Origin: Manis javanica
Lineage: Eukaryota > Chordata > Mammalia > Pholidota > Manidae
DNA length: 64,000 nt
Direction: 5' to 3'
Assembly: GCF_040802235.1 (NCBI RefSeq)
Contig: NC_133167.1
Coordinates: forward strand, 83,367,001-83,431,000
Shown one piece after another: positions 1 to 64,000 of the stretch. The position numbers were made by a program, and so were the translations under genes. The notes under the pieces were generated by a model, which saw nothing but the letters and a program-made list of their open reading frames with translations, was not told the origin of the DNA and ran no database searches. Each line of letters begins with the position of its first letter. The first letter of the stretch is position 1.

Positions 1-230
1 TATGCCTTTCTCTTAATAAAAAAAAAAAAAAAAAGCAGTTACTGTGTGCTGACCTCCAATGAGTTCTGCACAGTGGTATAGAGGGCATGTCAAAGTGTGG
101 GCAAAGGGTCTGTTTGTTTCTATGCAGAAGATCAAGGCCTAGCTTGACTACCCAGAAAATGAACTAAGATACAATATGAGGAGGAGCTTCCGGCATCAGC
201 ACTCTCTGGAGGACTCATGCTGGGGGATGA

Positions 231-725
231 TCATCAAAAAGCCTCCACAGGGATCCGGGCGATGCTGCGGTTGTGGCTGCGTCCACCCCACTGTTTCCTG
301 GACTTGCCATAGGAATGAGGAGGGAGATGTCTAGGCTGGCATGTGCATACAGTGAGACAACGAATTTGACCGGATCTGTACTGTTGGAACTCAACCAGGA
401 GTTGGGAGGGGTGCAAGTTGTAGCACTCCAAAATCTTACGACTATAGACTATCTACGGTTAGAAGAACATATGGGATGTGAACATATCCCAGAAATGGGC
501 TGCTTTAATTTGTCTGATTTCTCTGAGACTGTTCAAGTACAGTTGGACAATATCCATCATATCATAGACAAATTTTCACAAATGCCTATGGTGCCTAAAT
601 GGTTTTCTTGGCTTCACTGGAGATGGCTGGTAATTATAGATTTGCTTTGTTTATGTTACCATATTCCTATTATGTTAATATGTGTGCGCAAGTTAGTTAG
701 TAGTTTAAAACCTATACATGCTTAA
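231..725 (+). pseudogene. env: ERV env transmembrane-subunit remnant (copy 1)
   Basis: This reading frame is open from just after a stop at 228-230 to TAA at 723-725, about 164 codons. It holds the landmarks of a retroviral TM subunit in order. A hydrophobic, Ala/Gly/Leu-rich stretch resembling a fusion peptide (about 261-320) is followed by a heptad-repeat region with an LQN motif. Then comes a C-X7-C loop (cysteine codons 477-479 and 501-503, no third cysteine), a second helical segment, a Trp-rich membrane-proximal patch and a hydrophobic membrane span (about 612-700) with a short tail. The loop without a CC and the downstream LTR start fit class II (betaretrovirus-like) ERVs. There is no surface subunit, signal peptide or upstream viral gene, so this is a fragment carried as L1 cargo. 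Confidence 0.75.
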
Positions 726-1356
726 GGTACTCTACAAGAAGATGTGTCAAAGAAATATTCAATCCTCCCATGTTTTCTTCCATATGCTACCTCTACAGCT
801 TTTCTTCTTCCTTCCTAGTTACAACCCTTAAATAGAATTCTTGCCTCATATCGAATTTACCGAGTATCATAATTCCTCCAGGTGGTAAAGCTCGAGACAA
901 GTGCTGGGCATAGAAGCCACAGGGCATAAATATGCAAAGAAGTAAAAAGCTAACCTTTTCAAACAATATGGCTTCTCTCTCACTTACCAACTTTACATTT
1001 CCCTGTATGGCCCCGGAAGATGACTGGTTAGCCAGAGACCGGTAAGATTCCTCAAGGGAGGAACAACCTAAGACAGGCACAGTCGCAGGGGTGCCATCAG
1101 GTGAGAAATTGGGGATCAACAGAGGTGAGGCTTAGAACCTCAAACCCCACCCCCACCCCCATTTTGAGAGAAATCTTCTGCATCCGTGGATGTTTTATTG
1201 CCCTTGTCTAGCTTGGATTAACACATAGTCTACAGGCACACACCTGATCATCTGATCATCTACATTTGCTCTCTTACAACACTAAACTATGTTTTCTACC
1301 TTTATCTTTCATCTACCTACCACCTCAGCATTTTATTTTAAAAAAATAGTAATAAT

Positions 1357-1367
1357 AAAGGGAGAAA
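1357..1367 (+). other. Retroviral polypurine tract (copy 1)
   Basis: The purine run AAAGGGAGAAA lies immediately before TGTGGGA. This is the expected polypurine tract/LTR junction that primes plus-strand synthesis in retroviruses. It is 0.63 kb after the env stop. It supports identifying the downstream block as a 3' LTR. Confidence 0.75.
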
Positions 1368-1697
1368 TGTGGGATTCACATATAAATCAAGTATAAAAAT
1401 CAAACAAATATTCATATTTGACCTGATTGTTTATAGTTCATAATGAGTGATAAGTGATCAAAACCGAAAGTTTTTGTGATGACTGCCCTTGTACTGTTCA
1501 CCATGTAAGAACTTATTCACTGTGTAAGAATTTGTTCACCATGTAAGAACTTGTTCGTTATGCTTCAGAAGATTGGAGACTGATGAGAATTAGGCTGGGG
1601 GTGGATTAATGATTGTGCGTTGAGCATTGACTCCCCTATACAGAATTTTATTGTTGTTAACAACCATTTGATCAATAAATATGAGAGATGCCCTCTC
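1368..1697 (+). repeat. ERV 3' LTR, U3-R part (copy 1)
   Basis: The LTR starts with TGTGGGA after the polypurine tract and stops 18 bases past AATAAA (1674-1679), where the (AAAT)n tail begins. No U5 follows, which is what a processed, polyadenylated transcript ending at the LTR cleavage site would leave. The segment contains short direct repeats of a CATGTAAGAACTT-like unit (about 1500-1560). The LTR poly(A) signal apparently serves as the 3' end signal of the chimeric L1. Confidence 0.75.
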
Positions 1698-1700
1698 AAA

Positions 1701-1747
<47 letters not shown>

Positions 1748-1749
1748 AA
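1698..1749 (+). repeat. (AAAT)n microsatellite, former poly(A) tail
   Basis: About twelve AAAT units directly follow the LTR cleavage position. Such simple repeats commonly grow from L1 poly(A) tails. Confidence 0.9.
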
Positions 1750-2100
1750 TGGGGTGTGTTAAGGTCCATTGGAAATTAATGGTGGGCAAGTTTTGATTGG
1801 CTTACTTAGTGTGAAGCACCTAAGCAGCCAGCTGATAGGAGGTGCCCCACATCCTGAGTCTTGCGGGAGGAAAGAAGACCTTGGCAGTCGGCTCAGGTAC
1901 GTTTTGAGACTTGAGTGAGGTTTGGCAACATAATGTCAGCTGCATTTCAAGCCAAAACCATCCTCCTCAAATAGGAAATGTTTGAGATAGCCGCCTTCAT
2001 TCTCAGCAGACCATCTGGTTTCCCATTTTGCTGAGAAGATAGAGGCCACACCGAGTGTGCTGTGTTATCATCCCAGAAGTTTCACCCTGCTTTCTCATGG
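1750..2100. other. No recognised feature
   Basis: Unique-looking sequence between the copy 1 tail and an older LINE relic. I see no exon or repeat that I can name. Confidence 0.5.
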
Positions 2101-2109
2101 AGGTTTGGA

Positions 2110-2600
2110 ACACAGACACCCATGTGGATGGAGTGAGGCTTTTAACATACCAGACATATTTTTCTGAAACTTGCTGTTTGTACTTATCAATGTCTTATAG
2201 ACCTTTTTTCCATTGTAGTACATAAGATTCACTCTCTTCTTTTTAACTGTTTTATTTAATATTATCTCATTGCATTGCTGATGGACATTGAATTGTTTTG
2301 TTTTTTTGTTGTTATTATGAGCAAATGCTGCAGTTAACATCCTGGAACACACTATCTTTATGCACAAAGTGTAATATTCTCATATGATGGATTTTAGATA
2401 TGGAATTGTATTGACAGGTGTGTTTATTCTGATACTACTAAATTCCCATCAAGGTGTCTCTACCAATGGTGTATGAGAGTTGCCTCCTTTTTCATCAATA
2501 TTATATAGATTTTCCATTTTAAAGAAATGTTTGCCCATCTGATGGATGAAAACTTGTATCTTACTATAATTTGTACTCTTCTAATTACCTTTTTTTTTTT
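2110..2600 (-). repeat. Ancient L1-like relic, antisense
   Basis: Contains degenerate phrases typical of the C-terminal ORF2 region of old mammalian L1s read antisense: an aged 'tgctgatggacattgaattg' block, 'aaatgctgcagttaacatcc', and an aged counterpart of the 'cagcagtgtatgagagt' block. The frame is destroyed. The family assignment is tentative. Confidence 0.5.
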
Positions 2601-2689
2601 ATGTCTTTCAGCTCTTGTATTTTTTTCTCCAACCATCTACTTTTTTCCTTGTCTATGACAGGTATGCTTGGCCAGGCCAACCTGTTGGT

Positions 2690-2960
2690 CTACCTCGATC
2701 AATCCTTCCTCCCTCTAACCTGGTCTCCACACTGCAGCCAGAGAAATCTTTCCCAAAATGCAAGTCTGATCAAACCACCAGCCCACCCCATCTCCTGCTA
2801 GATTAAAATCACTGTAGCAGCTTCACTTGCTCTTAGGAAGATTAACCAAAATCCATAATATAGCTTATAAAATGCTGCACAGTCATGTCTTCATCCAAGA
2901 CGTCACTCTGCCTTCCAGCCACATTAGCCACATTGTTCTTTCAGCACCTTGGATACGCCG
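2690..2960 (+). repeat. L2 fragment
   Basis: The pyrimidine-rich text with 'ctggtctcc', 'gcagccagagaaatcttt' and 'aaaatgcaagtctgatcaaa' follows the sense L2 consensus for the last kilobase of the element. It is diverged, as expected for a mammalian-wide repeat. Confidence 0.7.
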
Positions 2961-3706
2961 TGAACGTTCCAACCAGTGGTAGCAAAAGCAGGAAGCAGAA
3001 AAGAGAGAAAGTAAAAGGCATGGAAAGATCTATTAGGAGATTTAATTTCTGATTAAATGGAGTTTCAGAAAAAGAGATGTGGAAATAACTGACAGGGTGG
3101 AAATTTTCAACAGAAATAATAGAAGAAAACTTTCTAGAGCTTTAGGGGAAAAGAGTTAAGTTGCCTTTCATTTTCTTTATGATTTCTGTTTTCTCCAGGG
3201 TTGGCTGTTCTGCTTTTATATCCTGATGCTTTTCTTACATGCTGTCGGTTTTCCTCAAATATCTGGTGGTTTATGGATAAAAGTCTGTTAGTTTCAAGAG
3301 CTACTGTTTTGAGGTTTTCTGGCCCTGTCCGTTCTTCTGCTGTCTGGACGTGCTGACTATGGGTTCCAGGAAGGCAGGAGATATCAGATCTCCCCTTAGA
3401 CTGCATAGAGAGGGCACAGTGGGTGAGCTGGAGAGCCCCAGTGCCATGCTGGAGCCTCCGTAAATGTTAGAAGGTATTTTATGGGGTGTGACATTATTAG
3501 TGACCTGGGTAGAGGATCAGTGGTGAGCAGGCCAGCTACTAGCCTCCTCTGCAGGCCCTGGAAGGGCTTGGAAGGTGTGGGCTCCGCCAGAAAGTGTTAT
3601 AGAGGGGGTAAGGACGACCAGGTCAGAGACACCCCACGCCTACGGCAAAAAGACAACATGGGGACCCAAGCAAATGCTTGGGGACACGGAGAATTTTCCC
3701 CAAAGC
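2961..3706. other. No recognised feature
   Basis: Probably within the ADAMTSL3 intron preceding its penultimate exon. I see no exon, RNA gene or repeat that I can name. Confidence 0.4.
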
Positions 3707-3892
3707 AATGATTCCTGACCTTAGACAAGAGTTGGAGTTACCCAGGAAGTTTCCTTAAAAAAAAAAATTCTTGGGCCTCAGATTGCACATAATGACTCAG
3801 AATCTTTGGGAATGGAGGCCAGCAAGTTGCATCTTTTTAAAGCTGCCCACGTACTTCTGACAACCAGCCAGCCTTGGAATCTACTGCCCTCC
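3707..3892 (+). mobile_element. MER5A-like hAT DNA transposon relic
   Basis: The order of motifs (degenerate CAGTGGTTCTCAA-like start, 'gttacccaggaag', 'cttgggcctcagattgcaca', 'gactcagaatcttt', 'gcatctttttaaa') follows MER5A, a short non-autonomous Charlie-group element. The terminal repeats are eroded. Confidence 0.65.
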
Positions 3893-5793
3893 CAGATCAG
3901 TGGTTCCATTTGGCTAATGGTGACCGGGGTTATTTGAGGTAGGAGTGGACCGAATAGGAGTGAGAAACTGAGACAGACCAGTAGAAACAGGGTTACTTTG
4001 TGATTTCTGCTGCCATTTCTACTTCCATGTTTTAGACAGAAACACGCAAGTCCCCAGTGGTGCGCACCGTGCCAGTGCCCAGACTGGGTCCCCCTAGCTT
4101 AGGTGTCCCCCGGCCAGGGGGAAGTGATACACTCTGCTAGACCCACAGTCCATTCTGTCACTGGATCCCCAGTGACCAGCCTGTGGCTTCAGCTTCTGCC
4201 TTGCTCTCTAGCTCCCTGGGCGCCTCCCGTCTTTTCTATCCAGGAAGCTCACTAGTTCCTTCTGACTCCCCACTGGCCCTGCCTTCTGTCAAAGCAGAAA
4301 TGTCTCTGTGATTTAAGGTCCTCCGGGCTTGAAACAACAAAAGTCAGCTCGGAATGATTTATACAAAGTGGGTAGATTTCTTATGAAGACAGGACCACCC
4401 AATACTTGTGTACAATTTGGTGTCCCCTCATTGTAGGGACACTCAAAATGTGCTCTTTGAGTATTTGGACATTGTTCAACCTTTTTCTGAAAAGCTGATC
4501 TCTACAGGGTGAGTGTTCAGTCTCTGCCCTGTGTCCAGAGAAACTCAACTTTTGGCCCTAAGATTCATACCCACCGAGGGAGACAAACCCCTGCAGTGAC
4601 CGGACGCCCTCCTGCCTCTCCTGCTGATAAATCTCATAAGCAGTTTGGGGTCAGTGTTAGGTAAACCCTTTGGTGGCGTCTCCCCCTACTGGCTAATCGT
4701 AGTATTGCCTCCAACTTCTCTCTGGAGATACTTAGGTCACCACAATTTTCTCTGTCTTACTGCCCTTCCAGTGGTGTTTCAACACCCCTGATAGATTATG
4801 CGCCCTGATAAGGTGCCTTGCTATAGGAACCCCAAAAGTGTCTCAAGCCATCAGCAGTCAGGAAGGACTGTAACCAGGAAATGAGAACTCATTAGGGATT
4901 TTTCCTCCTCCCCACTCATGGCTGTGCTACTAATTCATCCCCCTGTTCTTTCTGAACAGTCTTTCTTCTACTTCTCTGACCCACATGGCAGAATATGGTC
5001 ACCATGGCTCCAGCCTTCAGGTTCACGTGCCTTGTCCCAGCGATCTCCACATTCCTAGGAGGGAGAGAGCCCTCAGACCAGCTCAAATGAGAGCCTGCTT
5101 CCCGTCACCTCTGTGGGCGGGGGGCTGTCTCACGCGGTGCCAGCCCATCTTCCAGGAGCCCTGTCCTAGACGCAGGGCCACGTTCCCAGAGGGGGCCCAC
5201 AGAGGGGGCCTGTACCCTCCGGTTAAGTATCTTTTCAAAAATCCGAGGGCGTTAACTTCCAGTTTTGTTTAAAGGGCAAGAAAACCAGCAAGAGTCCCCT
5301 TTCCCCAAATGGCGCTGGTTGGCTTTGACTGTGAGTCACCGTGTGACCTGAATGCAAATGTGAAAGCCTTTCTCCTCCGCGGGATGCCTCACACTCACAT
5401 TCGTACTCACACCACTCACACCGGAATATATCGCAAGTGCTATGTAAGCAAGCTTGAAGTGTGCTGATGAATGGGAAGCCGCTGATGGCAAGTCATTCCT
5501 CTCTTCCTTGCCAAACTCGATGCGCTCCAGCTAATCAGGACGGCGTACCTTTTGAGGTGTGTGCCTTGGCGTGGTGTTGGAAGTTCGTGGAAACGTGGTT
5601 TGCTTGCCTCTGGTATGGTCGTGGCTGTACCACCACTGCTAAGTCACCCTGAGCATGCAAATCAGTTGCCTGACGAATAGGGTTCTAATTGTCAGACCTT
5701 CAGTATATTGAAAATTCAGTGCAGTAAAAGGCTGGATCCAAGAAGTTATGCCCCTTTTCTCCCATGTCCCACTCTTTGTTTGTTTTATTGCAG
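3893..5793 (+). other. ADAMTSL3: Intron before the ADAMTSL3 TSR exon
   Basis: No exon is recognisable here. The interval ends in a good pyrimidine-rich acceptor (TTTGTTTGTTTTATTGCAG) at 5775-5793. A moderately G+C-rich patch around 5000-5230 has short open frames without family resemblance. Confidence 0.4.
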
Positions 5794-5995
5794 ACCCACC
5801 TTGAGGAAGAACTGCTCTTCCGGGACTTGTGATGTGTGCTGGCGCACAGGCCCTTGGCAGCCTGCGGCCGGGGCTTCCAGTCCCGCAGGGTCGACTGCGT
5901 CCATGCCAGCAGCTGCAAACAGGTGGCCGAGAGACACTGTGTGCCTGCAAAGAAACCAGCTTCCTGGCTGCCCTGTCTCAGGCCCCCCTATGAGA
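5794..5995 (+). pseudogene. ADAMTSL3: ADAMTSL3-like exon, thrombospondin type 1 repeat, frameshifted
   Basis: After a strong acceptor the exon reads a typical C-terminal TSR of the ADAMTS-like family: LRKNC, CDVCW-TGPW, then GRGFQSRRVDC, a KQVAERHC segment and a W-x3-CL ending. The donor is GTACGT at 5996. ADAMTSL3 is a secreted extracellular-matrix glycoprotein. In the + strand frame the start of the repeat (through TGPWQP) and the rest (from GRGFQ) are out of phase. Aligned with the recalled vertebrate sequence, about 13 bases are missing near 5855, removing a conserved Cys codon. The last conserved Cys is replaced by Tyr (CLRPPYE). The gene name rests on these motifs and on synteny with SAXO2 and EFL1; other ADAMTSL/ADAMTS members share the fold. 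Confidence 0.7.
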
Positions 5996-6643
5996 GTACG
6001 TACCCCTCTCAGGCATCAGGACCACCCCAAAGACTTGTGGGACCAGACCCTCCAGGTGCCTGTCTGGTCGGTGTAGCATCTGGGGGGCCGTGCAGAGGAG
6101 GCGGGATCTTGGCACAGTAGGTGATTAGCCATTTTGTGCTGGGGCTACTAGCGTTCTCAAGCAGAAAAGCAGTTGAATGAGCAGGGAGTCGGCCACACGT
6201 TACTGCCTGCCAGCCAGCGCTGGCAGCCTCTGCACCGACTCCCCTTCTGCCTGACAGTCTCATCGGCTGAGACAGGGATTCTATGGATGGGACTGTGCAG
6301 GCATGCAAATGCCCTGGGGTTATATGTACAATTAAATTGTATGTGTGTTTCTCTAGGGTGCAGGTCTATAGCTTCTGTAAGTTTTCCAAGGGGTCCATGA
6401 CGCTCCCAAAGCTCAGCGCCACCGCTCTAAGCCCAGGAGGGCTGCAAGGTCCCCGGGGAGCAGTGACAGGTCACTGTCGAGGCTGAGAAGTGAGCTCAGT
6501 GCACTTCTGACTCTAGCGCAAAGCAGTGGCCCTAGCCACGCCTAGTTTCTTCCCTTCACTCTGTGATCTCAACTTAGGCTTTTCATGGAACAAAATACTT
6601 GGTCTCTAATGATCTGTGTGCTAAATGGATTTTGTTTTGGCAG
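5996..6643 (+). other. ADAMTSL3: Intron between the last two ADAMTSL3 exons
   Basis: Runs from GTACGT (5996) to a TTTTGTTTTGGCAG acceptor (about 6630-6643). Nothing else is recognised in it. Confidence 0.6.
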
Positions 6644-6750
6644 GAAGCTCCACAGACCCAAATCCTTCCCGTATGTCTGTAAAGCATCTTAATTTGCATT
6701 CATTAGGCCTCTACAGACAAAGGTGTTGCCAGCCATGTCCAGAAGGATAA
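6644..6750 (+). pseudogene. ADAMTSL3: ADAMTSL3-like last exon, PLAC domain, cysteines lost
   Basis: The exon encodes VKHLNL, then LYRQRCCQPCPEG and TAA at 6748-6750, matching the end of the PLAC (protease and lacunin) domain that closes ADAMTSL proteins. The family has six cysteines here. The final C-C-x2-C are kept, but the first three positions read Ser, Arg and His. The splice acceptor and stop are in the expected places, so the exon is still recognisable but its disulfide pattern is ruined. The distance to the TSR exon and the shared strand support one gene. Confidence 0.65.
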
Positions 6751-8700
6751 GCCTTTGGTTGGGGGTGAGGGTGGGTCATAAAGCTACTGTGAAGATAGAA
6801 CAAAAATGAAAAGCTCTTTTCCCTGTGAGGCTGGTTGAAAAGCGTATTTCTTCAAAAGTTCTAGATTCTGCAGTCAAACAGAGATCCATGCAAAATCAGC
6901 ATGGTTAGAATTCTGTGCTGTCATTTGCCCGTGGCGAGTTTTTATTCCATCTTTTCAATGATGTATTCCAGGACTAACACAAATACTGTAGCAGGCATTG
7001 CACCTGGGACCTCATCATGTCCCAATCAGGAAGCCCCCAAGATCACCAGCGCTTTGTCTCATGCTGTTTCTTCCTGTGACATGTGGACCAGGACAGAGCG
7101 GGATGTCCTGAGGACTTGGGACACACAGCAAGTGATGACTTTCTCTTCTCTCAAGTTTTAGGGTTTCAACAGGTTTACAAGGCACTTAGGTTTTAGAAAC
7201 TGTGGCCAGTTGTGAAATGTTGGTGTTAATGGCGTTTTTATGGATCCTTGAGTTTAGTCGGTGAAGAAAAGACAATGGCTCTGGACAGGCTGGTGACACT
7301 GGCCAATCCAAGGGTCATGGTGGGGTGGTATCTTGTCCTCACTTTTAGGAATCCATGCAAGAAAAGACAGAGCAAGTGTTGCTGCCATTTTTACAACTAC
7401 AGAAATCTGGGACCACAGGAGGCATCTTGGAAATCAAAGGAGAGGGAAAGTAAACCTTTTCTACTGATTTTGAAGTATAGTCAAAGCTTTCTTTTAAGAG
7501 CTGTGAATGAAATTTTTTCTAGGCACTATTCTCTTGCACACAAACAAAAGCAAAGCCTTATAAGACCTAATTTATGCATAAAATTAGTATTTCTTAGGAT
7601 TTTTATTTTGGAGAAAATATAAGAAAGTAATCTAAATATGAAACATGACAGTTGAGAAGAACTGTTTATAGTAAATAATTGTTTTCATTTGGACTGATTT
7701 TTCAGTAAATCCAGAGTAAACTAGGATGAGGCTGGAAGTTAGAGGTAGGACTGGGGATTAGAGTTTGGATTTGCTGAGTAAGTTTAGGGTCAGTGTTAGT
7801 TGTCGGACTGCAGGTTAAAGTGGGAGCTCACTTACGGTGGAGGCTAGAGCCAGCTTCAGGGCTCGGGCTAGTTGCAGGCGGACTTGGGCTGTGTTTAAAC
7901 TGGGTACCCAGGGAGCTGTGAGTGACAGTATCGGGGAGATGCTGTGTTTGGGGTCAATGTCGCTGCTGAAGCCATTTGGGGCCAGCGTTGAATTGGAGGT
8001 TCTAAAGATGACTGGGGTTCTGGGGCTCTTCCCCCTACATTCTGCCAGTTATGGCTTTAGACAGCGCACGTCCCCAAGTAAGTGGTCAGACCTGCTCATT
8101 CAACGTCCCAGCTGCACGTGTGCAGGCCGCCCACAGCCCGCTGGCAACAGTTCCCCGCAGCAGGTTGTGCTGCCCAAGCTCCGCCGCTGGGGAGCGAGTG
8201 GGCGAGCTCGCTGTGTCCACCAGGCCGAGCACTGGGCCCTGCAGTCCGACCTTAGCCCCCTAACGTGGGACGAGCCCTGCCGTACGCGGGGGAGTGGTGC
8301 TTGGGCGACCAGGAAGGGGACACGCCACCCGTGAGCTGTTAATCCCCACTCACACTTGATTGTGGATGGTTTTTAAATTAAAAGGAAGATCATTTGTAAA
8401 ATACTCTTTGTATATATTTATTATATGACTTAAAGGTGCAATATTTTATTTTGTACAGTATGTAATAAAGACATGGGACATATATTTTTTCTTATTAACA
8501 AAATTTCTTATTCAGTTGATTTACCTTTGTATTTAAAGTTGCTGTTTTTCATTTGCTGTCGTACTTTCTCTTGTTATTCAAATGGCATTCCCTTGTACTG
8601 TATTTTACTACTGTTTCTATAATGCAAGAATTAACATTTCTCTCTCATGATTCTTAAGTCATTCAGAAATAAATGTACGTTTACATATATAATAAATTTA
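6751..8700 (+). other. ADAMTSL3: Probable ADAMTSL3 3'UTR
   Basis: Follows the last coding exon without a clear repeat. AT-rich 3'UTR-like sequence around 8380-8700 carries AATAAA signals at 8464-8469, 8668-8673 and 8691-8696. A G+C-richer stretch with an open frame (about 7840-8330) has no family resemblance. The exact transcript end cannot be set from sequence alone. Confidence 0.45.
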
Positions 8701-11300
8701 CAAATATAATAAATAATATTGATTATTCACGGCATCCTTATACAGGCCAGTGGCTTCCTCGTGTTGCGTTTGGGTGTTGTCGTGGTGACTGCCTCCTGTG
8801 CGTCCAGGACCCGTCCTGGTGAGTTCAGTTGCCCCAGACTGACCTTTGGGGTACGGGTTACAATATTCAGAGCAGACCACACAGACTCACCCTAATTCCT
8901 TTAGCCCAGTCATTCACATCATGCGAATCACAGTTAAAGGAATGTCAAGGGCAGAAGGGGTGGAAAGGAGTCTGATGGGACAGCCTGGAATAGGGGTAGA
9001 AGTGGTGGTAGTCAGAGAGCAGGTGGTGCCAGTGCCTGTCATCTGGGGCCATGGTAAGGAGTTTGCGGCTGATGTGGGACGTCTTCTCCAAGTGGCTTGT
9101 TGCTGCAGTGGGTGAGAAACCCTTTACTCTCCAGTCATTTGTAGCATGATTCAGGATTAGCACTGGGTCCTCAGACACTTGAGCATGTGGCTGGAATCGA
9201 GACGTCCTTTCATCTGCCATGGGCCTTGGGGTTGCCAGGGTCCCTTGATAACAACAAAATACCAGTCATTTTACAGTAACTTCTGAGATGTGTTACCCTC
9301 GTGAGGCTGAGCTGCACAGGAGATCCAACACCCAACCCCAGGCATCTCAACAGTGTATCTCCTTCCTTTCATCATGTCTGTCTACCTTTACTTACATTTC
9401 ATTTCTTCTCTTTTTTTCCCACTCAGAAATTCTTCTAGGCAACCCTGTCTATTTTCTTGGCGGTTTGAAATACTCTGTAATCCTCAGGAGCCACACAGGA
9501 CACCGTGAAGTCGGGACTGTCAGTCCGAGCCCTCCTGCCGGGCTTGGGTTCCCCCATGTGTGGTGTGATGGAGACACACCCACAGTCTCTTCCACATCGA
9601 CCAGCAAAGGGGCAAAAAAAATCATCCTAAGAAAATGCAAGGAGAGATTATCCCCAAGCATTTCTGTGTCAGAAACAAAGGAAAGAGGTTTACAAGAAGC
9701 CTTAATTCTGAAGAGCAGAGAGAAAGGGCAGATTTCACAAGGGCAGACCTGAACCCACAGCCCTGCTGGCTTCCCAGGGATTGTGGTGTAGCTGCTCAGT
9801 TTGGGACAGTCCCCCTTCCTGAGCTCTGCCAGTATTTCACAGCCCTTTCCTGGACTGGGAGCCTTCCCCACAGTAGAACTTGCCAGTCTTTTTTCTGGCC
9901 CCCAGCTTCTAACATATTGTTGGGTGTGTAGAACGACCTCAAAAAGTTTAAATAAACTGATGGATGATGAGGGAGTCGAAAGATAAACCTAATGAACCAG
10001 CAGAAAAGGTTGAACTATTTTGTATACTTTTGAGATTGAGATAATCTAAGGCATATGGAAGAGCTGACAGAAACGGTGCAGAGCTCCCCTAACTCCTTCC
10101 TCAGATGCTAACAGCTCACAGGCCCTGACATCGCGTTAGTGCTGTGAATGGACCTATGGGCCTTGACTGGGACGTCTCAGTCCCCCACGGTTCAGGTGCC
10201 CCTGCGCCCATTCGGATCTGGGACCCCACACGCATAGGTGCCTCGCCTCCCGTCTCCTGCAGCCTGTGATGCCTCCTCAGCCTCTCTTCACGGCCGCGAC
10301 ACAGATTTCGTAAGTGGTGCCTCCTCTTGGGGCTATCTGGTGTTTTTTCCTGCTTAGAGTGAGGTTCTGCATTGCTGCCCCTCTCGCGCAGATGGGCGGA
10401 CGGGATGTCCACATGTCCTGGGACTGGGGATGTTTACCATTATCCTGAGTGAAGGTGGTTTCTGCTGGGATTCTTCTCTATAAAGTGACCATTTTTCTCT
10501 TTGTAATTCATTAATGTTTATTTTAGAGGTAATCTTGAGACTGTGCGATGTTCTGCTCCTGAAGTTTTGTCCCCTGAGCTCAGCAGCCACTATGGATTTT
10601 TGTACCTCCAGCAAGTCTGATGATGGCCCAGTGGTGACTGTCTCTTTTCTTCCTTCTACTTTTACTAATTGGAATCCTTCTACAAGGGAGAGTTGTTTGT
10701 TCTCCCCCATTATTTGTGCATTCATTTATTTATATCAATATGGACTTGACAGGGTATGTATTCTTTGATAGGTTAAAATCCAACACTACCATTATTTTGT
10801 TGTTACAATCATTTCAGCTTTGGCCATTGTGAGATGTTTTAGGTTGACTGCATTATATACTAACTGAGGAATGCATGCACATGCACATGCACACACACAC
10901 TCACACATCTACTTTTATTTCTGTGTTTCTGAATTCATACTGAAACCTCAGATGCCAATCTAGCACCATTGGGTCGTTATTATAGTCTACACTTTTTAAA
11001 ATGTATAATGTCTTTCTCTGACAGTGAGAAGCCTGGCTCTGGTTTATCCACAGTACATTTTCTTGGTTTGATCTTCATATACACACAGTTTCAGAATTGC
11101 TGACACATACCTTGAGAGAGAAAAAGCATTGGCCAACGAGAGTGGAACGTTTGCAGAGAATCTGTAGCCTTAGGGTGTCCTCTCTTGCTACTGCCTCCAG
11201 CGTGGCTGCGCCCCACCTGTAGTGAGTCTTACCAGTTTGTCACAGTCTGCCCTCCTTCCTGGGTCTTCCCCAGACCCTGGGAGGTGGTTTTGTGAATCTC
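8701..11300. other. Intergenic, mostly unrecognised
   Basis: Lies between the tail-to-tail ADAMTSL3 and SAXO2 genes. It includes a small CA-rich repeat at about 10877-10905 and text around 10430-10900 that looks like an ancient interspersed repeat I cannot name. No exon is recognised. Confidence 0.4.
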
Positions 11301-12515
11301 TTTGTGGTTTACGGTTCTAAGAGTTTTGACAAATTCAGAGTTATTCGTCTACCACCGCAGTTTCTTACGTGACATTCTTGGCAATACTGATCCTTTTTCT
11401 GTCTGTATTTTACCTTTTCCAGAATCTCATAGAAGTGGGATCATACAGTATGTGGCTTTCGGTGTCTAGCTTCTGTCCCTTACCAGAGCACACCTAAGAT
11501 TCCTGCATGAGGCTGGGCAAGTCAGGTTTGTTCCTTGTGTCGGCTCCGTGTGGAGACACTGTAGATGTTTATCATTTTTCCAATAAAAAAATATCTGGGT
11601 TGTTTCCACTTCGGGGTGATTATGAGTAAGGTTCTATAAACATTCATGTATAGGTTTTCTGTGTAAACTAAGTTTTCACTTCTCTTTGATAAATATCTAG
11701 GAATGGGCTTTGGGATCATATGGTATGTGCATGCTTAACAGTATAAGAAAATACCAAACTTGTACCATTCTGTGCTCCCACTAACAATAGACGAGTTCCA
11801 GTTACTCTAAATCCTGGTCAGTACTTGGTATCATAGGTCCTTGTGTCATATTTTTTGTAGCCATTCTAATAGGTTTGTAGTGTTATCTTGTTATTTTAAT
11901 TTGAATTTCCCTAATGGCCAGTGAGGTTGAGTATCTTTTATATGCTTATTTGCATCTTTTATGGATTGAATTGTGTCCCCCCTGCAAAAAAAGTTTCTAA
12001 CTCCTTGTATGTGACCTCATTTGGAAATAGGGTCTTTGTAGATAATTAAGTTGAGATCATTAAGGTTGGTAACCTTGGTGAAAGTCCTATATCTGTGAAT
12101 ACCATTACAGTGGTATTCTTAGAAAAAGAGGAATTTGGGCACAGATGCATGCATACAGGGAGAATGCCATGTGACCAAGAAGTCAGAGATCTACACACCA
12201 AGAAATGCCAAAGATTGACAGCAAAGTCCAGAAGCTAGGAGAGAAGGACAAAACAGATTTCCTCTCACAGCCTCAGAAGAAACCAACGCTGCCAACATCT
12301 TGTTTCAGACTTCTGGCGTCCGGAACAGTGAATTTCTGTTGGTTAAGCCACCCAGGTTGTGGTGCTCCATTACAGGAGCCTTAGCAAATGAATATGCCAT
12401 CTGTATGAATTCTTTAATGAAATATCTGTTCAGCTCTTACCCATTTTTTTCCTGTTGTTGAGTTTTAAAAAGTTCTTTATATATTGTGGATATACCTCCT
12501 TTGAAGTCTAGTTTA
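11300..12515 (-). repeat. Old L1 (L1M type) ORF2 3' part, antisense, interrupted
   Basis: Sequence at 11390-11955 and 12400-12515 reads as the classic antisense L1 ORF2 C-terminal end: 'gaatctcatagaagtgggatcat', 'ggttctataaacattcat', 'taatttgaatttccctaatggccagtga' and, after the interruption, 'gccatctgtatgaattctttaatgaaatatctgttca'. A MaLR-type LTR splits it between 'tgcatctttt' and 'atgccatctg'. No reading frame survives. Confidence 0.75.
11958..12397 (+). mobile_element. MaLR/MLT1-like solo LTR nested in old L1
   Basis: Motifs in order: 'ggattgaattgtgtccccc', 'catttggaaatagggtctttg', 'agggagaatgccatgtga', 'agaagctaggaga', 'cagacttctggcgtccgg', 'aagccacccaggttgtggt'. This is the layout of a common mammalian ERVL-MaLR-type LTR; the exact subfamily is uncertain. 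Its flanks rejoin as one L1 sequence, so it inserted after the L1. Confidence 0.65.
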
Positions 12516-12640
12516 AAACAAAGAAACAGGGCTCAGAGAGGGAAAGTAGTTTGTATAAGGCACACATACTAGTCTGTCAATGGAAGAAGATACCATTCCC
12601 GCTGTTCTTCCAGACTCAGCGTTTTTAAATGCTCATTGGC
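12515..12640 (-). repeat. MIR fragment, antisense
   Basis: 'gaaacagggctcagagaggg' followed by 'aaagtagtttgtataaggcacacat' matches the antisense MIR core (tRNA-derived, mammalian-wide SINE). Confidence 0.6.
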
Positions 12641-13671
12641 AGTAGGCATCTCTTAGCCACATTCCTCATTAGCCAATATAATTCCATCCTGACCACACAT
12701 AAAGAGGTATCTGTGGGGCTACTGAGGTGGTGGTGATGCATCCCTGGACACCCCAGGGAGCAGCGGTCAAACTGCTGTGCTTGAGAGTAGGCTGGGGCGG
12801 GTGACATGGGTGGAAGTCCTGCCTCTGACATAGGGTGTAAATCTGCACATCTGTGTGAAACAGCATTGGGCGGACAGAGTGAGAAGCTCAACCTTAACAA
12901 AACAGGAGATGTCTGGCACTTTCTTGGACACTGTGATTTTTTCAAAGGTACATTATTAGCATTCATTTGGAACAGACTTTTGAAGTTTGCTAGTTTATGA
13001 GGACGAGGTTCACCTTCCCCTTCTCTGATGCATGCTCACAGGTCTCCTCTGCCCTTTGTATTGTGTCCTCCACTGGCACACGGTTTGCAGCAAGGGCCCT
13101 AGACAGCAGTTTTATGTAACACTCTGTAAATCCAATATATTGAGAAGCTGGGTCACGGGGCTTCCCGCCTGACTGGTGAACACTTCCCCCCTTCCCCCGT
13201 GCTGTGCAGTTTTTGTTCTTCACAGTTTTTATTTCATAGAGCAGGTGCAGATTCACAGCAAAACTGAATGGGAAATACAGAGCGTTGCCCTCCAGCCCTG
13301 CCCCACTCATGCCCAGCCTCCCCTGCTATTGCAGCCTGTACCTCTTATAGTCAATGAAGCCACATGACACATCATAACCACCCCAAGTCCAGTTTATATC
13401 AGGGTTCACTCCTAGTGCTGTCCTGCAGCTTTTATAAGTCACAGAGGCATTCTGATTTGGGGGCTTGTGGTCTTATTTCCCATGACAAGTGTATGTAGGG
13501 AGAGGGTGGAGGTGGGGATGGGGTGGGGCAGAAATTCCCTGCTACCTTTCCTCTGAATTGTCTCCTTTCTTCATCAGATTCATACAAGCCTGGCTTAGTG
13601 AAAATCCTTCCTAGAATCTGGCAGACTGTTAAATAATATTACTAGTTTCCAATGCTGTTAAAGTGTTTTGT

Positions 13672-13713
<42 letters not shown>

Positions 13714-13844
13714 ATGCACATTCCTGCAAAGTATTTCAAGGAGACCTAGAGGCCATGAATTGGGCTGGTAGCTTTTCAGCACCATGTCTGAAAGTCTCTA
13801 TAGTTCTTGCACAGAGATAACACACCCCTCTCTGCTCTCCGTTC
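12641..13844. other. Unrecognised, with a (TG)n run
   Basis: No gene or named interspersed repeat seen. A (TG)n microsatellite occupies about 13669-13711. Confidence 0.5.
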
Positions 13845-13990
13845 CCACCTTCCCACTTTTCTTAATCTGGCAAGTTCCTACTTACCTTCAAGATTCCTCT
13901 CTTAAGAAAGCCTTTCTTGAACTCCCAGACTAAAGGCCCCAGGTACATCTGTTCCAGCCTCTACAAGAACACCTACGATAGTGAGCGTTA
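13845..13990 (+). repeat. L2 fragment
   Basis: 'caagttcctacttaccttcaagattcctct' and 'aagaaagcctttcttgaactccc' follow the sense L2 consensus. Confidence 0.6.
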
Positions 13991-15117
13991 GGCTGTAGGG
14001 AGACACTGCTACTCATCTTTGCGTCTCAGCCCAAGGCAACTGGCTCAGGAAACCCCAGGACATGGCTTCCTATAGAAGACTCTTGTCCGTATTAGATTAG
14101 AGTGAGATTTGAATATCTAGTATTAGAAAATGGGCCAGGATGAGAATGTTGGAGTATTCCCTAATTTTTCATTTTGAGTATATAACAATGCTTTCTGTTA
14201 AAAAGACAAGACTACTGGTGTACAGATTATCCTAGATAAAACTTATTTAAAAGCTCTTTTCCAGAGAAAATTAGGTACAGAAATGACTTTACGAAAATTC
14301 CTTCCCTTTGTTGATGCTTTATTATTACTTAGACATAAAATTCTACATAATTTCCACTAATAAATACAAATGTAAATAAAACTTCAAATAATTAAAACAT
14401 TTTAACCAAATGTTGATGGACTTATTCTCAACTTAGTACATAGTCTGAAACAATTTAAAGCTACAAAAAACTAAACTTTATGATGAAATCAATCATATTC
14501 TGCCATAATGTAATCATTCACCAAAGGAAAAAAAAACACACCCAGTGAGAGTTTAACTCATTAGGAAATTTCCAACATTCATAGATCAGTGTTCCTTCTA
14601 CTTCACCTGGCGGCATCACTCCTTCCCCCTGTTTAGCACTCCCCTGCCCATGGGCAGAGAGGCCTGATTGGGCCCCCAGCTGTGCCTGGCTGTTCTGAAC
14701 CATGAGGCAGGCATGGTGCTTAGGTGCAGATCACTCAAGGTCGCCCTGAGGATTTCTCCAGGGCTGCTGGCCATTCCTAAAGTGACTAGCAAATGCTTTT
14801 CCTTTCTGGAAATACTGTCATTCAGACCATGTTATCCACCCCCCCTGAGCTCTCCCTTCTCTGTAACCACATCTTGGGTGTTGATGACCCATTAGAGAAA
14901 GACTCTTCTCAGAAACTCAGACTACTCCTGAACTTGAAGCAAATCAGATTATTTTACAATCTTTGCTATAGATCAGAAACTGAGTATTTGGTATGCAATT
15001 ATCTTAATTTGAAAAAGGAGAAAACAGGTACAAAAAGAGGTTGACTTATCGCTCACTGACATCCTTAGCACTTTTACTTTACAGGTCACAATGTAGCGTA
15101 TGATCTGATGCTCAAAA
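13991..15117. other. Unrecognised intergenic sequence
   Basis: AT-rich. I see no exon, RNA gene or repeat that I can name. Confidence 0.4.
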
Positions 15118-15265
15118 CAGAATTTCTGTCAGGTAGGAACCGCAGATATTCTTTTACAAATGAAGACACTGAGGCTCAAAAACATGAGTCATTTGTGTAG
15201 GCAGCACAAATAGAAACTGCTGTCCTTGGAACTGGGACTCTCTGACTCCCAGCCCAGGGAGCCTT
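15118..15265 (-). repeat. MIR fragment, antisense
   Basis: 'ttacaaatgaagacactgaggctc' and, further on, 'ggaactgggactctctgactccca' are the antisense MIR core and 5' part. Confidence 0.75.
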
Positions 15266-15795
15266 GCTTGCCGCACCATGGTGCCTCTGACCAACCTGAA
15301 CATGGTGGGTGCTGGGAAGTCTTTACCACCACCACCCAAAACCTGGCTCAGTGTGGACCACGTAGATGCCTTAATGTCTGACAAGAATGAATGCTCTTGT
15401 CTTGGGAGAGGAACCTATGCATCGTGTTCAGTGGTGTTCCAGAGTCCCACGGTGCTTGACAGAGGGTCACGGGGATGTGCATAACAATTATAAACACAAG
15501 AATGAATGATAATAGGTTGGAGACAGCCTTCCAAACAGTATGTTGGGGATAAAATTAGTTCAGATTGTACATCATTCAACTTTCAGATATGCATATTAAA
15601 AAACAACCTGGGTTGAAACATCTATACAAAATGATTTTATGATCCTGATTTCCTACAAGAAATTCTTCTATTTTCTTGTTTTAAAGATTTTAAAACTGAT
15701 TTTAGCTCTCTCATAAGTTGTTTTCTACTACGGAAAAATGATTTTGCTCTTGGAAAGCAAACACCCTTAGCTTCCTCTTAAACATGATTTGGTGA
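15266..15795 (-). other. SAXO2: SAXO2 3' flank
   Basis: Sequence downstream (on the - strand) of the SAXO2 stop position. It is AT-rich with no clear poly(A) signal assignment and no other feature recognised. Confidence 0.4.
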
Positions 15796-16738
15796 TTAGA
15801 AGGCTTCCACTCGGGGGCAATCTTTTGAAAGAATTTGTGACCTCAGGAATCTGTATTTTCAAATATGTAACCCAGAGGAGAAGGGTAGCTATCAGGGCAG
15901 ATTTCCTGTTTCTTGAGTGCAGGGTCCATGGTCCCATCACCAAGTGGGATGGAACTCTTAAAAGGAACATTTAAAGGTTTGCAGCTCTCTGTTGGAATCA
16001 GTTCATGGGGCACATAGTGAGATCACAATGTGCTCAGACTGTCAAATTTTCCAGATGGGTTGGGAATCTGCTGCTGATTCTTAATAAGCCCTTGACAACA
16101 ACTTTCCCATGCTGGAAAATCTTCCTTCATGGTGCTTTTTCCTTGAAAGGAAAATGGTTATTTCTTCTATGAGAAGCTGGCCTGATTGGAGCGACACACT
16201 TGGCCTGATGCGGAACGTAGTCAAGATGGCTGTGCTGTGTGACTGCATGGCCCCTGCAGGAGGGACGTATTCCTGTACTTTCTTGACTTTGGGTGGCGGG
16301 ATTTCCCACGGCCGAAAACTTGCACAGAATTCCATGCTTCCTTCAAACTGGGCATTTTGGGTCACTCTGGTATCTGCCGGCCTGCAGATTTTTGCAGTTT
16401 CACCCACAAGACCCTGAAAGTCATACCGATGAGTTGTGAGATCTTTCAAAGGGTTGGCTAGTTGGCTTGTAAACTTCTTTTGGTCTTGCAAACTTGACTT
16501 CTCGCTGATGAGGTATATAATCGAGGCGATGGCTTGTGTCGCCGTGAAAAGGCGCTGAAGAAGATTTGACATTAGAGCTAGGTTTAAAGCTTTGCCTCGG
16601 CTTTATCTCCTGAGGAACATAGTCATCCTGAAATGTAGTTGAATTTCCAAATTTCACGGTACGGGGATGGTAACTTTGTTCTGGTTTACAGAGTTCACTT
16701 TTCTGAATGTCCCAAGCTCTATAATCATCTTGAAAATT
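15796..16738 (-). pseudogene. SAXO2: SAXO2 last exon, multiply broken
   Basis: SAXO2 (FAM154B) is a microtubule-inner or axonemal microtubule-binding protein of cilia, built from repeated Mn modules with DYVP(H/Q) signatures. The exon starts after a T-rich acceptor ending CAAG at 16739 and encodes a near-continuous match to the C-terminal two thirds of the family: FQDDYVPQEIKPRQSFKPSS, HRLDYIPHQ, VTQNAQFEGS, WEIPPPKVKK, LDYVPHQAK, SHYVPHELIPTESCKP. The frame is broken by an extra A near 16442-16447, a one-base loss near 16229-16235 and another near 16141-16147. TGA codons sit at 16023-16025 (for an Arg codon, CpG-type change) and 15843-15845. The homologous TAA is at 15796-15798. Family resemblance is strong in all three frames; the protein cannot be made full length. 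Confidence 0.9.
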
Positions 16739-18419
16739 AAAAAAAAAAAAAAGATTTTTAAATGCTCAACAAAAAACCCACCTTCTGAAAACCATGACTC
16801 ACTTGTCTCATTGCCAAATGTCCTTCCATTTCCTTTAGAAATCTGAACACTAGTTGAGTATGAAGTTGCTTTGATTCCCACAGACTTGTTCTGTCATCCT
16901 TCATTTCTGCTTTCCTCTTCCTATCTCCCCACTTTAGCACATATAACCCTCCACTTCCCGACTCAAGCACCGCCATACCCAAGGGAGCAGCACCCCCAGG
17001 CCTGCTCGCTCACGAAGCCTGGAAGCCAGAAAGGCTGCTTTGGGTGAAGACAGAGTCTAGAGCGCAGCTGTGTCCTCAGGAACTGGTTGAGATTTCGGCC
17101 GTAACTCATAAAATGCTAACACAAACCATACGATCTAGGGGTTAACATAAAATCAAGGGCCCTGATGTGTGGTGTCATTCCTTGTGAGGAGCTCCTCGAC
17201 AGAGAGAAAACCTCAGCTGCATTACACCGCGGGAGGTCCCCAGGACCCCCAGAGCACACAGGGTGCCTCGAGCTGTCCCGGAAGGATCCTGCAAAAGGAG
17301 GAGATGTTATAGGACTGGGAAAGGAATCTAAAAGGATGTCATGAAGCACAACTGGAGAGCTGTGGGAAGCTGAAGACTTCAAAACACGCTCATACACAGA
17401 AATGGTAAACAGGCAGAAGAGGCCAGGTGGCAGAGTGGCCGTCACAGCGGAAGCGACAGTCAGAGGGACAGCGGTCAGGGGACCCTGTGGAGGGACACGC
17501 CGTCCATGGCGGAGATGTGGGGCTCCTCTTCCCTCAGCCTCCTCTGTACCCGACAGCTTTCCATTTCCGAACTCTCTTTTTCTTGAGGCTTCATGAAGGA
17601 ATCTCTATTGTTTGCAGTAGAAAGTATAACATTGTAACTGTTTTTCAGAAACTAAAAGGAAATCTCAGGATGCTACTGAAGGTCTACCATTCCCCATAAA
17701 CCCAGGGAGGGCCCCTGCTGCCAAAATGACTAAGAGAAAAAGATGTTAATTTTCGTGAGTGAAACTAAATAAAAGGCACTATTTTTCCCTTACAAACCAG
17801 CTTTGGTTTAAAGAAGGAAGTGAGAATTTGAAGAAAAAGAGACAAAGGTTTTGGCATACATTAGCATGAACATCAATTCCAGATAACTGCAGAAAACTGA
17901 TTTTCCTCTTATAAATATGCCTATGCTCACATGCCTGTAGTATTTATTATTTGTTCTAGAATAATTATTAATGTTCAAGCAATGCCTTTAACACGTCATA
18001 GCCTATATTAATATCATCTGTTTTTAGTGTTTTATGGAAAAATCAAATAGGATGCCATCCACATCTAACGATACCACCGGTCATTTGGCAGCTACAGTAA
18101 CTGGTTAGATTAGAATAATCCAGTTTCCTCAGCTCATTCTTTTCATTTCTAGCCACTAGAATCTAGTTGGCAAGTTTGCTCTTTTCTGAACAGCTCTACG
18201 TCCACGAGGTGCCTGTGTGTGTGTGCGCACCGTGAACACTGCAGGCCCAGCTCCACCCCCACCCTTACACAGTGAGCTGTTCTGGGTTCCTCTTGGAGAG
18301 CAAAAGCCCTGAGTTGCAGCTAGTTCTTCTTCTTGGTACTTGGGACTCTGTTCCCTGTGGTGTCTTATGGCACGAAGGAATTGGAAAACACTTCTATGAG
18401 GTCAGGGGTGGGCTTGTTT
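16739..18419 (-). other. SAXO2: SAXO2 intron 3, 3' end
   Basis: Intron 3 spans 16739-43137, about 26.4 kb, because the two full-length L1s and older LINEs sit in it. This part has no recognised repeat. The poly(T) run beside the acceptor (about 16739-16755 on +) supplies its pyrimidine tract. Confidence 0.5.
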
Positions 18420-18720
18420 CTTTCTCAACCTATGCATCATCAGACTGCTCCCAGTTTTAATACTACGTGTACGCTGATGATGCTCAACACTGAGCTCTAC
18501 CCCAGACCTCCTTTCAGATACCAAGCCCATATATCTACCTTCCTACTAGACATCTCTACTAGGATGTTCACGAGGTAAACTGAAACTAGTATGCCCCAAC
18601 TGAATTCACCATCTCACTCAAAATCACATTATCAACAAAACAATGTCTATTATGAGTCTCACATCTCAGGTTAAGGTTCCACCCAATCAACTCTCTCTCC
18701 CTCACTCCCTTCTTTTCATT
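18420..18720 (+). repeat. L2 fragment
   Basis: 'tgatgatgctcaacactgagc' through 'ccccaactgaattcaccatc' follows the sense L2 consensus ('...ccaaaactgaactcatcatc'). Confidence 0.5.
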
Positions 18721-18887
18721 TCAAGCAGTTTTCAAACCGTCTTAATTTTACTTGTTAAATTTTAATTTTTTCCTCCTTGAGACATGCATGGACTAATAGC
18801 AACCTGATGAAATCATCAAAAATAAGAAGAAGCTAAAAGAAAACAATGTAAAATAAGGTTCCAGAGGGTCTGCAGTAAGGCAGTTTT

Positions 18888-19657
18888 CATTCTTGATATT
18901 TGCAATTAGTGTTTTCTCTCTTTTTCTTTCAGTCTGGTTAGAGTTGATCAACTTTACTGTCTTTTAGTAGAATCAGTTTTGGGTTTCAATTGTCTCTATT
19001 GTTTTGCTGTTTTCAGAGTCTTTGCTTCTCTTCATTCCTTCTACTTTAGGTTTAATTGACTCTTATTTTTCTAGTTTCATAAGATAAAGGCTTAAGCTAT
19101 TATGATTTTCTTCTTTTCTAATATGAATATGAATGCTATAAATTTCCCTCTAAGCACTGCTTTAGATACATACCATAGATTTTAATATTGTATTTTTCAT
19201 TTTCACTAAATTAGTATTTCCCAAGTTCCTTTATTACCTCTGCTGTAAACATTAATTTAGAAATGTTTAATTTCTAAAATAATTGGGTATTTTTCCAGAT
19301 TTCTCTCTGTTTTTGATGTCTGTTTTAATTCTAGTATGGCCAAAAAACATACTCTGTATGATTTTAATTATTTTATATTTGTTAAAGTTTGTTTTTTGGA
19401 TCAGAATATAGTTTCCCTGGATGAATGTTCCATGCGCATTGGAAAAAATGGGTATTCTGTTATTATTGACAGTAATGCTGCACAAGTGTCCATTAAATCA
19501 AGATTTTTGGTAGTGGTGGTCCTGTCCTTATATCCTTACTGGTTTTCTATGTGTTCTATAGATATCTTAAAGAGAAGTGTTAAGTCTCCAACTACAATTG
19601 CAAATTTCTGTATTTATTTCAGTACTATAAGTTTTTAGAGGATATACATTTAGGATT

Positions 19658-19755
<98 letters not shown>

Positions 19756-20145
19756 GGTATTTTTACTCTTGGCTAATGTCCCTCTTTATCTTATACTTTA
19801 TTCCTTATACCTTATTTTAACTAGAGTTTGTGAATTTGCATGGTACACATTTTTCCATCCTTTTAATCTATATCTTTGTATTTAAAGTCAATTTGATGTA
19901 GATATCAGTTTGTTCTCTTTTTTATGTACTATGACAATCTCTGTGTTTTAATTGGCATAATTAAATTATTTATATTTAATGTAATCAGTGATATAGTTGA
20001 ATTAAAATCTACACTCTTGTTTTTTTGTTCTTGCTATTTTCCCAATCAGCTTGTATTCCTTTCTTCCTCTTTTTTTGGCCTAATTTGGATTAATTGAGTA
20101 TTTTTTTAGATTTCCTACTTCAGTAACATTTATCTAGTAGTTGCT
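18888..20145 (-). repeat. Old L1M ORF2 5' part, antisense
   Basis: Reads as aged antisense L1 ORF2: 'cagtctggttagagttgatcaa', 'atgctataaatttccctctaagcactgc', 'gatgaatgttccatgcgc', 'aagtctccaactacaattgc', down to the endonuclease N-terminal region near 19970. All frames are destroyed. It forms part of the old LINE bed into which the young L1s inserted. Confidence 0.8.
19659..19752. repeat. (TG)n(AG)n compound microsatellite
   Basis: About eleven TG units followed by AG repeats with interspersed ACAG units. Confidence 0.95.
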
Positions 20146-20151
20146 CTAAAA

Positions 20152-20378
20152 CAGGTATTGGCAACTTTTTCTATAAACAGCAAGTTAGGAAATACTTTAG
20201 GCTTTGTAGGCCATATGGGCTGTGTTGCAAAAATACTCAACTCCAACACTGTAGCATGAAAGCAGACATATATAATATGTAGATGATGGGCATAGTTGTT
20301 TCAACAAAATTTTACTTATAAAAAAAGACAGGAAGTTGGATTTGATTCACTGGTCATACTTTGCTGACCTTTGCCCTG
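20152..20378. mobile_element. hAT-Charlie non-autonomous DNA transposon relic
   Basis: Begins CAGGTATTGGCAACTTTTTC and ends with the complement of CAGGGCAAAGGTCAGCAAAG, an eroded terminal inverted repeat of hAT type. Internal phrases 'aggctttgtaggccatatggg', 'ctcaactccaacactgtagc' and 'caaaattttacttat' match a common Charlie/MER-class element. The exact family name is not claimed. Confidence 0.7.
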
Positions 20379-20429
20379 AAGTTTACCATACATATTTTTA
20401 ATTAACCACCGTCTACTTTCAAGCATTTA

Positions 20430-20894
20430 TTATAATGAATCACATACAATTTAAGAACTTTATAATACAATACTTCCAATTTCTACCTCTCATCTTTTGT
20501 GTTATTGTTGTCATGCTTTTAACTTTTACACATGATGCAAACCCAGCTCTGATGCTCTGTACTGGTGTTTTGTTTTTCATTTTTCTCTTTGTATTTTGGT
20601 TTAGGTACTTTCTATTGATTTATCTCAAGTTCACAGATTTTTCTCCTCTTAGCTGTATTGAGTTTACTGCTAACAAAGGTATTCTTCATCTCAGTTACTA
20701 TGGGTTTAATTCTAGCATTTCTTTTGTAGTTTCCATTTCTTTGTTGAAATTCTCCATCTATTCATGTATAGTTTCCACCTTTACCACTATAGCTTTTAAC
20801 AATCATAATTTTTTAAAATTCCCCAATGTTTCAATATTGGGTCAGTCTCTGAACCGTACTGTAAATCTTCTCTAGACAATTGCTTTCTTTCCTT
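20430..20894 (-). repeat. Old L1M ORF1-region relic, antisense
   Basis: Antisense phrases typical of old L1 ORF1 and its upstream region: 'attgagtttactgctaacaaagg', 'tattcttcatctcagttact', 'ttgaaattctccatctattcatg'. Together with 18888-20145 and 29625-30476 it looks like one antisense old L1, split by the copy 2 insertion. Confidence 0.65.
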
Positions 20895-20906
20895 CTCCTT
20901 TTCTTT
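20895..20906. repeat. Target-site duplication of L1 copy 2, left
   Basis: CTCCTTTTCTTT is repeated at 29613-29624, just beyond the L1 5' end. The pyrimidine-rich target fits L1 endonuclease preference. Confidence 0.75.
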
Positions 20907-20924
20907 CTTTTTTTTTTTTTTTTT

Positions 20925-22564
20925 GAGAGGGCATCTCTCATATTTATTGATCAAATGGTTGTTAACAACAATAAAATTCAGTATAGGGGGGTCAATGCTC
21001 AATGTACAATCATTAATCCATCTCAAGCCTAATTCTCGTCAGTCTCCAATCTTCTGAAGCATAACGAACAAGTTCTTACATGGTGAACGAATTCTTACAT
21101 AGTGAATAAATTCTTACATGGTGAACAGTACAAGGGCATTCATCACAGAAACTTTCGGTTTTGATCATGCAATATGACCTATAAACCATCAGGTCAAATA
21201 TGAATATTCATTTGATTTTTGTACTTGATTTATATGTTGATCCCACATTTCTCCTATTATTATTATTATTTTTATTTTTAATAAAATGCTGAAGTGGTAG
21301 GTAGATGCAAGATAAAGGTAGAAAACATAGTTTAGTGCTGTAAGAAGGCAAATGTAGATGATCAGATGATCAGGTGTGTGCCTATGGACTAAGTATTAAT
21401 CCAGGCTAGACAAGGGCAGCAAGGCATCCACGGATGCAGAAGATTTCTCTCAAAGCAGGGGGGGTGAGGTTCTGAGCCTCACCTCTGTTGATCCCCAAAT
21501 TCTCACCTGATGGCCCCCCTGCGACTGTACCTGTCTTAGGTTGTTCCTCCCTTGAGGAATCTTACCCGTCTCTGGCTAACCAGTCATCTTCCGGGGCCAT
21601 ACAGGGAAATGTAAAGTTGGTAAGTGAGAGAGAAGCCATATTGTTTGCAAAGGTTAGCTTTTTACTTCTTTGCAGATTTATGCCCTGTGGCTTCTATGCC
21701 CAGCACTTGTCTCGAGGTATCTTTACCACCTGGAGGAATTATGATACTCGGTAAATTCGATATGAGGCACGAATTCTATTTAAGGTTTGTAATTAGGAAG
21801 GAAGAAGAAAAGCTATAGATGTAGCATATGAAGGAAACTTGGGAGGATTGATTATTTCTTTGACATATCTTCTTGTATAGTACCTTAAGTATGTATAGGT
21901 TTTAAACTACTAACTAATTTGCACACACATATTAACATAATAGGAATACGGTGACATAAACAAAGCAAATCTATAATTACCAGCCATCTCCAGTGAAGCC
22001 AAGAAAACCATTTAGGCACCCTAGGCATTTGTGAAAATTTATCTATGATATGATGGATATTTTCCAACTGTACTTGAACCATCAGACAAATTAAAGCAGC
22101 CCATTTCTGGGATCTGTTCACATCCCATATGTTCTTTTAACCATAGATAGTCTATAGTCATGAGATTTTGGGGTGCTACAACTTGCACCCCTCCCAACTC
22201 CTGGTTGAGTTCCAACAGTACAGATCCAGTCAAATTCGTTGTCTCACTGTATGCACATGCCAGCCTAGACATCTCCCTCCTCCTTCTTATGGCAAGTCCA
22301 GGAGACGGTGGGCTGGATGCAGCCACAACCGCAGCATCGTCCGGATCCCTGTGGAGGCTTTTTGATGATCATCCCCCGGCACGAGTCCTCCAGAGAGTGC
22401 TGATGCCGGAAGCTCCTCCTCATATCGTATCTTAGTTCATTTTCTGGGTATCCAAGCTAGGCCTTGATCTTCTGCGTAGAAACAAACAGACCCTTTGCCC
22501 ACACTTTGACATGCCCTCTATACCACTGTGCAGAACTCATTGGAGGTCAGCACACAGTAACTGC
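20925..22564 (-). repeat. ERV-derived 3' cargo of copy 2 (env TM + LTR)
   Basis: Collinear with 35-1697 of copy 1. The LTR lies at 20925-21247 (starts TGTGGGA on the - strand), the polypurine tract at about 21248-21256, and the env remnant at about 21885-22330. Relative to copy 1 an 11-base deletion after the C-x7-C loop (near 22078) shifts the env frame. The env piece is therefore split into two overlapping open segments (22039-22326 and 21885-22121) and has no coding value. Confidence 0.85.
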
Positions 22565-22587
22565 TTTTTTTTTTTTTTTTTTTTTTT
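22565..22587 (-). other. Internal poly(A) tract at the L1/ERV junction (copy 2)
   Basis: A run of 23 T on + (A in L1 sense) separates the L1 3'UTR from the ERV cargo. It marks the native L1 end, as expected for 3' transduction past the L1's own poly(A) tail. Confidence 0.85.
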
Positions 22588-23101
22588 ATTAAGAGAAAGG
22601 AATATTATCAGAAAAGAGTACCTCCATAGCTGATCATCTGACACCCTTTAAGTGATCAACATTAAGGATATTTAAAGCATGCGTTGATCTTTGATTTACC
22701 AATAGTTTTATCCTGTTAAGGAGTAATCCCCCTTTTCTTTCTTTCTTTCTTTTTTTTTTTAAATTTTTAATCTACACTTACCTAAAGAATACTATGTTTA
22801 CTATGCTCTCCCCTATATCAGGTCCCCCCTAACAACCACATTACGGTTACTGTCCATCAGCTTAGCAAAATGTTGTAGAGTCACTACTTGTCCTCTCTGT
22901 GTTGTGCAGCCCACCCTCCCCTTTCTCCCTCCCCCCATGCATGCTAATCTTAATACCCCCCTTCTTCTTCCCCCCCCTTATCCCTCGCTGCCCACCCATC
23001 CTCCCCAGTTCCTTTCCCTTTGGTACCTGTTAGTGCATTTTTGGGTTCTGTAATTCTGCTGCTGTTTTGTTCCTTCAGTTTTTCCTTTGTTCCTATACTC
23101 C
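22588..23101 (-). repeat. L1 3'UTR of copy 2
   Basis: In L1 sense it starts after the ORF2 stop and contains a G-rich polypurine tract (complement of 22910-22985) with several runs of three or more G, typical of mammalian L1 3'UTRs and able in principle to form a G-quadruplex. It ends in an AT-rich stretch before the internal poly(A). Confidence 0.8.
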
Positions 23102-26100
23102 TCAGATGAGTGAAATCATTTGGTATTTCTCTTTCTCCGCTTGGCTTATTTCACTGAGCATAATACTCTCCAGCTCCATCCATGTTGCTGCAAATGGTTG
23201 GATTTTTCCACTTCTTATGGCTGAGTAGTATTCCATTGTGTATATGTACCACATCTTCTTTATCCATTCATCTACCGATGGACATTTAGGGTGCTTCCAA
23301 TTCTTGGCTATTGTAAATAGTGCTGCGATAAACATAGGAGTGCATCTGTCTTTCTCAAACTTGATTGCTGCGTTCTTAGGGTAAATTCCTAGGAGTGGAA
23401 TTCCTGGGTCAAATGGTAGGTCTGTTTTGAGCATTTTGATGCACCTCCATACTGCTTTCCACAATGGTTGAACTAATTTACATTCCCACCAGCAGTGTAG
23501 GAGGGTTCCCCTTTCTCCACAGCCTCGCCAACATTTGTTGTTGTTTGTCTTTTGGATGGCAGCTATCCTTACTGGTGTGAGGTGATACCTCATTGTAGTT
23601 TTAATTTGCATTTCTCTGATAATTAGCGATGTGGAGCATCTTTTCATGTGTCTCTTGGCCATCTGTATTTCTTTTTTGGAGAACTGTCTGTTCAGTTCCT
23701 CTGCCCATTTTTTAATTGGGTTATTTGTTTTTTGTTTGTTGAGGCGTGTGAGCTCTTTATATATTCTGGACGTCAAGCCTTTATCAGATCTGTCATTTTC
23801 AAATATATTCTCCCATACTGTAGGGTTCCTTTTTGTTCTATTGATGGTGTCTTTCGCTGTACAGAAGCTTTTCAGCTTAATGTAGTCCCACTTGCTCATT
23901 TTTGCTGTTGTTTTCCTTGCCCAGGGAGATATGTTCAAGAAGAGATCACTCATGTTTATGTCTAAGAGGTTTTTGCCTATGTTTTTTTCCAAGAGTTTAA
24001 TGGTTTCATGACTTACATTCAGGTCTTTGATCCATTTTGAGTTTACCTTTGTATATGGGGTTAGACAATGGTCCAGTTTCATTCTCCTACATGTAGCTGT
24101 CCAGTTTTGCCAGCACCATCTGTTGAAGAGACTGTCATTTTGCCATTGTATGTCCATGGCTCCTTTATCAAATATTAATTGACCATATATGTTTGGGTTA
24201 ATTTCTGGGGTCTCTAATCTGTTCCACTGGTCTGTGGCTCTGTTCTTGTGCCAGTACCAAATTGTCTTGATTACTATGGCTTTGTAGTAGAGCTTGAAGT
24301 TGGGGAGTGAGATCCCCCCTACTTTATTCTTCTTTTTCAGGATTGCTTTGGCTATTCGGGGTCTTTGGTGTTTCCATATGGATTTTTGAATTATTTCTTC
24401 CAATTCATTGAAGAATGTTTCTGGTAATTTGAGAGGGATTGCATCAAATTTGTATATTGCTTTAGGCAGGATGGCCATTTTGACGATATTAATTATTCCT
24501 AGCCATGAGCATGGAATGAGTTTCCATTTATTAGTGTCCCCTTTAATTTCTCTTAAGAGTGACTTGTAGTTTTCAGAGTATAAGTCTTTCACTTCCTTGG
24601 TTAGGTTTATTCCTAGGTATTTTATTCTTTTTGATGCAATGGTGAATGGAATTGTTTTCCTGATTTCTCTTTCTATTGATTCGTTGTTAGTGTATAGGAA
24701 AGCTACAGATTTCTGTGTGTTGATTTTGTATCCTGCAACTTTGCTGTATTCCGATATCAGTCCTAGTAGTTTTGGAGTGGAGTCTTTAGGGTTTTTTATG
24801 TACAGTATCATATCATCTGCAAATAGTGACAGTTTAACTTCTTCTTTACCAATCTGGATTCCTTGTATTTCTTTGTTTTGTCTGATTGCCGTGGCTAGGA
24901 CCTCCAGTACTATGTTAAATAACAGTGGGGAGAGTGGGCATCCCTGTCTGGTTCCCGATCTCAGTGGAAATGCTTTCAGCTTCTCGCTGTTCAGTATAAT
25001 GCTGGCTGTGGGTTTATCATATATGGCCTTTATTATGTTGAGGTACTTGCCCTCTATTCCCATTTTGCTGAGAGTTTTTATCATGAATGGATGTTGAATT
25101 TTGTCAAATGCTTTTTCAGCATCTATGGAGATGATCATGTGGTTTTTGTCTTTCTTTTTGTTGATGTGGTGGATGATGTTGATGGATTTTCGAATGTTGT
25201 ACCATCCTTGCATCCCTGGGATGAACCCCACTTGGTCATGGTGTATGATCCTTTTGATATACTGTTGAATTCTGTTTGCTAATATTTTATTGAGTATTTT
25301 TGCATCTACATTCATCAGGGATATTGGTCTGTAATTTTCTTTTTTGGTGAGGTCTTTTCCTGGTTTTGGTATTAGGGTGATGTTGGCTTCATAGAATGAG
25401 TTTGGGAGTATTCCCTCTTCTTCTATTTTGTGGAACACTTTAAGGAGAATGGGTATTATGTCTTCTCTGTGTGTCTGATAAAATTCCGAGGTAAATCCGT
25501 CCGGCCCCGGGGTTTTGTTCTTGGGTAGTTTTTTGATTACTGTTTCAATTTCTTTGCTTGTAATTGGTTTGTTTAACTTTTGTGTTTCTTCCTTGGTCAG
25601 TCTTGGGAGGTTGTATTTTTCTAGGAAGTTGTCCATTTCTTCTAGGTTTTCCAGCTTGTTGGCATATAGGTTTTCATAGTAGTCTTTAATAATTCTTTGT
25701 ATTTCTGTGGAGTCTGTCGTGATTTTTCCATTCTCATTTCTGATTATGTTGATTTGTGTTGACTCTCTTTTTCTCTTAATAAGTTGGGCTAGAGGCTTAT
25801 CTATTTTGTTTATATTCTCAAAGAACCAGCTCTTGGTTTCGTTGATTTTTGCTATTGTTTTATTCTTCTCAATTTTGTTTATTTCTTCTCTGATCTTTAT
25901 TATGTCCCTCCTTCTGCTGACTTTAGGCCTCATTTGTTCTTCTTTTTCCAGTTTTAATAATTGTGATGTTAGACTATTCATTTGGGATTGTTCTTCCTTC
26001 TTCAAGTGTGCCTGGATTGCTATATACTTTCCTCTTAAGACTGCTTTTGCTGCATCCCACAGAAGTTGGGGCTTAGTGTTGTTGTTGTCATTTGTTTCTA

Positions 26101-26944
26101 TATATTCCTTGATCTCTATTTTGATTTGTTCATTGATCCATTGATTATTTAGTAGCATGTTGTTAAGCCTCCATGTGTTTGTGAGCCTTTTTGTTTTCTT
26201 TGTAGAATTTATTTCTACTTTCATACCTTTGTGGTCTGAAAAATTGGTTGGTAGAATTTCAATATTGTGGAATTTACTGAGGCTCTTTCTGTGAGCTAGT
26301 ATGTGGTCTATTCTGGAGAATGTTCCATGTGCACTTGAGAAGAATGTATATCCTGTTGCTTTTGGATGTAAAGTTCTATAGATGTCTATTAGGTCCATCT
26401 GTTCTAGTGTGTTGTTCAGTGCCTGTGTGTCTTTACTTATTTTCTGCCCGGTGGATCTATCCTTTGGGGTGAGTGGTGTGTTGAAGTCTCCTACAATGAA
26501 TGCATTGCAGTCTATTTCCCTCTTTAGTTCTGTTAGTATCTGCTTCACATATGCTGGTGCTCCTGTATTGGGTGCATATATATTTAGAATGGTTATATCC
26601 TCTTGTTGGACTGAGCCCTTTATCATTATGTAGTGGCCTTCTTTATCTCTTGTTACTTTCTTTGTTTTGAAGTCTATTTTGTCTGATATTAGTACTGCAA
26701 CCCCTGCTTTCTTCTCACTGTCGTTTGCCTGAAATATGTTTTTCCATCCCTTGACTTTTAGTCTATGCTTATCTTTGGGTTTAAGGTGAGTTTCTTGTAA
26801 GCAGCATATAGATGGGTCTTGCTTTTTTATCCATTCTATTACTCTATGTCTTTTGATTGGTGCATTAAGTCCATTTACATTTAGGGTGACTATTGAAAGA
26901 TATGTACTTATTGCCATTGCAGGCTTTAGATTCGTGGTTACCAA
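23102..26944 (-). CDS. ORF2: L1 ORF2 protein, intact: endonuclease and reverse transcriptase
   Basis: 1280 codons, close to the usual 1275. The N-terminal apurinic-type endonuclease (about residues 15-245) keeps the catalytic landmarks LNVNGLN (Asn22), QET (Glu51), GDFN, and SDH near residue 238. The reverse transcriptase has the FADD box at residues 708-711 (24812-24823). The C-terminal Cys-rich segment [18 protein letters not shown] is intact. ORF2p nicks target DNA and copies L1 RNA at the nick (target-primed reverse transcription). The start follows the ORF1 stop by 168 bases, and translation in L1s is by reinitiation. No stop or frameshift is present, in contrast to copy 3. Confidence 0.97.
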
Positions 26945-27112
26945 AGGTTCAAGGTTAGCTTCTTTAGTATCTTACTGCCTAATTTAGCTCGCTTATTGAG
27001 CTGTTATATACACTGTCTGGAGATTCTTTTCTTCTCTCCCTTCTTATTCCTCCTCCTCCATTCTTCATATGTTGTGTGTTTTGTTCTGTGCTCTTTTTAG
27101 GGGTGCTCCCAT

Positions 27113-28003
27113 CTAGAGCAGTCCCTGTAGGATGCCCTGTAGAGGTGGTTTGTGGGAAGCAAATTCCCTCAGCTTTTGCTTGTCTGGGAATTGTTTGATC
27201 CCACCATCATATTTAAATGATAGTCGTGGTGGATACAGTATCCTTGGTTCAAGGCCCTTCTGTTTCATTGCATTAAATATATCATGCCATTCTCTTCTGG
27301 CCTGTAGGGTTTCTGTTGAGAAGTCTGATGTTAGCCTGATTGGTTTTCCTTTATAGGTGACCTTTTTCTCTCTAGCTGCCTTTAAAACTCTTTCCTTGTC
27401 CTTGATCCTTGCCATTTTAATTATTATGTGTCTTGGTGTTGTCCTCCTTGGATCCTTTGTGTTGGGGGTTCTGTATAATTCCATGGTCTGTTCGATTATT
27501 TCCTCCCCCCGTTTGGGGAAGTTTTCAGCAATTATTTCTTCAAAGACACTTTCTATCCCTTTTCCTCTTTCTTCCTCTTCTGGTATCCCTATAATACGAA
27601 TGTTTTTCCTTTTGTATTGGTCACATATTTCTCTTAGTGTTGTTTCATTCCTGGAGATCCTTTTATCTCTCTCTATGTCAGCTTCTATACGTTCCTGTTC
27701 TCTGGCTTCTATTCCTTCAATGGCCTCTTGCATCTTATCCATTCTGCTTATAAATCCTTCCAGGGATTGTTTCACTTCTGTGATCTCTTTCCTGACATCT
27801 GTGATCTCCTTCCGGACTTCATCCCACTGCTCTTGCATTTTTCTCTGCATCTCATCCCATTGCTCTTGCATTTTTTTCTGCATCTCTGTCAGCATGTTCA
27901 TGATTTTTATTTTGAATTCTTTTTCAGGAGGACTAGTTAGGTCTGTCTCCTTCTCAGGTGTTGTCTCTGTGATCTTTGTCTGCCTGTAGTTTTGCCTTTT
28001 CAT
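27113..28003 (-). CDS. ORF1: L1 ORF1 protein, intact RNA-binding chaperone
   Basis: 296 codons with the three expected parts: a basic N-terminus and coiled coil (about residues 30-120), an RRM-like domain (NIRIIGIPEEEERGKG) and the C-terminal domain with ARREWHDIF, ILYPPRLSFKY and FPDKQKLREF. ORF1p trimerises through the coiled coil and coats L1 RNA. The coiled coil contains an 11-residue tandem duplication of the QEQWDEM unit (27819-27884) that copy 3 lacks. The frame is complete. Confidence 0.95.
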   Translation of the reverse strand: MKRQNYRQTKITETTPEKETDLTSPPEKEFKIKIMNMLTEMQKKMQEQWDEMQRKMQEQWDEVRKEITDVRKEITEVKQSLEGFISRMDKMQEAIEGIEAREQERIEADIERDKRISRNETTLREICDQYKRKNIRIIGIPEEEERGKGIESVFEEIIAENFPKRGEEIIEQTMELYRTPNTKDPRRTTPRHIIIKMARIKDKERVLKAAREKKVTYKGKPIRLTSDFSTETLQARREWHDIFNAMKQKGLEPRILYPPRLSFKYDGGIKQFPDKQKLREFASHKPPLQGILQGLL

Positions 28004-29612
28004 GGTGATAGAGATAGTTTGCAGAGCTGGTACAAGTGACCGCTGGAAGAGCTTCCCTTCTTGTTGGTTTGTAGCCTTTTCCTGGGAGAATAGCGACCTC
28101 TAGTGGCTTGTGCTGGGCAGCTGTGCGCAGACAGGGCTTCTGCTTCCTGCCCAGTTGCTTTGGGGTTTATCTCCGCTGTTGCTGTGGGCTTGGCCTGGCT
28201 GGGGCTGTTCCTCCAAAATGGTGGAGCCCCGTTGGAGGGGGAGCAGCCAGGAGACTATTTATCTCCGTAAGGGGCCTCTGTGCTCCCTGCTGCCCAGGGG
28301 GTTAGAGTGCCCAGAGATCCCCAGATTCCCTGCCTCTGGTCTAAGTGACCTGTCCTGCCCCTTTAAGATTTCCAAAAAGCACTCTCCAAACCAAAACAAC
28401 AACAGCAACAATGAGAGAGGGAACAGAAAGAAAGAGAAAAAAAAAAAAGGAAAAAACAAGCGATTTTTTTTTTTTTTTTTTTGTCCTGAGGTGCCGGTCC
28501 CAGGCACCCGCTCACTGGTCCTGCTGCCCTGTCTCCCTAGCACCAGGGTCCCTGTCCTTTCAAGGCTTCCAAAAAGCACCCACCCACCGGTCCCGCAGGG
28601 AAGGAACGCTCGATATTCTTTTTCCTCAGGCACTGGTCCCAGGCACCCGCTCACCAGTCCCGCCGCCCTGCCTCCCTAGCACCGGGGTCCCTGTCCCTTC
28701 AAGGCTTCCAAAAAGCACTCGGCAAAAAGAGAGAAAAAAAGGGGAAAAACGCGCGATTTCTTCCGTCCTCAGGTGCTGGTCTCAGGCACCCACCCACCGG
28801 TCCCACAGGGAAAAATGCGGGATAGTCTTTGTCCTCAGGTGCCGGTCCCAGGCACCCGCTCACCAGTCCCGCCGCCCTGCCTCCCTAGCACCGGGGTCCC
28901 TGTCCCTTTTAGGCTTCCAAAAAGCACTCGCAGAAAAGAGAAAAAAAAAAGGGGAAAAACGCGTGATTTCCTCTGTCCTCAAGTGCCGGTCTCAGGCACC
29001 TGCCCACCGGTCCCGCAGGGAAAAACGGGGGATATTCTTTGTCCTCAGGCGCCGGTCCCAGCCACCCGCTCACCAGTCCCGCCACCGTGCCTCCCTAGCA
29101 CTGGGGTCCCCGTCCCTTCAAGGCTTCCAAAAAGCGCTCGCCAAAAAGAGGAAAAAAAAAAAAAAGGGAAAAACGCGCGACCTCCTCCGTCCTCAGGCAC
29201 CGGTCTCAGGCACCCGCCCGCCGGTCTCGCAGGGAGAAACGCGGGATATTCTTTGTCCTCCGGCGCCGTTCCCAGGCACCTCCTCACCGGTCCCGCCACC
29301 CTGCCTCCCCAGCAACGGGGGCCCGTCCCTCTAAGGCTTCCAAAAAGCGCTCGCCAAAAAAAAAAACTGCTCCGGTTTCTCTCCACCCACCGGGAGCCGG
29401 GGGGAGGGGCGCTCAGGTCCCGCCGGGCTGGGGCTTGTATCTTACCCCCTTCACAAGGCGCTGGGTTCTTGCAGGTGTGGATGTGGTCTGGATGTTGTCC
29501 TGTGTCCTGTGGTCTCTATTTTAGGAAGATTTTTCTTTGTTATATTTTCATAGCTCTATGTGTTTTTGGGAGGAGATTTCCACTGCTCTACTCACGCCGC
29601 CATCCTGGCTCC
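28004..29612 (-). promoter_or_regulatory. L1 5'UTR promoter with tandem monomers (copy 2)
   Basis: Landmark 'tccaaaaagc' recurs on + at 28371, 28568, 28707, 28916, 29126 and 29339, giving repeat spacings of 197, 139, 209, 210 and 213. The G+C- and CpG-rich monomers resemble the repeated promoter units of rodent L1s in organisation. The extreme 5' end in L1 sense reads GGAGCCAGGATGGCGGCGTG, which contains a YY1-type ATGGCGGC core about 10 bases from the start, as in human L1. Confidence 0.85.
28345..29334 (+). other. Antisense open frame over the L1 promoter monomers
   Basis: A 329-codon open frame, antisense to the L1 5'UTR, made of Pro/Ser/Arg-rich repeats of about 70 residues because the monomers are near 210 bases. 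Two more frames over the same region are open for 189 and 310 codons. It recalls primate L1 ORF0 in position only. Low stop frequency in G+C-rich repeats is a sufficient explanation, so coding is unproven. Confidence 0.3.
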
Positions 29613-29624
29613 CTCCTTTTCTTT
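29613..29624. repeat. Target-site duplication of L1 copy 2, right
   Basis: CTCCTTTTCTTT, partner of 20895-20906. Confidence 0.75.
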
Positions 29625-30476
29625 TTATTTCTCTTTTGTGCAATTTATAATTTGTATTTGAAAGAAAGCTGGATATTGTGTGCTCCATGGTGGAGACCGA
29701 GATAAATAGTATTTATGTCCAGAAATACATATACATCTCCATCTACCAGGCCTTTACTGAGGGGGATTAAGTCAGTTCACCAAGTAGTTGAGCTACAGGT
29801 TTGGGTTTTGTTTTTGCTGTTACTGCCAGCTTTAAATCCCTTTGGCATTATCTGTGCTTAGGGTGGGGCTGGTTTTCTCAATTTCTGCCCTATCCTCAGT
29901 TTTAGGCCTTCTCTTTGCCCCTGAACCTCAGAGACTCTCTGAGTAAACTTGCTTTATCCAATGGTAGACTGTTATTCAGTGCTCAGTACTATCTGTGTGG
30001 GGGTGGGAAGGGGTTAGCTTCTGTTGTCCATATCCAGCCCATTTTGAGCAAGGCCTGTGTTCTGGGTCTCAGAGTGGGCTAAGTGTTTCTGTCCCTCCCC
30101 ATGATGTTTGGGCCCAGGGCAATTTCCTGTCCTCCTGCATTAGAGATTTGCTGTGGTGGTTTTTCTCTCATTTCCCCTGTAATTTCAGCTTCCTGAAGGA
30201 TTCATGAAAATGTATGACTTTTTAAATTATCTGGCTTCTTGTTATGTTCTAGCCGTCTCTATCCTACTTGGAGATTGGAAATCCTGGAGTTCTCCTTATG
30301 GTACAGTTTTAAATTACACCTGAAATTCTACACATTCAACTTCTTTAACAGATACATGGTTATTCTGATTTTTTATTCTATAATTAGTCTGGCAAATTGC
30401 ATATTTTTCAAGGAATTTGTCCATTTTATAATTTCAAGTTTTCAAAATATACCCTCTATCTTTAATGTATGAATAA
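29625..30476 (-). repeat. Old L1M 5' region, antisense
   Basis: AT-rich, pyrimidine-biased sequence continuing the old antisense L1 interrupted by copy 2 ('tgaaagaaagctggatattgtg' and similar). It is strongly decayed; the assignment rests on continuity more than on motifs. Confidence 0.5.
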
Positions 30477-30492
30477 TGAATCTTTGAGTTTT
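30477..30492. repeat. Target-site duplication of L1 copy 3, left
   Basis: TGAATCTTTGAGTTTT is repeated exactly at 39114-39129. The right copy is followed by AA, so the empty site reads TTTT/AA, the canonical L1 endonuclease cut for an insertion in this orientation. Confidence 0.95.
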
Positions 30493-30780
30493 TTTTAAAT
30501 TAAATTTTATTATATTTTATGGGATGTAATTGGCATATTACATTAATTTTAGGTGTACAAAATCATGATTTTATATTTGTATATGTTGTGAAAAGATCAA
30601 CCAGAATAAGTCTAGTTGGTATCCATCACCATAAATAGTTCTAAAATTTTTTCATGTGATGGGAACTTTTAAGATCTACTCAGCAACTTCCAAATATGTG
30701 ATACAGTATTATTAACTGTCATTACCATGCTATACATTACACCCCAAGGACTTACTTATTTTATAATTGGATGTTTGTAC
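30493..30780 (-). repeat. Older L1 3'UTR carried as a second 3' transduction
   Basis: This text ('tattacattaattttaggtg', 'gatcaaccagaataagtcta', 'tataattggatgtttgtac') matches a standard old mammalian L1 3'UTR read antisense and is unrelated to the chimeric lineage. It lies inside the 16-base target-site duplication, so it arrived together with copy 3, after the copy's own poly(A). The simplest reading is readthrough of a parent element that sat next to an old L1 end. Confidence 0.8.
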
Positions 30781-30792
30781 TTTTTTTTTTTT

Positions 30793-32431
30793 GAGAGAGC
30801 ATCTCTCATATTTATTGATCAAATGGTTGCTAACAACAATAAAATTCTGTATAGGGGAGTCAATGCTCAATGCACAATCATTAATCCACCCCCAGCCTAA
30901 TTCTCATCAGTCTCCAATCTTCTGAAGCATAACAAACAAGTTCTTACACGGTGAACAAATTCTTACATAGTGAATAAGTTCTTACATGGTGAACAGTACA
31001 AGGGCAGTCATCACAAAAACTTTCGGTTTTGATCACTCATTATGAACTATAAACAATCAGGTCAAATATGAATATTTGTTTGATTTTTATACTTGATTTA
31101 TATGTGAATCCCATATTTCTCCCTTTATTATTACTATTTTTTTAAAATAAAATGCTGAGGTGGTAGGTAGATGAAAGATAAAGGTAGAAAACATAGTTTA
31201 GTATTGTAAGAGAGCAAATGTAGATGATCAGGTGTGTGCCTGTAGACTATGTGTTAATCCAAGCTAGACAAGGGCAATAAAACATCCACGGATGCAGAAG
31301 ATTTCTCTCAAAACAGGGGGGTTGAGGTTCTAAGCCTCACCTCTGTTGATCCCCAATTTCTCACCTGATGGCCCCCCTGTGACTGTGCCTGTCTTAGGTT
31401 GTTCCTCCCTTGAGGAATCTTACCTGTCTCTGGCTAACCAGTCATCTTCTGGGGCCACACAGGGAAATGTAAAGTTGGTAAGTGAGAGAGAAGCCATACT
31501 GTTTGAAAAGGTTAGCTTTTTACTTCTTTGCATATTTATGCCCCGTGGCTTCTATGCCCAGCATTTGTCTTGAGGTATCTTTACCACTTGGAGGAATTAT
31601 GATACTCGGTGAATTCGATATGAGGCATGAATTCTTTTTAAGGGTTGTAATTAGGAAGGAAGAAGAAAAGCTATAGAGGTAGCAGATGGAAGAAAACATG
31701 GGAAGATTGATTATTTCTTTGACATATCTTCTTGTAGAGTAACTTAAGCATGTATAGGTTTTAAACTACTAATTAAATTGCACACACACATTAACATAAT
31801 AGGAATACAGTTGCATAACCAAAGCAGATCTATAATTACCAGCTATCTCCAGTGAAGCCAAGAAAACCAGTTAGGCACCCTAGGCATTTGTGAAAATTTG
31901 TCTATGATATGATGGATATTGTCCAACTGTACTTGAACAGTCTGAGAGAAATCAGACAAATTAAAACAACCCATTCCTGGGAACTGTTCACATCCCATAT
32001 GTTCTTTTAACAGTAGATAGTTTGTAGTTGTAAGATTTTAGAGGACTACAACTTGCACTTCTCCTAATTCTTGGTTGAGTTCCAACAGTATAGATCCAGT
32101 CAAATTTGTTGTTTTACTGAAAGCACAGGCCAGCTTAGACATCTCCTTCATTCCAATGGCAAGTCCAGGAACTGGTGGGATGAATGCAGCTACAAATGCT
32201 GCATCACTTGGATCTTTGTTGAGTTTTTTTGATGATCATCTTTTGGTATGACTCTTACAGAGAGTGCTGATGTTGGAAGTTCTTCTTCATATCATATCTT
32301 AGTTCATTTTCTGGGTAGCCAAATTAGGCTTTGATCCTCTGTATAAACACAAACAGACCTTTTGCCCACACTTTGATATGCCCTTTATACCATTGTGTAG
32401 AACTCATTGGAGGTCACCACACAGGAACTGC
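30793..32431 (-). repeat. ERV-derived 3' cargo of copy 3
   Basis: Same blocks as in copy 1: LTR 30793 to about 31114 (its first bases now TATGGG), polypurine tract next to it, env TM remnant about 31750-32250. It keeps the segment deleted in copies 2 and 4 (here 'acagtctgagagaaatcag' near 31937), but substitutions have closed the env frame. Confidence 0.85.
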
Positions 32432-32440
32432 TTTTTTTTT
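32432..32440 (-). other. Internal poly(A) tract at the L1/ERV junction (copy 3)
   Basis: Nine T on +, shortened compared with copies 2 and 4, at exactly the homologous junction. Confidence 0.8.
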
Positions 32441-32936
32441 AAGAGAAAGGAATATTATCAGAAAAGTGTACTTCCATAGCCAATCATCTAACACCTTTTA
32501 AGTGATCAAAATTAAGGATATTTAAAGCATGCATCAATCATTGATTTACAGTTAGTTTTATCCTATCAGGGAGTAATCCCCCTTCTCTTTCTTTTTTTTT
32601 TGTTATCTTTAATCTACATTTACATGAAGAATATTATGTTTACTAGGCTCTCCCCTATACCAGGTCCCCCCTATAAACCCTTTTACAGTCACTGTCCATC
32701 AGCACAGCAAAATGTTGTAGAATCACTCCTTGTCCTCTCTGTGTTGTACAGCCCTCCCTCCCCTTTCTCCCACCCTCTCCATGCATGCTAATCTTAATAC
32801 CCCTCTTCTTCTTCCCCCCTCCCTACCCACCCATCCTCCCCAGTCCCTTTCCCTTTGGCACCTGTTAGTCCATTCTTGGGTTCTGTGATTCCGCTGCTGT
32901 TTTGTTCCTTCAGTTTTTCCTTTGTTCTTATACTCC

Positions 32937-35900
32937 TCAGATGAGTGAAATCATTTGGTATTTCTCTTTCTCCGCTTGGCTTATTTCACTGAGCATAATA
33001 CCCTCCAGCTCCATCCATATTGCTGCAAATGGTAGGATTTGCCCTCTTCTTATGGCTGACTAGTATTCCATTGTGTATATGTACCACATCTTCTTTATCC
33101 ATTCATCTACTGATGGACATTTAGGTTGCTTCCAATTCTTGGCTATTGTAAATAGTGCTGCAATAAACATAGGGGTGCATCTGTCTTTCTCAAACTTGAT
33201 TGCTGTGTTCTTAGGGTAAATTCCTAGGAGTGAAATTCCTGGGTCAAATGGTAAGTCTGTTTTGAGCATTTTGATGAACCTCCAAACTGCTTTCCACAAT
33301 GGTTGAACTAATTTACATTCCCACCAGCAGTGTAGGAGGGTTCCCCTTTCTCCACAGCCTCGCCAACATTTGTTGTTGTTTGTCTTTTGGATGGCAGCTA
33401 TCCTTACTGGTGTGAGGTGATACCTCATTGTAGTTTTATTTTGCATTTATCTGATAATTAGTGATGTGGAGCATCTTTTCATGTGTCTGCTGGATATCTG
33501 TATTTCTTTTTTGGAGAACTGTCTGTTCAGTTCCTCTGCCCATTTTTTAATTGGATTATTTGATTTTTGTTTGTTGAGGCGTGTGAGTTCTTTATATATT
33601 TTGGACGTCAGGCCTTTATTGGATCTGTCATTTACAAATATATTCTCCCATACTGTAGGGTTTCTTTTTGTTCTATTGATGGTGTCTTTCGCTGTACAGA
33701 AGCTTTTCAGCTTAATGTAGTCCCACTTGCTCATTTTTGCTGTTGTTTTCCTTGCCCAGGGAGATATGTTCAAGAAGAGGTCACTCATGTTTATGTCTAA
33801 GAGGTTTTTGCCTATGTTTTTTTCCATGAGTTTAATGGTTTCATGACTTACATTCAGGTCTTTGATCCATTTTGAATTTACTTTTGTATATGGGGTTTGA
33901 CAATGGTCCAGTTTCATTCTCCTACATGTAGCTGTCCAGTATTGCCAGCACCATCTGTTGAAGAGACTGTCATTTCGCCATTGTATGTCCATGGCTCCTT
34001 TATCAAATATTAATTGACCATATATGTTTGGGTTAATGTCTGGAGTCTCTAATCTGTTCCACTGGTCTGTGGCTCTGTTCTTGTGCCAGTACCAAATTGT
34101 CTTGATTACTATGGCTTTATAGTAGAGCTTGAAGTCGGGGAGTGAGATCCCCCCTACTTTACTCTTCTTTCTCAGAATTGCTTTGGCTATTTGGGGTCTT
34201 TGGTGTTTCCATATGAATTTTTGAATTACTTGTTCCAGTTCATTGAAGAATGTTGCTGGTAATTTGATAGGGATTGCATCAAATCTGTATATTGCTTTGG
34301 GCACAATGGCCATTTTGATGATATTGATTCTTCCTAGCCATGAGCATGGGATGAGTTTCCATTTGTTAGTGTCCCCTTTAATTTCTCTTAAGAGTGACTT
34401 GTAGATTTTGGAGTATAGGTCATTCACTTCCTTGGTTAGATTTATTCCTAGGTATTTTATTCTTTTTGATGCAATTATGAATGGAATTGTTTTCCTGATT
34501 TCTCTTTCTATTGGTTCATTGTTAGTGTATAGGAAAGCTACAGATTTCAGTGTGTTAATTTTGTATCCTGCAACTTTGCTGTATTCCAATATCAGTTCTA
34601 GTAGTTTTGGGGTGGAGTCTTCAGGGGTTTTTATGTACAATATCATGTCATGTGCAAATAGTGACAGTTTAACTTCTTCTTTACCAATTTGGATTCCTTG
34701 TATTTCTTTGTTTTGTCTGATTGCTGTGGCTAGGACCTCCAGTACTATGTTAAATAACAGTGGGGAGAGTGGGCATCCCTGTCTTGTTCCCGATCTCAGA
34801 GGAAATGCTTTAAGCTTCTCGCTTGTTCAGTATAATGCTGGCTGTGGGTTTATCATATATGGCCTTTATTATGTTGAGGTACTTGCCCTCTATTCCCATT
34901 TTGCTGAGAGTTTTTATCATGAATGGATGTTGAATTTTGTCAAATGCTTTTTCAGCATCTATGGAGATGATCATGTGGTTTTTGTCTTTCTTTTTGTTGA
35001 TGTGGTGGATGATGTTGTGGATTTTCGAATGTTGTACCATCCTTGCATCCCTGGGATGAAACCCACTTGGTCATGGTGTATGATCCTTTTGATATACTGT
35101 TGAATTCTGTTTGCTAATATTTTATTGAGTATTTTTGCATCTACATTCATCAGGGATATTGGTCTGTAATTTTCTTTTTTGGTGGGGTCTTTGCCTGGTT
35201 TTGGTATTAGGGTGATGTTGGCTTCATAGAATGAGTTTGGGAGTATTCAGTCATCTTTTATTTTTTGGAAAACTTTAAGGAGAATGGGTATTATGTCTTC
35301 TCTATGTGTCTGATAAAATTCCAAGGTAAATCCGTCCAGCCTGGGTGCTTTGTTCTTTGGTAGTTTTTTGATTACCGTTTCAGTTTCTTTCCTCGTCATT
35401 GGTTTGTTTTACTTTTGTGTTTCTTCCTTGGTCAGTCTTGGGAGGTTGTATTTTTCTAGGAAGTTGTCCATTTCTTCTAGGTTTTCCAGCTTGTTGGCAT
35501 ATAGGTTTTCATAGTAGTCTTTAATAATTCTTTGTATTTCTGTGGAGTCTGTCGTGATTTTTCCATTCTCATTTCTGATTATGTTGATTTGTGTTGATTC
35601 TCTTTTTCTCTTAATAAGTTGGGCTAGAGGCTTATCTATTTTGTTTATATTCTCAAAGAACCAGCTCTTGGTTTCATTGATTTTTGCTATTGTTTTATTC
35701 TTCTCAATTTTGTTTATTTCTTCTCTGATCTTTATTATGTCCCTCCTTCTGCTGACTTTAGGCCTCATTTGTTCTTCTTTTTCCAGTTTTAATAATTGTG
35801 ATGTTAGACTATTCATTTGGGATTGTTCTTCCTTCTTCAAGTGTGCCTGGATTGCTATATACTTTCCTCTTAAGACTGCTTTTGCTGCATCCCACAGAAG

Positions 35901-36779
35901 TTGGGGCTTAGTGTTGTTGTTGTCATTTGTTTCTATATATTCCTTGATCTCTATTTTGATTTGTTCATTGATCCATTGATTATTTAGTAGCATGTTGTTA
36001 AGCCTCCATGTGTTTGTGAGCCTTTTTGTTTTCTTTGTAGAATTTATTTCTACTTTTATACCTTTGTGATCTGAAAAATTGGTTGGTAGAATTTCAATAT
36101 TTTGGATTTTGCTGAGGCTCTCTTTGTGGGCTAGTATGTGGTCTATTCTGGAGAATGTTCCATGTGCACTTGAGAAGAATGTATATCCTGTTGCTTTTGG
36201 ATGTAGAGTTCTATAGATGTCTATTAGGTCCATCTGCTCTGCTGTGTTGTTCAGTGCTTCCGTGTCCTTACTTATTTTCTGCCCGGTGGATCTATCTTTT
36301 GGGGTGAGTGGTGTGTTGAAGTCTCCCAAAATGAATGCATTGCAGTCTATTTCCCCCTTTAGTTCTGTTAGTATTTGTTTCACATATGCTGGTGCTCCTG
36401 TGTTGGGTGCATATATATTTAGAATGGTTATATCCTCTTGTTGGACTGAGCCCTTTATCATTATGTAGTGTCCTTCTTTATCTCTTGTTACTTTCTTTGT
36501 TTTGAAGTCTATTTTATCTGATATTAGTACTGCAACCCCTGCTTTCTTCTCACTGTTGTTTGCCTGAAATATGTTTTTCCATCCCTTGACTTTTAGTCTG
36601 TGCATGTCTTTGGGTTTGAGGTGAGTTTCTTGTAAGCAGCATATAGATGGGTCTCGCTTTTTTATCCATTCTATTACTCTGTGTCTTTTGATTGGTGCAT
36701 TCAGTCCATTTACATTTACGGTGACTATTGAAAGATATGTACTTATTGACATTGCAGGCTTTAGATTCGTGGTTACCAA
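32937..36779 (-). pseudogene. ORF2: L1 ORF2 of copy 3, inactivated
   Basis: Collinear with the intact ORF2 of copy 2. It opens with 456 intact codons (endonuclease complete), then TAA at 35406-35408 replaces a Leu codon. A one-base deletion near 35015 and a one-base insertion near 34822 shift the frame in between. In the reverse transcriptase box the first catalytic Asp is His (FAHD, codon 34650-34652). Further stops replace Glu at 33447-33449 and Tyr near 33057. It cannot supply enzymes. Confidence 0.92.
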
Positions 36780-36947
36780 AGGTTCAAGGTTAACCTCTTT
36801 GGTATCTTACTGCCTAACTTAGCTTGCTTGTTGAGCTGTTATATACACTGTCTGGAGATTCTTTTCTTCTCTCCCTTCTTATTCCTCCTCTTCCATTCTT
36901 CATATGTTGGGTGTTTTGTTCTGTGCTCTTTCTAGGAGTGCTCCCAT

Positions 36948-37802
36948 CTAGAGCAGTCCCTGTAAGATGCCCTGTAGAGGTGGTTTGTGGGAAGCAAATT
37001 CCCTCAGCTTTTGCTTGTCTGGGAATTGTGTAATTCCACCATCATATTTAAATGATAGTCGTGCTGGATACAGTATCCTTGGTTCAAGGCCCTTCTGTTT
37101 CATTGCATTAAATATATCATGCCATTCTCTTCTGGCCTGTAGGGTTTCTGTTGAGAAGTCTGATGTTAGCCTGATGGGTTTTCCTTTATAGGTGACCTTT
37201 TTCTCTCTAGGTGCCTTCAAAACTCTTTCCTTGTCCTTGTTCTCAGCCATTTAAATTATTATGTGTCTTGGTGTTGTCCTCCTTGGATCCTTTCTGTTGG
37301 GGGTTCTGTGTATTTCCATGATCTGTTCGATTATTTCCTCCCCCAGTTTGGGGAAGTTTTCAGCAATTATTTCTTCCGAGTTACTTTCTGTCCCTTTTCC
37401 TCTCTCCTCTTCTTCTGGTACCCCTATAATATGGATATTGTTCCTTCTGGATTGGTCACACAGTTCTCTTAATATTGTTTCTTTCCTGGAGATCCTTTTA
37501 TCTCTCTCTATGTCAGCTTCTATGCGTTCCTGTTCTCTGGTTTCAATTCCATCAATGGCCTCTTGCATCTTATCCATTCTCCTTATAAATCCTTCCAGAG
37601 TTTGTTTCATTTCTGTAATCTCCTTCCTGGCATCTGTGATCTCCCTCCGGACTTCATCCCATTTCTCTTGAATATTTCTCTGCATCCCTGTCAGCATGTT
37701 TATGATTTTTATTTTGAATTCTTTGTCAGGAAGACTGGTTAGGTCTGTCTCCTTCTCTGGTGTCTCTGTGATCTTGGTTTGCCTGTAATTTTGTCTTTTC
37801 AT
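36948..37802 (-). pseudogene. ORF1: L1 ORF1 of copy 3, nonsense at codon 184
   Basis: The N-terminal 183 codons are open (coiled coil with a single QEKWDEV unit, RRM with HIIGVPEEEERGKG). Then Lys (AAA) is TAA at 37248-37250, followed in the same frame by the C-terminal domain (ARREWHDIF, FPDKQKLREF). A single substitution ended the protein inside the RNA-binding region. Confidence 0.92.
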
Positions 37803-39113
37803 GGTGATAGGAATAGTTTGCAGTGCTGGGACTAGTGACGGCTGGAAGAACTTCCCTTCTTTTTGGTTTGTGGCCTTCCTCTCCTGGGAGAAGAGCGACC
37901 TCTAGTGGCTTGTGCTGAGTAGCTTTGCGCAGACAGGGCTTCTGCTTCCTGCCCGGCTGCTATGAAGTTTATCTCTGCTGTTGCTGTGGGCGTGGCCTGG
38001 CTAGGGCTGCTGCTCCAAAGTGGTGAATTTGCATTGGGGGGGGAGCAGCTGGAAGGCTATTTATCTCTGTAAGTGGCCTCCGTGCTCCCTACAGCCCAGG
38101 GGATTAGAGTACCCAGAGATCCCTGGATTCCCTACCTCTGGACTAAGTGTCCCGCCCTGCCCTTTTAAGACTTCCAAAAAGCACCCGCCAAAACAAAACA
38201 ACTACCACAAAAAAAAAAAAATTGCTGCTCGTTTTTCTTTATTCTCCGGTGCCAGCCACGGGCACCTGCTCACTGGTCTTGCTGCCCTGTTTCCTTAGTA
38301 TTGGGGTCCCTATCCCTTTAAGACTTCCAAAAAGCACTTGCCAAAACAAAACAACAACAAAAAAAAGATGGCCGCTCACTTTTCTTTTGTTCTCCAGCGC
38401 CGGCCTCCGATACCTGCTCACTGGTCTTGCTGCCCTGTTTCCCTAGTTTTGGGGTCCCTGTCCCTTTAAGACTTCCAAAAAGCACTTGCCACAACAAAAC
38501 AACAACAACAACAAAAAAAAAAAAGGTGGCCACTCGCTTTTCTTTTGTTCTCCAGCTTTGGTCTCCGATAACCGCTCGCCGGTCTTGCTGCCCTGTTTCC
38601 CTAGTATTGGGGTCCCTGTCCCTTTAAGACTTCCAAAAAGCACTCACCACAACAAAACAACAACAACAACAACAACAAAAAGATGACTGCTCGCTTTTCT
38701 TTTGTCCTCCGGCGCTGGCCTCCGGTTCCCGCTCACCATTCTTGCTGCCCTGTTTCCCTTGGATGCAGGGTCCCGTGCATGCACTGTGTCTGTGCTCTGG
38801 TCCGGATGGCTGGGGCTGGGTGTTTAGCAGTCCTGGGCTCCTTCTCCCTCCCGCTCTGACTCCTCTACTCCTGCCAGGAGCTGGGGGAGGGGCACTCAGG
38901 ATCCCCCAGGCCGGGGTTTGTATCTTACCCCCTTTGCGAGGTGCTGGGTTCTTGCATGTGTGGATGTGGTCTGGACGTTGTCCTGTGTCCTCTGGTCTTT
39001 TTTCTAGGAAGAGTTGTCTTTGTTATATTTTCATAGATATATATGGTTTTGGGAGGAGATTTCCACTGCTCTACTCACGCTGCCATCTTGGCTCCCAGCC
39101 AAGACCTAGTCCC
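37803..39113 (-). promoter_or_regulatory. L1 5'UTR promoter with shorter monomers (copy 3)
   Basis: The landmark 'tccaaaaagc' recurs at 38173, 38326, 38474 and 38632 (spacings 153, 148, 158). Each unit has an A-rich (CAA)n linker where copy 2 has G+C-rich text. The L1-sense 5' end contains AAGATGGCAGC, a YY1-like core as in copy 2. The units lack the extra block of about 60 bases that brings copy 2 monomers to 210. Confidence 0.85.
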
Positions 39114-39129
39114 TGAATCTTTGAGTTTT
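39114..39129. repeat. Target-site duplication of L1 copy 3, right
   Basis: TGAATCTTTGAGTTTT, exact partner of 30477-30492, followed by AAGTG. Confidence 0.95.
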
Positions 39130-40080
39130 AAGTGCAATACTTGTTTCATTTATATTTAATGTGATCAGCCATCTAGTTGAGTTTAAGTTGACTATTATTT
39201 GTTTTTGATTGGTTCCATATGTTCTTTGTTCCCTTACCCCTTATTTCCTGCCTTCTTTTAGAGTAAAGAGGATACTTTTATTACTCCATTTTCTCCATTA
39301 ATATTTAAATAATTCTCAGTATTTCTAGAATGAAAATGCATTTTTTACTTATTAGGAGATCTGTTTGGCCACGCTGAACTTAAATTCGTATTTTTACCAT
39401 TTCTGGAACAATGGAAGAATCTTCTGTTAGTTTAGTTCCATTTATATCCTCCTGTCTTTTTGCTATTGTTATATTTTACTTCTATATTTGTATAAGAACA
39501 CTGAATATAATTATTGTGACTTTATGAAGTCAATTCTTTTCCTTTTACCTGCACATTTGCCCTTTCTATGTTTTCATTCCTTATCACATTTCACATTTCT
39601 CCCTGGAATCATTTTCCTTTAACATGAAGAACTTCTTTAGTGCTTTTTGTAGTATTGTCTTCTACTAACAATTTTTTTTCCCTCAAAGCATCTTTATTTT
39701 GCCTCCTTTTTGGAGGATATTTTCACTGGATATAAAATTATGGGATTCACTGGGTTTGAAGTTTGAGGGTTTTTTTTCCCCTACAGCACCTTAAAGATGT
39801 CATTCCACTATCTTTTATCTTCCATAATTTCTGATGAAAAGTTAAGTATACTTCTAATTTTTCTTTTTGAAAAGAATCTGTAGTTTTTCTCTTACTACTT
39901 TCAGGTGTCTTTACTTTGACTTTAAAAGCTTGACAACAGTTGCCTAGGTGTGGTGGTCTTTGTTTACCTATTGGGGGTTTACTGAGTTTCCTGAATCTGT
40001 GGCCTTATTCTTCAATCAGTTTTGGAAATTTCTTGACCATTACCTCTTCAAATATTCCTGGTTCTTCATAGGTGTCATGT
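39130..40080 (-). repeat. Second old L1M fragment, antisense (ORF2 start, ORF1)
   Basis: Starts with text parallel to 19960-20060 ('tatatttaatgtgatcag...tagttgag'), so it is a different old L1 from the one above. It runs through ORF1-like antisense phrases such as 'tttactgagtttcctgaatctgtgg' and 'gaccattacctcttcaaatatt'. Confidence 0.7.
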
Positions 40081-40829
40081 TTTACTATATCGTGGGTATC
40101 ATGTATAAGAAAACCATGTAAACCAGAGCATTATTTTCAGTTGGGGACGTCTTGCTGTTTCCTGTTAGGCAGATAGGATTTGGGGCAGACCACCCTGATC
40201 CAACCAGGAACTGGGTTGCATTGGTGCTCAGGGGCACTGTTAGACATTGTCTTCCTCTAGTTGCAAGTGTCTCAAGGCCAGGAACTGTGTGTGTCTGTGG
40301 CAGAGTCCTCATTCTAGCGGGACTAGAGCACCTAAGCACCTCCTAAACAATTGCCAAGTAAGGCTATAGTATATTTCTGTGGGATCTTTCTGTGCCAGTC
40401 TCCTCACCCACCATGCCTCCTTAACACTCAGGAAACATCCCACAAGGAAAGCCAGCCGTGCATCTGGGGGACTTAACAGATACCAATTTGTCCTTAATAG
40501 ATACCAACCAGCCCACACATCAGGTGCTTCACTGGTTTCCTTTCTCTCTGTCTCTCTGCTTATGCCAAGCCCAATCTTCACCCTAGGTCTGGACTTCAAA
40601 TGCTCCCAGGGAAGTAAATACCTGGCCATCTCAGTTCCACTAGGAAGGACTCCTCCCTTTCTGGAATGTTAGTTCTTTGCTTCCGCAGCTGTCTGTTGTC
40701 ATTAAAAATATTTAAAAAAAATTTTTAATGTACGTATGTTTAAAGATCTTGCAGTGGAAGTAATGGCTTTTGCCATGTATATTCTACCTAGTAGCAGTAC
40801 TCAAAAAACTTTGTGGCTACAAGAAAAAT
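40081..40829. other. Unrecognised, within SAXO2 intron 3
   Basis: May be the decayed 5' end of the preceding old L1. No exon or named repeat seen. Confidence 0.4.
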
Positions 40830-41290
40830 GCTAAGTGCCTCAGTTTGGCAATCAAGGCTTCACAATCTGATCTCACATTTACAGAATTATACCCCAGTGT
40901 CTCAGATCCTGAAATCCTGTGTTCCCACCATGTTTATTTTTCTAGCTCTGTTTTTTTGCTCATTTCATCCTAGTTTTTAGGATGTCCTTCCTCTTTCTAT
41001 ATATGAACACTAGTCTCTAATATATTCCCAAGCTAGTCTAAAGTAATAATTTGTTCAGTCTAAATTTTTGAAGAACTAATTGTTCCATTAATTTTCTAGT
41101 GCATTATCCCCTTCTTGTGATACATTATTTATTTCCAGTATGGCTATTTAATTTTTCATGCTTTATTACTCCTTTTCTCAACTCAACTGTAAAGTTCCTA
41201 AATGTCAAGAGCCATGCTGAATGCAGACCTCTGTGTACCCTACAGTGCCTTGCACAGGGCACAGTAATCCCTAAAACATATTCATCAGGT
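40830..41290 (+). repeat. L2 fragment
   Basis: 'aatcaaggcttcacaatctgatctcac', then 'ctcaactgtaaagttcctaaatg' and 'cagtgccttgcacagggcacagtaa' follow the sense L2 3' end. Confidence 0.65.
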
Positions 41291-43137
41291 CAAATCCTGA
41301 CCTATTTTCAATAGCTATATTTTAATATGAATGAATTTCTAAACTGAGGCTGCTGGAGGCAGACACATGTCTAAGAGTCACCATTTTCATAGAACCATAC
41401 CTTCAGAATCTAAATGTCCCCCTTCTTACCATCTTGCAGGTCTTTTCTTTATCATGTCCCTTTCTGCCTTCCTCTGTTCTTTAGTTCTAGTGAACAGTGA
41501 GAGAGTCTCCTCCCACTGTAATTTCTGTTCAGCTACAGACCTGTCCTTGAGTCGGCATGTACAAAACCTGCAGTATAATCTTCACATAGAACGATGAGGT
41601 ACTGCCTTGGCCCTTAGCATTTGTTGTCTCAGGCCCTCCAGACCTGGAAACACAAGGATAACCTTTCCTTGCTAGGAAACATCAGGAGCAAGAAGGCCTG
41701 AGGGAATCCAGGAATCCTCTGTGTTGGATTGTTGGAGTGCAAGTGTGGGAATCCAGGGGAAACCCAGGTAATGAGAAGCCAGAACTAATGGTGTGTGTGT
41801 GGGTGTGTGTTACACGTAAATGGTCACAGCATCCGGGAGTATCAATATTACTGATAATTTTACATCTTGTAGGAAAAAAGTAAAAACTTTTCTATGATTA
41901 TTTAAAAGACACAGGACAGTCATTTTCATCTATCTTTTATGTCAAATTATTATTCAATACATTATATCGTTTGCATACCAATAACATGTATCTTAACAAT
42001 TACTATATGCTACATTGGGTTTTAACAATATGCTTGCTCACTATATGCATTATCTTAAAAATCTGTTCCTTGTGTAGTATCTTATATGCTCACAGCTTTA
42101 AACACCACAAAGAACATTCTTTCTTTATTATATTTTCTTATATATTTTACTTACCCACTTAACTGGAAGGATGACATCTGGAGAAAAAGTATGCATTCAG
42201 CTATTACCTATTTAAAGTACAAATAATTACTTTTATTGTAAAACTCACTCTTACAAGAGGGTTTTATGTTAGGACATACCTATTCAGCTATACTGTGTAA
42301 CTAATGAAAAGGGTATGAGCCTAAACATGCAATTACATTATTAACAAAGAATAATACAGAAATAATGTGTACTAACAAGATGACCTGATTTTAAAAACAA
42401 AGACACCCATCCCCCAAAAGCAAAAGAGTATTTCAAAATCTGATTGTTTTTTGGAGAGAAACTAGTATCCATTATCCAGCCCCTTCCTCCTGAGTCAGTG
42501 GACAGCAGAGAGAGGGTAATCTCACCCTTCTCCCACGCTGGAAGTCCTAGAAGAACAGGTTCCCTACGTGGTGGTCCAACACCATCCATCACTGGGCAGA
42601 TACGCCTACCTTATTCAGAGGTTCAGTACCAGGACCATTTGCTAAACAAATACAAGCTTTGTCCTCCACCCTAGCCTCTATCAGATGCTCCACCTGCTGA
42701 CTCCCTGACTCTCTACCAGTTGGCTCATGACTGGAATGGTGAAGAGGGCTGCTATTTATCTGACCTTCTCCAAGACTCTAGTATGTTCAGTAGAGTTTCA
42801 GCTGATTCTGGGATGGAGGGACAGGAACAGCGGCAACTCTATGTGCCACAAGGTGACATAAAGCTCGCTCTCTGGCATCTTTGTTTTTATGTTTTGAGAC
42901 AGAAAAAACTACTTAAGTGGCTGGATTCGGACAGGAATCCAGGTCTCCTAACTCTCAATCAGGCAAATGATCCTTTTTTCACTATGCAATGCTATTTTGA
43001 CCAAAGAGAAAAACGTTTTTCCTAAGCCATGAGGGCTAAGTGGGGCAACACACCAAAATTATGATTTGATGTTAGATGCCAAAGCTGGAGGTGAGCTTCA
43101 GCTTTCTGGCTCCTTTAGTTTTGAAATGGCAAGTTAC
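41291..43137 (-). other. SAXO2: SAXO2 intron 3, 5' part
   Basis: AT-rich with a short (TG)-rich patch near 41790-41810. The splice donor GTAACT of exon 3 is at 43137-43132 on the - strand. Nothing else is recognised. Confidence 0.4.
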
Positions 43138-43340
43138 CTTTATAGGTTGGGACTGTGTCCAACTTTCCTTTTTTAACTGGTTGTCTCTCCAAAGGCCGGA
43201 CTATTGCCACAGGCTGTACTTTATAAGAATTAAAATCCCGTTTGTAGGTAGTGCCAAGATCAATCTCACCCTGCTTTGGTTTATATTCTTCTGGAACATG
43301 GTGAGGCTGTTTGACTATTTCATAAGGACAACAATCTGAC
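43138..43340 (-). pseudogene. SAXO2: SAXO2 exon 3, open
   Basis: 203 bases between a CTGTATTTCAG acceptor and AAAG/GTAACT donor. They encode SDCCPYEIVKQPHHVPEEYK, LGTTYKRDFNSYKVQPVA, RPLERQPVKKGKL and TVPTYK, matching SAXO2 residues that follow the N-terminal Cys-rich head. TTYKRDFNSY is one of the repeated microtubule-binding modules. The exon itself has no lesion; it is called pseudogenic because the last exon and the exon 2 donor are broken. Confidence 0.85.
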
Positions 43341-44005
43341 CTGAAATACATAAATTTGAAACATAGTCTCACAGGTTCTTTATTTCTAATTATTTCAATG
43401 GAATATTGAAATTTGTAAGGTCTTTAACTTGAAAAGTCTAAGAAGATATTAAAATGGTGATAGCTGATAAGCTACTGGAAAGAGGTAAGAATTCCTCTAG
43501 GTCCTATTCAGTGACCAAATTTCTAAAAAAAAAATGTTAAAAATCCTGGTTTCCAAAACATCATTATAATGGATCCTCAGTTAATTGGAACTTACATAAA
43601 TAAAATCTTCAAGTAACTGAACTTTTTTCTAACCTGGAAGGAAATTGCAGGTGAAATGAATCTGAAAAAAATTTTTAAATATATCCTCTGGGTCTATTTG
43701 TCAAAACCCTTATTTATCCTATTTAAAGATTCTAGTAAAACTATTTGGGCATGCTCTCTTTTTACGGAAGTCATGCTGTCTTCCTGCTCATCATTAAATA
43801 ATCAACTAAGTAAATAATTTATCTAAACTCTGGCCTTTAGACATAAATCACATGCATAGTATGGATATGAGTCTTATTCATCTTTGACTCCTGCAGAAGC
43901 CATTGGCAAGGGTGGAAGCCACATGGAAACGCAGCTGCCCCGGGCCTTACATGACCTGTGATGGAGATACTTCTGCAGACACAGAGGCTGGCTGGCGGGC
44001 TGCAG
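43341..44005 (-). other. SAXO2: SAXO2 intron 2, 3' part
   Basis: Intron 2 spans 43341-48188. This part shows no recognised repeat. Confidence 0.4.
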
Positions 44006-44235
44006 ACCATACACTCAGGCCAATCAGACTGCCTGGGTCCAGGCCTGCTCTGTCATTCACTTGATGTGTGGCCTGGACAGCTTGGTTAACTTGTGTATGC
44101 CCCAGCTTCTTTATATATAAAATAGGACAATGACATTATCTACCTGCTAGGGTTGCTTTAAGGACTGACATATGCACTGGTGCACACGCACATACACGAG
44201 TGCTTGGTACACAGTAAGTACAGTAGCTACCACTG
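44006..44235 (+). repeat. MIR SINE
   Basis: 'agactgcctgggtccaggcctgctctg', 'tgtggcctggacagcttggttaact', 'ctacctgctagggttgc' and 'tggtacacagtaagta' follow the sense MIR consensus over most of its length. Confidence 0.85.
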
Positions 44236-44289
44236 TTACTACTGTGAGTCTTCAAAACTGCTTTTCTTCTTGTAGACTCTATTGACTGT

Positions 44290-45716
44290 CACTTATGTTG
44301 TGATTTGCTTCAGCCTCCCTGTAGTAAACAGTATTTCTGTGTGTCCAAAGCTCCAACAGAATGAAACTCACTGAATGCCTTCTGGTCACAGCAGACTTCT
44401 TACCTATTGACCCTCCCTTTTCATCTACACCAACCCACTGCCGCCCCCTTCCAGCCCCCTGAACTTCTCCACTGCCGCTTGCAGGCTCACGGCGACCTCC
44501 ATAGACTCTAGCCAGACATTTTTAGCCCTCGTCTTACCTGACGTCTCAAGCAGTAACTGCCATCACCACCCACCCCGTTCCCAGGAAGTTATTTTCCTGC
44601 CTCCCTGATCATTTCCTCTCAGACTTCTGGGCAGCCTCACCTCTACTCAGCTACCAAATGCTGGATTCGCTCAACACTTGGGCCAGCCTGCTGTCCTCTT
44701 CACATCTAGTGTCCAATCCTAAGGATGCCTCTACTCCTACAGCTTCTATTACTATCTGGAAATGACTCAGATTTGTATCTCCACTGACCTCCTTTCTGAG
44801 CTCCACACAGTATTTACAGTGGCTTCTTGGATACTCAATGTCATCTCAAAACTTAATGTGCCAAAGACAAACATCATCACACTCACAATACCCCCCACCC
44901 CCACTGTCGTAATAAATCTGGTCCTGTTTCTTGTTCCCTTTTAGTGAAAGGCATCACCATCCTTCAGCGTTACAATCAGGAACTCAGGACTCACCCTTCT
45001 ACCCTGCCTTCCTCCTGTGTCCAGTCTATCACCAACTCCTTCAGTTTTGTCTCCTGCTATTTCTCAAATCTAACCACTTTCTTCTCTCATCACCGCTATA
45101 ATATTCCAAGCTTTCATAGCAGCTCATTGAACTCCAGTCCCCTAGCCTCCTTTACCAGCACCCATTCATGTCCTTTCTCCAATTTTCTCACATTGAACCC
45201 AAAGTAATTCTTTCACATTTTCTTCTTTACCCCCCTTACGTTATCTCCCCAAAAAGACAAACAAGCCTTCAAGGGTTCTTACTACTTTAAGGATATAGAA
45301 AAAACTGAAAGTGGTCCAAAGGCTCTGCATGGCCTCCTTCACTGGCCTCTGTGCATGCTGATTTCCTCTTGCTCTCCCTTCTTTCCGTGCTCCTTCCCGC
45401 TATATGCCACTCTCCACCTGGGGTGCACTTCCTTAGCCACTTAATCCAGTTAATTGCTTCACATGCTTCCAGTTTTAGCTTATTCTTCTCATTTCCCTAA
45501 TTAAGTCAAATCTCTTATTCCCATTCTTGAGTGACCTCGTGCCTATCCTTCATAGATATGTATCACTGTTGCAATTTTATACTGATTTTGAGTGTTTATG
45601 ATCACCGCCTTCGCTGTGTCTGTTAAGCACAGAGATCATGTTTACACTGTATCCCAGATGCCCAGCACAGTGCCTGACACTTAACAAATGCTTAATTAAC
45701 ATGACTTAGTGGATGA
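44290..45716 (+). repeat. L2 element, long fragment
   Basis: Sense L2 over more than 1 kb: 'tctcaaaacttaatgtgccaaagac', 'ccagtctatcaccaactcct', 'ctatatgccactctcc', 'gtcaaatctcttattcccattc', ending 'cccagcacagtgcctgacacttaacaaatgcttaat'. Any reading frame is lost. Confidence 0.8.
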
Positions 45717-47085
45717 ATAGTAGAAATCACATACCTCTGCTTCTCAAGACATCTGAGTTGTTCTTTGCTCTCCCCAAAGCCAGCTAGAAGGGAATAGGCT
45801 AAAATGCAATCAAGGGGTGGAAAAATCAGGAAGAGGACAGAGAGAAGCTTAGAAATCTCAGTTTCTCTAGTTAGATTAGTTAAGTGTTAGAAAGCATACC
45901 TCCAAACACAAAGCAGGTTTTTATGGAGAAGCAGTAAAGGGCAAACACACTCTTCATCTGCTACATCCCCAAACATCTGACTTGTCCAGAATCACACTCA
46001 GGGCAGACTCCTGCCACTCCCAGTCTTTAACTGCACTCCAACTGCAAAGCTATGAGGGAGCAAGTCTGTACAAGTCCAGACGTCTGCTCTTTACAGATGT
46101 ATTTTAGAAAAGGACGGGCTGACTTTATTCTTTGTACAGATGAGTCAGCTTTCTGCTGCCTAGTCAACAGTCAACCTGAGGGAATCAAGCAAGTTCCACA
46201 CGCTTAGATACGCTTTTGGAAATACTGTTAGTTCCCCCAAATTCAAAGAAAAGATCCAGTGTTTTTCTAAAGGGAAAGATGATTTAAGAAATAGAAAACT
46301 TCAGTTTTATTGATATGTTTGGACCTTTGGGAGTTGGGGCCTTCCTTCCTTCCTTTTTGCTATTCAAGGCTACTTGAACCAGACAACTGAGGAGACCCAG
46401 AATTGAAAAACAATCGCCTTTTTAAACAAAGATGAGGCAGGTTAGACTGTCCTGATTTTAACACTTAGAACTAGTTAAATGCAAAATCTTTATTCAATAA
46501 ATATGAATACTGTGAATTTTTTTTCAAATCTATATTTTGAATCATTAAGGCATCAAGGAAGAAAGAAGTTAAGGTGGAGAGAAAAGAGCAACCATGCCAA
46601 TCTGCTCTAAACCAATTGTTAAATTTTTCCAGCTCATTTACTAAAATTATCTTACTGTTTTGTTTCGGGACTATCAGTCCCACAAGACAAACATGCAAAG
46701 CCCTTTGTTATGACCCATATCCTACCCAGGGAATCATCAGCAGTGCTGGTTCAACATGACGATCCTGGGATCCACTCCAGCATCTACTGACTGTCTTAGG
46801 GGGAGCCCTGGAATCTGCTCCAAGGGGAATTTCAGCCCTTGTAGGTGATTCTGAAGTCTGAGGACTAAGGAAAACTTTCCCATCAGTGGGGCAGCACGCA
46901 CAGGACTGGAACCACCACGGCACTGTCACTGTGGGGCTGCCTGAGATGCCACCAAAGGCAGCACTGGGCTGAGGGTTGGAAGACTCCACCTTTACTGGGT
47001 AAGTATAACAAGCACTGAAATGAAGGGAAAATGGAACACTAACAACTGAGGTTGTTACAGGGTGTTTTTAAAACCCTAAATTATA
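45717..47085 (-). other. SAXO2: SAXO2 intron 2, middle
   Basis: No repeat or exon that I can name. Confidence 0.4.
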
Positions 47086-47215
47086 GCAATCTGATGTATA
47101 AATTCCCTGAAAGCAGGAACCTTTATTCATTGATCTTTTTGTACTTAATGCCGAAGATTGTGCCTGGAATAAGGAGTGCATGTCAAGAGAATAATTAACT
47201 CACTGAATTGACAAT
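47086..47215 (+). repeat. L2 3' end fragment
   Basis: 'ccctgaaagcaggaacctttattc' and 'gtgcctggaataaggagtgcatgtcaa' resemble the L2 3' terminus. Confidence 0.55.
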
Positions 47216-48188
47216 GCTATAGAGATTTTAAAAACTAAGCTAAGTCCAGATGAAAAGTTTAGGATTAGGAGGACTTTGTCAATCACCCACTGAATAAAGA
47301 TTAAGTGCCTTCTATGTGTTAGCAGGCATTGTACCAGGTTTCCAGAAGTAAAATGCTCAGGTAAGAACAGACATAGTTCCTGTTGCCATGGAATGCTAAA
47401 ACTAGTCTAATGTTGAATGACAGAAAGATGCCTTGAGAGTTCACACAGGGGACTTTTACCTTGCCTGAAAACTGGGTGAGGCATCAGAGAAGGCTTTCAG
47501 AGTGTTAACAGAGTTGTAATCTATAGGTTGAATGGGTGCTAACTAGGGTGAGAGGGAGAAAAAACTCGAGGCAGGTGAAACAGCAATTTGGAAGGCTGGC
47601 AACCTGGTACTTACAAGAATGAAAAACGTCCTGTCAGATGTAGGCAGAAAAATGTGCAGAGGGGCACTACAGCAAAAATAATTAAGAGATGCAAGTAGGG
47701 GCTCAACCATGAAGGGACTGGGGTGAGGATCCGGGTGTATACTAAATACAGTGGAAAAGTGTTTGTAAGCAGGGAGGTGGTAAGATTGGATCTGCATTTT
47801 AAAAAGATCACCTTGGCAGCCTAAAGCATAGAAAACAGAGAAGAGATGCAAAATCTAGAGCAGATACAGACAGGACAGTTAGGAAGGTACTGCATTCCTC
47901 TGGGTCATGGTGATAGTGGAAAGCAGATAAATACAAAGAGATTTTAGGAGATTTAAAAAAATTAATAGAACTTATTTCTCTTTTTCCTTTTCACTTTTTG
48001 TTATTCTAACTTATTTCTCACCCCTCTGTTTTCCTCAACTTCTGACTCTAACTAGTTTCTTGCTTCTTGAATTGGTTCAGCTTAAACCAACTAAACAGTT
48101 CAACTTAGAGAGAGTTAAAAAAAACTTTATTAAGACCAGAAGAACTGAGAGGAAAAATAAGTAAAGACGACAGTTTCCCACTATATTC
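47216..48188 (+). repeat. Ancient unnamed interspersed repeat text
   Basis: Phrases such as 'aagtgccttctatgtgttagcaggcat' and 'agggactggggtgagg...taagattggatctgcattttaaaaagatcaccttggcagc' are widespread in mammalian genomes and look like old repeat sequence. I cannot name the family. The last stretch before exon 2 is ordinary intron. Confidence 0.4.
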
Positions 48189-48368
48189 TTAAATGTTGTT
48201 ACTCCTTCCATTCTCACATGGCATGCTTGCAGTTCTTGCTTGGGTTTAAGGCTCTGAGGTGGAAGAACATTGCCATACGTGGGATATTTTTCCAAATATT
48301 CAGTTGTGGGGCAAGACACACCAGAAGTTTTGTAAATCCTTGTGGTTCCATGTGGACAATGATGTCGC
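48189..48368 (-). pseudogene. SAXO2: SAXO2 exon 2, donor site lost
   Basis: 180 bases after a TTTGCACAG acceptor (48369-48377). They encode RHHCPHGTTRIYKTSGV, TTEYLEKYPTYGNVLPPQSL and KPKQELQACHVRMEGVTTF, matching the SAXO2 N-terminal Cys/His head and first Tyr-Pro segments. By homology the exon should end after TTTAA at 48189. The - strand continues GAATATAG, so no GT is present; a GTAA loss from an ancestral AA/GTAAGAATATAG would explain it. A GTAACA 13 bases upstream (after MEG) is in the wrong phase for exon 3. Confidence 0.8.
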
Positions 48369-51340
48369 CTGTGCAAAGGTAAGTAAACTGAAACGTTATT
48401 TTCACCCTCAAAAACATTTTGCGATAATTGCATTTTAATCAGAGACCTTCAATAAACTCAGAATCTCTAAGTTAAGAGCAGTTTTACTACAAAACAAAAA
48501 CAAAAAATCTGTTTATTCTGCCATGGTGTTTACGAAAACAATGAATAAATTATGGTATATCCTCATGTGGTAGAAACAGGTTTTGCTCTGACGACAATCC
48601 CTTTCAGGCAGGTTCCACATACAACTTAGGTTTACCCTATCAGATATACTCACATGAGACTTTGCCTCTGGGAGAGCTACCTAGGGAGTGAGGCACGGCA
48701 CATGCATTTTGACTGCATAGAATGTGGTACAGTCACAGAGTCTGAAGTTAACAGTTGCTAGGCAGCATCCTCCTTTGCAAGCTGGCTTCCCAAGCTGGCA
48801 GCTTCCTGACCTGCAGTGATAAGTGGTTCTGGAGCCTACAGCTCTGCTGCACTTCCCTGATTAGGACAGAGGCAGTGGCTGCCTTGGTAACCCAGCTCTG
48901 TGGTGAGATTTTTGGGAATTCTTCCTGAAAGTTTATACTGAAAACTGTTTCTTCAGTTCTTCCAACAGTTCTGTAAGCTACATATACTTATTGGTAAATC
49001 CTTTTATGCCTAAACTAGCCAGAGTAGATTATACTGTCCATAACTATGAACCCTAACCAATACATCATATAAGCTGATAGCCTGCAGTGCTTAAAGAGCA
49101 AGGGGCTGAGCTTTATTCATCGCTATTGAAGATGGAGAGGTTGTAAACAGTTATAGAGTAGGTTGTAGAATAATAGGTATAGTATCCCTACCCCACCCCA
49201 AACCACCAATCTTTTTAAAAAATGTAGATGTAAAACAAGACTTAAAGAACTTTTCTTATCTGTGGGGAAAGGTTATGAGGGATTTTCACTATATTACAGT
49301 TTTTTACTTGCATTTTTATATTATGCCTCATGTATATTTCATAATCAGAAAAAGATAAAATTCTTAACAGAACAAAAAACCCAAGCAAGCAAACAAAAAA
49401 TACTAAGATCCCAACAACCTTGAAATATAAGGTCAGTTTCTCAGATCTGGTGTTACTTGGGGGCCCCAGGCTATGCGGTAAGGACAAATACAAGCCCAGG
49501 TAACACTGGATCGGAAAATATGCCTATTTCTGTAGATGAATCAGAAGCAGCTAAGGTACCCGGACTCAGTGAACCCCCAGGAGGAACATAAAGAGAATCA
49601 GCTGCTTTACTTGGAGGGAGCTGGACAGCATGAGGAGCTGCAGTGCAGGGAAGAAAGAAGGGGTCGAGTCATAGGCTACCCAAGAAAACTCAAAGTCAGG
49701 GGCACTAGGTTCAGGAATAGCAGCTGAAAACAGAGGCTTTGAGCAAGTGCCAAGTGACTGTTATGAAGTCTCCATTTTTTTCTAGCACCCCAGCTTTGTT
49801 TTCCAATATAAAATAACTCCTTCAGTTTAACTCACATGATCAACGTAAATACACACTGCAGAGAAAAATGTTATGAGATACACAGTTGCCTTGACTGATA
49901 CAGCCAAAGAAACAGACATTTGAAAAGATTTAGTTGCACCGTATGAAAGAAAAATTCAAACAGCAAGATGAAAAAGCCGAAGCTGGTCCTCTGAAGAGGT
50001 CCCTTAACAATCTTGATCCTCCTAGAGAGGGGCAATGTATAGAAATACTAATGAGTTTGTTTTCCTTTTCTCCCTCCTTTATTTGAAGCGGGTATTTCCT
50101 TATTGCAGGGCTTCTGGCAGGGCAGAGAAGGGAAGCTGGCAGCCTGAAGTCAACAGGATTTTCCTGTCTTTTCAAACAAACAAACAAACAATTCATGAAA
50201 GAGAGAAAATAAGGTGGCCCTCTGGAGATGAAAGATAGTTGTCTTTCGGAGCCCCAAAGAAACAGATGATCTCAGACTGAAAAAGAGGGAAGAGGGCAAG
50301 ATTCCCCCAGAGAGAGGAAGGAGGGAAATGACGGTGGGGTGGGGTGGGGTGCCTTAGAAGAGTTGGGGAAATGCCGCACTTTATCAGTGTCCCAGGAGGT
50401 GGCCCGATCTCAAGAGCTGGCTGAGTGGACCCCGCAATAGTGGCCCCCAGCTTTGCCGGATTCTTACACCTCAAACAGACTTGAAAGCACCGCTCCTGAA
50501 GGAATCATGGGAACGGTTTCGGTGGGAAGCCCGGAGGGGAGCGGGCAGGTGGCCTTGGCAACTTCAGTTTTCCGAATCAACACATTGTGGAGGAAAGGGG
50601 CGCCTCCGACATAATGAAGATTGAACTTCCTGACGGCTGGATGGAAAATCAATTTAGGCTGGATATGAAGACTAGAAAAAAAAAATAATCCATTTTCTTC
50701 ACATCAGAGTTTTCAGATTCCTCTCTCAAATGTTAATTTCTCTTTTAATCTACATCTAGTTATTAATTATAAGCGACGTTTATCATGAAACGGGGGTAAA
50801 ATTGCTTCCCACCACGAAGTGGTTTTCCTCTGGAGGGGATTCCAATGCGCAGCGATGAACATATCCATGTTACTTATTTAGCAAATACTGATCGAATCCC
50901 CGGGCCAACAGCGCAGCTGAGGACGGAGACTGTTTACAAGGCTCGGGAAGTTGTCAGGCGGGGCTCCCGGAGCATGGCCGGGTTGCGGGGCGCAGAACCA
51001 CCTTCCCCGCCAGTCAGACCCCGACGGAGCGCCGCCCGGCGGACGGGAAGACGGTCCGGCTGGGGTGGAAGCGCGCCTCACACGGCTGACGACTCGGGCA
51101 GCTGCTCTCGGTCTCCTGCTCCTCCCCTCCCTCCTCCTGACACGCTCCGGGCGCACTCTGCGGCCGGGCCAGAGCCACTCGCCAGCCCCGGCCGCCGGGC
51201 CCGACCGGCCGCGGGGCCGCACCTGGACTGCGAGTCTGCACCGCCGAGCCGCGCACCCGGGAGCGGGGCAGTCCCGCTGCACTCCTTGGCCTCCGGGGCC
51301 CCGCTCGGCCCCACGCCCCGCCGGCCGGGCCGCTGCTTAC
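48369..51340 (-). other. SAXO2: SAXO2 intron 1
   Basis: Starts with GTAAGC at 51340-51335. Unremarkable sequence with no recognised repeat; its promoter-proximal end is inside the CpG island. Confidence 0.5.
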
Positions 51341-51378
51341 CGGCAGGTGCAGATCTCACACAGACACGGGCGGCTCAT
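51341..51378 (-). pseudogene. SAXO2: SAXO2 exon 1 coding part, open
   Basis: ATG at 51378-51376 followed by the Cys-rich start MSRPCLCEICTCR, then CG/GTAAGC donor. This is the expected SAXO family N-terminus (CLCEICTCG in relatives). The split codon joins correctly to exon 2. The exon is intact although the gene downstream is not. Confidence 0.85.
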
Positions 51379-51439
51379 GCTCCCGGCGGCGGCTCTGCTC
51401 CGGGCGCCTCGGCACCGGCGGGATCCGCGTTTCCGCCGC

Positions 51440-51563
51440 GCGCGCCGTAGTCAGGGCAACCGCGGGGACGACGCGGCACCGCTTCCGGCGGCGTTCGAGG
51501 CGTGCGTGGGTCAGAGGTTGTGCGCCGGCAGGCCCCGCCCCTGCGCGCGGTCGTCGGTGAGGG
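51440..51563 (+). other. EFL1: Probable EFL1 non-coding first exon
   Basis: By homology EFL1 translation starts in exon 2, so a 5'UTR exon is expected in the CpG island. Candidate donors are GTGAGG at 51557 and GTGAGT at 51564. The transcription start is not visible from sequence; the left limit is a guess. Confidence 0.4.
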
Positions 51564-51934
51564 GTGAGTGCGTCCCCCGCGGCGCGGGCGTGGGGCCGCT
51601 CCCGGTGCCCCGGGTCTCCGAGGAAGGGAGCGCGGGGGTGCGGAGGTGAAGGGAGTGTGGGGGGAGGTTTTCCCATTTCACGTGGAAAGGGCTGAGCGCT
51701 TGGGTGCACCTGCCCGGTTCACAGCTCGTGACCCCAGACCTCCCAGGCCTAGGCCGTGCACCTGCGGGGAGGCGGGCGGGAGGCGCCGCTGCCTCGCCAC
51801 CTCTGGCCGGGAGACGGGTGCCCGGTCCCGGCCGACCCCGGAAGGACGAGCAGGCCCCTCAAGGACAGTCGTGAAGGGGCAGGTGCCAAGCGCTCCCAGT
51901 GGACTTGGGCCTGGTTGGTGCACGGCTTCCGTGA

Positions 51935-55017
<3,083 letters not shown>

Positions 55018-55085
55018 GGAAAACTACTCTGGCTGACTGTCTTATATCTAGCAATGGAATCATCTCCAGCTACCTGGCAGGAAAG
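55018..55085 (+). CDS. EFL1: EFL1 exon 3, donor GT missing
   Basis: 68 bases encode KTTLADCLISSNGIISSYLA and GK, completing the P-loop GKTT and the following helix. By homology the exon ends at AAG (55083-55085), but the next bases are GATGTT, not GT. The nearest GT (GTTACT at 55089) would add one Asp codon in frame if used. The family Arg before LAGK is Tyr here, a two-base change. Phase joins correctly to exons 2 and 4. Either a shifted donor is used or this copy is no longer functional. Confidence 0.75.
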
Positions 55086-58000
55086 GATGTTACTGTATTT
55101 ATAAATACTTAACTGTGTTTCAGTACTAGCTCTCTGCAATGTGGTAAACCATTTGCTGTGTTCTTAGAGGTCCAAAAGAAAGTATGAAGCATAGTCCACG
55201 CATCTATGAAGTTGCCAATCCATTCAGCAAGATGAAATACATGTTGAGAAAAAGTTATTTCAGTATTGCTTTACGTTAGTTTATAATAATATTTCATAAG
55301 TGAAAAAATGAGTTTTTGCACCAATTCAAGTGATAGGCAGGCTCTATTGTGGAAGATTTCACAGAGGGAGAGATTTTTCATGGGTGGATGGGTTGGGTGG
55401 TTTGAGAAGAAGGCAGAGAAACCATTCGGTGGGGGAAAATAACATGGATAAAGTGGATAAGGCCTGATGTGTGTGTTGTGCTTGATTTGAATGGAACATT
55501 TGCCTAGAGATGGCTGAGACAGAAAATGAACTGGTTGAGAGAATGTATCAGATTATATGAGACCTCGAAGGCTACTAGACTCAGTACCAAAGAAGGGCTT
55601 GCATCTTAGTGAAAATAGTGTTTTAGGAAATGAAATTAAAGACACTTTTGTTTTCTAGCTGTGAGCGGAAAGGACTTAGAATAACTTAGTTGTAGCAGAA
55701 AAATGGAGATGTCCTTCCCCTTAATGAATTTGGGATATAATGATCAGGATTTATCAGGTGACTGGAAATAAAGAGAGGAGGAGGTGGAGAAGCAAAACTG
55801 AATTAGAAAAAAAAGCAGAGCTGGGAGACTGAAGGGCGGATTGTGCACGTGAAGCAGGTTGTGTGGGAACTGGCCAGAGGTGCTCTCCAGAGGAGGCCGA
55901 GAAAAACAAGGCTGTGAAATAATGAAGTGCTTGTATTTTTCCACTTGAGGAGTTAGAAAAATACAAGGAATTGAAAAACAAACAAACATAAGTTAATCAA
56001 GTAGAAAACAAACATTTTACAGGAAAGATCCATGAAGCCAAAATTTGGTCTTAGAAAATATTAATATAATTAATAAGTATGATGCAGTAATGGTGCAGAT
56101 ATGTCATTATACATTAAAAGAGTGAACCCTAATGTAAATTATGAACTTTAAAAATGAATAATAATGTATCATTGTTGGTTCATTAATTGTAACGTACCAC
56201 AATCCACACTAATACAAGATGTAAATCATGGGAAATTGTGTGTGTGTGCACACTCACACCAGGGAGGAGAGGATATTTGGGAACTTATGTATGTTCCAGT
56301 CAGCTTTTCTGTAAACTTAAGATTGCGCCAAAAAGATAGTCTGTTAATTTAAAAAAATTATTAGCAATTTAGACAATTTATGATTATCTTATAATTGCAA
56401 GTAATGTCTAGCAAAATTAACCAAGAAGAAAAGAAGGGAGGAAGAAATAAGTGACAGTAAGGAAAGAAAAATGCTACAGAGATTAAAAACGTAATAATGG
56501 GACTAATGAACAACTTAATGGCAATAAGCTTAAAAATGAGAAATGAAAGAATGTCTAGAAAACCATAACTTTGCAAAACAGTCAGGATTTGAATAAATCT
56601 GCAGTCATTAAGGAAAATGAGTTGGTTGGCAAAAATCTTTCCACCAGTAAAAAATCCAAATGGTTTAACTGTCTATTTCTACCAACATCCAAGGAACAAA
56701 TCATTTCAGTCCTTCTTGAACCATTCCCAAGAATTTGGGGGATGGGGAAGGGAATAGGCCACAAATCACAAAAACAGCCTAACCATGATTCCAGATTCTG
56801 TTAGGGATAATACAAGACAGGAAAACTACATGACTACCTTAGGATCATAGATATAACAATTAAAATTACTTACAAACCAAATCTGGAATTGTATAAAAAA
56901 CTAGTTATTCATAACCAGTGTTTATCCCAAATAATTCAAAATTGGTTTGACATGTAATTTCCATATATTAACTCATTAAAGGAAGTCAGTCATCATTTCA
57001 GTCAATATAAAAGATATTCAGCAAGATTAAACATCCTTTATAATAAAATCTCTTAGCAAAGTAGGTTTAGAACAGAATTCCCATCATCTGATGTGGAGTA
57101 TTTACCAAAAAAACCTATAGTGAAGATTGAGCTTAGTGATGAAGTGGTGAAACTTTTCCATTTTTATTCAGGAAAAAGGCAAGAGCAGCTGTCACGCCCT
57201 TCCCATTGTCTCGTAGCTTCTGTTTCACATTGCAGGGAAGCTCTAGCTGCTGAAGAAAAAAAGACAAGAAAAAGTAAAATAAGAGTTTTGGAAAGGAAGA
57301 AACAGCTCCATTATTAATAAATGATATGACTAGAAAATTCAGAGTACACAAATTGCTAGGATATTAATAAGAATTTAGCAGGTTTCAGGATACACAAATC
57401 ATTGAAGAGAGAATTTGTACATGAGCAATAAGTGGAAAATTTAATTTAAAAAATACCACTTACATAGCATAAAAAATATACCTGCGACATGTTGGAGAAA
57501 ACTTAAGTAAATGGAGAGATATCCATGTGCATGGATCAGCAGACTCAGTATTTTAAAAATGACATTTTTCGTGTTAATCAGAATTGACAGTTCCAGTAAA
57601 AATTCCAACCAGTTTTTTATTTGAACTTGATATGCAGATTCTAAAGTCCATATAGAAGGACAAAGGGTCAGTAATAGCTAAGACATGTCTAAAGAAACAT
57701 GTTTCACATTGCAGGGAAGGAATACATCTTGCAGGTGGAATACATCTTACCAGCCAGCAGGACAGTCTGTTGTAACTAGCGGTTTACAGTCAGCTGAGGT
57801 ATAAAACGGACCAGGGGTCCCTGATAGCAGCCTAGAAACAGAGCTAGTTAATCACAGAGCTGGCGGGAAAAGATGAACCTCTCAACACATGGTCCTCAGA
57901 CAATTGGTCATCCTTATGGGGAAAAAAAAGAAAATTGCACCTCTCCTTAACACACCCAAAAATCATTTGTATATAGTTAAAATACTTATATGTGAAATGC

Positions 58001-60159
58001 AAGACTATAAGATGTTTAGAAAATAATGAAATATAATACTTTTATGACCTTGAAGGAAGATTTCTTATATAAGACCAAAAAAAGTACATACCATTATGTA
58101 AAAATTTGATTAACTCATCTACACTAAAACTAAGAATATCTTTTATCAGAAGATGCCATAAAGTGAAAAGACAAGCCTGGTAACTGGGGGAAGAATATTA
58201 ATAGTACATGTAATTGACAAAGCTCTAGTATTCAGAGACCTAAGGAACTCCTATGCCAGACAAAATAAGCCTTTAATACAACAAATAAAGAGATGGACAA
58301 AAATCTTGAAAAAGAAACTCACAGAAGAGGAATGCCAAGAAACTATTGTAATAAGCTATTATAAAAGGATACCCAATAATGATTGGAGAAATGGAATTAA
58401 AACCACAAAACATGATTTTAAAAAAACCCAACAATATTAAGTGTTGCAGAGGTGGAACGACAGAAGCACCATCCCAGTGGTCCGAGTGTGGAACAGGCCA
58501 ATAGGAAACAATTTGGAAACACCCAATAAAGTTGAAGAAGTGCACATATAACTCAGGCACCCCACTTCAGGCAGTGTGCCGGGAGAGTAACACGCTGCTG
58601 TTTACACCAGCTAGGTTTTAAGTTACAGAAAGCTGGAGAAAACTGGAGTCGGTCGGCCTGGCCTCACTAACAGTGGAGTCTAAGGCGTGGTGGGTGTGTG
58701 TACTGGAATCCTAGGAATGAAAACTAGTGAGTTACAACTATGTCCATCAATACAGGAGAATCTCAGGACTATTGAACCAAGTGATGGAGCATCTGTGTAG
58801 TATGTTTCCATTTGTATAAGGCCTAACACTTGTAACTCTGACTGATGTATTGCTTAGTGATACACTCATTTTTAAAAACTTATAAAGAAAACAAGTTAAT
58901 GAACAAGATGAAATTCAGGATAATGGTTACTCCTGAGCCAGGGACACATGGCCCTTCAAGAGTAATAGGAACCTTTTATTTTCTTTCTTAAATAGGAGCG
59001 TGTGTACCAAGGTGTTCATGGTGTTGTTGCTCTTTATGCCGTAAACATGTTTTGTCTCAACTGAGTGCTTAAAAACATGCCCATATAGAAGAACAACAAG
59101 GGTCTGAGACTTCTTAGAGAAAGGCCTGTCTGAGAGGGGAGGGAAGTGGCACCGGGATCTAAGGAGGGAGCGGAGGAGCTGGCTCCTGGCTCCTGGAAGC
59201 CTTGCATGCCTGCATGTGACCGCAGGTGTACCCTCAGCTCATGGGGTGCGTCTGCCCCTTGCCGCACCGAAATCAGGAAGTGAGGATTGAGAAGTATGAC
59301 TGTGTTCGGCTAGACATCACTGGTAGCTTAGGAATTGGGGTTTGCCAGAGCTGTAGGAACAGAAGCCTTTCTGAAAATTAAGGAATCGATGTGGAATGAA
59401 TATATGTGGCAATCTCACATCACTAAGTTATTCTCAGTTTCTTTTGAGTGAAAGAAATGAGTAAATGTGAAGGTTAAGAATTTTTCAGAAGTTTGACGGT
59501 GGAAAGAAATGAGGCAGGGCAGGGAAGAGATGATTCTGAAGAAGGAGGAGGAGGTCAGTGAGGGGTTTAGCAGGGGCTGGTTCTACAGGTGGGCACGAAG
59601 CTGCCCAGTGCGGACCCGCCGCAGAGCCTGCGGAGCAGGGGTGGGCCCTGGTTTCGTAGGGTAAGTGCTCTATGAGAGCCATCAGCCAAATGGTGATGTT
59701 AAATGCATCTTCTGTACTTTTCTTTTTTAAAAACGTGAGTTTAAAATTTGCTACTTGGGGAAAAGGAACAGAGGCTCCTCATGCCACTGGAGACCTTCTT
59801 CACCCCCTGCCTGACCTGTCCAGCAGCTGTGCGTAGGGAGAGGATGGCTGTTCTTGCACGGAAGAGATTCCTCCACTGCCGCCTCCTAGGTGTTCCTCAT
59901 GGGCTATTGGGCATCCCTGTGAAACTTGAAGGAGAGCTCTGGGGAGAGTGTGAGGCATTGGGTGCATTTGGAAAGTGATGACTTCTTTCAGATGGTCTTG
60001 TATTCACCGCACAGCTTCCCTTCTCCAGCCCCTCTGCCCAAAACACAATGCAAAAAGCTTTTTAGCTTAAAATGTGAGTACTTAAAGCAAAGTCCACACC
60101 TGTCCATTTTAATGTTGAATTCCTTGGGAAATAAGCGTGCGCTTGTTGCATTTTTGCAG
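55086..60159 (+). other. EFL1: EFL1 intron 3
   Basis: About 5 kb. Contains ancient repeat text near 56040-56350 and a long sense old L1 (next entry). The rest is unrecognised. It ends in a strong acceptor, GCATTTTTGCAG (60148-60159). Confidence 0.55.
56380..58880 (+). repeat. Old L1 ORF2 relic, sense
   Basis: Degenerate sense L1 ORF2 text: a 'cagtcaatataaaagatattcagca' block, 'aaaaaacctatagtgaagattgagcttagtgatg' (the ...[10 protein letters not shown] part of the reverse transcriptase), 'attctaaagtccatatagaagg', and 'tatgtccatcaatacagg' near the 3' end. It holds many stops and indels. Confidence 0.65.
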
Positions 60160-60244
60160 CTAAGATACATGGACAGCAGAGAAAATGAACAGATACGAGG
60201 GATCACTGTGAAATCCAGTGCCATTTCCCTGCACTATACCAACG
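60160..60244 (+). CDS. EFL1: EFL1 exon 4 (switch I region)
   Basis: 85 bases encode [20 protein letters not shown] then AISLHYTN and a split Gly codon before donor GTGAGT. RGIT is the G2/switch I motif of translational GTPases. Differences from the recalled human sequence include Asp to Asn in SRE(D/N)EQ, Met to Val after RGIT, and the HYAT to HYTN change. Both splice sites are canonical. Confidence 0.88.
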
Positions 60245-61018
60245 GTGAGTCAGTGGACGTTTTAGAGAAAAACAGTACTGTATCTTCCATAGCCTCTCTC
60301 ACTCCCTGAATTAATTGCATGCCTCAGTTTCTTTACTTTGTATCCATGAATTTCGTTCTGGCCTCCAAGTGCTCTACTGTCAGTCAGGCTGTCCAGGCTC
60401 AGATGCGGATGGGGGCCTCTGTCTGGCTCGCCGTACAGGAGCGGCAGTCCCACTGCCCACATCCACCCCGGAGATTCAGAGGAAGGTCAGGACTCCCGGG
60501 AGCCTGTGAGCGCAGCCCGTGTGTCCCAGTTCCTGGCCGCGTCTTCCTGGTCTGTGACTTGTATTGAATTTAGAGTCTTGTTTACCTAAGTGTGGGCTGC
60601 ATGGTCCCTACAGCTTGTTTCCCCAAATCAGGTTGTCATTTTGACAGTAACACCTCTAGAAATTTATCTGACAGGAATAGTTCAGTCAGAATGTGAGATA
60701 CACATTCATTGATAATTCACCGAAAAGTTTGTATTAGTGGAAAAGCAAATGCCAACCTTAATGTCTTGTTTTTGAAAATAGTTAAGTAAACATATATCCA
60801 TGCTGTGAAGTGCAATGCAGCTGTTCAAACTCTTTGCTCTATATGTAATATAGAGAAAATATGTGAAGAGACAAAAACCCAGGTGCAAAATAAATACTTG
60901 TAAGATATGAATGTGTTTAGGTTATAAAAATATGTATGTAGATAAAGATGTCTGGAAAGTTACATACCAAGATCTTAAGATTAGCTATCTGCAGGAAGTG
61001 GATTATGTGAAATGTACA
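60245..61018 (+). other. EFL1: EFL1 intron 4, start
   Basis: No further EFL1 exon is visible before the window ends. No repeat named in this part. Confidence 0.5.
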
Positions 61019-61240
61019 TTTTTTTTAAAATTATTTTTTATTGAAGGGTAGTTGACACACAGTGTTACATTAGTTTCAGGTGTACAACACAGTGATTCAA
61101 CATTTATATACATGATAATTCTAGCTACCAGCTATCACCATACAAAGTTGTTACAATATTTTTTTTTAATTAAAAATTAAAAATTTATTTTCAATGTGGT
61201 AAAACATATATAATATAAAATTTCCCTTTTTTTTTTTGAT
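61019..61240 (-). repeat. Old L1 3'UTR fragments, antisense
   Basis: 'ttattgaagggtagttgacacac' and 'agtttcaggtgtacaacacagtgattcaac' are a standard antisense L1 3'UTR with its poly(T) at 61020-61027. A second piece ('atgtggtaaaacatatataatataaaatttccc') resembles another old L1 end. Confidence 0.7.
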
Positions 61241-61253
61241 TTTTTTTTTTTTT

Positions 61254-62898
61254 GAGAGGGCATCTCTCATATTTATTGATCAAATGGTTGTTAACAACAA
61301 TAAAATTCAGTATAGGGGGGTCAATGCTCAATGTACAATCATTAATCCATCTCAAGCCTAATTCTCGTCAGTCTCCAATCTTCTGAAGCGTAACGAACAA
61401 GTTCTTACATGGTGAACGAATTCTTACGTAGTGAATAAATTCTTACATGGTGAACAGTACAAGGGCATTCATCACAGAAACTTTCGGTTTTAATCACGCA
61501 TTATGACCCATAAACAATCAGGTCAAATATGAATATTCATTTGATTTTTGTACTTGATTTATATGTTGATCCCACATTTCTCCCTCTATTATTATTATTA
61601 TTTTTATTTTTAATAAAATGCTGAAGTGGTAGGTAGATGCAAGACAAAGGTAGAAAACATAGTTTAGTGCTGTAAGAGGGCAAATGTAGATGATCAGATG
61701 ATCAGGTGTGTGCCTATGGACTAAGTATTAATCCAGGCTAGACAAGGGCAGCAAGACATCCACGGATGCAGAAGATTTCTCTCAAAGCAGGGGGGGTGAG
61801 GTTCTGAGCCTCACCTCTGTTGATCCCCAAATTCTCACCTGATGGCCCCCATGCGACTGTGCCTGTCTTAGGTTGTTCCTCCCTTGAGGAATCTTACCCG
61901 TCTCTGGCTAACCAGCCATCTTCTGGGGCCATACAGGGAAATGTAAAGTTGGTAAGTGAGAGAGAAGCCATATTGTTTGAAAAGGTTAGTTTTTTACTTC
62001 ATTGCAGATTTATGCCCTGTGGCTTCTATGCCCAGCACTTGTCTCGAGGTATCTTTACCACCTGGAGGAATTATCATACTCGGTAAATTCGATATGAGGC
62101 ACGAATTCTATTTAAGGGTTGTAATTAGGAAGGAAAAAGAAAAGCTATAGAGGTAGCATATGGAAGGAAACATGGGAGGATTGATTATTTCTTTGACATA
62201 TCTTCTTGTAGAGTACCTTAAGTATGTATAGGTTTTAAACTACTAACTAATTTGCACACACATATTAACATAATAGGAATACGGTGACATAAACAAAGCA
62301 AATCTATAATTACCATCCATCTCCAGTGAAGCCAAAAAAACCATTTAGGCACCCTAGGCATTTGCGAAAATTTATCTATGATATGATGGATATTGTCCAA
62401 CTGTACTTGAACAATCAGACAAATTAAAGCAGCCCATTTCTGGGATCTGTTCACATCCCATATGTTCTTTTAACCGTAGATAGTCTATAGTCATGAGATT
62501 TTGGAGTGCTACAACTTGCACCCCTCCCAACTCCTGGTTGAGTTCCAACAGTACAGATCCGGTCAAATTCGTTGTCTCACTGTATGCACATGCCAGCCTA
62601 GACATCTCCCTCCTCATTCCTATGGCAAGTCCAGGAGACGGTGGGCTGGATGCAGCCACAACTGCAGCATCGTCCGGATCCCTGTGGAGGCTTTTTGATA
62701 ATCATCCCCCTGGCACAAGTCCTCCAGAGAGTGCTGATGCCGGAAGCTCCTCCTCATATCGTATCTTAGTTCATTTTCTGGGTATCCAAGCTAGGCCTTG
62801 ATCTTCTGCATAGAAACAAACAGACCCTTTGCCCACACTTTGACATGCCCTCTATACCACTGTGCAGAACTCATTGGAGGTCAGCACACAGTAACTGC
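61254..62898 (-). repeat. ERV-derived 3' cargo of copy 4
   Basis: LTR 61254-61576 (TGTGGGA start on -), polypurine tract about 61577-61587, env TM remnant about 62218-62659 split by the 11-base deletion into two overlapping open pieces. Nearly base-for-base with copy 2 by eye. Confidence 0.87.
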
Positions 62899-63446
62899 TT
62901 TTTTTTTTTTTTTTATTTTTTATTAAGAGAAAGGAATATTATCAGAAAACAGTACCTCCATAGCCGATCATCTGACACCCTTTAAGTGATCAACATTAAG
63001 GATATTTAAAGCATGCGTTGATCTTTGATTTACCAATAGTTTTATCCTGTTAAGGAGTAATCCCCTTTTCTTTCTTTCTTTCTTTCTTTCTTTTTTTTTT
63101 TTTTTAATTTTTAATCTACACTTACATGAAGAATACTATGTTTACTATGCTCTCCCCTATATCAGGTCCCCCCTAACAACCACATTACGGTTACTGTCCA
63201 TCAGCTTAGCAAAATGTTGTAGAGTCACTACTTGTCCTCTCTGTGTTGTGCAGCCCACCCTCCCCTTTCTCCCTCCCCCCCATGCATGCTAATCTTAATA
63301 CCCACCTTCTTCTTCCCCCCCCTTATCCCTCCCTGCCCACCCATCCTCCCCAGGTCCTTTCCCTTTGGTACCTGTTAGTCCATTTTTGGGTTCTGTAATT
63401 CCGCTGCTGTTTTGTTCTTTCAGTTTTTCCTTTGTTCCTATACTCC

Positions 63447-64000
63447 TCAGATGAGTGAAACCATTTGGTATTTCTCTTTCTCCGCTTGGCTTATTTCACT
63501 GAGCATAATACTCTCCAGCTCCATCCATGTTGCTGCAAATGGTTGGATTTTTCCACTTCTTATGGCTGAGTAGTATTCCATTGTGTATATGTACCACATC
63601 TTCTTTATCCATTCATCTACCGATGGACATTTAGGTTGCTTCCAATTCTTGGCTATTGTAAATAGTGCTGTGATAAACATAGGAGTGCATCTGTCTTTCT
63701 CAAACTTGATTGCTGCGTTCTTAGGGTAAATTCCTAGGAGTGGGATTCCTGGGTCAAATGGTAGGTCTGTTTTGAGCATTTTGATGAACCTCCATACTGC
63801 TTTCCACAATGGTTGAACTAATTTACATTCCCACCAGCAGTGTAGGAGGGTTCCCCTTTCTCCACAGCCTCGCCAACATTTGTTGTTGTTTGTCTTTTGG
63901 ATGGCAGCTATCCTTACTGGTGTGAGGTGATACCTCATTGTGGTTTTAATTTGCATTTCTCTGATAATTAGCGATGTGGAGCATCTTTTCATGTGTCTGT
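63447..64000 (-). CDS. ORF2: L1 ORF2 C-terminus (copy 4), partial
   Basis: About 184 codons visible, open to the window edge, with [18 protein letters not shown] and the [20 protein letters not shown] ending identical to copy 2. Whether the whole ORF is intact cannot be judged here. Confidence 0.9.

Follow-up and report, generated by a model that had tools for sequence, protein, structure and literature searches.

Several L1 copies lie in the window, a 64,000-nucleotide stretch of Manis javanica DNA, and all four of them (c1 to c4) carry the same 1.64 kb retroviral block on the 3' side of an internal A-tract. The locus raises the question of whether this block is a fixed part of the L1, copied with it, or a sequence that lies beside it for other reasons. 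The four copies are as follows.

20907..29612, minus strand: c2, full-length L1 with a composite 3' end (from blast and target-site duplications, TSDs)
1..1749, plus strand: c1, incomplete because the window begins within it; its block spans 35-1697
30493..39113, minus strand: c3, older, reading frames disrupted; block at 30793-32431; TSDs at 30477-30492 and 39114-39129
61236..64000, minus strand: c4, incomplete because the window stops within it; its block spans 61254-62898

The composite element in the window

A blast search of the block against the window returned these four copies, of which the other three were 97.5, 92.3 and 88.4% identical to that of c2. All four have CCTTTCTCTTAA(TA)-A(n)-GCAGTT at the junction and AATAAATATGAGAGATGCYCTCTC-A(n) at the 3' end, which bore out the original observation that every L1 of this family in the window has the same block. 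The parts of the element, on c2 unless stated, are listed below.

28004..29612, minus strand: 5' UTR, with 210-bp tandem units at 28576-29360
27113..28003, minus strand: ORF1, open, 296 aa (PF02994, PF17490)
23102..26944, minus strand: ORF2, open, 1280 aa, listed from TTG (endonuclease PF03372, reverse transcriptase PF00078)
22767..23101, minus strand: L1 3' UTR to the end point of older copies (GTAGATTAA); A-rich tract 1 follows at ~22733-22766
22591..22732, minus strand: module T1 of 142 nt, lying 3' of the older L1 end and 5' of A-tract 2
22565..22590, minus strand: A-tract 2 (AATAAA-A(n)), site of the common junction, from the sequence
20925..22564, minus strand: retroviral block, 1,640 nt (blast, shared junction and end)
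22440..22517, minus strand: probable remnant of an integrase C-terminal domain (PF00552 is matched sub-threshold by related pieces)
22090..22564, minus strand: part of the block with an A-to-G cluster, relative to c3-like older copies
20925..21247, minus strand: LTR, starting at TGTGGGA and ending at its poly(A) site, with a purine tract just upstream and AATAAA 18 nt before the end
20908..20924, minus strand: terminal poly(A), from the sequence
273..725, plus strand, in c1: Env transmembrane (TM) remnant, 150-aa open frame (PDB matches)

The L1 body of c2 has the hallmarks of LINE-1. Pfam matches above the cut-off were found in both ORF1 (the RRM-like and C-terminal domains) and ORF2 (endonuclease and reverse transcriptase), and poly(A) tails, TSDs and 5' truncation were all observed among the copies. 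Between c2 and c3 the dN/dS was 0.26 for ORF2 and 0.36 for ORF1, and the former value shows that ORF2 was under constraint while the block was aboard. Three older L1 copies in fetched loci, two at L047 and one at L070, lack T1 and end in an A-tract about 170 nt upstream of A-tract 2. Hence, the 142-nt T1 separates the older L1 end from the block, and the A-tract that precedes the block, first taken for the native poly(A) of the L1, is not where the older L1 ended.

The TSDs were checked for c2 and c3, since c1 and c4 end at the window edges. The c2 element is flanked by AAAGAAAAGGAG at 20895-20906 and 29613-29624, and c3 by AAAACTCAAAGATTCA at 30477-30492 and 39114-39129, in agreement with the two clear duplications reported earlier. 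Clear TSDs were also found in four of six 5'-truncated copies, the remaining two having 7-nt TSD-like matches only. Within its TSDs c3 has 288 nt more (30493-30780) past the LTR poly(A); 267 of these, used as a query against the fetched loci, gave one weak 66-nt match and no other. The order of L1, A-tract, non-L1 flank and second poly(A) within TSDs, with a junction common to the members, is the layout of an L1 3' transduction. The addition of about a quarter that had been attributed to the block is approached when it is set against the rest of the element (~23%), while its 1,640 nt are 19% of the whole 8,705 nt. Rfam and ARAGORN scans of the 64-kb window gave no matches.

The block was confirmed to contain an env TM remnant, then a purine tract, then an LTR that stops at its poly(A) site. 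The TM remnant resembles that of avian alpharetroviruses, and its matches in the PDB were the ASLV fusion TM structures 4jpr (E 1.2e-8) and 5h9c (E 1.3e-8); a Pfam search with it gave no match. The c2 counterpart of the c1 frame, at ~21890-22300, is frameshifted. The start of the block matched the integrase C-terminal domain IN_DBD_C below threshold (E 0.058 and 0.12), and PDB searches with block-start pieces gave no match; as judged from sequence, the block probably starts in integrase. Scans of viral contig and genome contig collections found no match to the block sequence.

Linkage of the L1 and the block across the genome

Exact words from both sides of the block were searched in the 2.56 Gb pangolin assembly. 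A 30-mer at the LTR end occurred at 18,530 places, with none for a reversed-pattern control, and a 17-mer on the L1 side at 11,658. Many sampled places lie in duplicated segments, and therefore the independent insertions are fewer than the places. Among the first 30 LTR ends listed, all on one contig (C1), the distinct tails point to about 19-20 independent insertions. An A-rich tail followed the LTR end in all 30 (two were CA/A-rich) and in all 40 best genome hits. No further LTR sequence (U5), into which a provirus or solo LTR continues, was found past the poly(A) site in either set. The L1-side junction was present at all 20 of the 30 places for which more upstream DNA was available, and in 37 of the 40 best hits junction and LTR end fell within one alignment.

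In the L1-to-block direction we followed the exact L1-side word along C1 from 0.35 to 12.48 Mb, where it marks 81 ends in succession. For 53 of these an exact LTR end lay 1.1-2.3 kb downstream, at a spacing of 1,606-1,662 nt in 51; the other 28 were all fetched, and in each the sequence enters the block directly. Thus 81 of 81 were joined to the block, by pairing or by reading. None of the 81 ended at the internal A-tract, and among the sampled copies no L1 carried T1 alone, without the block. The cargo search against the assembly that had been called for was thereby carried out in large part, and with these counts, the A-rich tails and the TSDs around the whole, it supported the view that the chimera itself is the amplifying unit and a stable module of a proliferating lineage. 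Copies ~99-100% identical to c2 occur on several contigs. The L1 family with the retroviral 3' end is large and recently active, and has been copied thousands of times.

If the block were instead a stand-alone ERV piece that happened to lie beside L1s, or an assembly artefact, neither the constant spacing nor an A-rich tail in place of U5 in 30 of 30 ends would be expected, and the TSDs would not enclose L1 and block together. These observations refute such chance neighbours for the sampled places; nothing was found in favour of this explanation, and we give it practically no weight.

In the reverse direction, 43 of 100 exact LTR ends had no exact 17-mer upstream. Five of these 43 are among the first 30 ends (L042, L059, L068, L047 and L070): in L042, L059 and L068 the insertion starts within the block, and in L047 the junction is present with the 17-mer altered. 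Block-only insertions (L039, L040, L042, L059 and L068) could suggest that the block is an independent element of the SVA or SINE type, mobilized in trans by the L1 machinery and frequently located next to L1. The exact LTR ends do outnumber the L1-side ends, although the 30-mer and the 17-mer differ in length and decay, so that their counts are not strictly comparable. However, the block-only copies start at varying query positions (1753, 1868, 1840 and 2484), which fits 5' truncation, and save for the near-copies L059 and L068 no common 5' end was found among those sampled. A separate element is thus very improbable.

Origin of the retroviral 3' end

The retroviral piece was acquired long ago by the L1. 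We consider it highly probable that, after a 3' transduction, the transduced sequence was kept as the fixed 3' end of an autonomous L1 lineage that became dominant in the Manis pangolin. A founder L1 would have lain upstream of an ERV remnant in the sense orientation, the remnant being without most of SU. Its RNA would have passed the L1 end and the short flank T1 and been cleaved at the poly(A) site of the ERV LTR. Retrotransposition of this read-through RNA would then have given descendants that became a major L1 lineage. The founding event may have taken one step or two (T1, then the ERV); the LTR poly(A) signal is presumably the one used in the RNA, and the internal A-tract appears disused as an end, as suggested by the 0 of 81 sampled copies that stop there. 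Target-primed reverse transcription copies the RNA from its 3' end, so an insertion begins with the LTR end and can be truncated anywhere upstream, even in the block.

Alternatively, the founding chimera could have arisen by a template switch: the reverse transcriptase, having started to copy an ERV mRNA, would have moved over to the poly(A) tail of an L1 mRNA, and the product would then have been propagated. The position of the junction at an A-tract is what such a jump would produce, and no L1 insertion beside an ERV would be required. However, with T1 placed 3' of the older L1 end and 5' of the junction, the L1 RNA reached by the switch would have had to contain a transduction beforehand; the 288-nt extra piece within the c3 TSDs also indicates that this lineage can read through. 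We regard a template switch as unlikely.

The transduction reading can be compared with known systems. In human L1 3' transduction, as described in PMC6425141, the RNA passes the L1 poly(A) signal and ends at a downstream one, so that the flank is copied with the L1; the junction is common to the members of a family, as it is here. The largest human family given there as of 2019 has 14 members, whereas exact-word counts of the pangolin module exceed ten thousand, in old and young copies, and no sampled copy of the lineage was without the module. The SINE-R part of SVA spans env and the LTR to its poly(A) site. According to the account in PMC7353768, SVA has an ERV-derived 3' end followed by poly(A), as does the pangolin element, and is spread by L1 enzymes; but it is non-autonomous, with a 5' hexamer repeat, an Alu-like part and a VNTR, whereas the pangolin element has its own ORF1 and ORF2, both open in c2. 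In Manis pentadactyla, PMC12584738 describes ERV-Alpha-Mpen, placed between alpha- and betaretroviruses and with 19 solo LTRs; by description only, it is a pangolin ERV comparable to our block, whose TM is nearest to the ASLV TM in the PDB. The same source reports an L1 inserted in another ERV, Gamma.b9, whereas here an ERV end is carried by an L1.

Known transductions of this kind are for the most part by-products that left few descendants; in this genome a very large autonomous lineage has one as its fixed 3' end. One can therefore ask directly if an L1 gains a competitive edge from a foreign, perhaps stronger, poly(A) site. The lineage also shows that LTR sequence is able to reach very high copy number through L1 alone. 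Insertions truncated in the block have no L1 sequence, and repeat annotation may therefore score them as ERV fragments.

Relationships of the copies and the A-to-G cluster

Trees of the L1 flank and of the block were both ladder-like and agreed in outline. In the block tree the old/young label takes two changes rather than one, and many inner branches are weak. Relative to the older copies, the first ~470 nt of the block suggest a one-step, ADAR-like A-to-G change; this polarity takes the A-state copies to be the more diverged ones. The cluster sites avoid a 5' G (1/39 vs 30/114, p 0.0009). APOBEC-type G-to-A change was rejected for the cluster, as the sampled older copies have A, a 5' G is avoided and the test for an APOBEC context was not significant (p 0.24). 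Recombination between block types, for which the mosaic look of the four window copies would speak, was dropped because a ladder of A-state, G-state and later changes with a one-step A-to-G cluster is simpler for the 33 copies.

More tentatively, and with somewhat greater doubt than belief, we propose that the LTR poly(A) end became obligatory and that one copy, its RNA A-to-I hyperedited in the retroviral part before reverse transcription, gave rise to the branch that dominates at present. If true, an autonomous transposon would have gained a heritable organ through a 3' transduction, and LTR sequence would have spread to over ten thousand places with no retroviral replication involved; should the A-to-G cluster be confirmed, it would be RNA editing fixed in a transposon lineage. 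In L041 and L062 the L1 flank is more diverged than the block. L064 falls among the G-state copies in the block tree and not in the flank tree, and given this placement there may have been some exchange between block types.

Composition of the element and spread of its 3' end

The original prediction held that one composite 3' end is common to the four L1 copies in the window, and this was borne out in all four (4/4). The full-length copy, c2, lies at:

20907-29612, minus strand, full copy of the element

Its order is 5' UTR (210-bp tandem units), ORF1, ORF2, L1 3' UTR closing with the A-rich A-tract 1, module T1 (142 nt), A-tract 2, the retroviral block of 1,640 nt, poly(A) and target-site duplication (TSD). 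ORF1 and ORF2 of c2 are both open, with the domain matches expected for L1. The named proteins that match the window ORF1 best come from Manis; the first two, both of M. javanica, reach 95 and 90% across its full length. Of 1,749 matches 120 were listed, and in that list the best named one outside Manis has 61% over 75%. In the literature searched on pangolin L1s and transposable elements, L1 transductions and L1-ERV chimeras, no title or start of an abstract described this element, and an unnamed or partial repeat-library entry (e.g., in Dfam) may exist.

In the assembly (2.56 Gb, 63 contigs), where the window occupies C12:83367001-83431000, an exact 30-mer at the LTR end was found at 9,238 + 9,292 places (reversed control, 0) and an exact 17-mer at the T1 end, on the L1 side, at 5,793 + 5,865 places (control, 3). 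Among the 40 best block matches, which were those scored of 286 candidates and are biased towards c2-like copies, one alignment spans the junction in 37; in L033 both sides are present and the middle has diverged, and L039 and L040 begin within the block. All 40 have at least 8 A among the 12 nt past the LTR end.

A second sample, the first 30 LTR-end places along contig C1, was selected by the 30-mer alone. An A-rich tail follows the LTR end in 30/30, two of these being CA/A-rich. The block had been proposed to occur joined to L1 rather than free, and in this sample, which includes duplicated segments, the L1-side junction was present at all 20 places with upstream DNA fetched, and on the same contig 81/81 successive L1-side ends lead into the block. 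The ten places outside the junction count comprise three that begin within the block (L042, L059, L068), three sharing a locus with an extended one (L044, L055, L056) and four left out (L054, L067, L069, L070). The 81 ends are successive 17-mers in the part of C1 that the LTR-end list spans: 53 were paired with an exact LTR end, and the 28 unpaired ones were all fetched and all continue into the block. Conversely, no exact 17-mer lay upstream of 43 among 100 exact LTR ends, and five of these 43 were followed up.

Many tails recur on C1 (L043/L048/L053; L059/L068; L044/L054; L049/L052), and therefore the 81 or 30 places are not all independent insertions; about 19-20 distinct tails were counted among the 30. 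The recurrence at the start of C1 (0.35-12.5 Mb) suggests that the region contains segmental duplications or was assembled in duplicate. In L010, L013, L028, L044/L045, L054 and L055-L057 the LTR end is repeated in tandem two or three times at a spacing of about 0.3-0.7 kb, and an A-tract follows every repeat; reverse transcription may have slipped between the poly(A) and an A-run of the LTR.

The junction and the source of the block

The block had been thought to follow the native poly(A) of L1. The order of L1, A-tract and block stands, but T1 intervenes after the older L1 end at A-tract 1. In a survey of 61 matches to the L1 3' UTR end (window and fetched loci), T1 was present in 55 by the test used. 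Three of the six places lacking it are older L1 copies that stop at A-tract 1 (two in L047, one in L070), so the older L1 end does not include T1; the other three (L034, L046, L075) are family members in which T1 is altered or a repeat is expanded. T1 may have been transduced earlier than the block or together with it. Over 59 distinct junctions, the sequence before the block keeps AATAAA in 23, and reads AATTAA in 18, a bare A run in 13 and other sequence in 5.

In 3' transduction, the L1 poly(A) signal is bypassed and a downstream one is used instead, as PMC6425141 describes. None of the 81 successive L1-side ends on C1 has T1 without the block. Since 0/81 copies end at A-tract 2, we infer that the LTR poly(A) site would be the end used by the RNA of this family.

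The TM remnant of the block resembles the TM of ASLV (E 1.2e-8), and the 3' part consists of a purine tract, then an LTR that opens with TGTGGGA and stops at its AATAAA-bearing poly(A) site. For two related pieces of the block start, the sole Pfam match was PF00552, with E-values of 0.058 and 0.12 that fall below the cut-off; this start probably holds the end of integrase. The spacing between integrase and TM is too short for most of SU, and the block therefore probably stems from an ERV with an internal deletion. A search for proteins like the TM piece gave, among 41 candidates, 30 relatives of 82-149 aa, all on ENA contigs no longer than 3,481 bases; its length limits bar full-length Env, hence it has no bearing on free proviruses.

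Age and constraint

Between c2 and the older copy c3, ORF2 gave a dS of 0.095 and a dN of 0.025 (ratio 0.26, without gapped codons and five c3 stops), and ORF1 a dN/dS ratio of 0.36 (without two stops). These ratios were seen despite decay of c3 after insertion. Identities were 96.2% in ORF2, 92.5% in ORF1, 76.7% in the 5' UTR, 88.9% in the 3' UTR plus T1, and 87.5 and 92.2% in the block halves. The block was thus carried by working L1s through about 10% neutral divergence.

Quick trees of the L1 flank plus T1 (29 rows, 328 columns) and of the block minus its first 480 nt (33 rows) were both ladder-like and agreed in outline, with 16/26 and 12/29 inner branches, respectively, weakly supported and left open. 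The old/young label changes once on the flank tree and twice on the block tree. Other contigs hold several copies that match c2 at 99-100% identity over 1,501 nt. In L041 and L062, the L1 flank has diverged from that of the other copies far more (branch 0.18) than the block has (0.065).

The tandem repeat period of the 5' UTR is 210 bp in c2 (28576-29360) and 158 bp in c3 (38155-38759), so the promoter region changed from the older copy to the younger. c3 also carries an extra 288-nt 3' piece (30493-30780) with its own A-rich end within the TSDs, which is a second read-through event. At its other end, 17 nt (39097-39113) separate the TSD from the usual 5' start, perhaps a short 5' transduction.

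A cluster of A-to-G differences

When c3 was compared with c1, c2 and c4 over the first 480 nt of the block, 39 A-to-G sites and 2 in reverse were found; T-to-C, counted over a slightly longer stretch, numbered 9. The cluster is located at:

22090-22564 (c2 coordinates), A-to-G cluster, with homologous parts in 33 copies

The asymmetry starts at the junction and stops near 22090. An A-to-G excess was also seen in the 5' UTR repeats, but the alignment there pairs unequal repeat arrays. Over the 33 copies the sites are bimodal, with 28-39 A in nine copies, 31-39 G in 24 and no intermediates (7-8 sites are missing in L067, L069 and L070); as the sites were picked on c1-c4, the pattern is tested by the other 29 rows only, some of them near-copies. 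The state at these sites divides older from younger copies in a single step, and the change is strand-asymmetric.

A 5' G is scarce at the A-to-G sites (1/39, against 30/114 unchanged A; p 0.0009), and a 3' G is frequent (15/39 against 18/114). ADAR enzymes have neighbour preferences, on which the likening of this context to ADAR is based. The cluster would fit one ADAR-type editing event on the sense RNA before reverse transcription.
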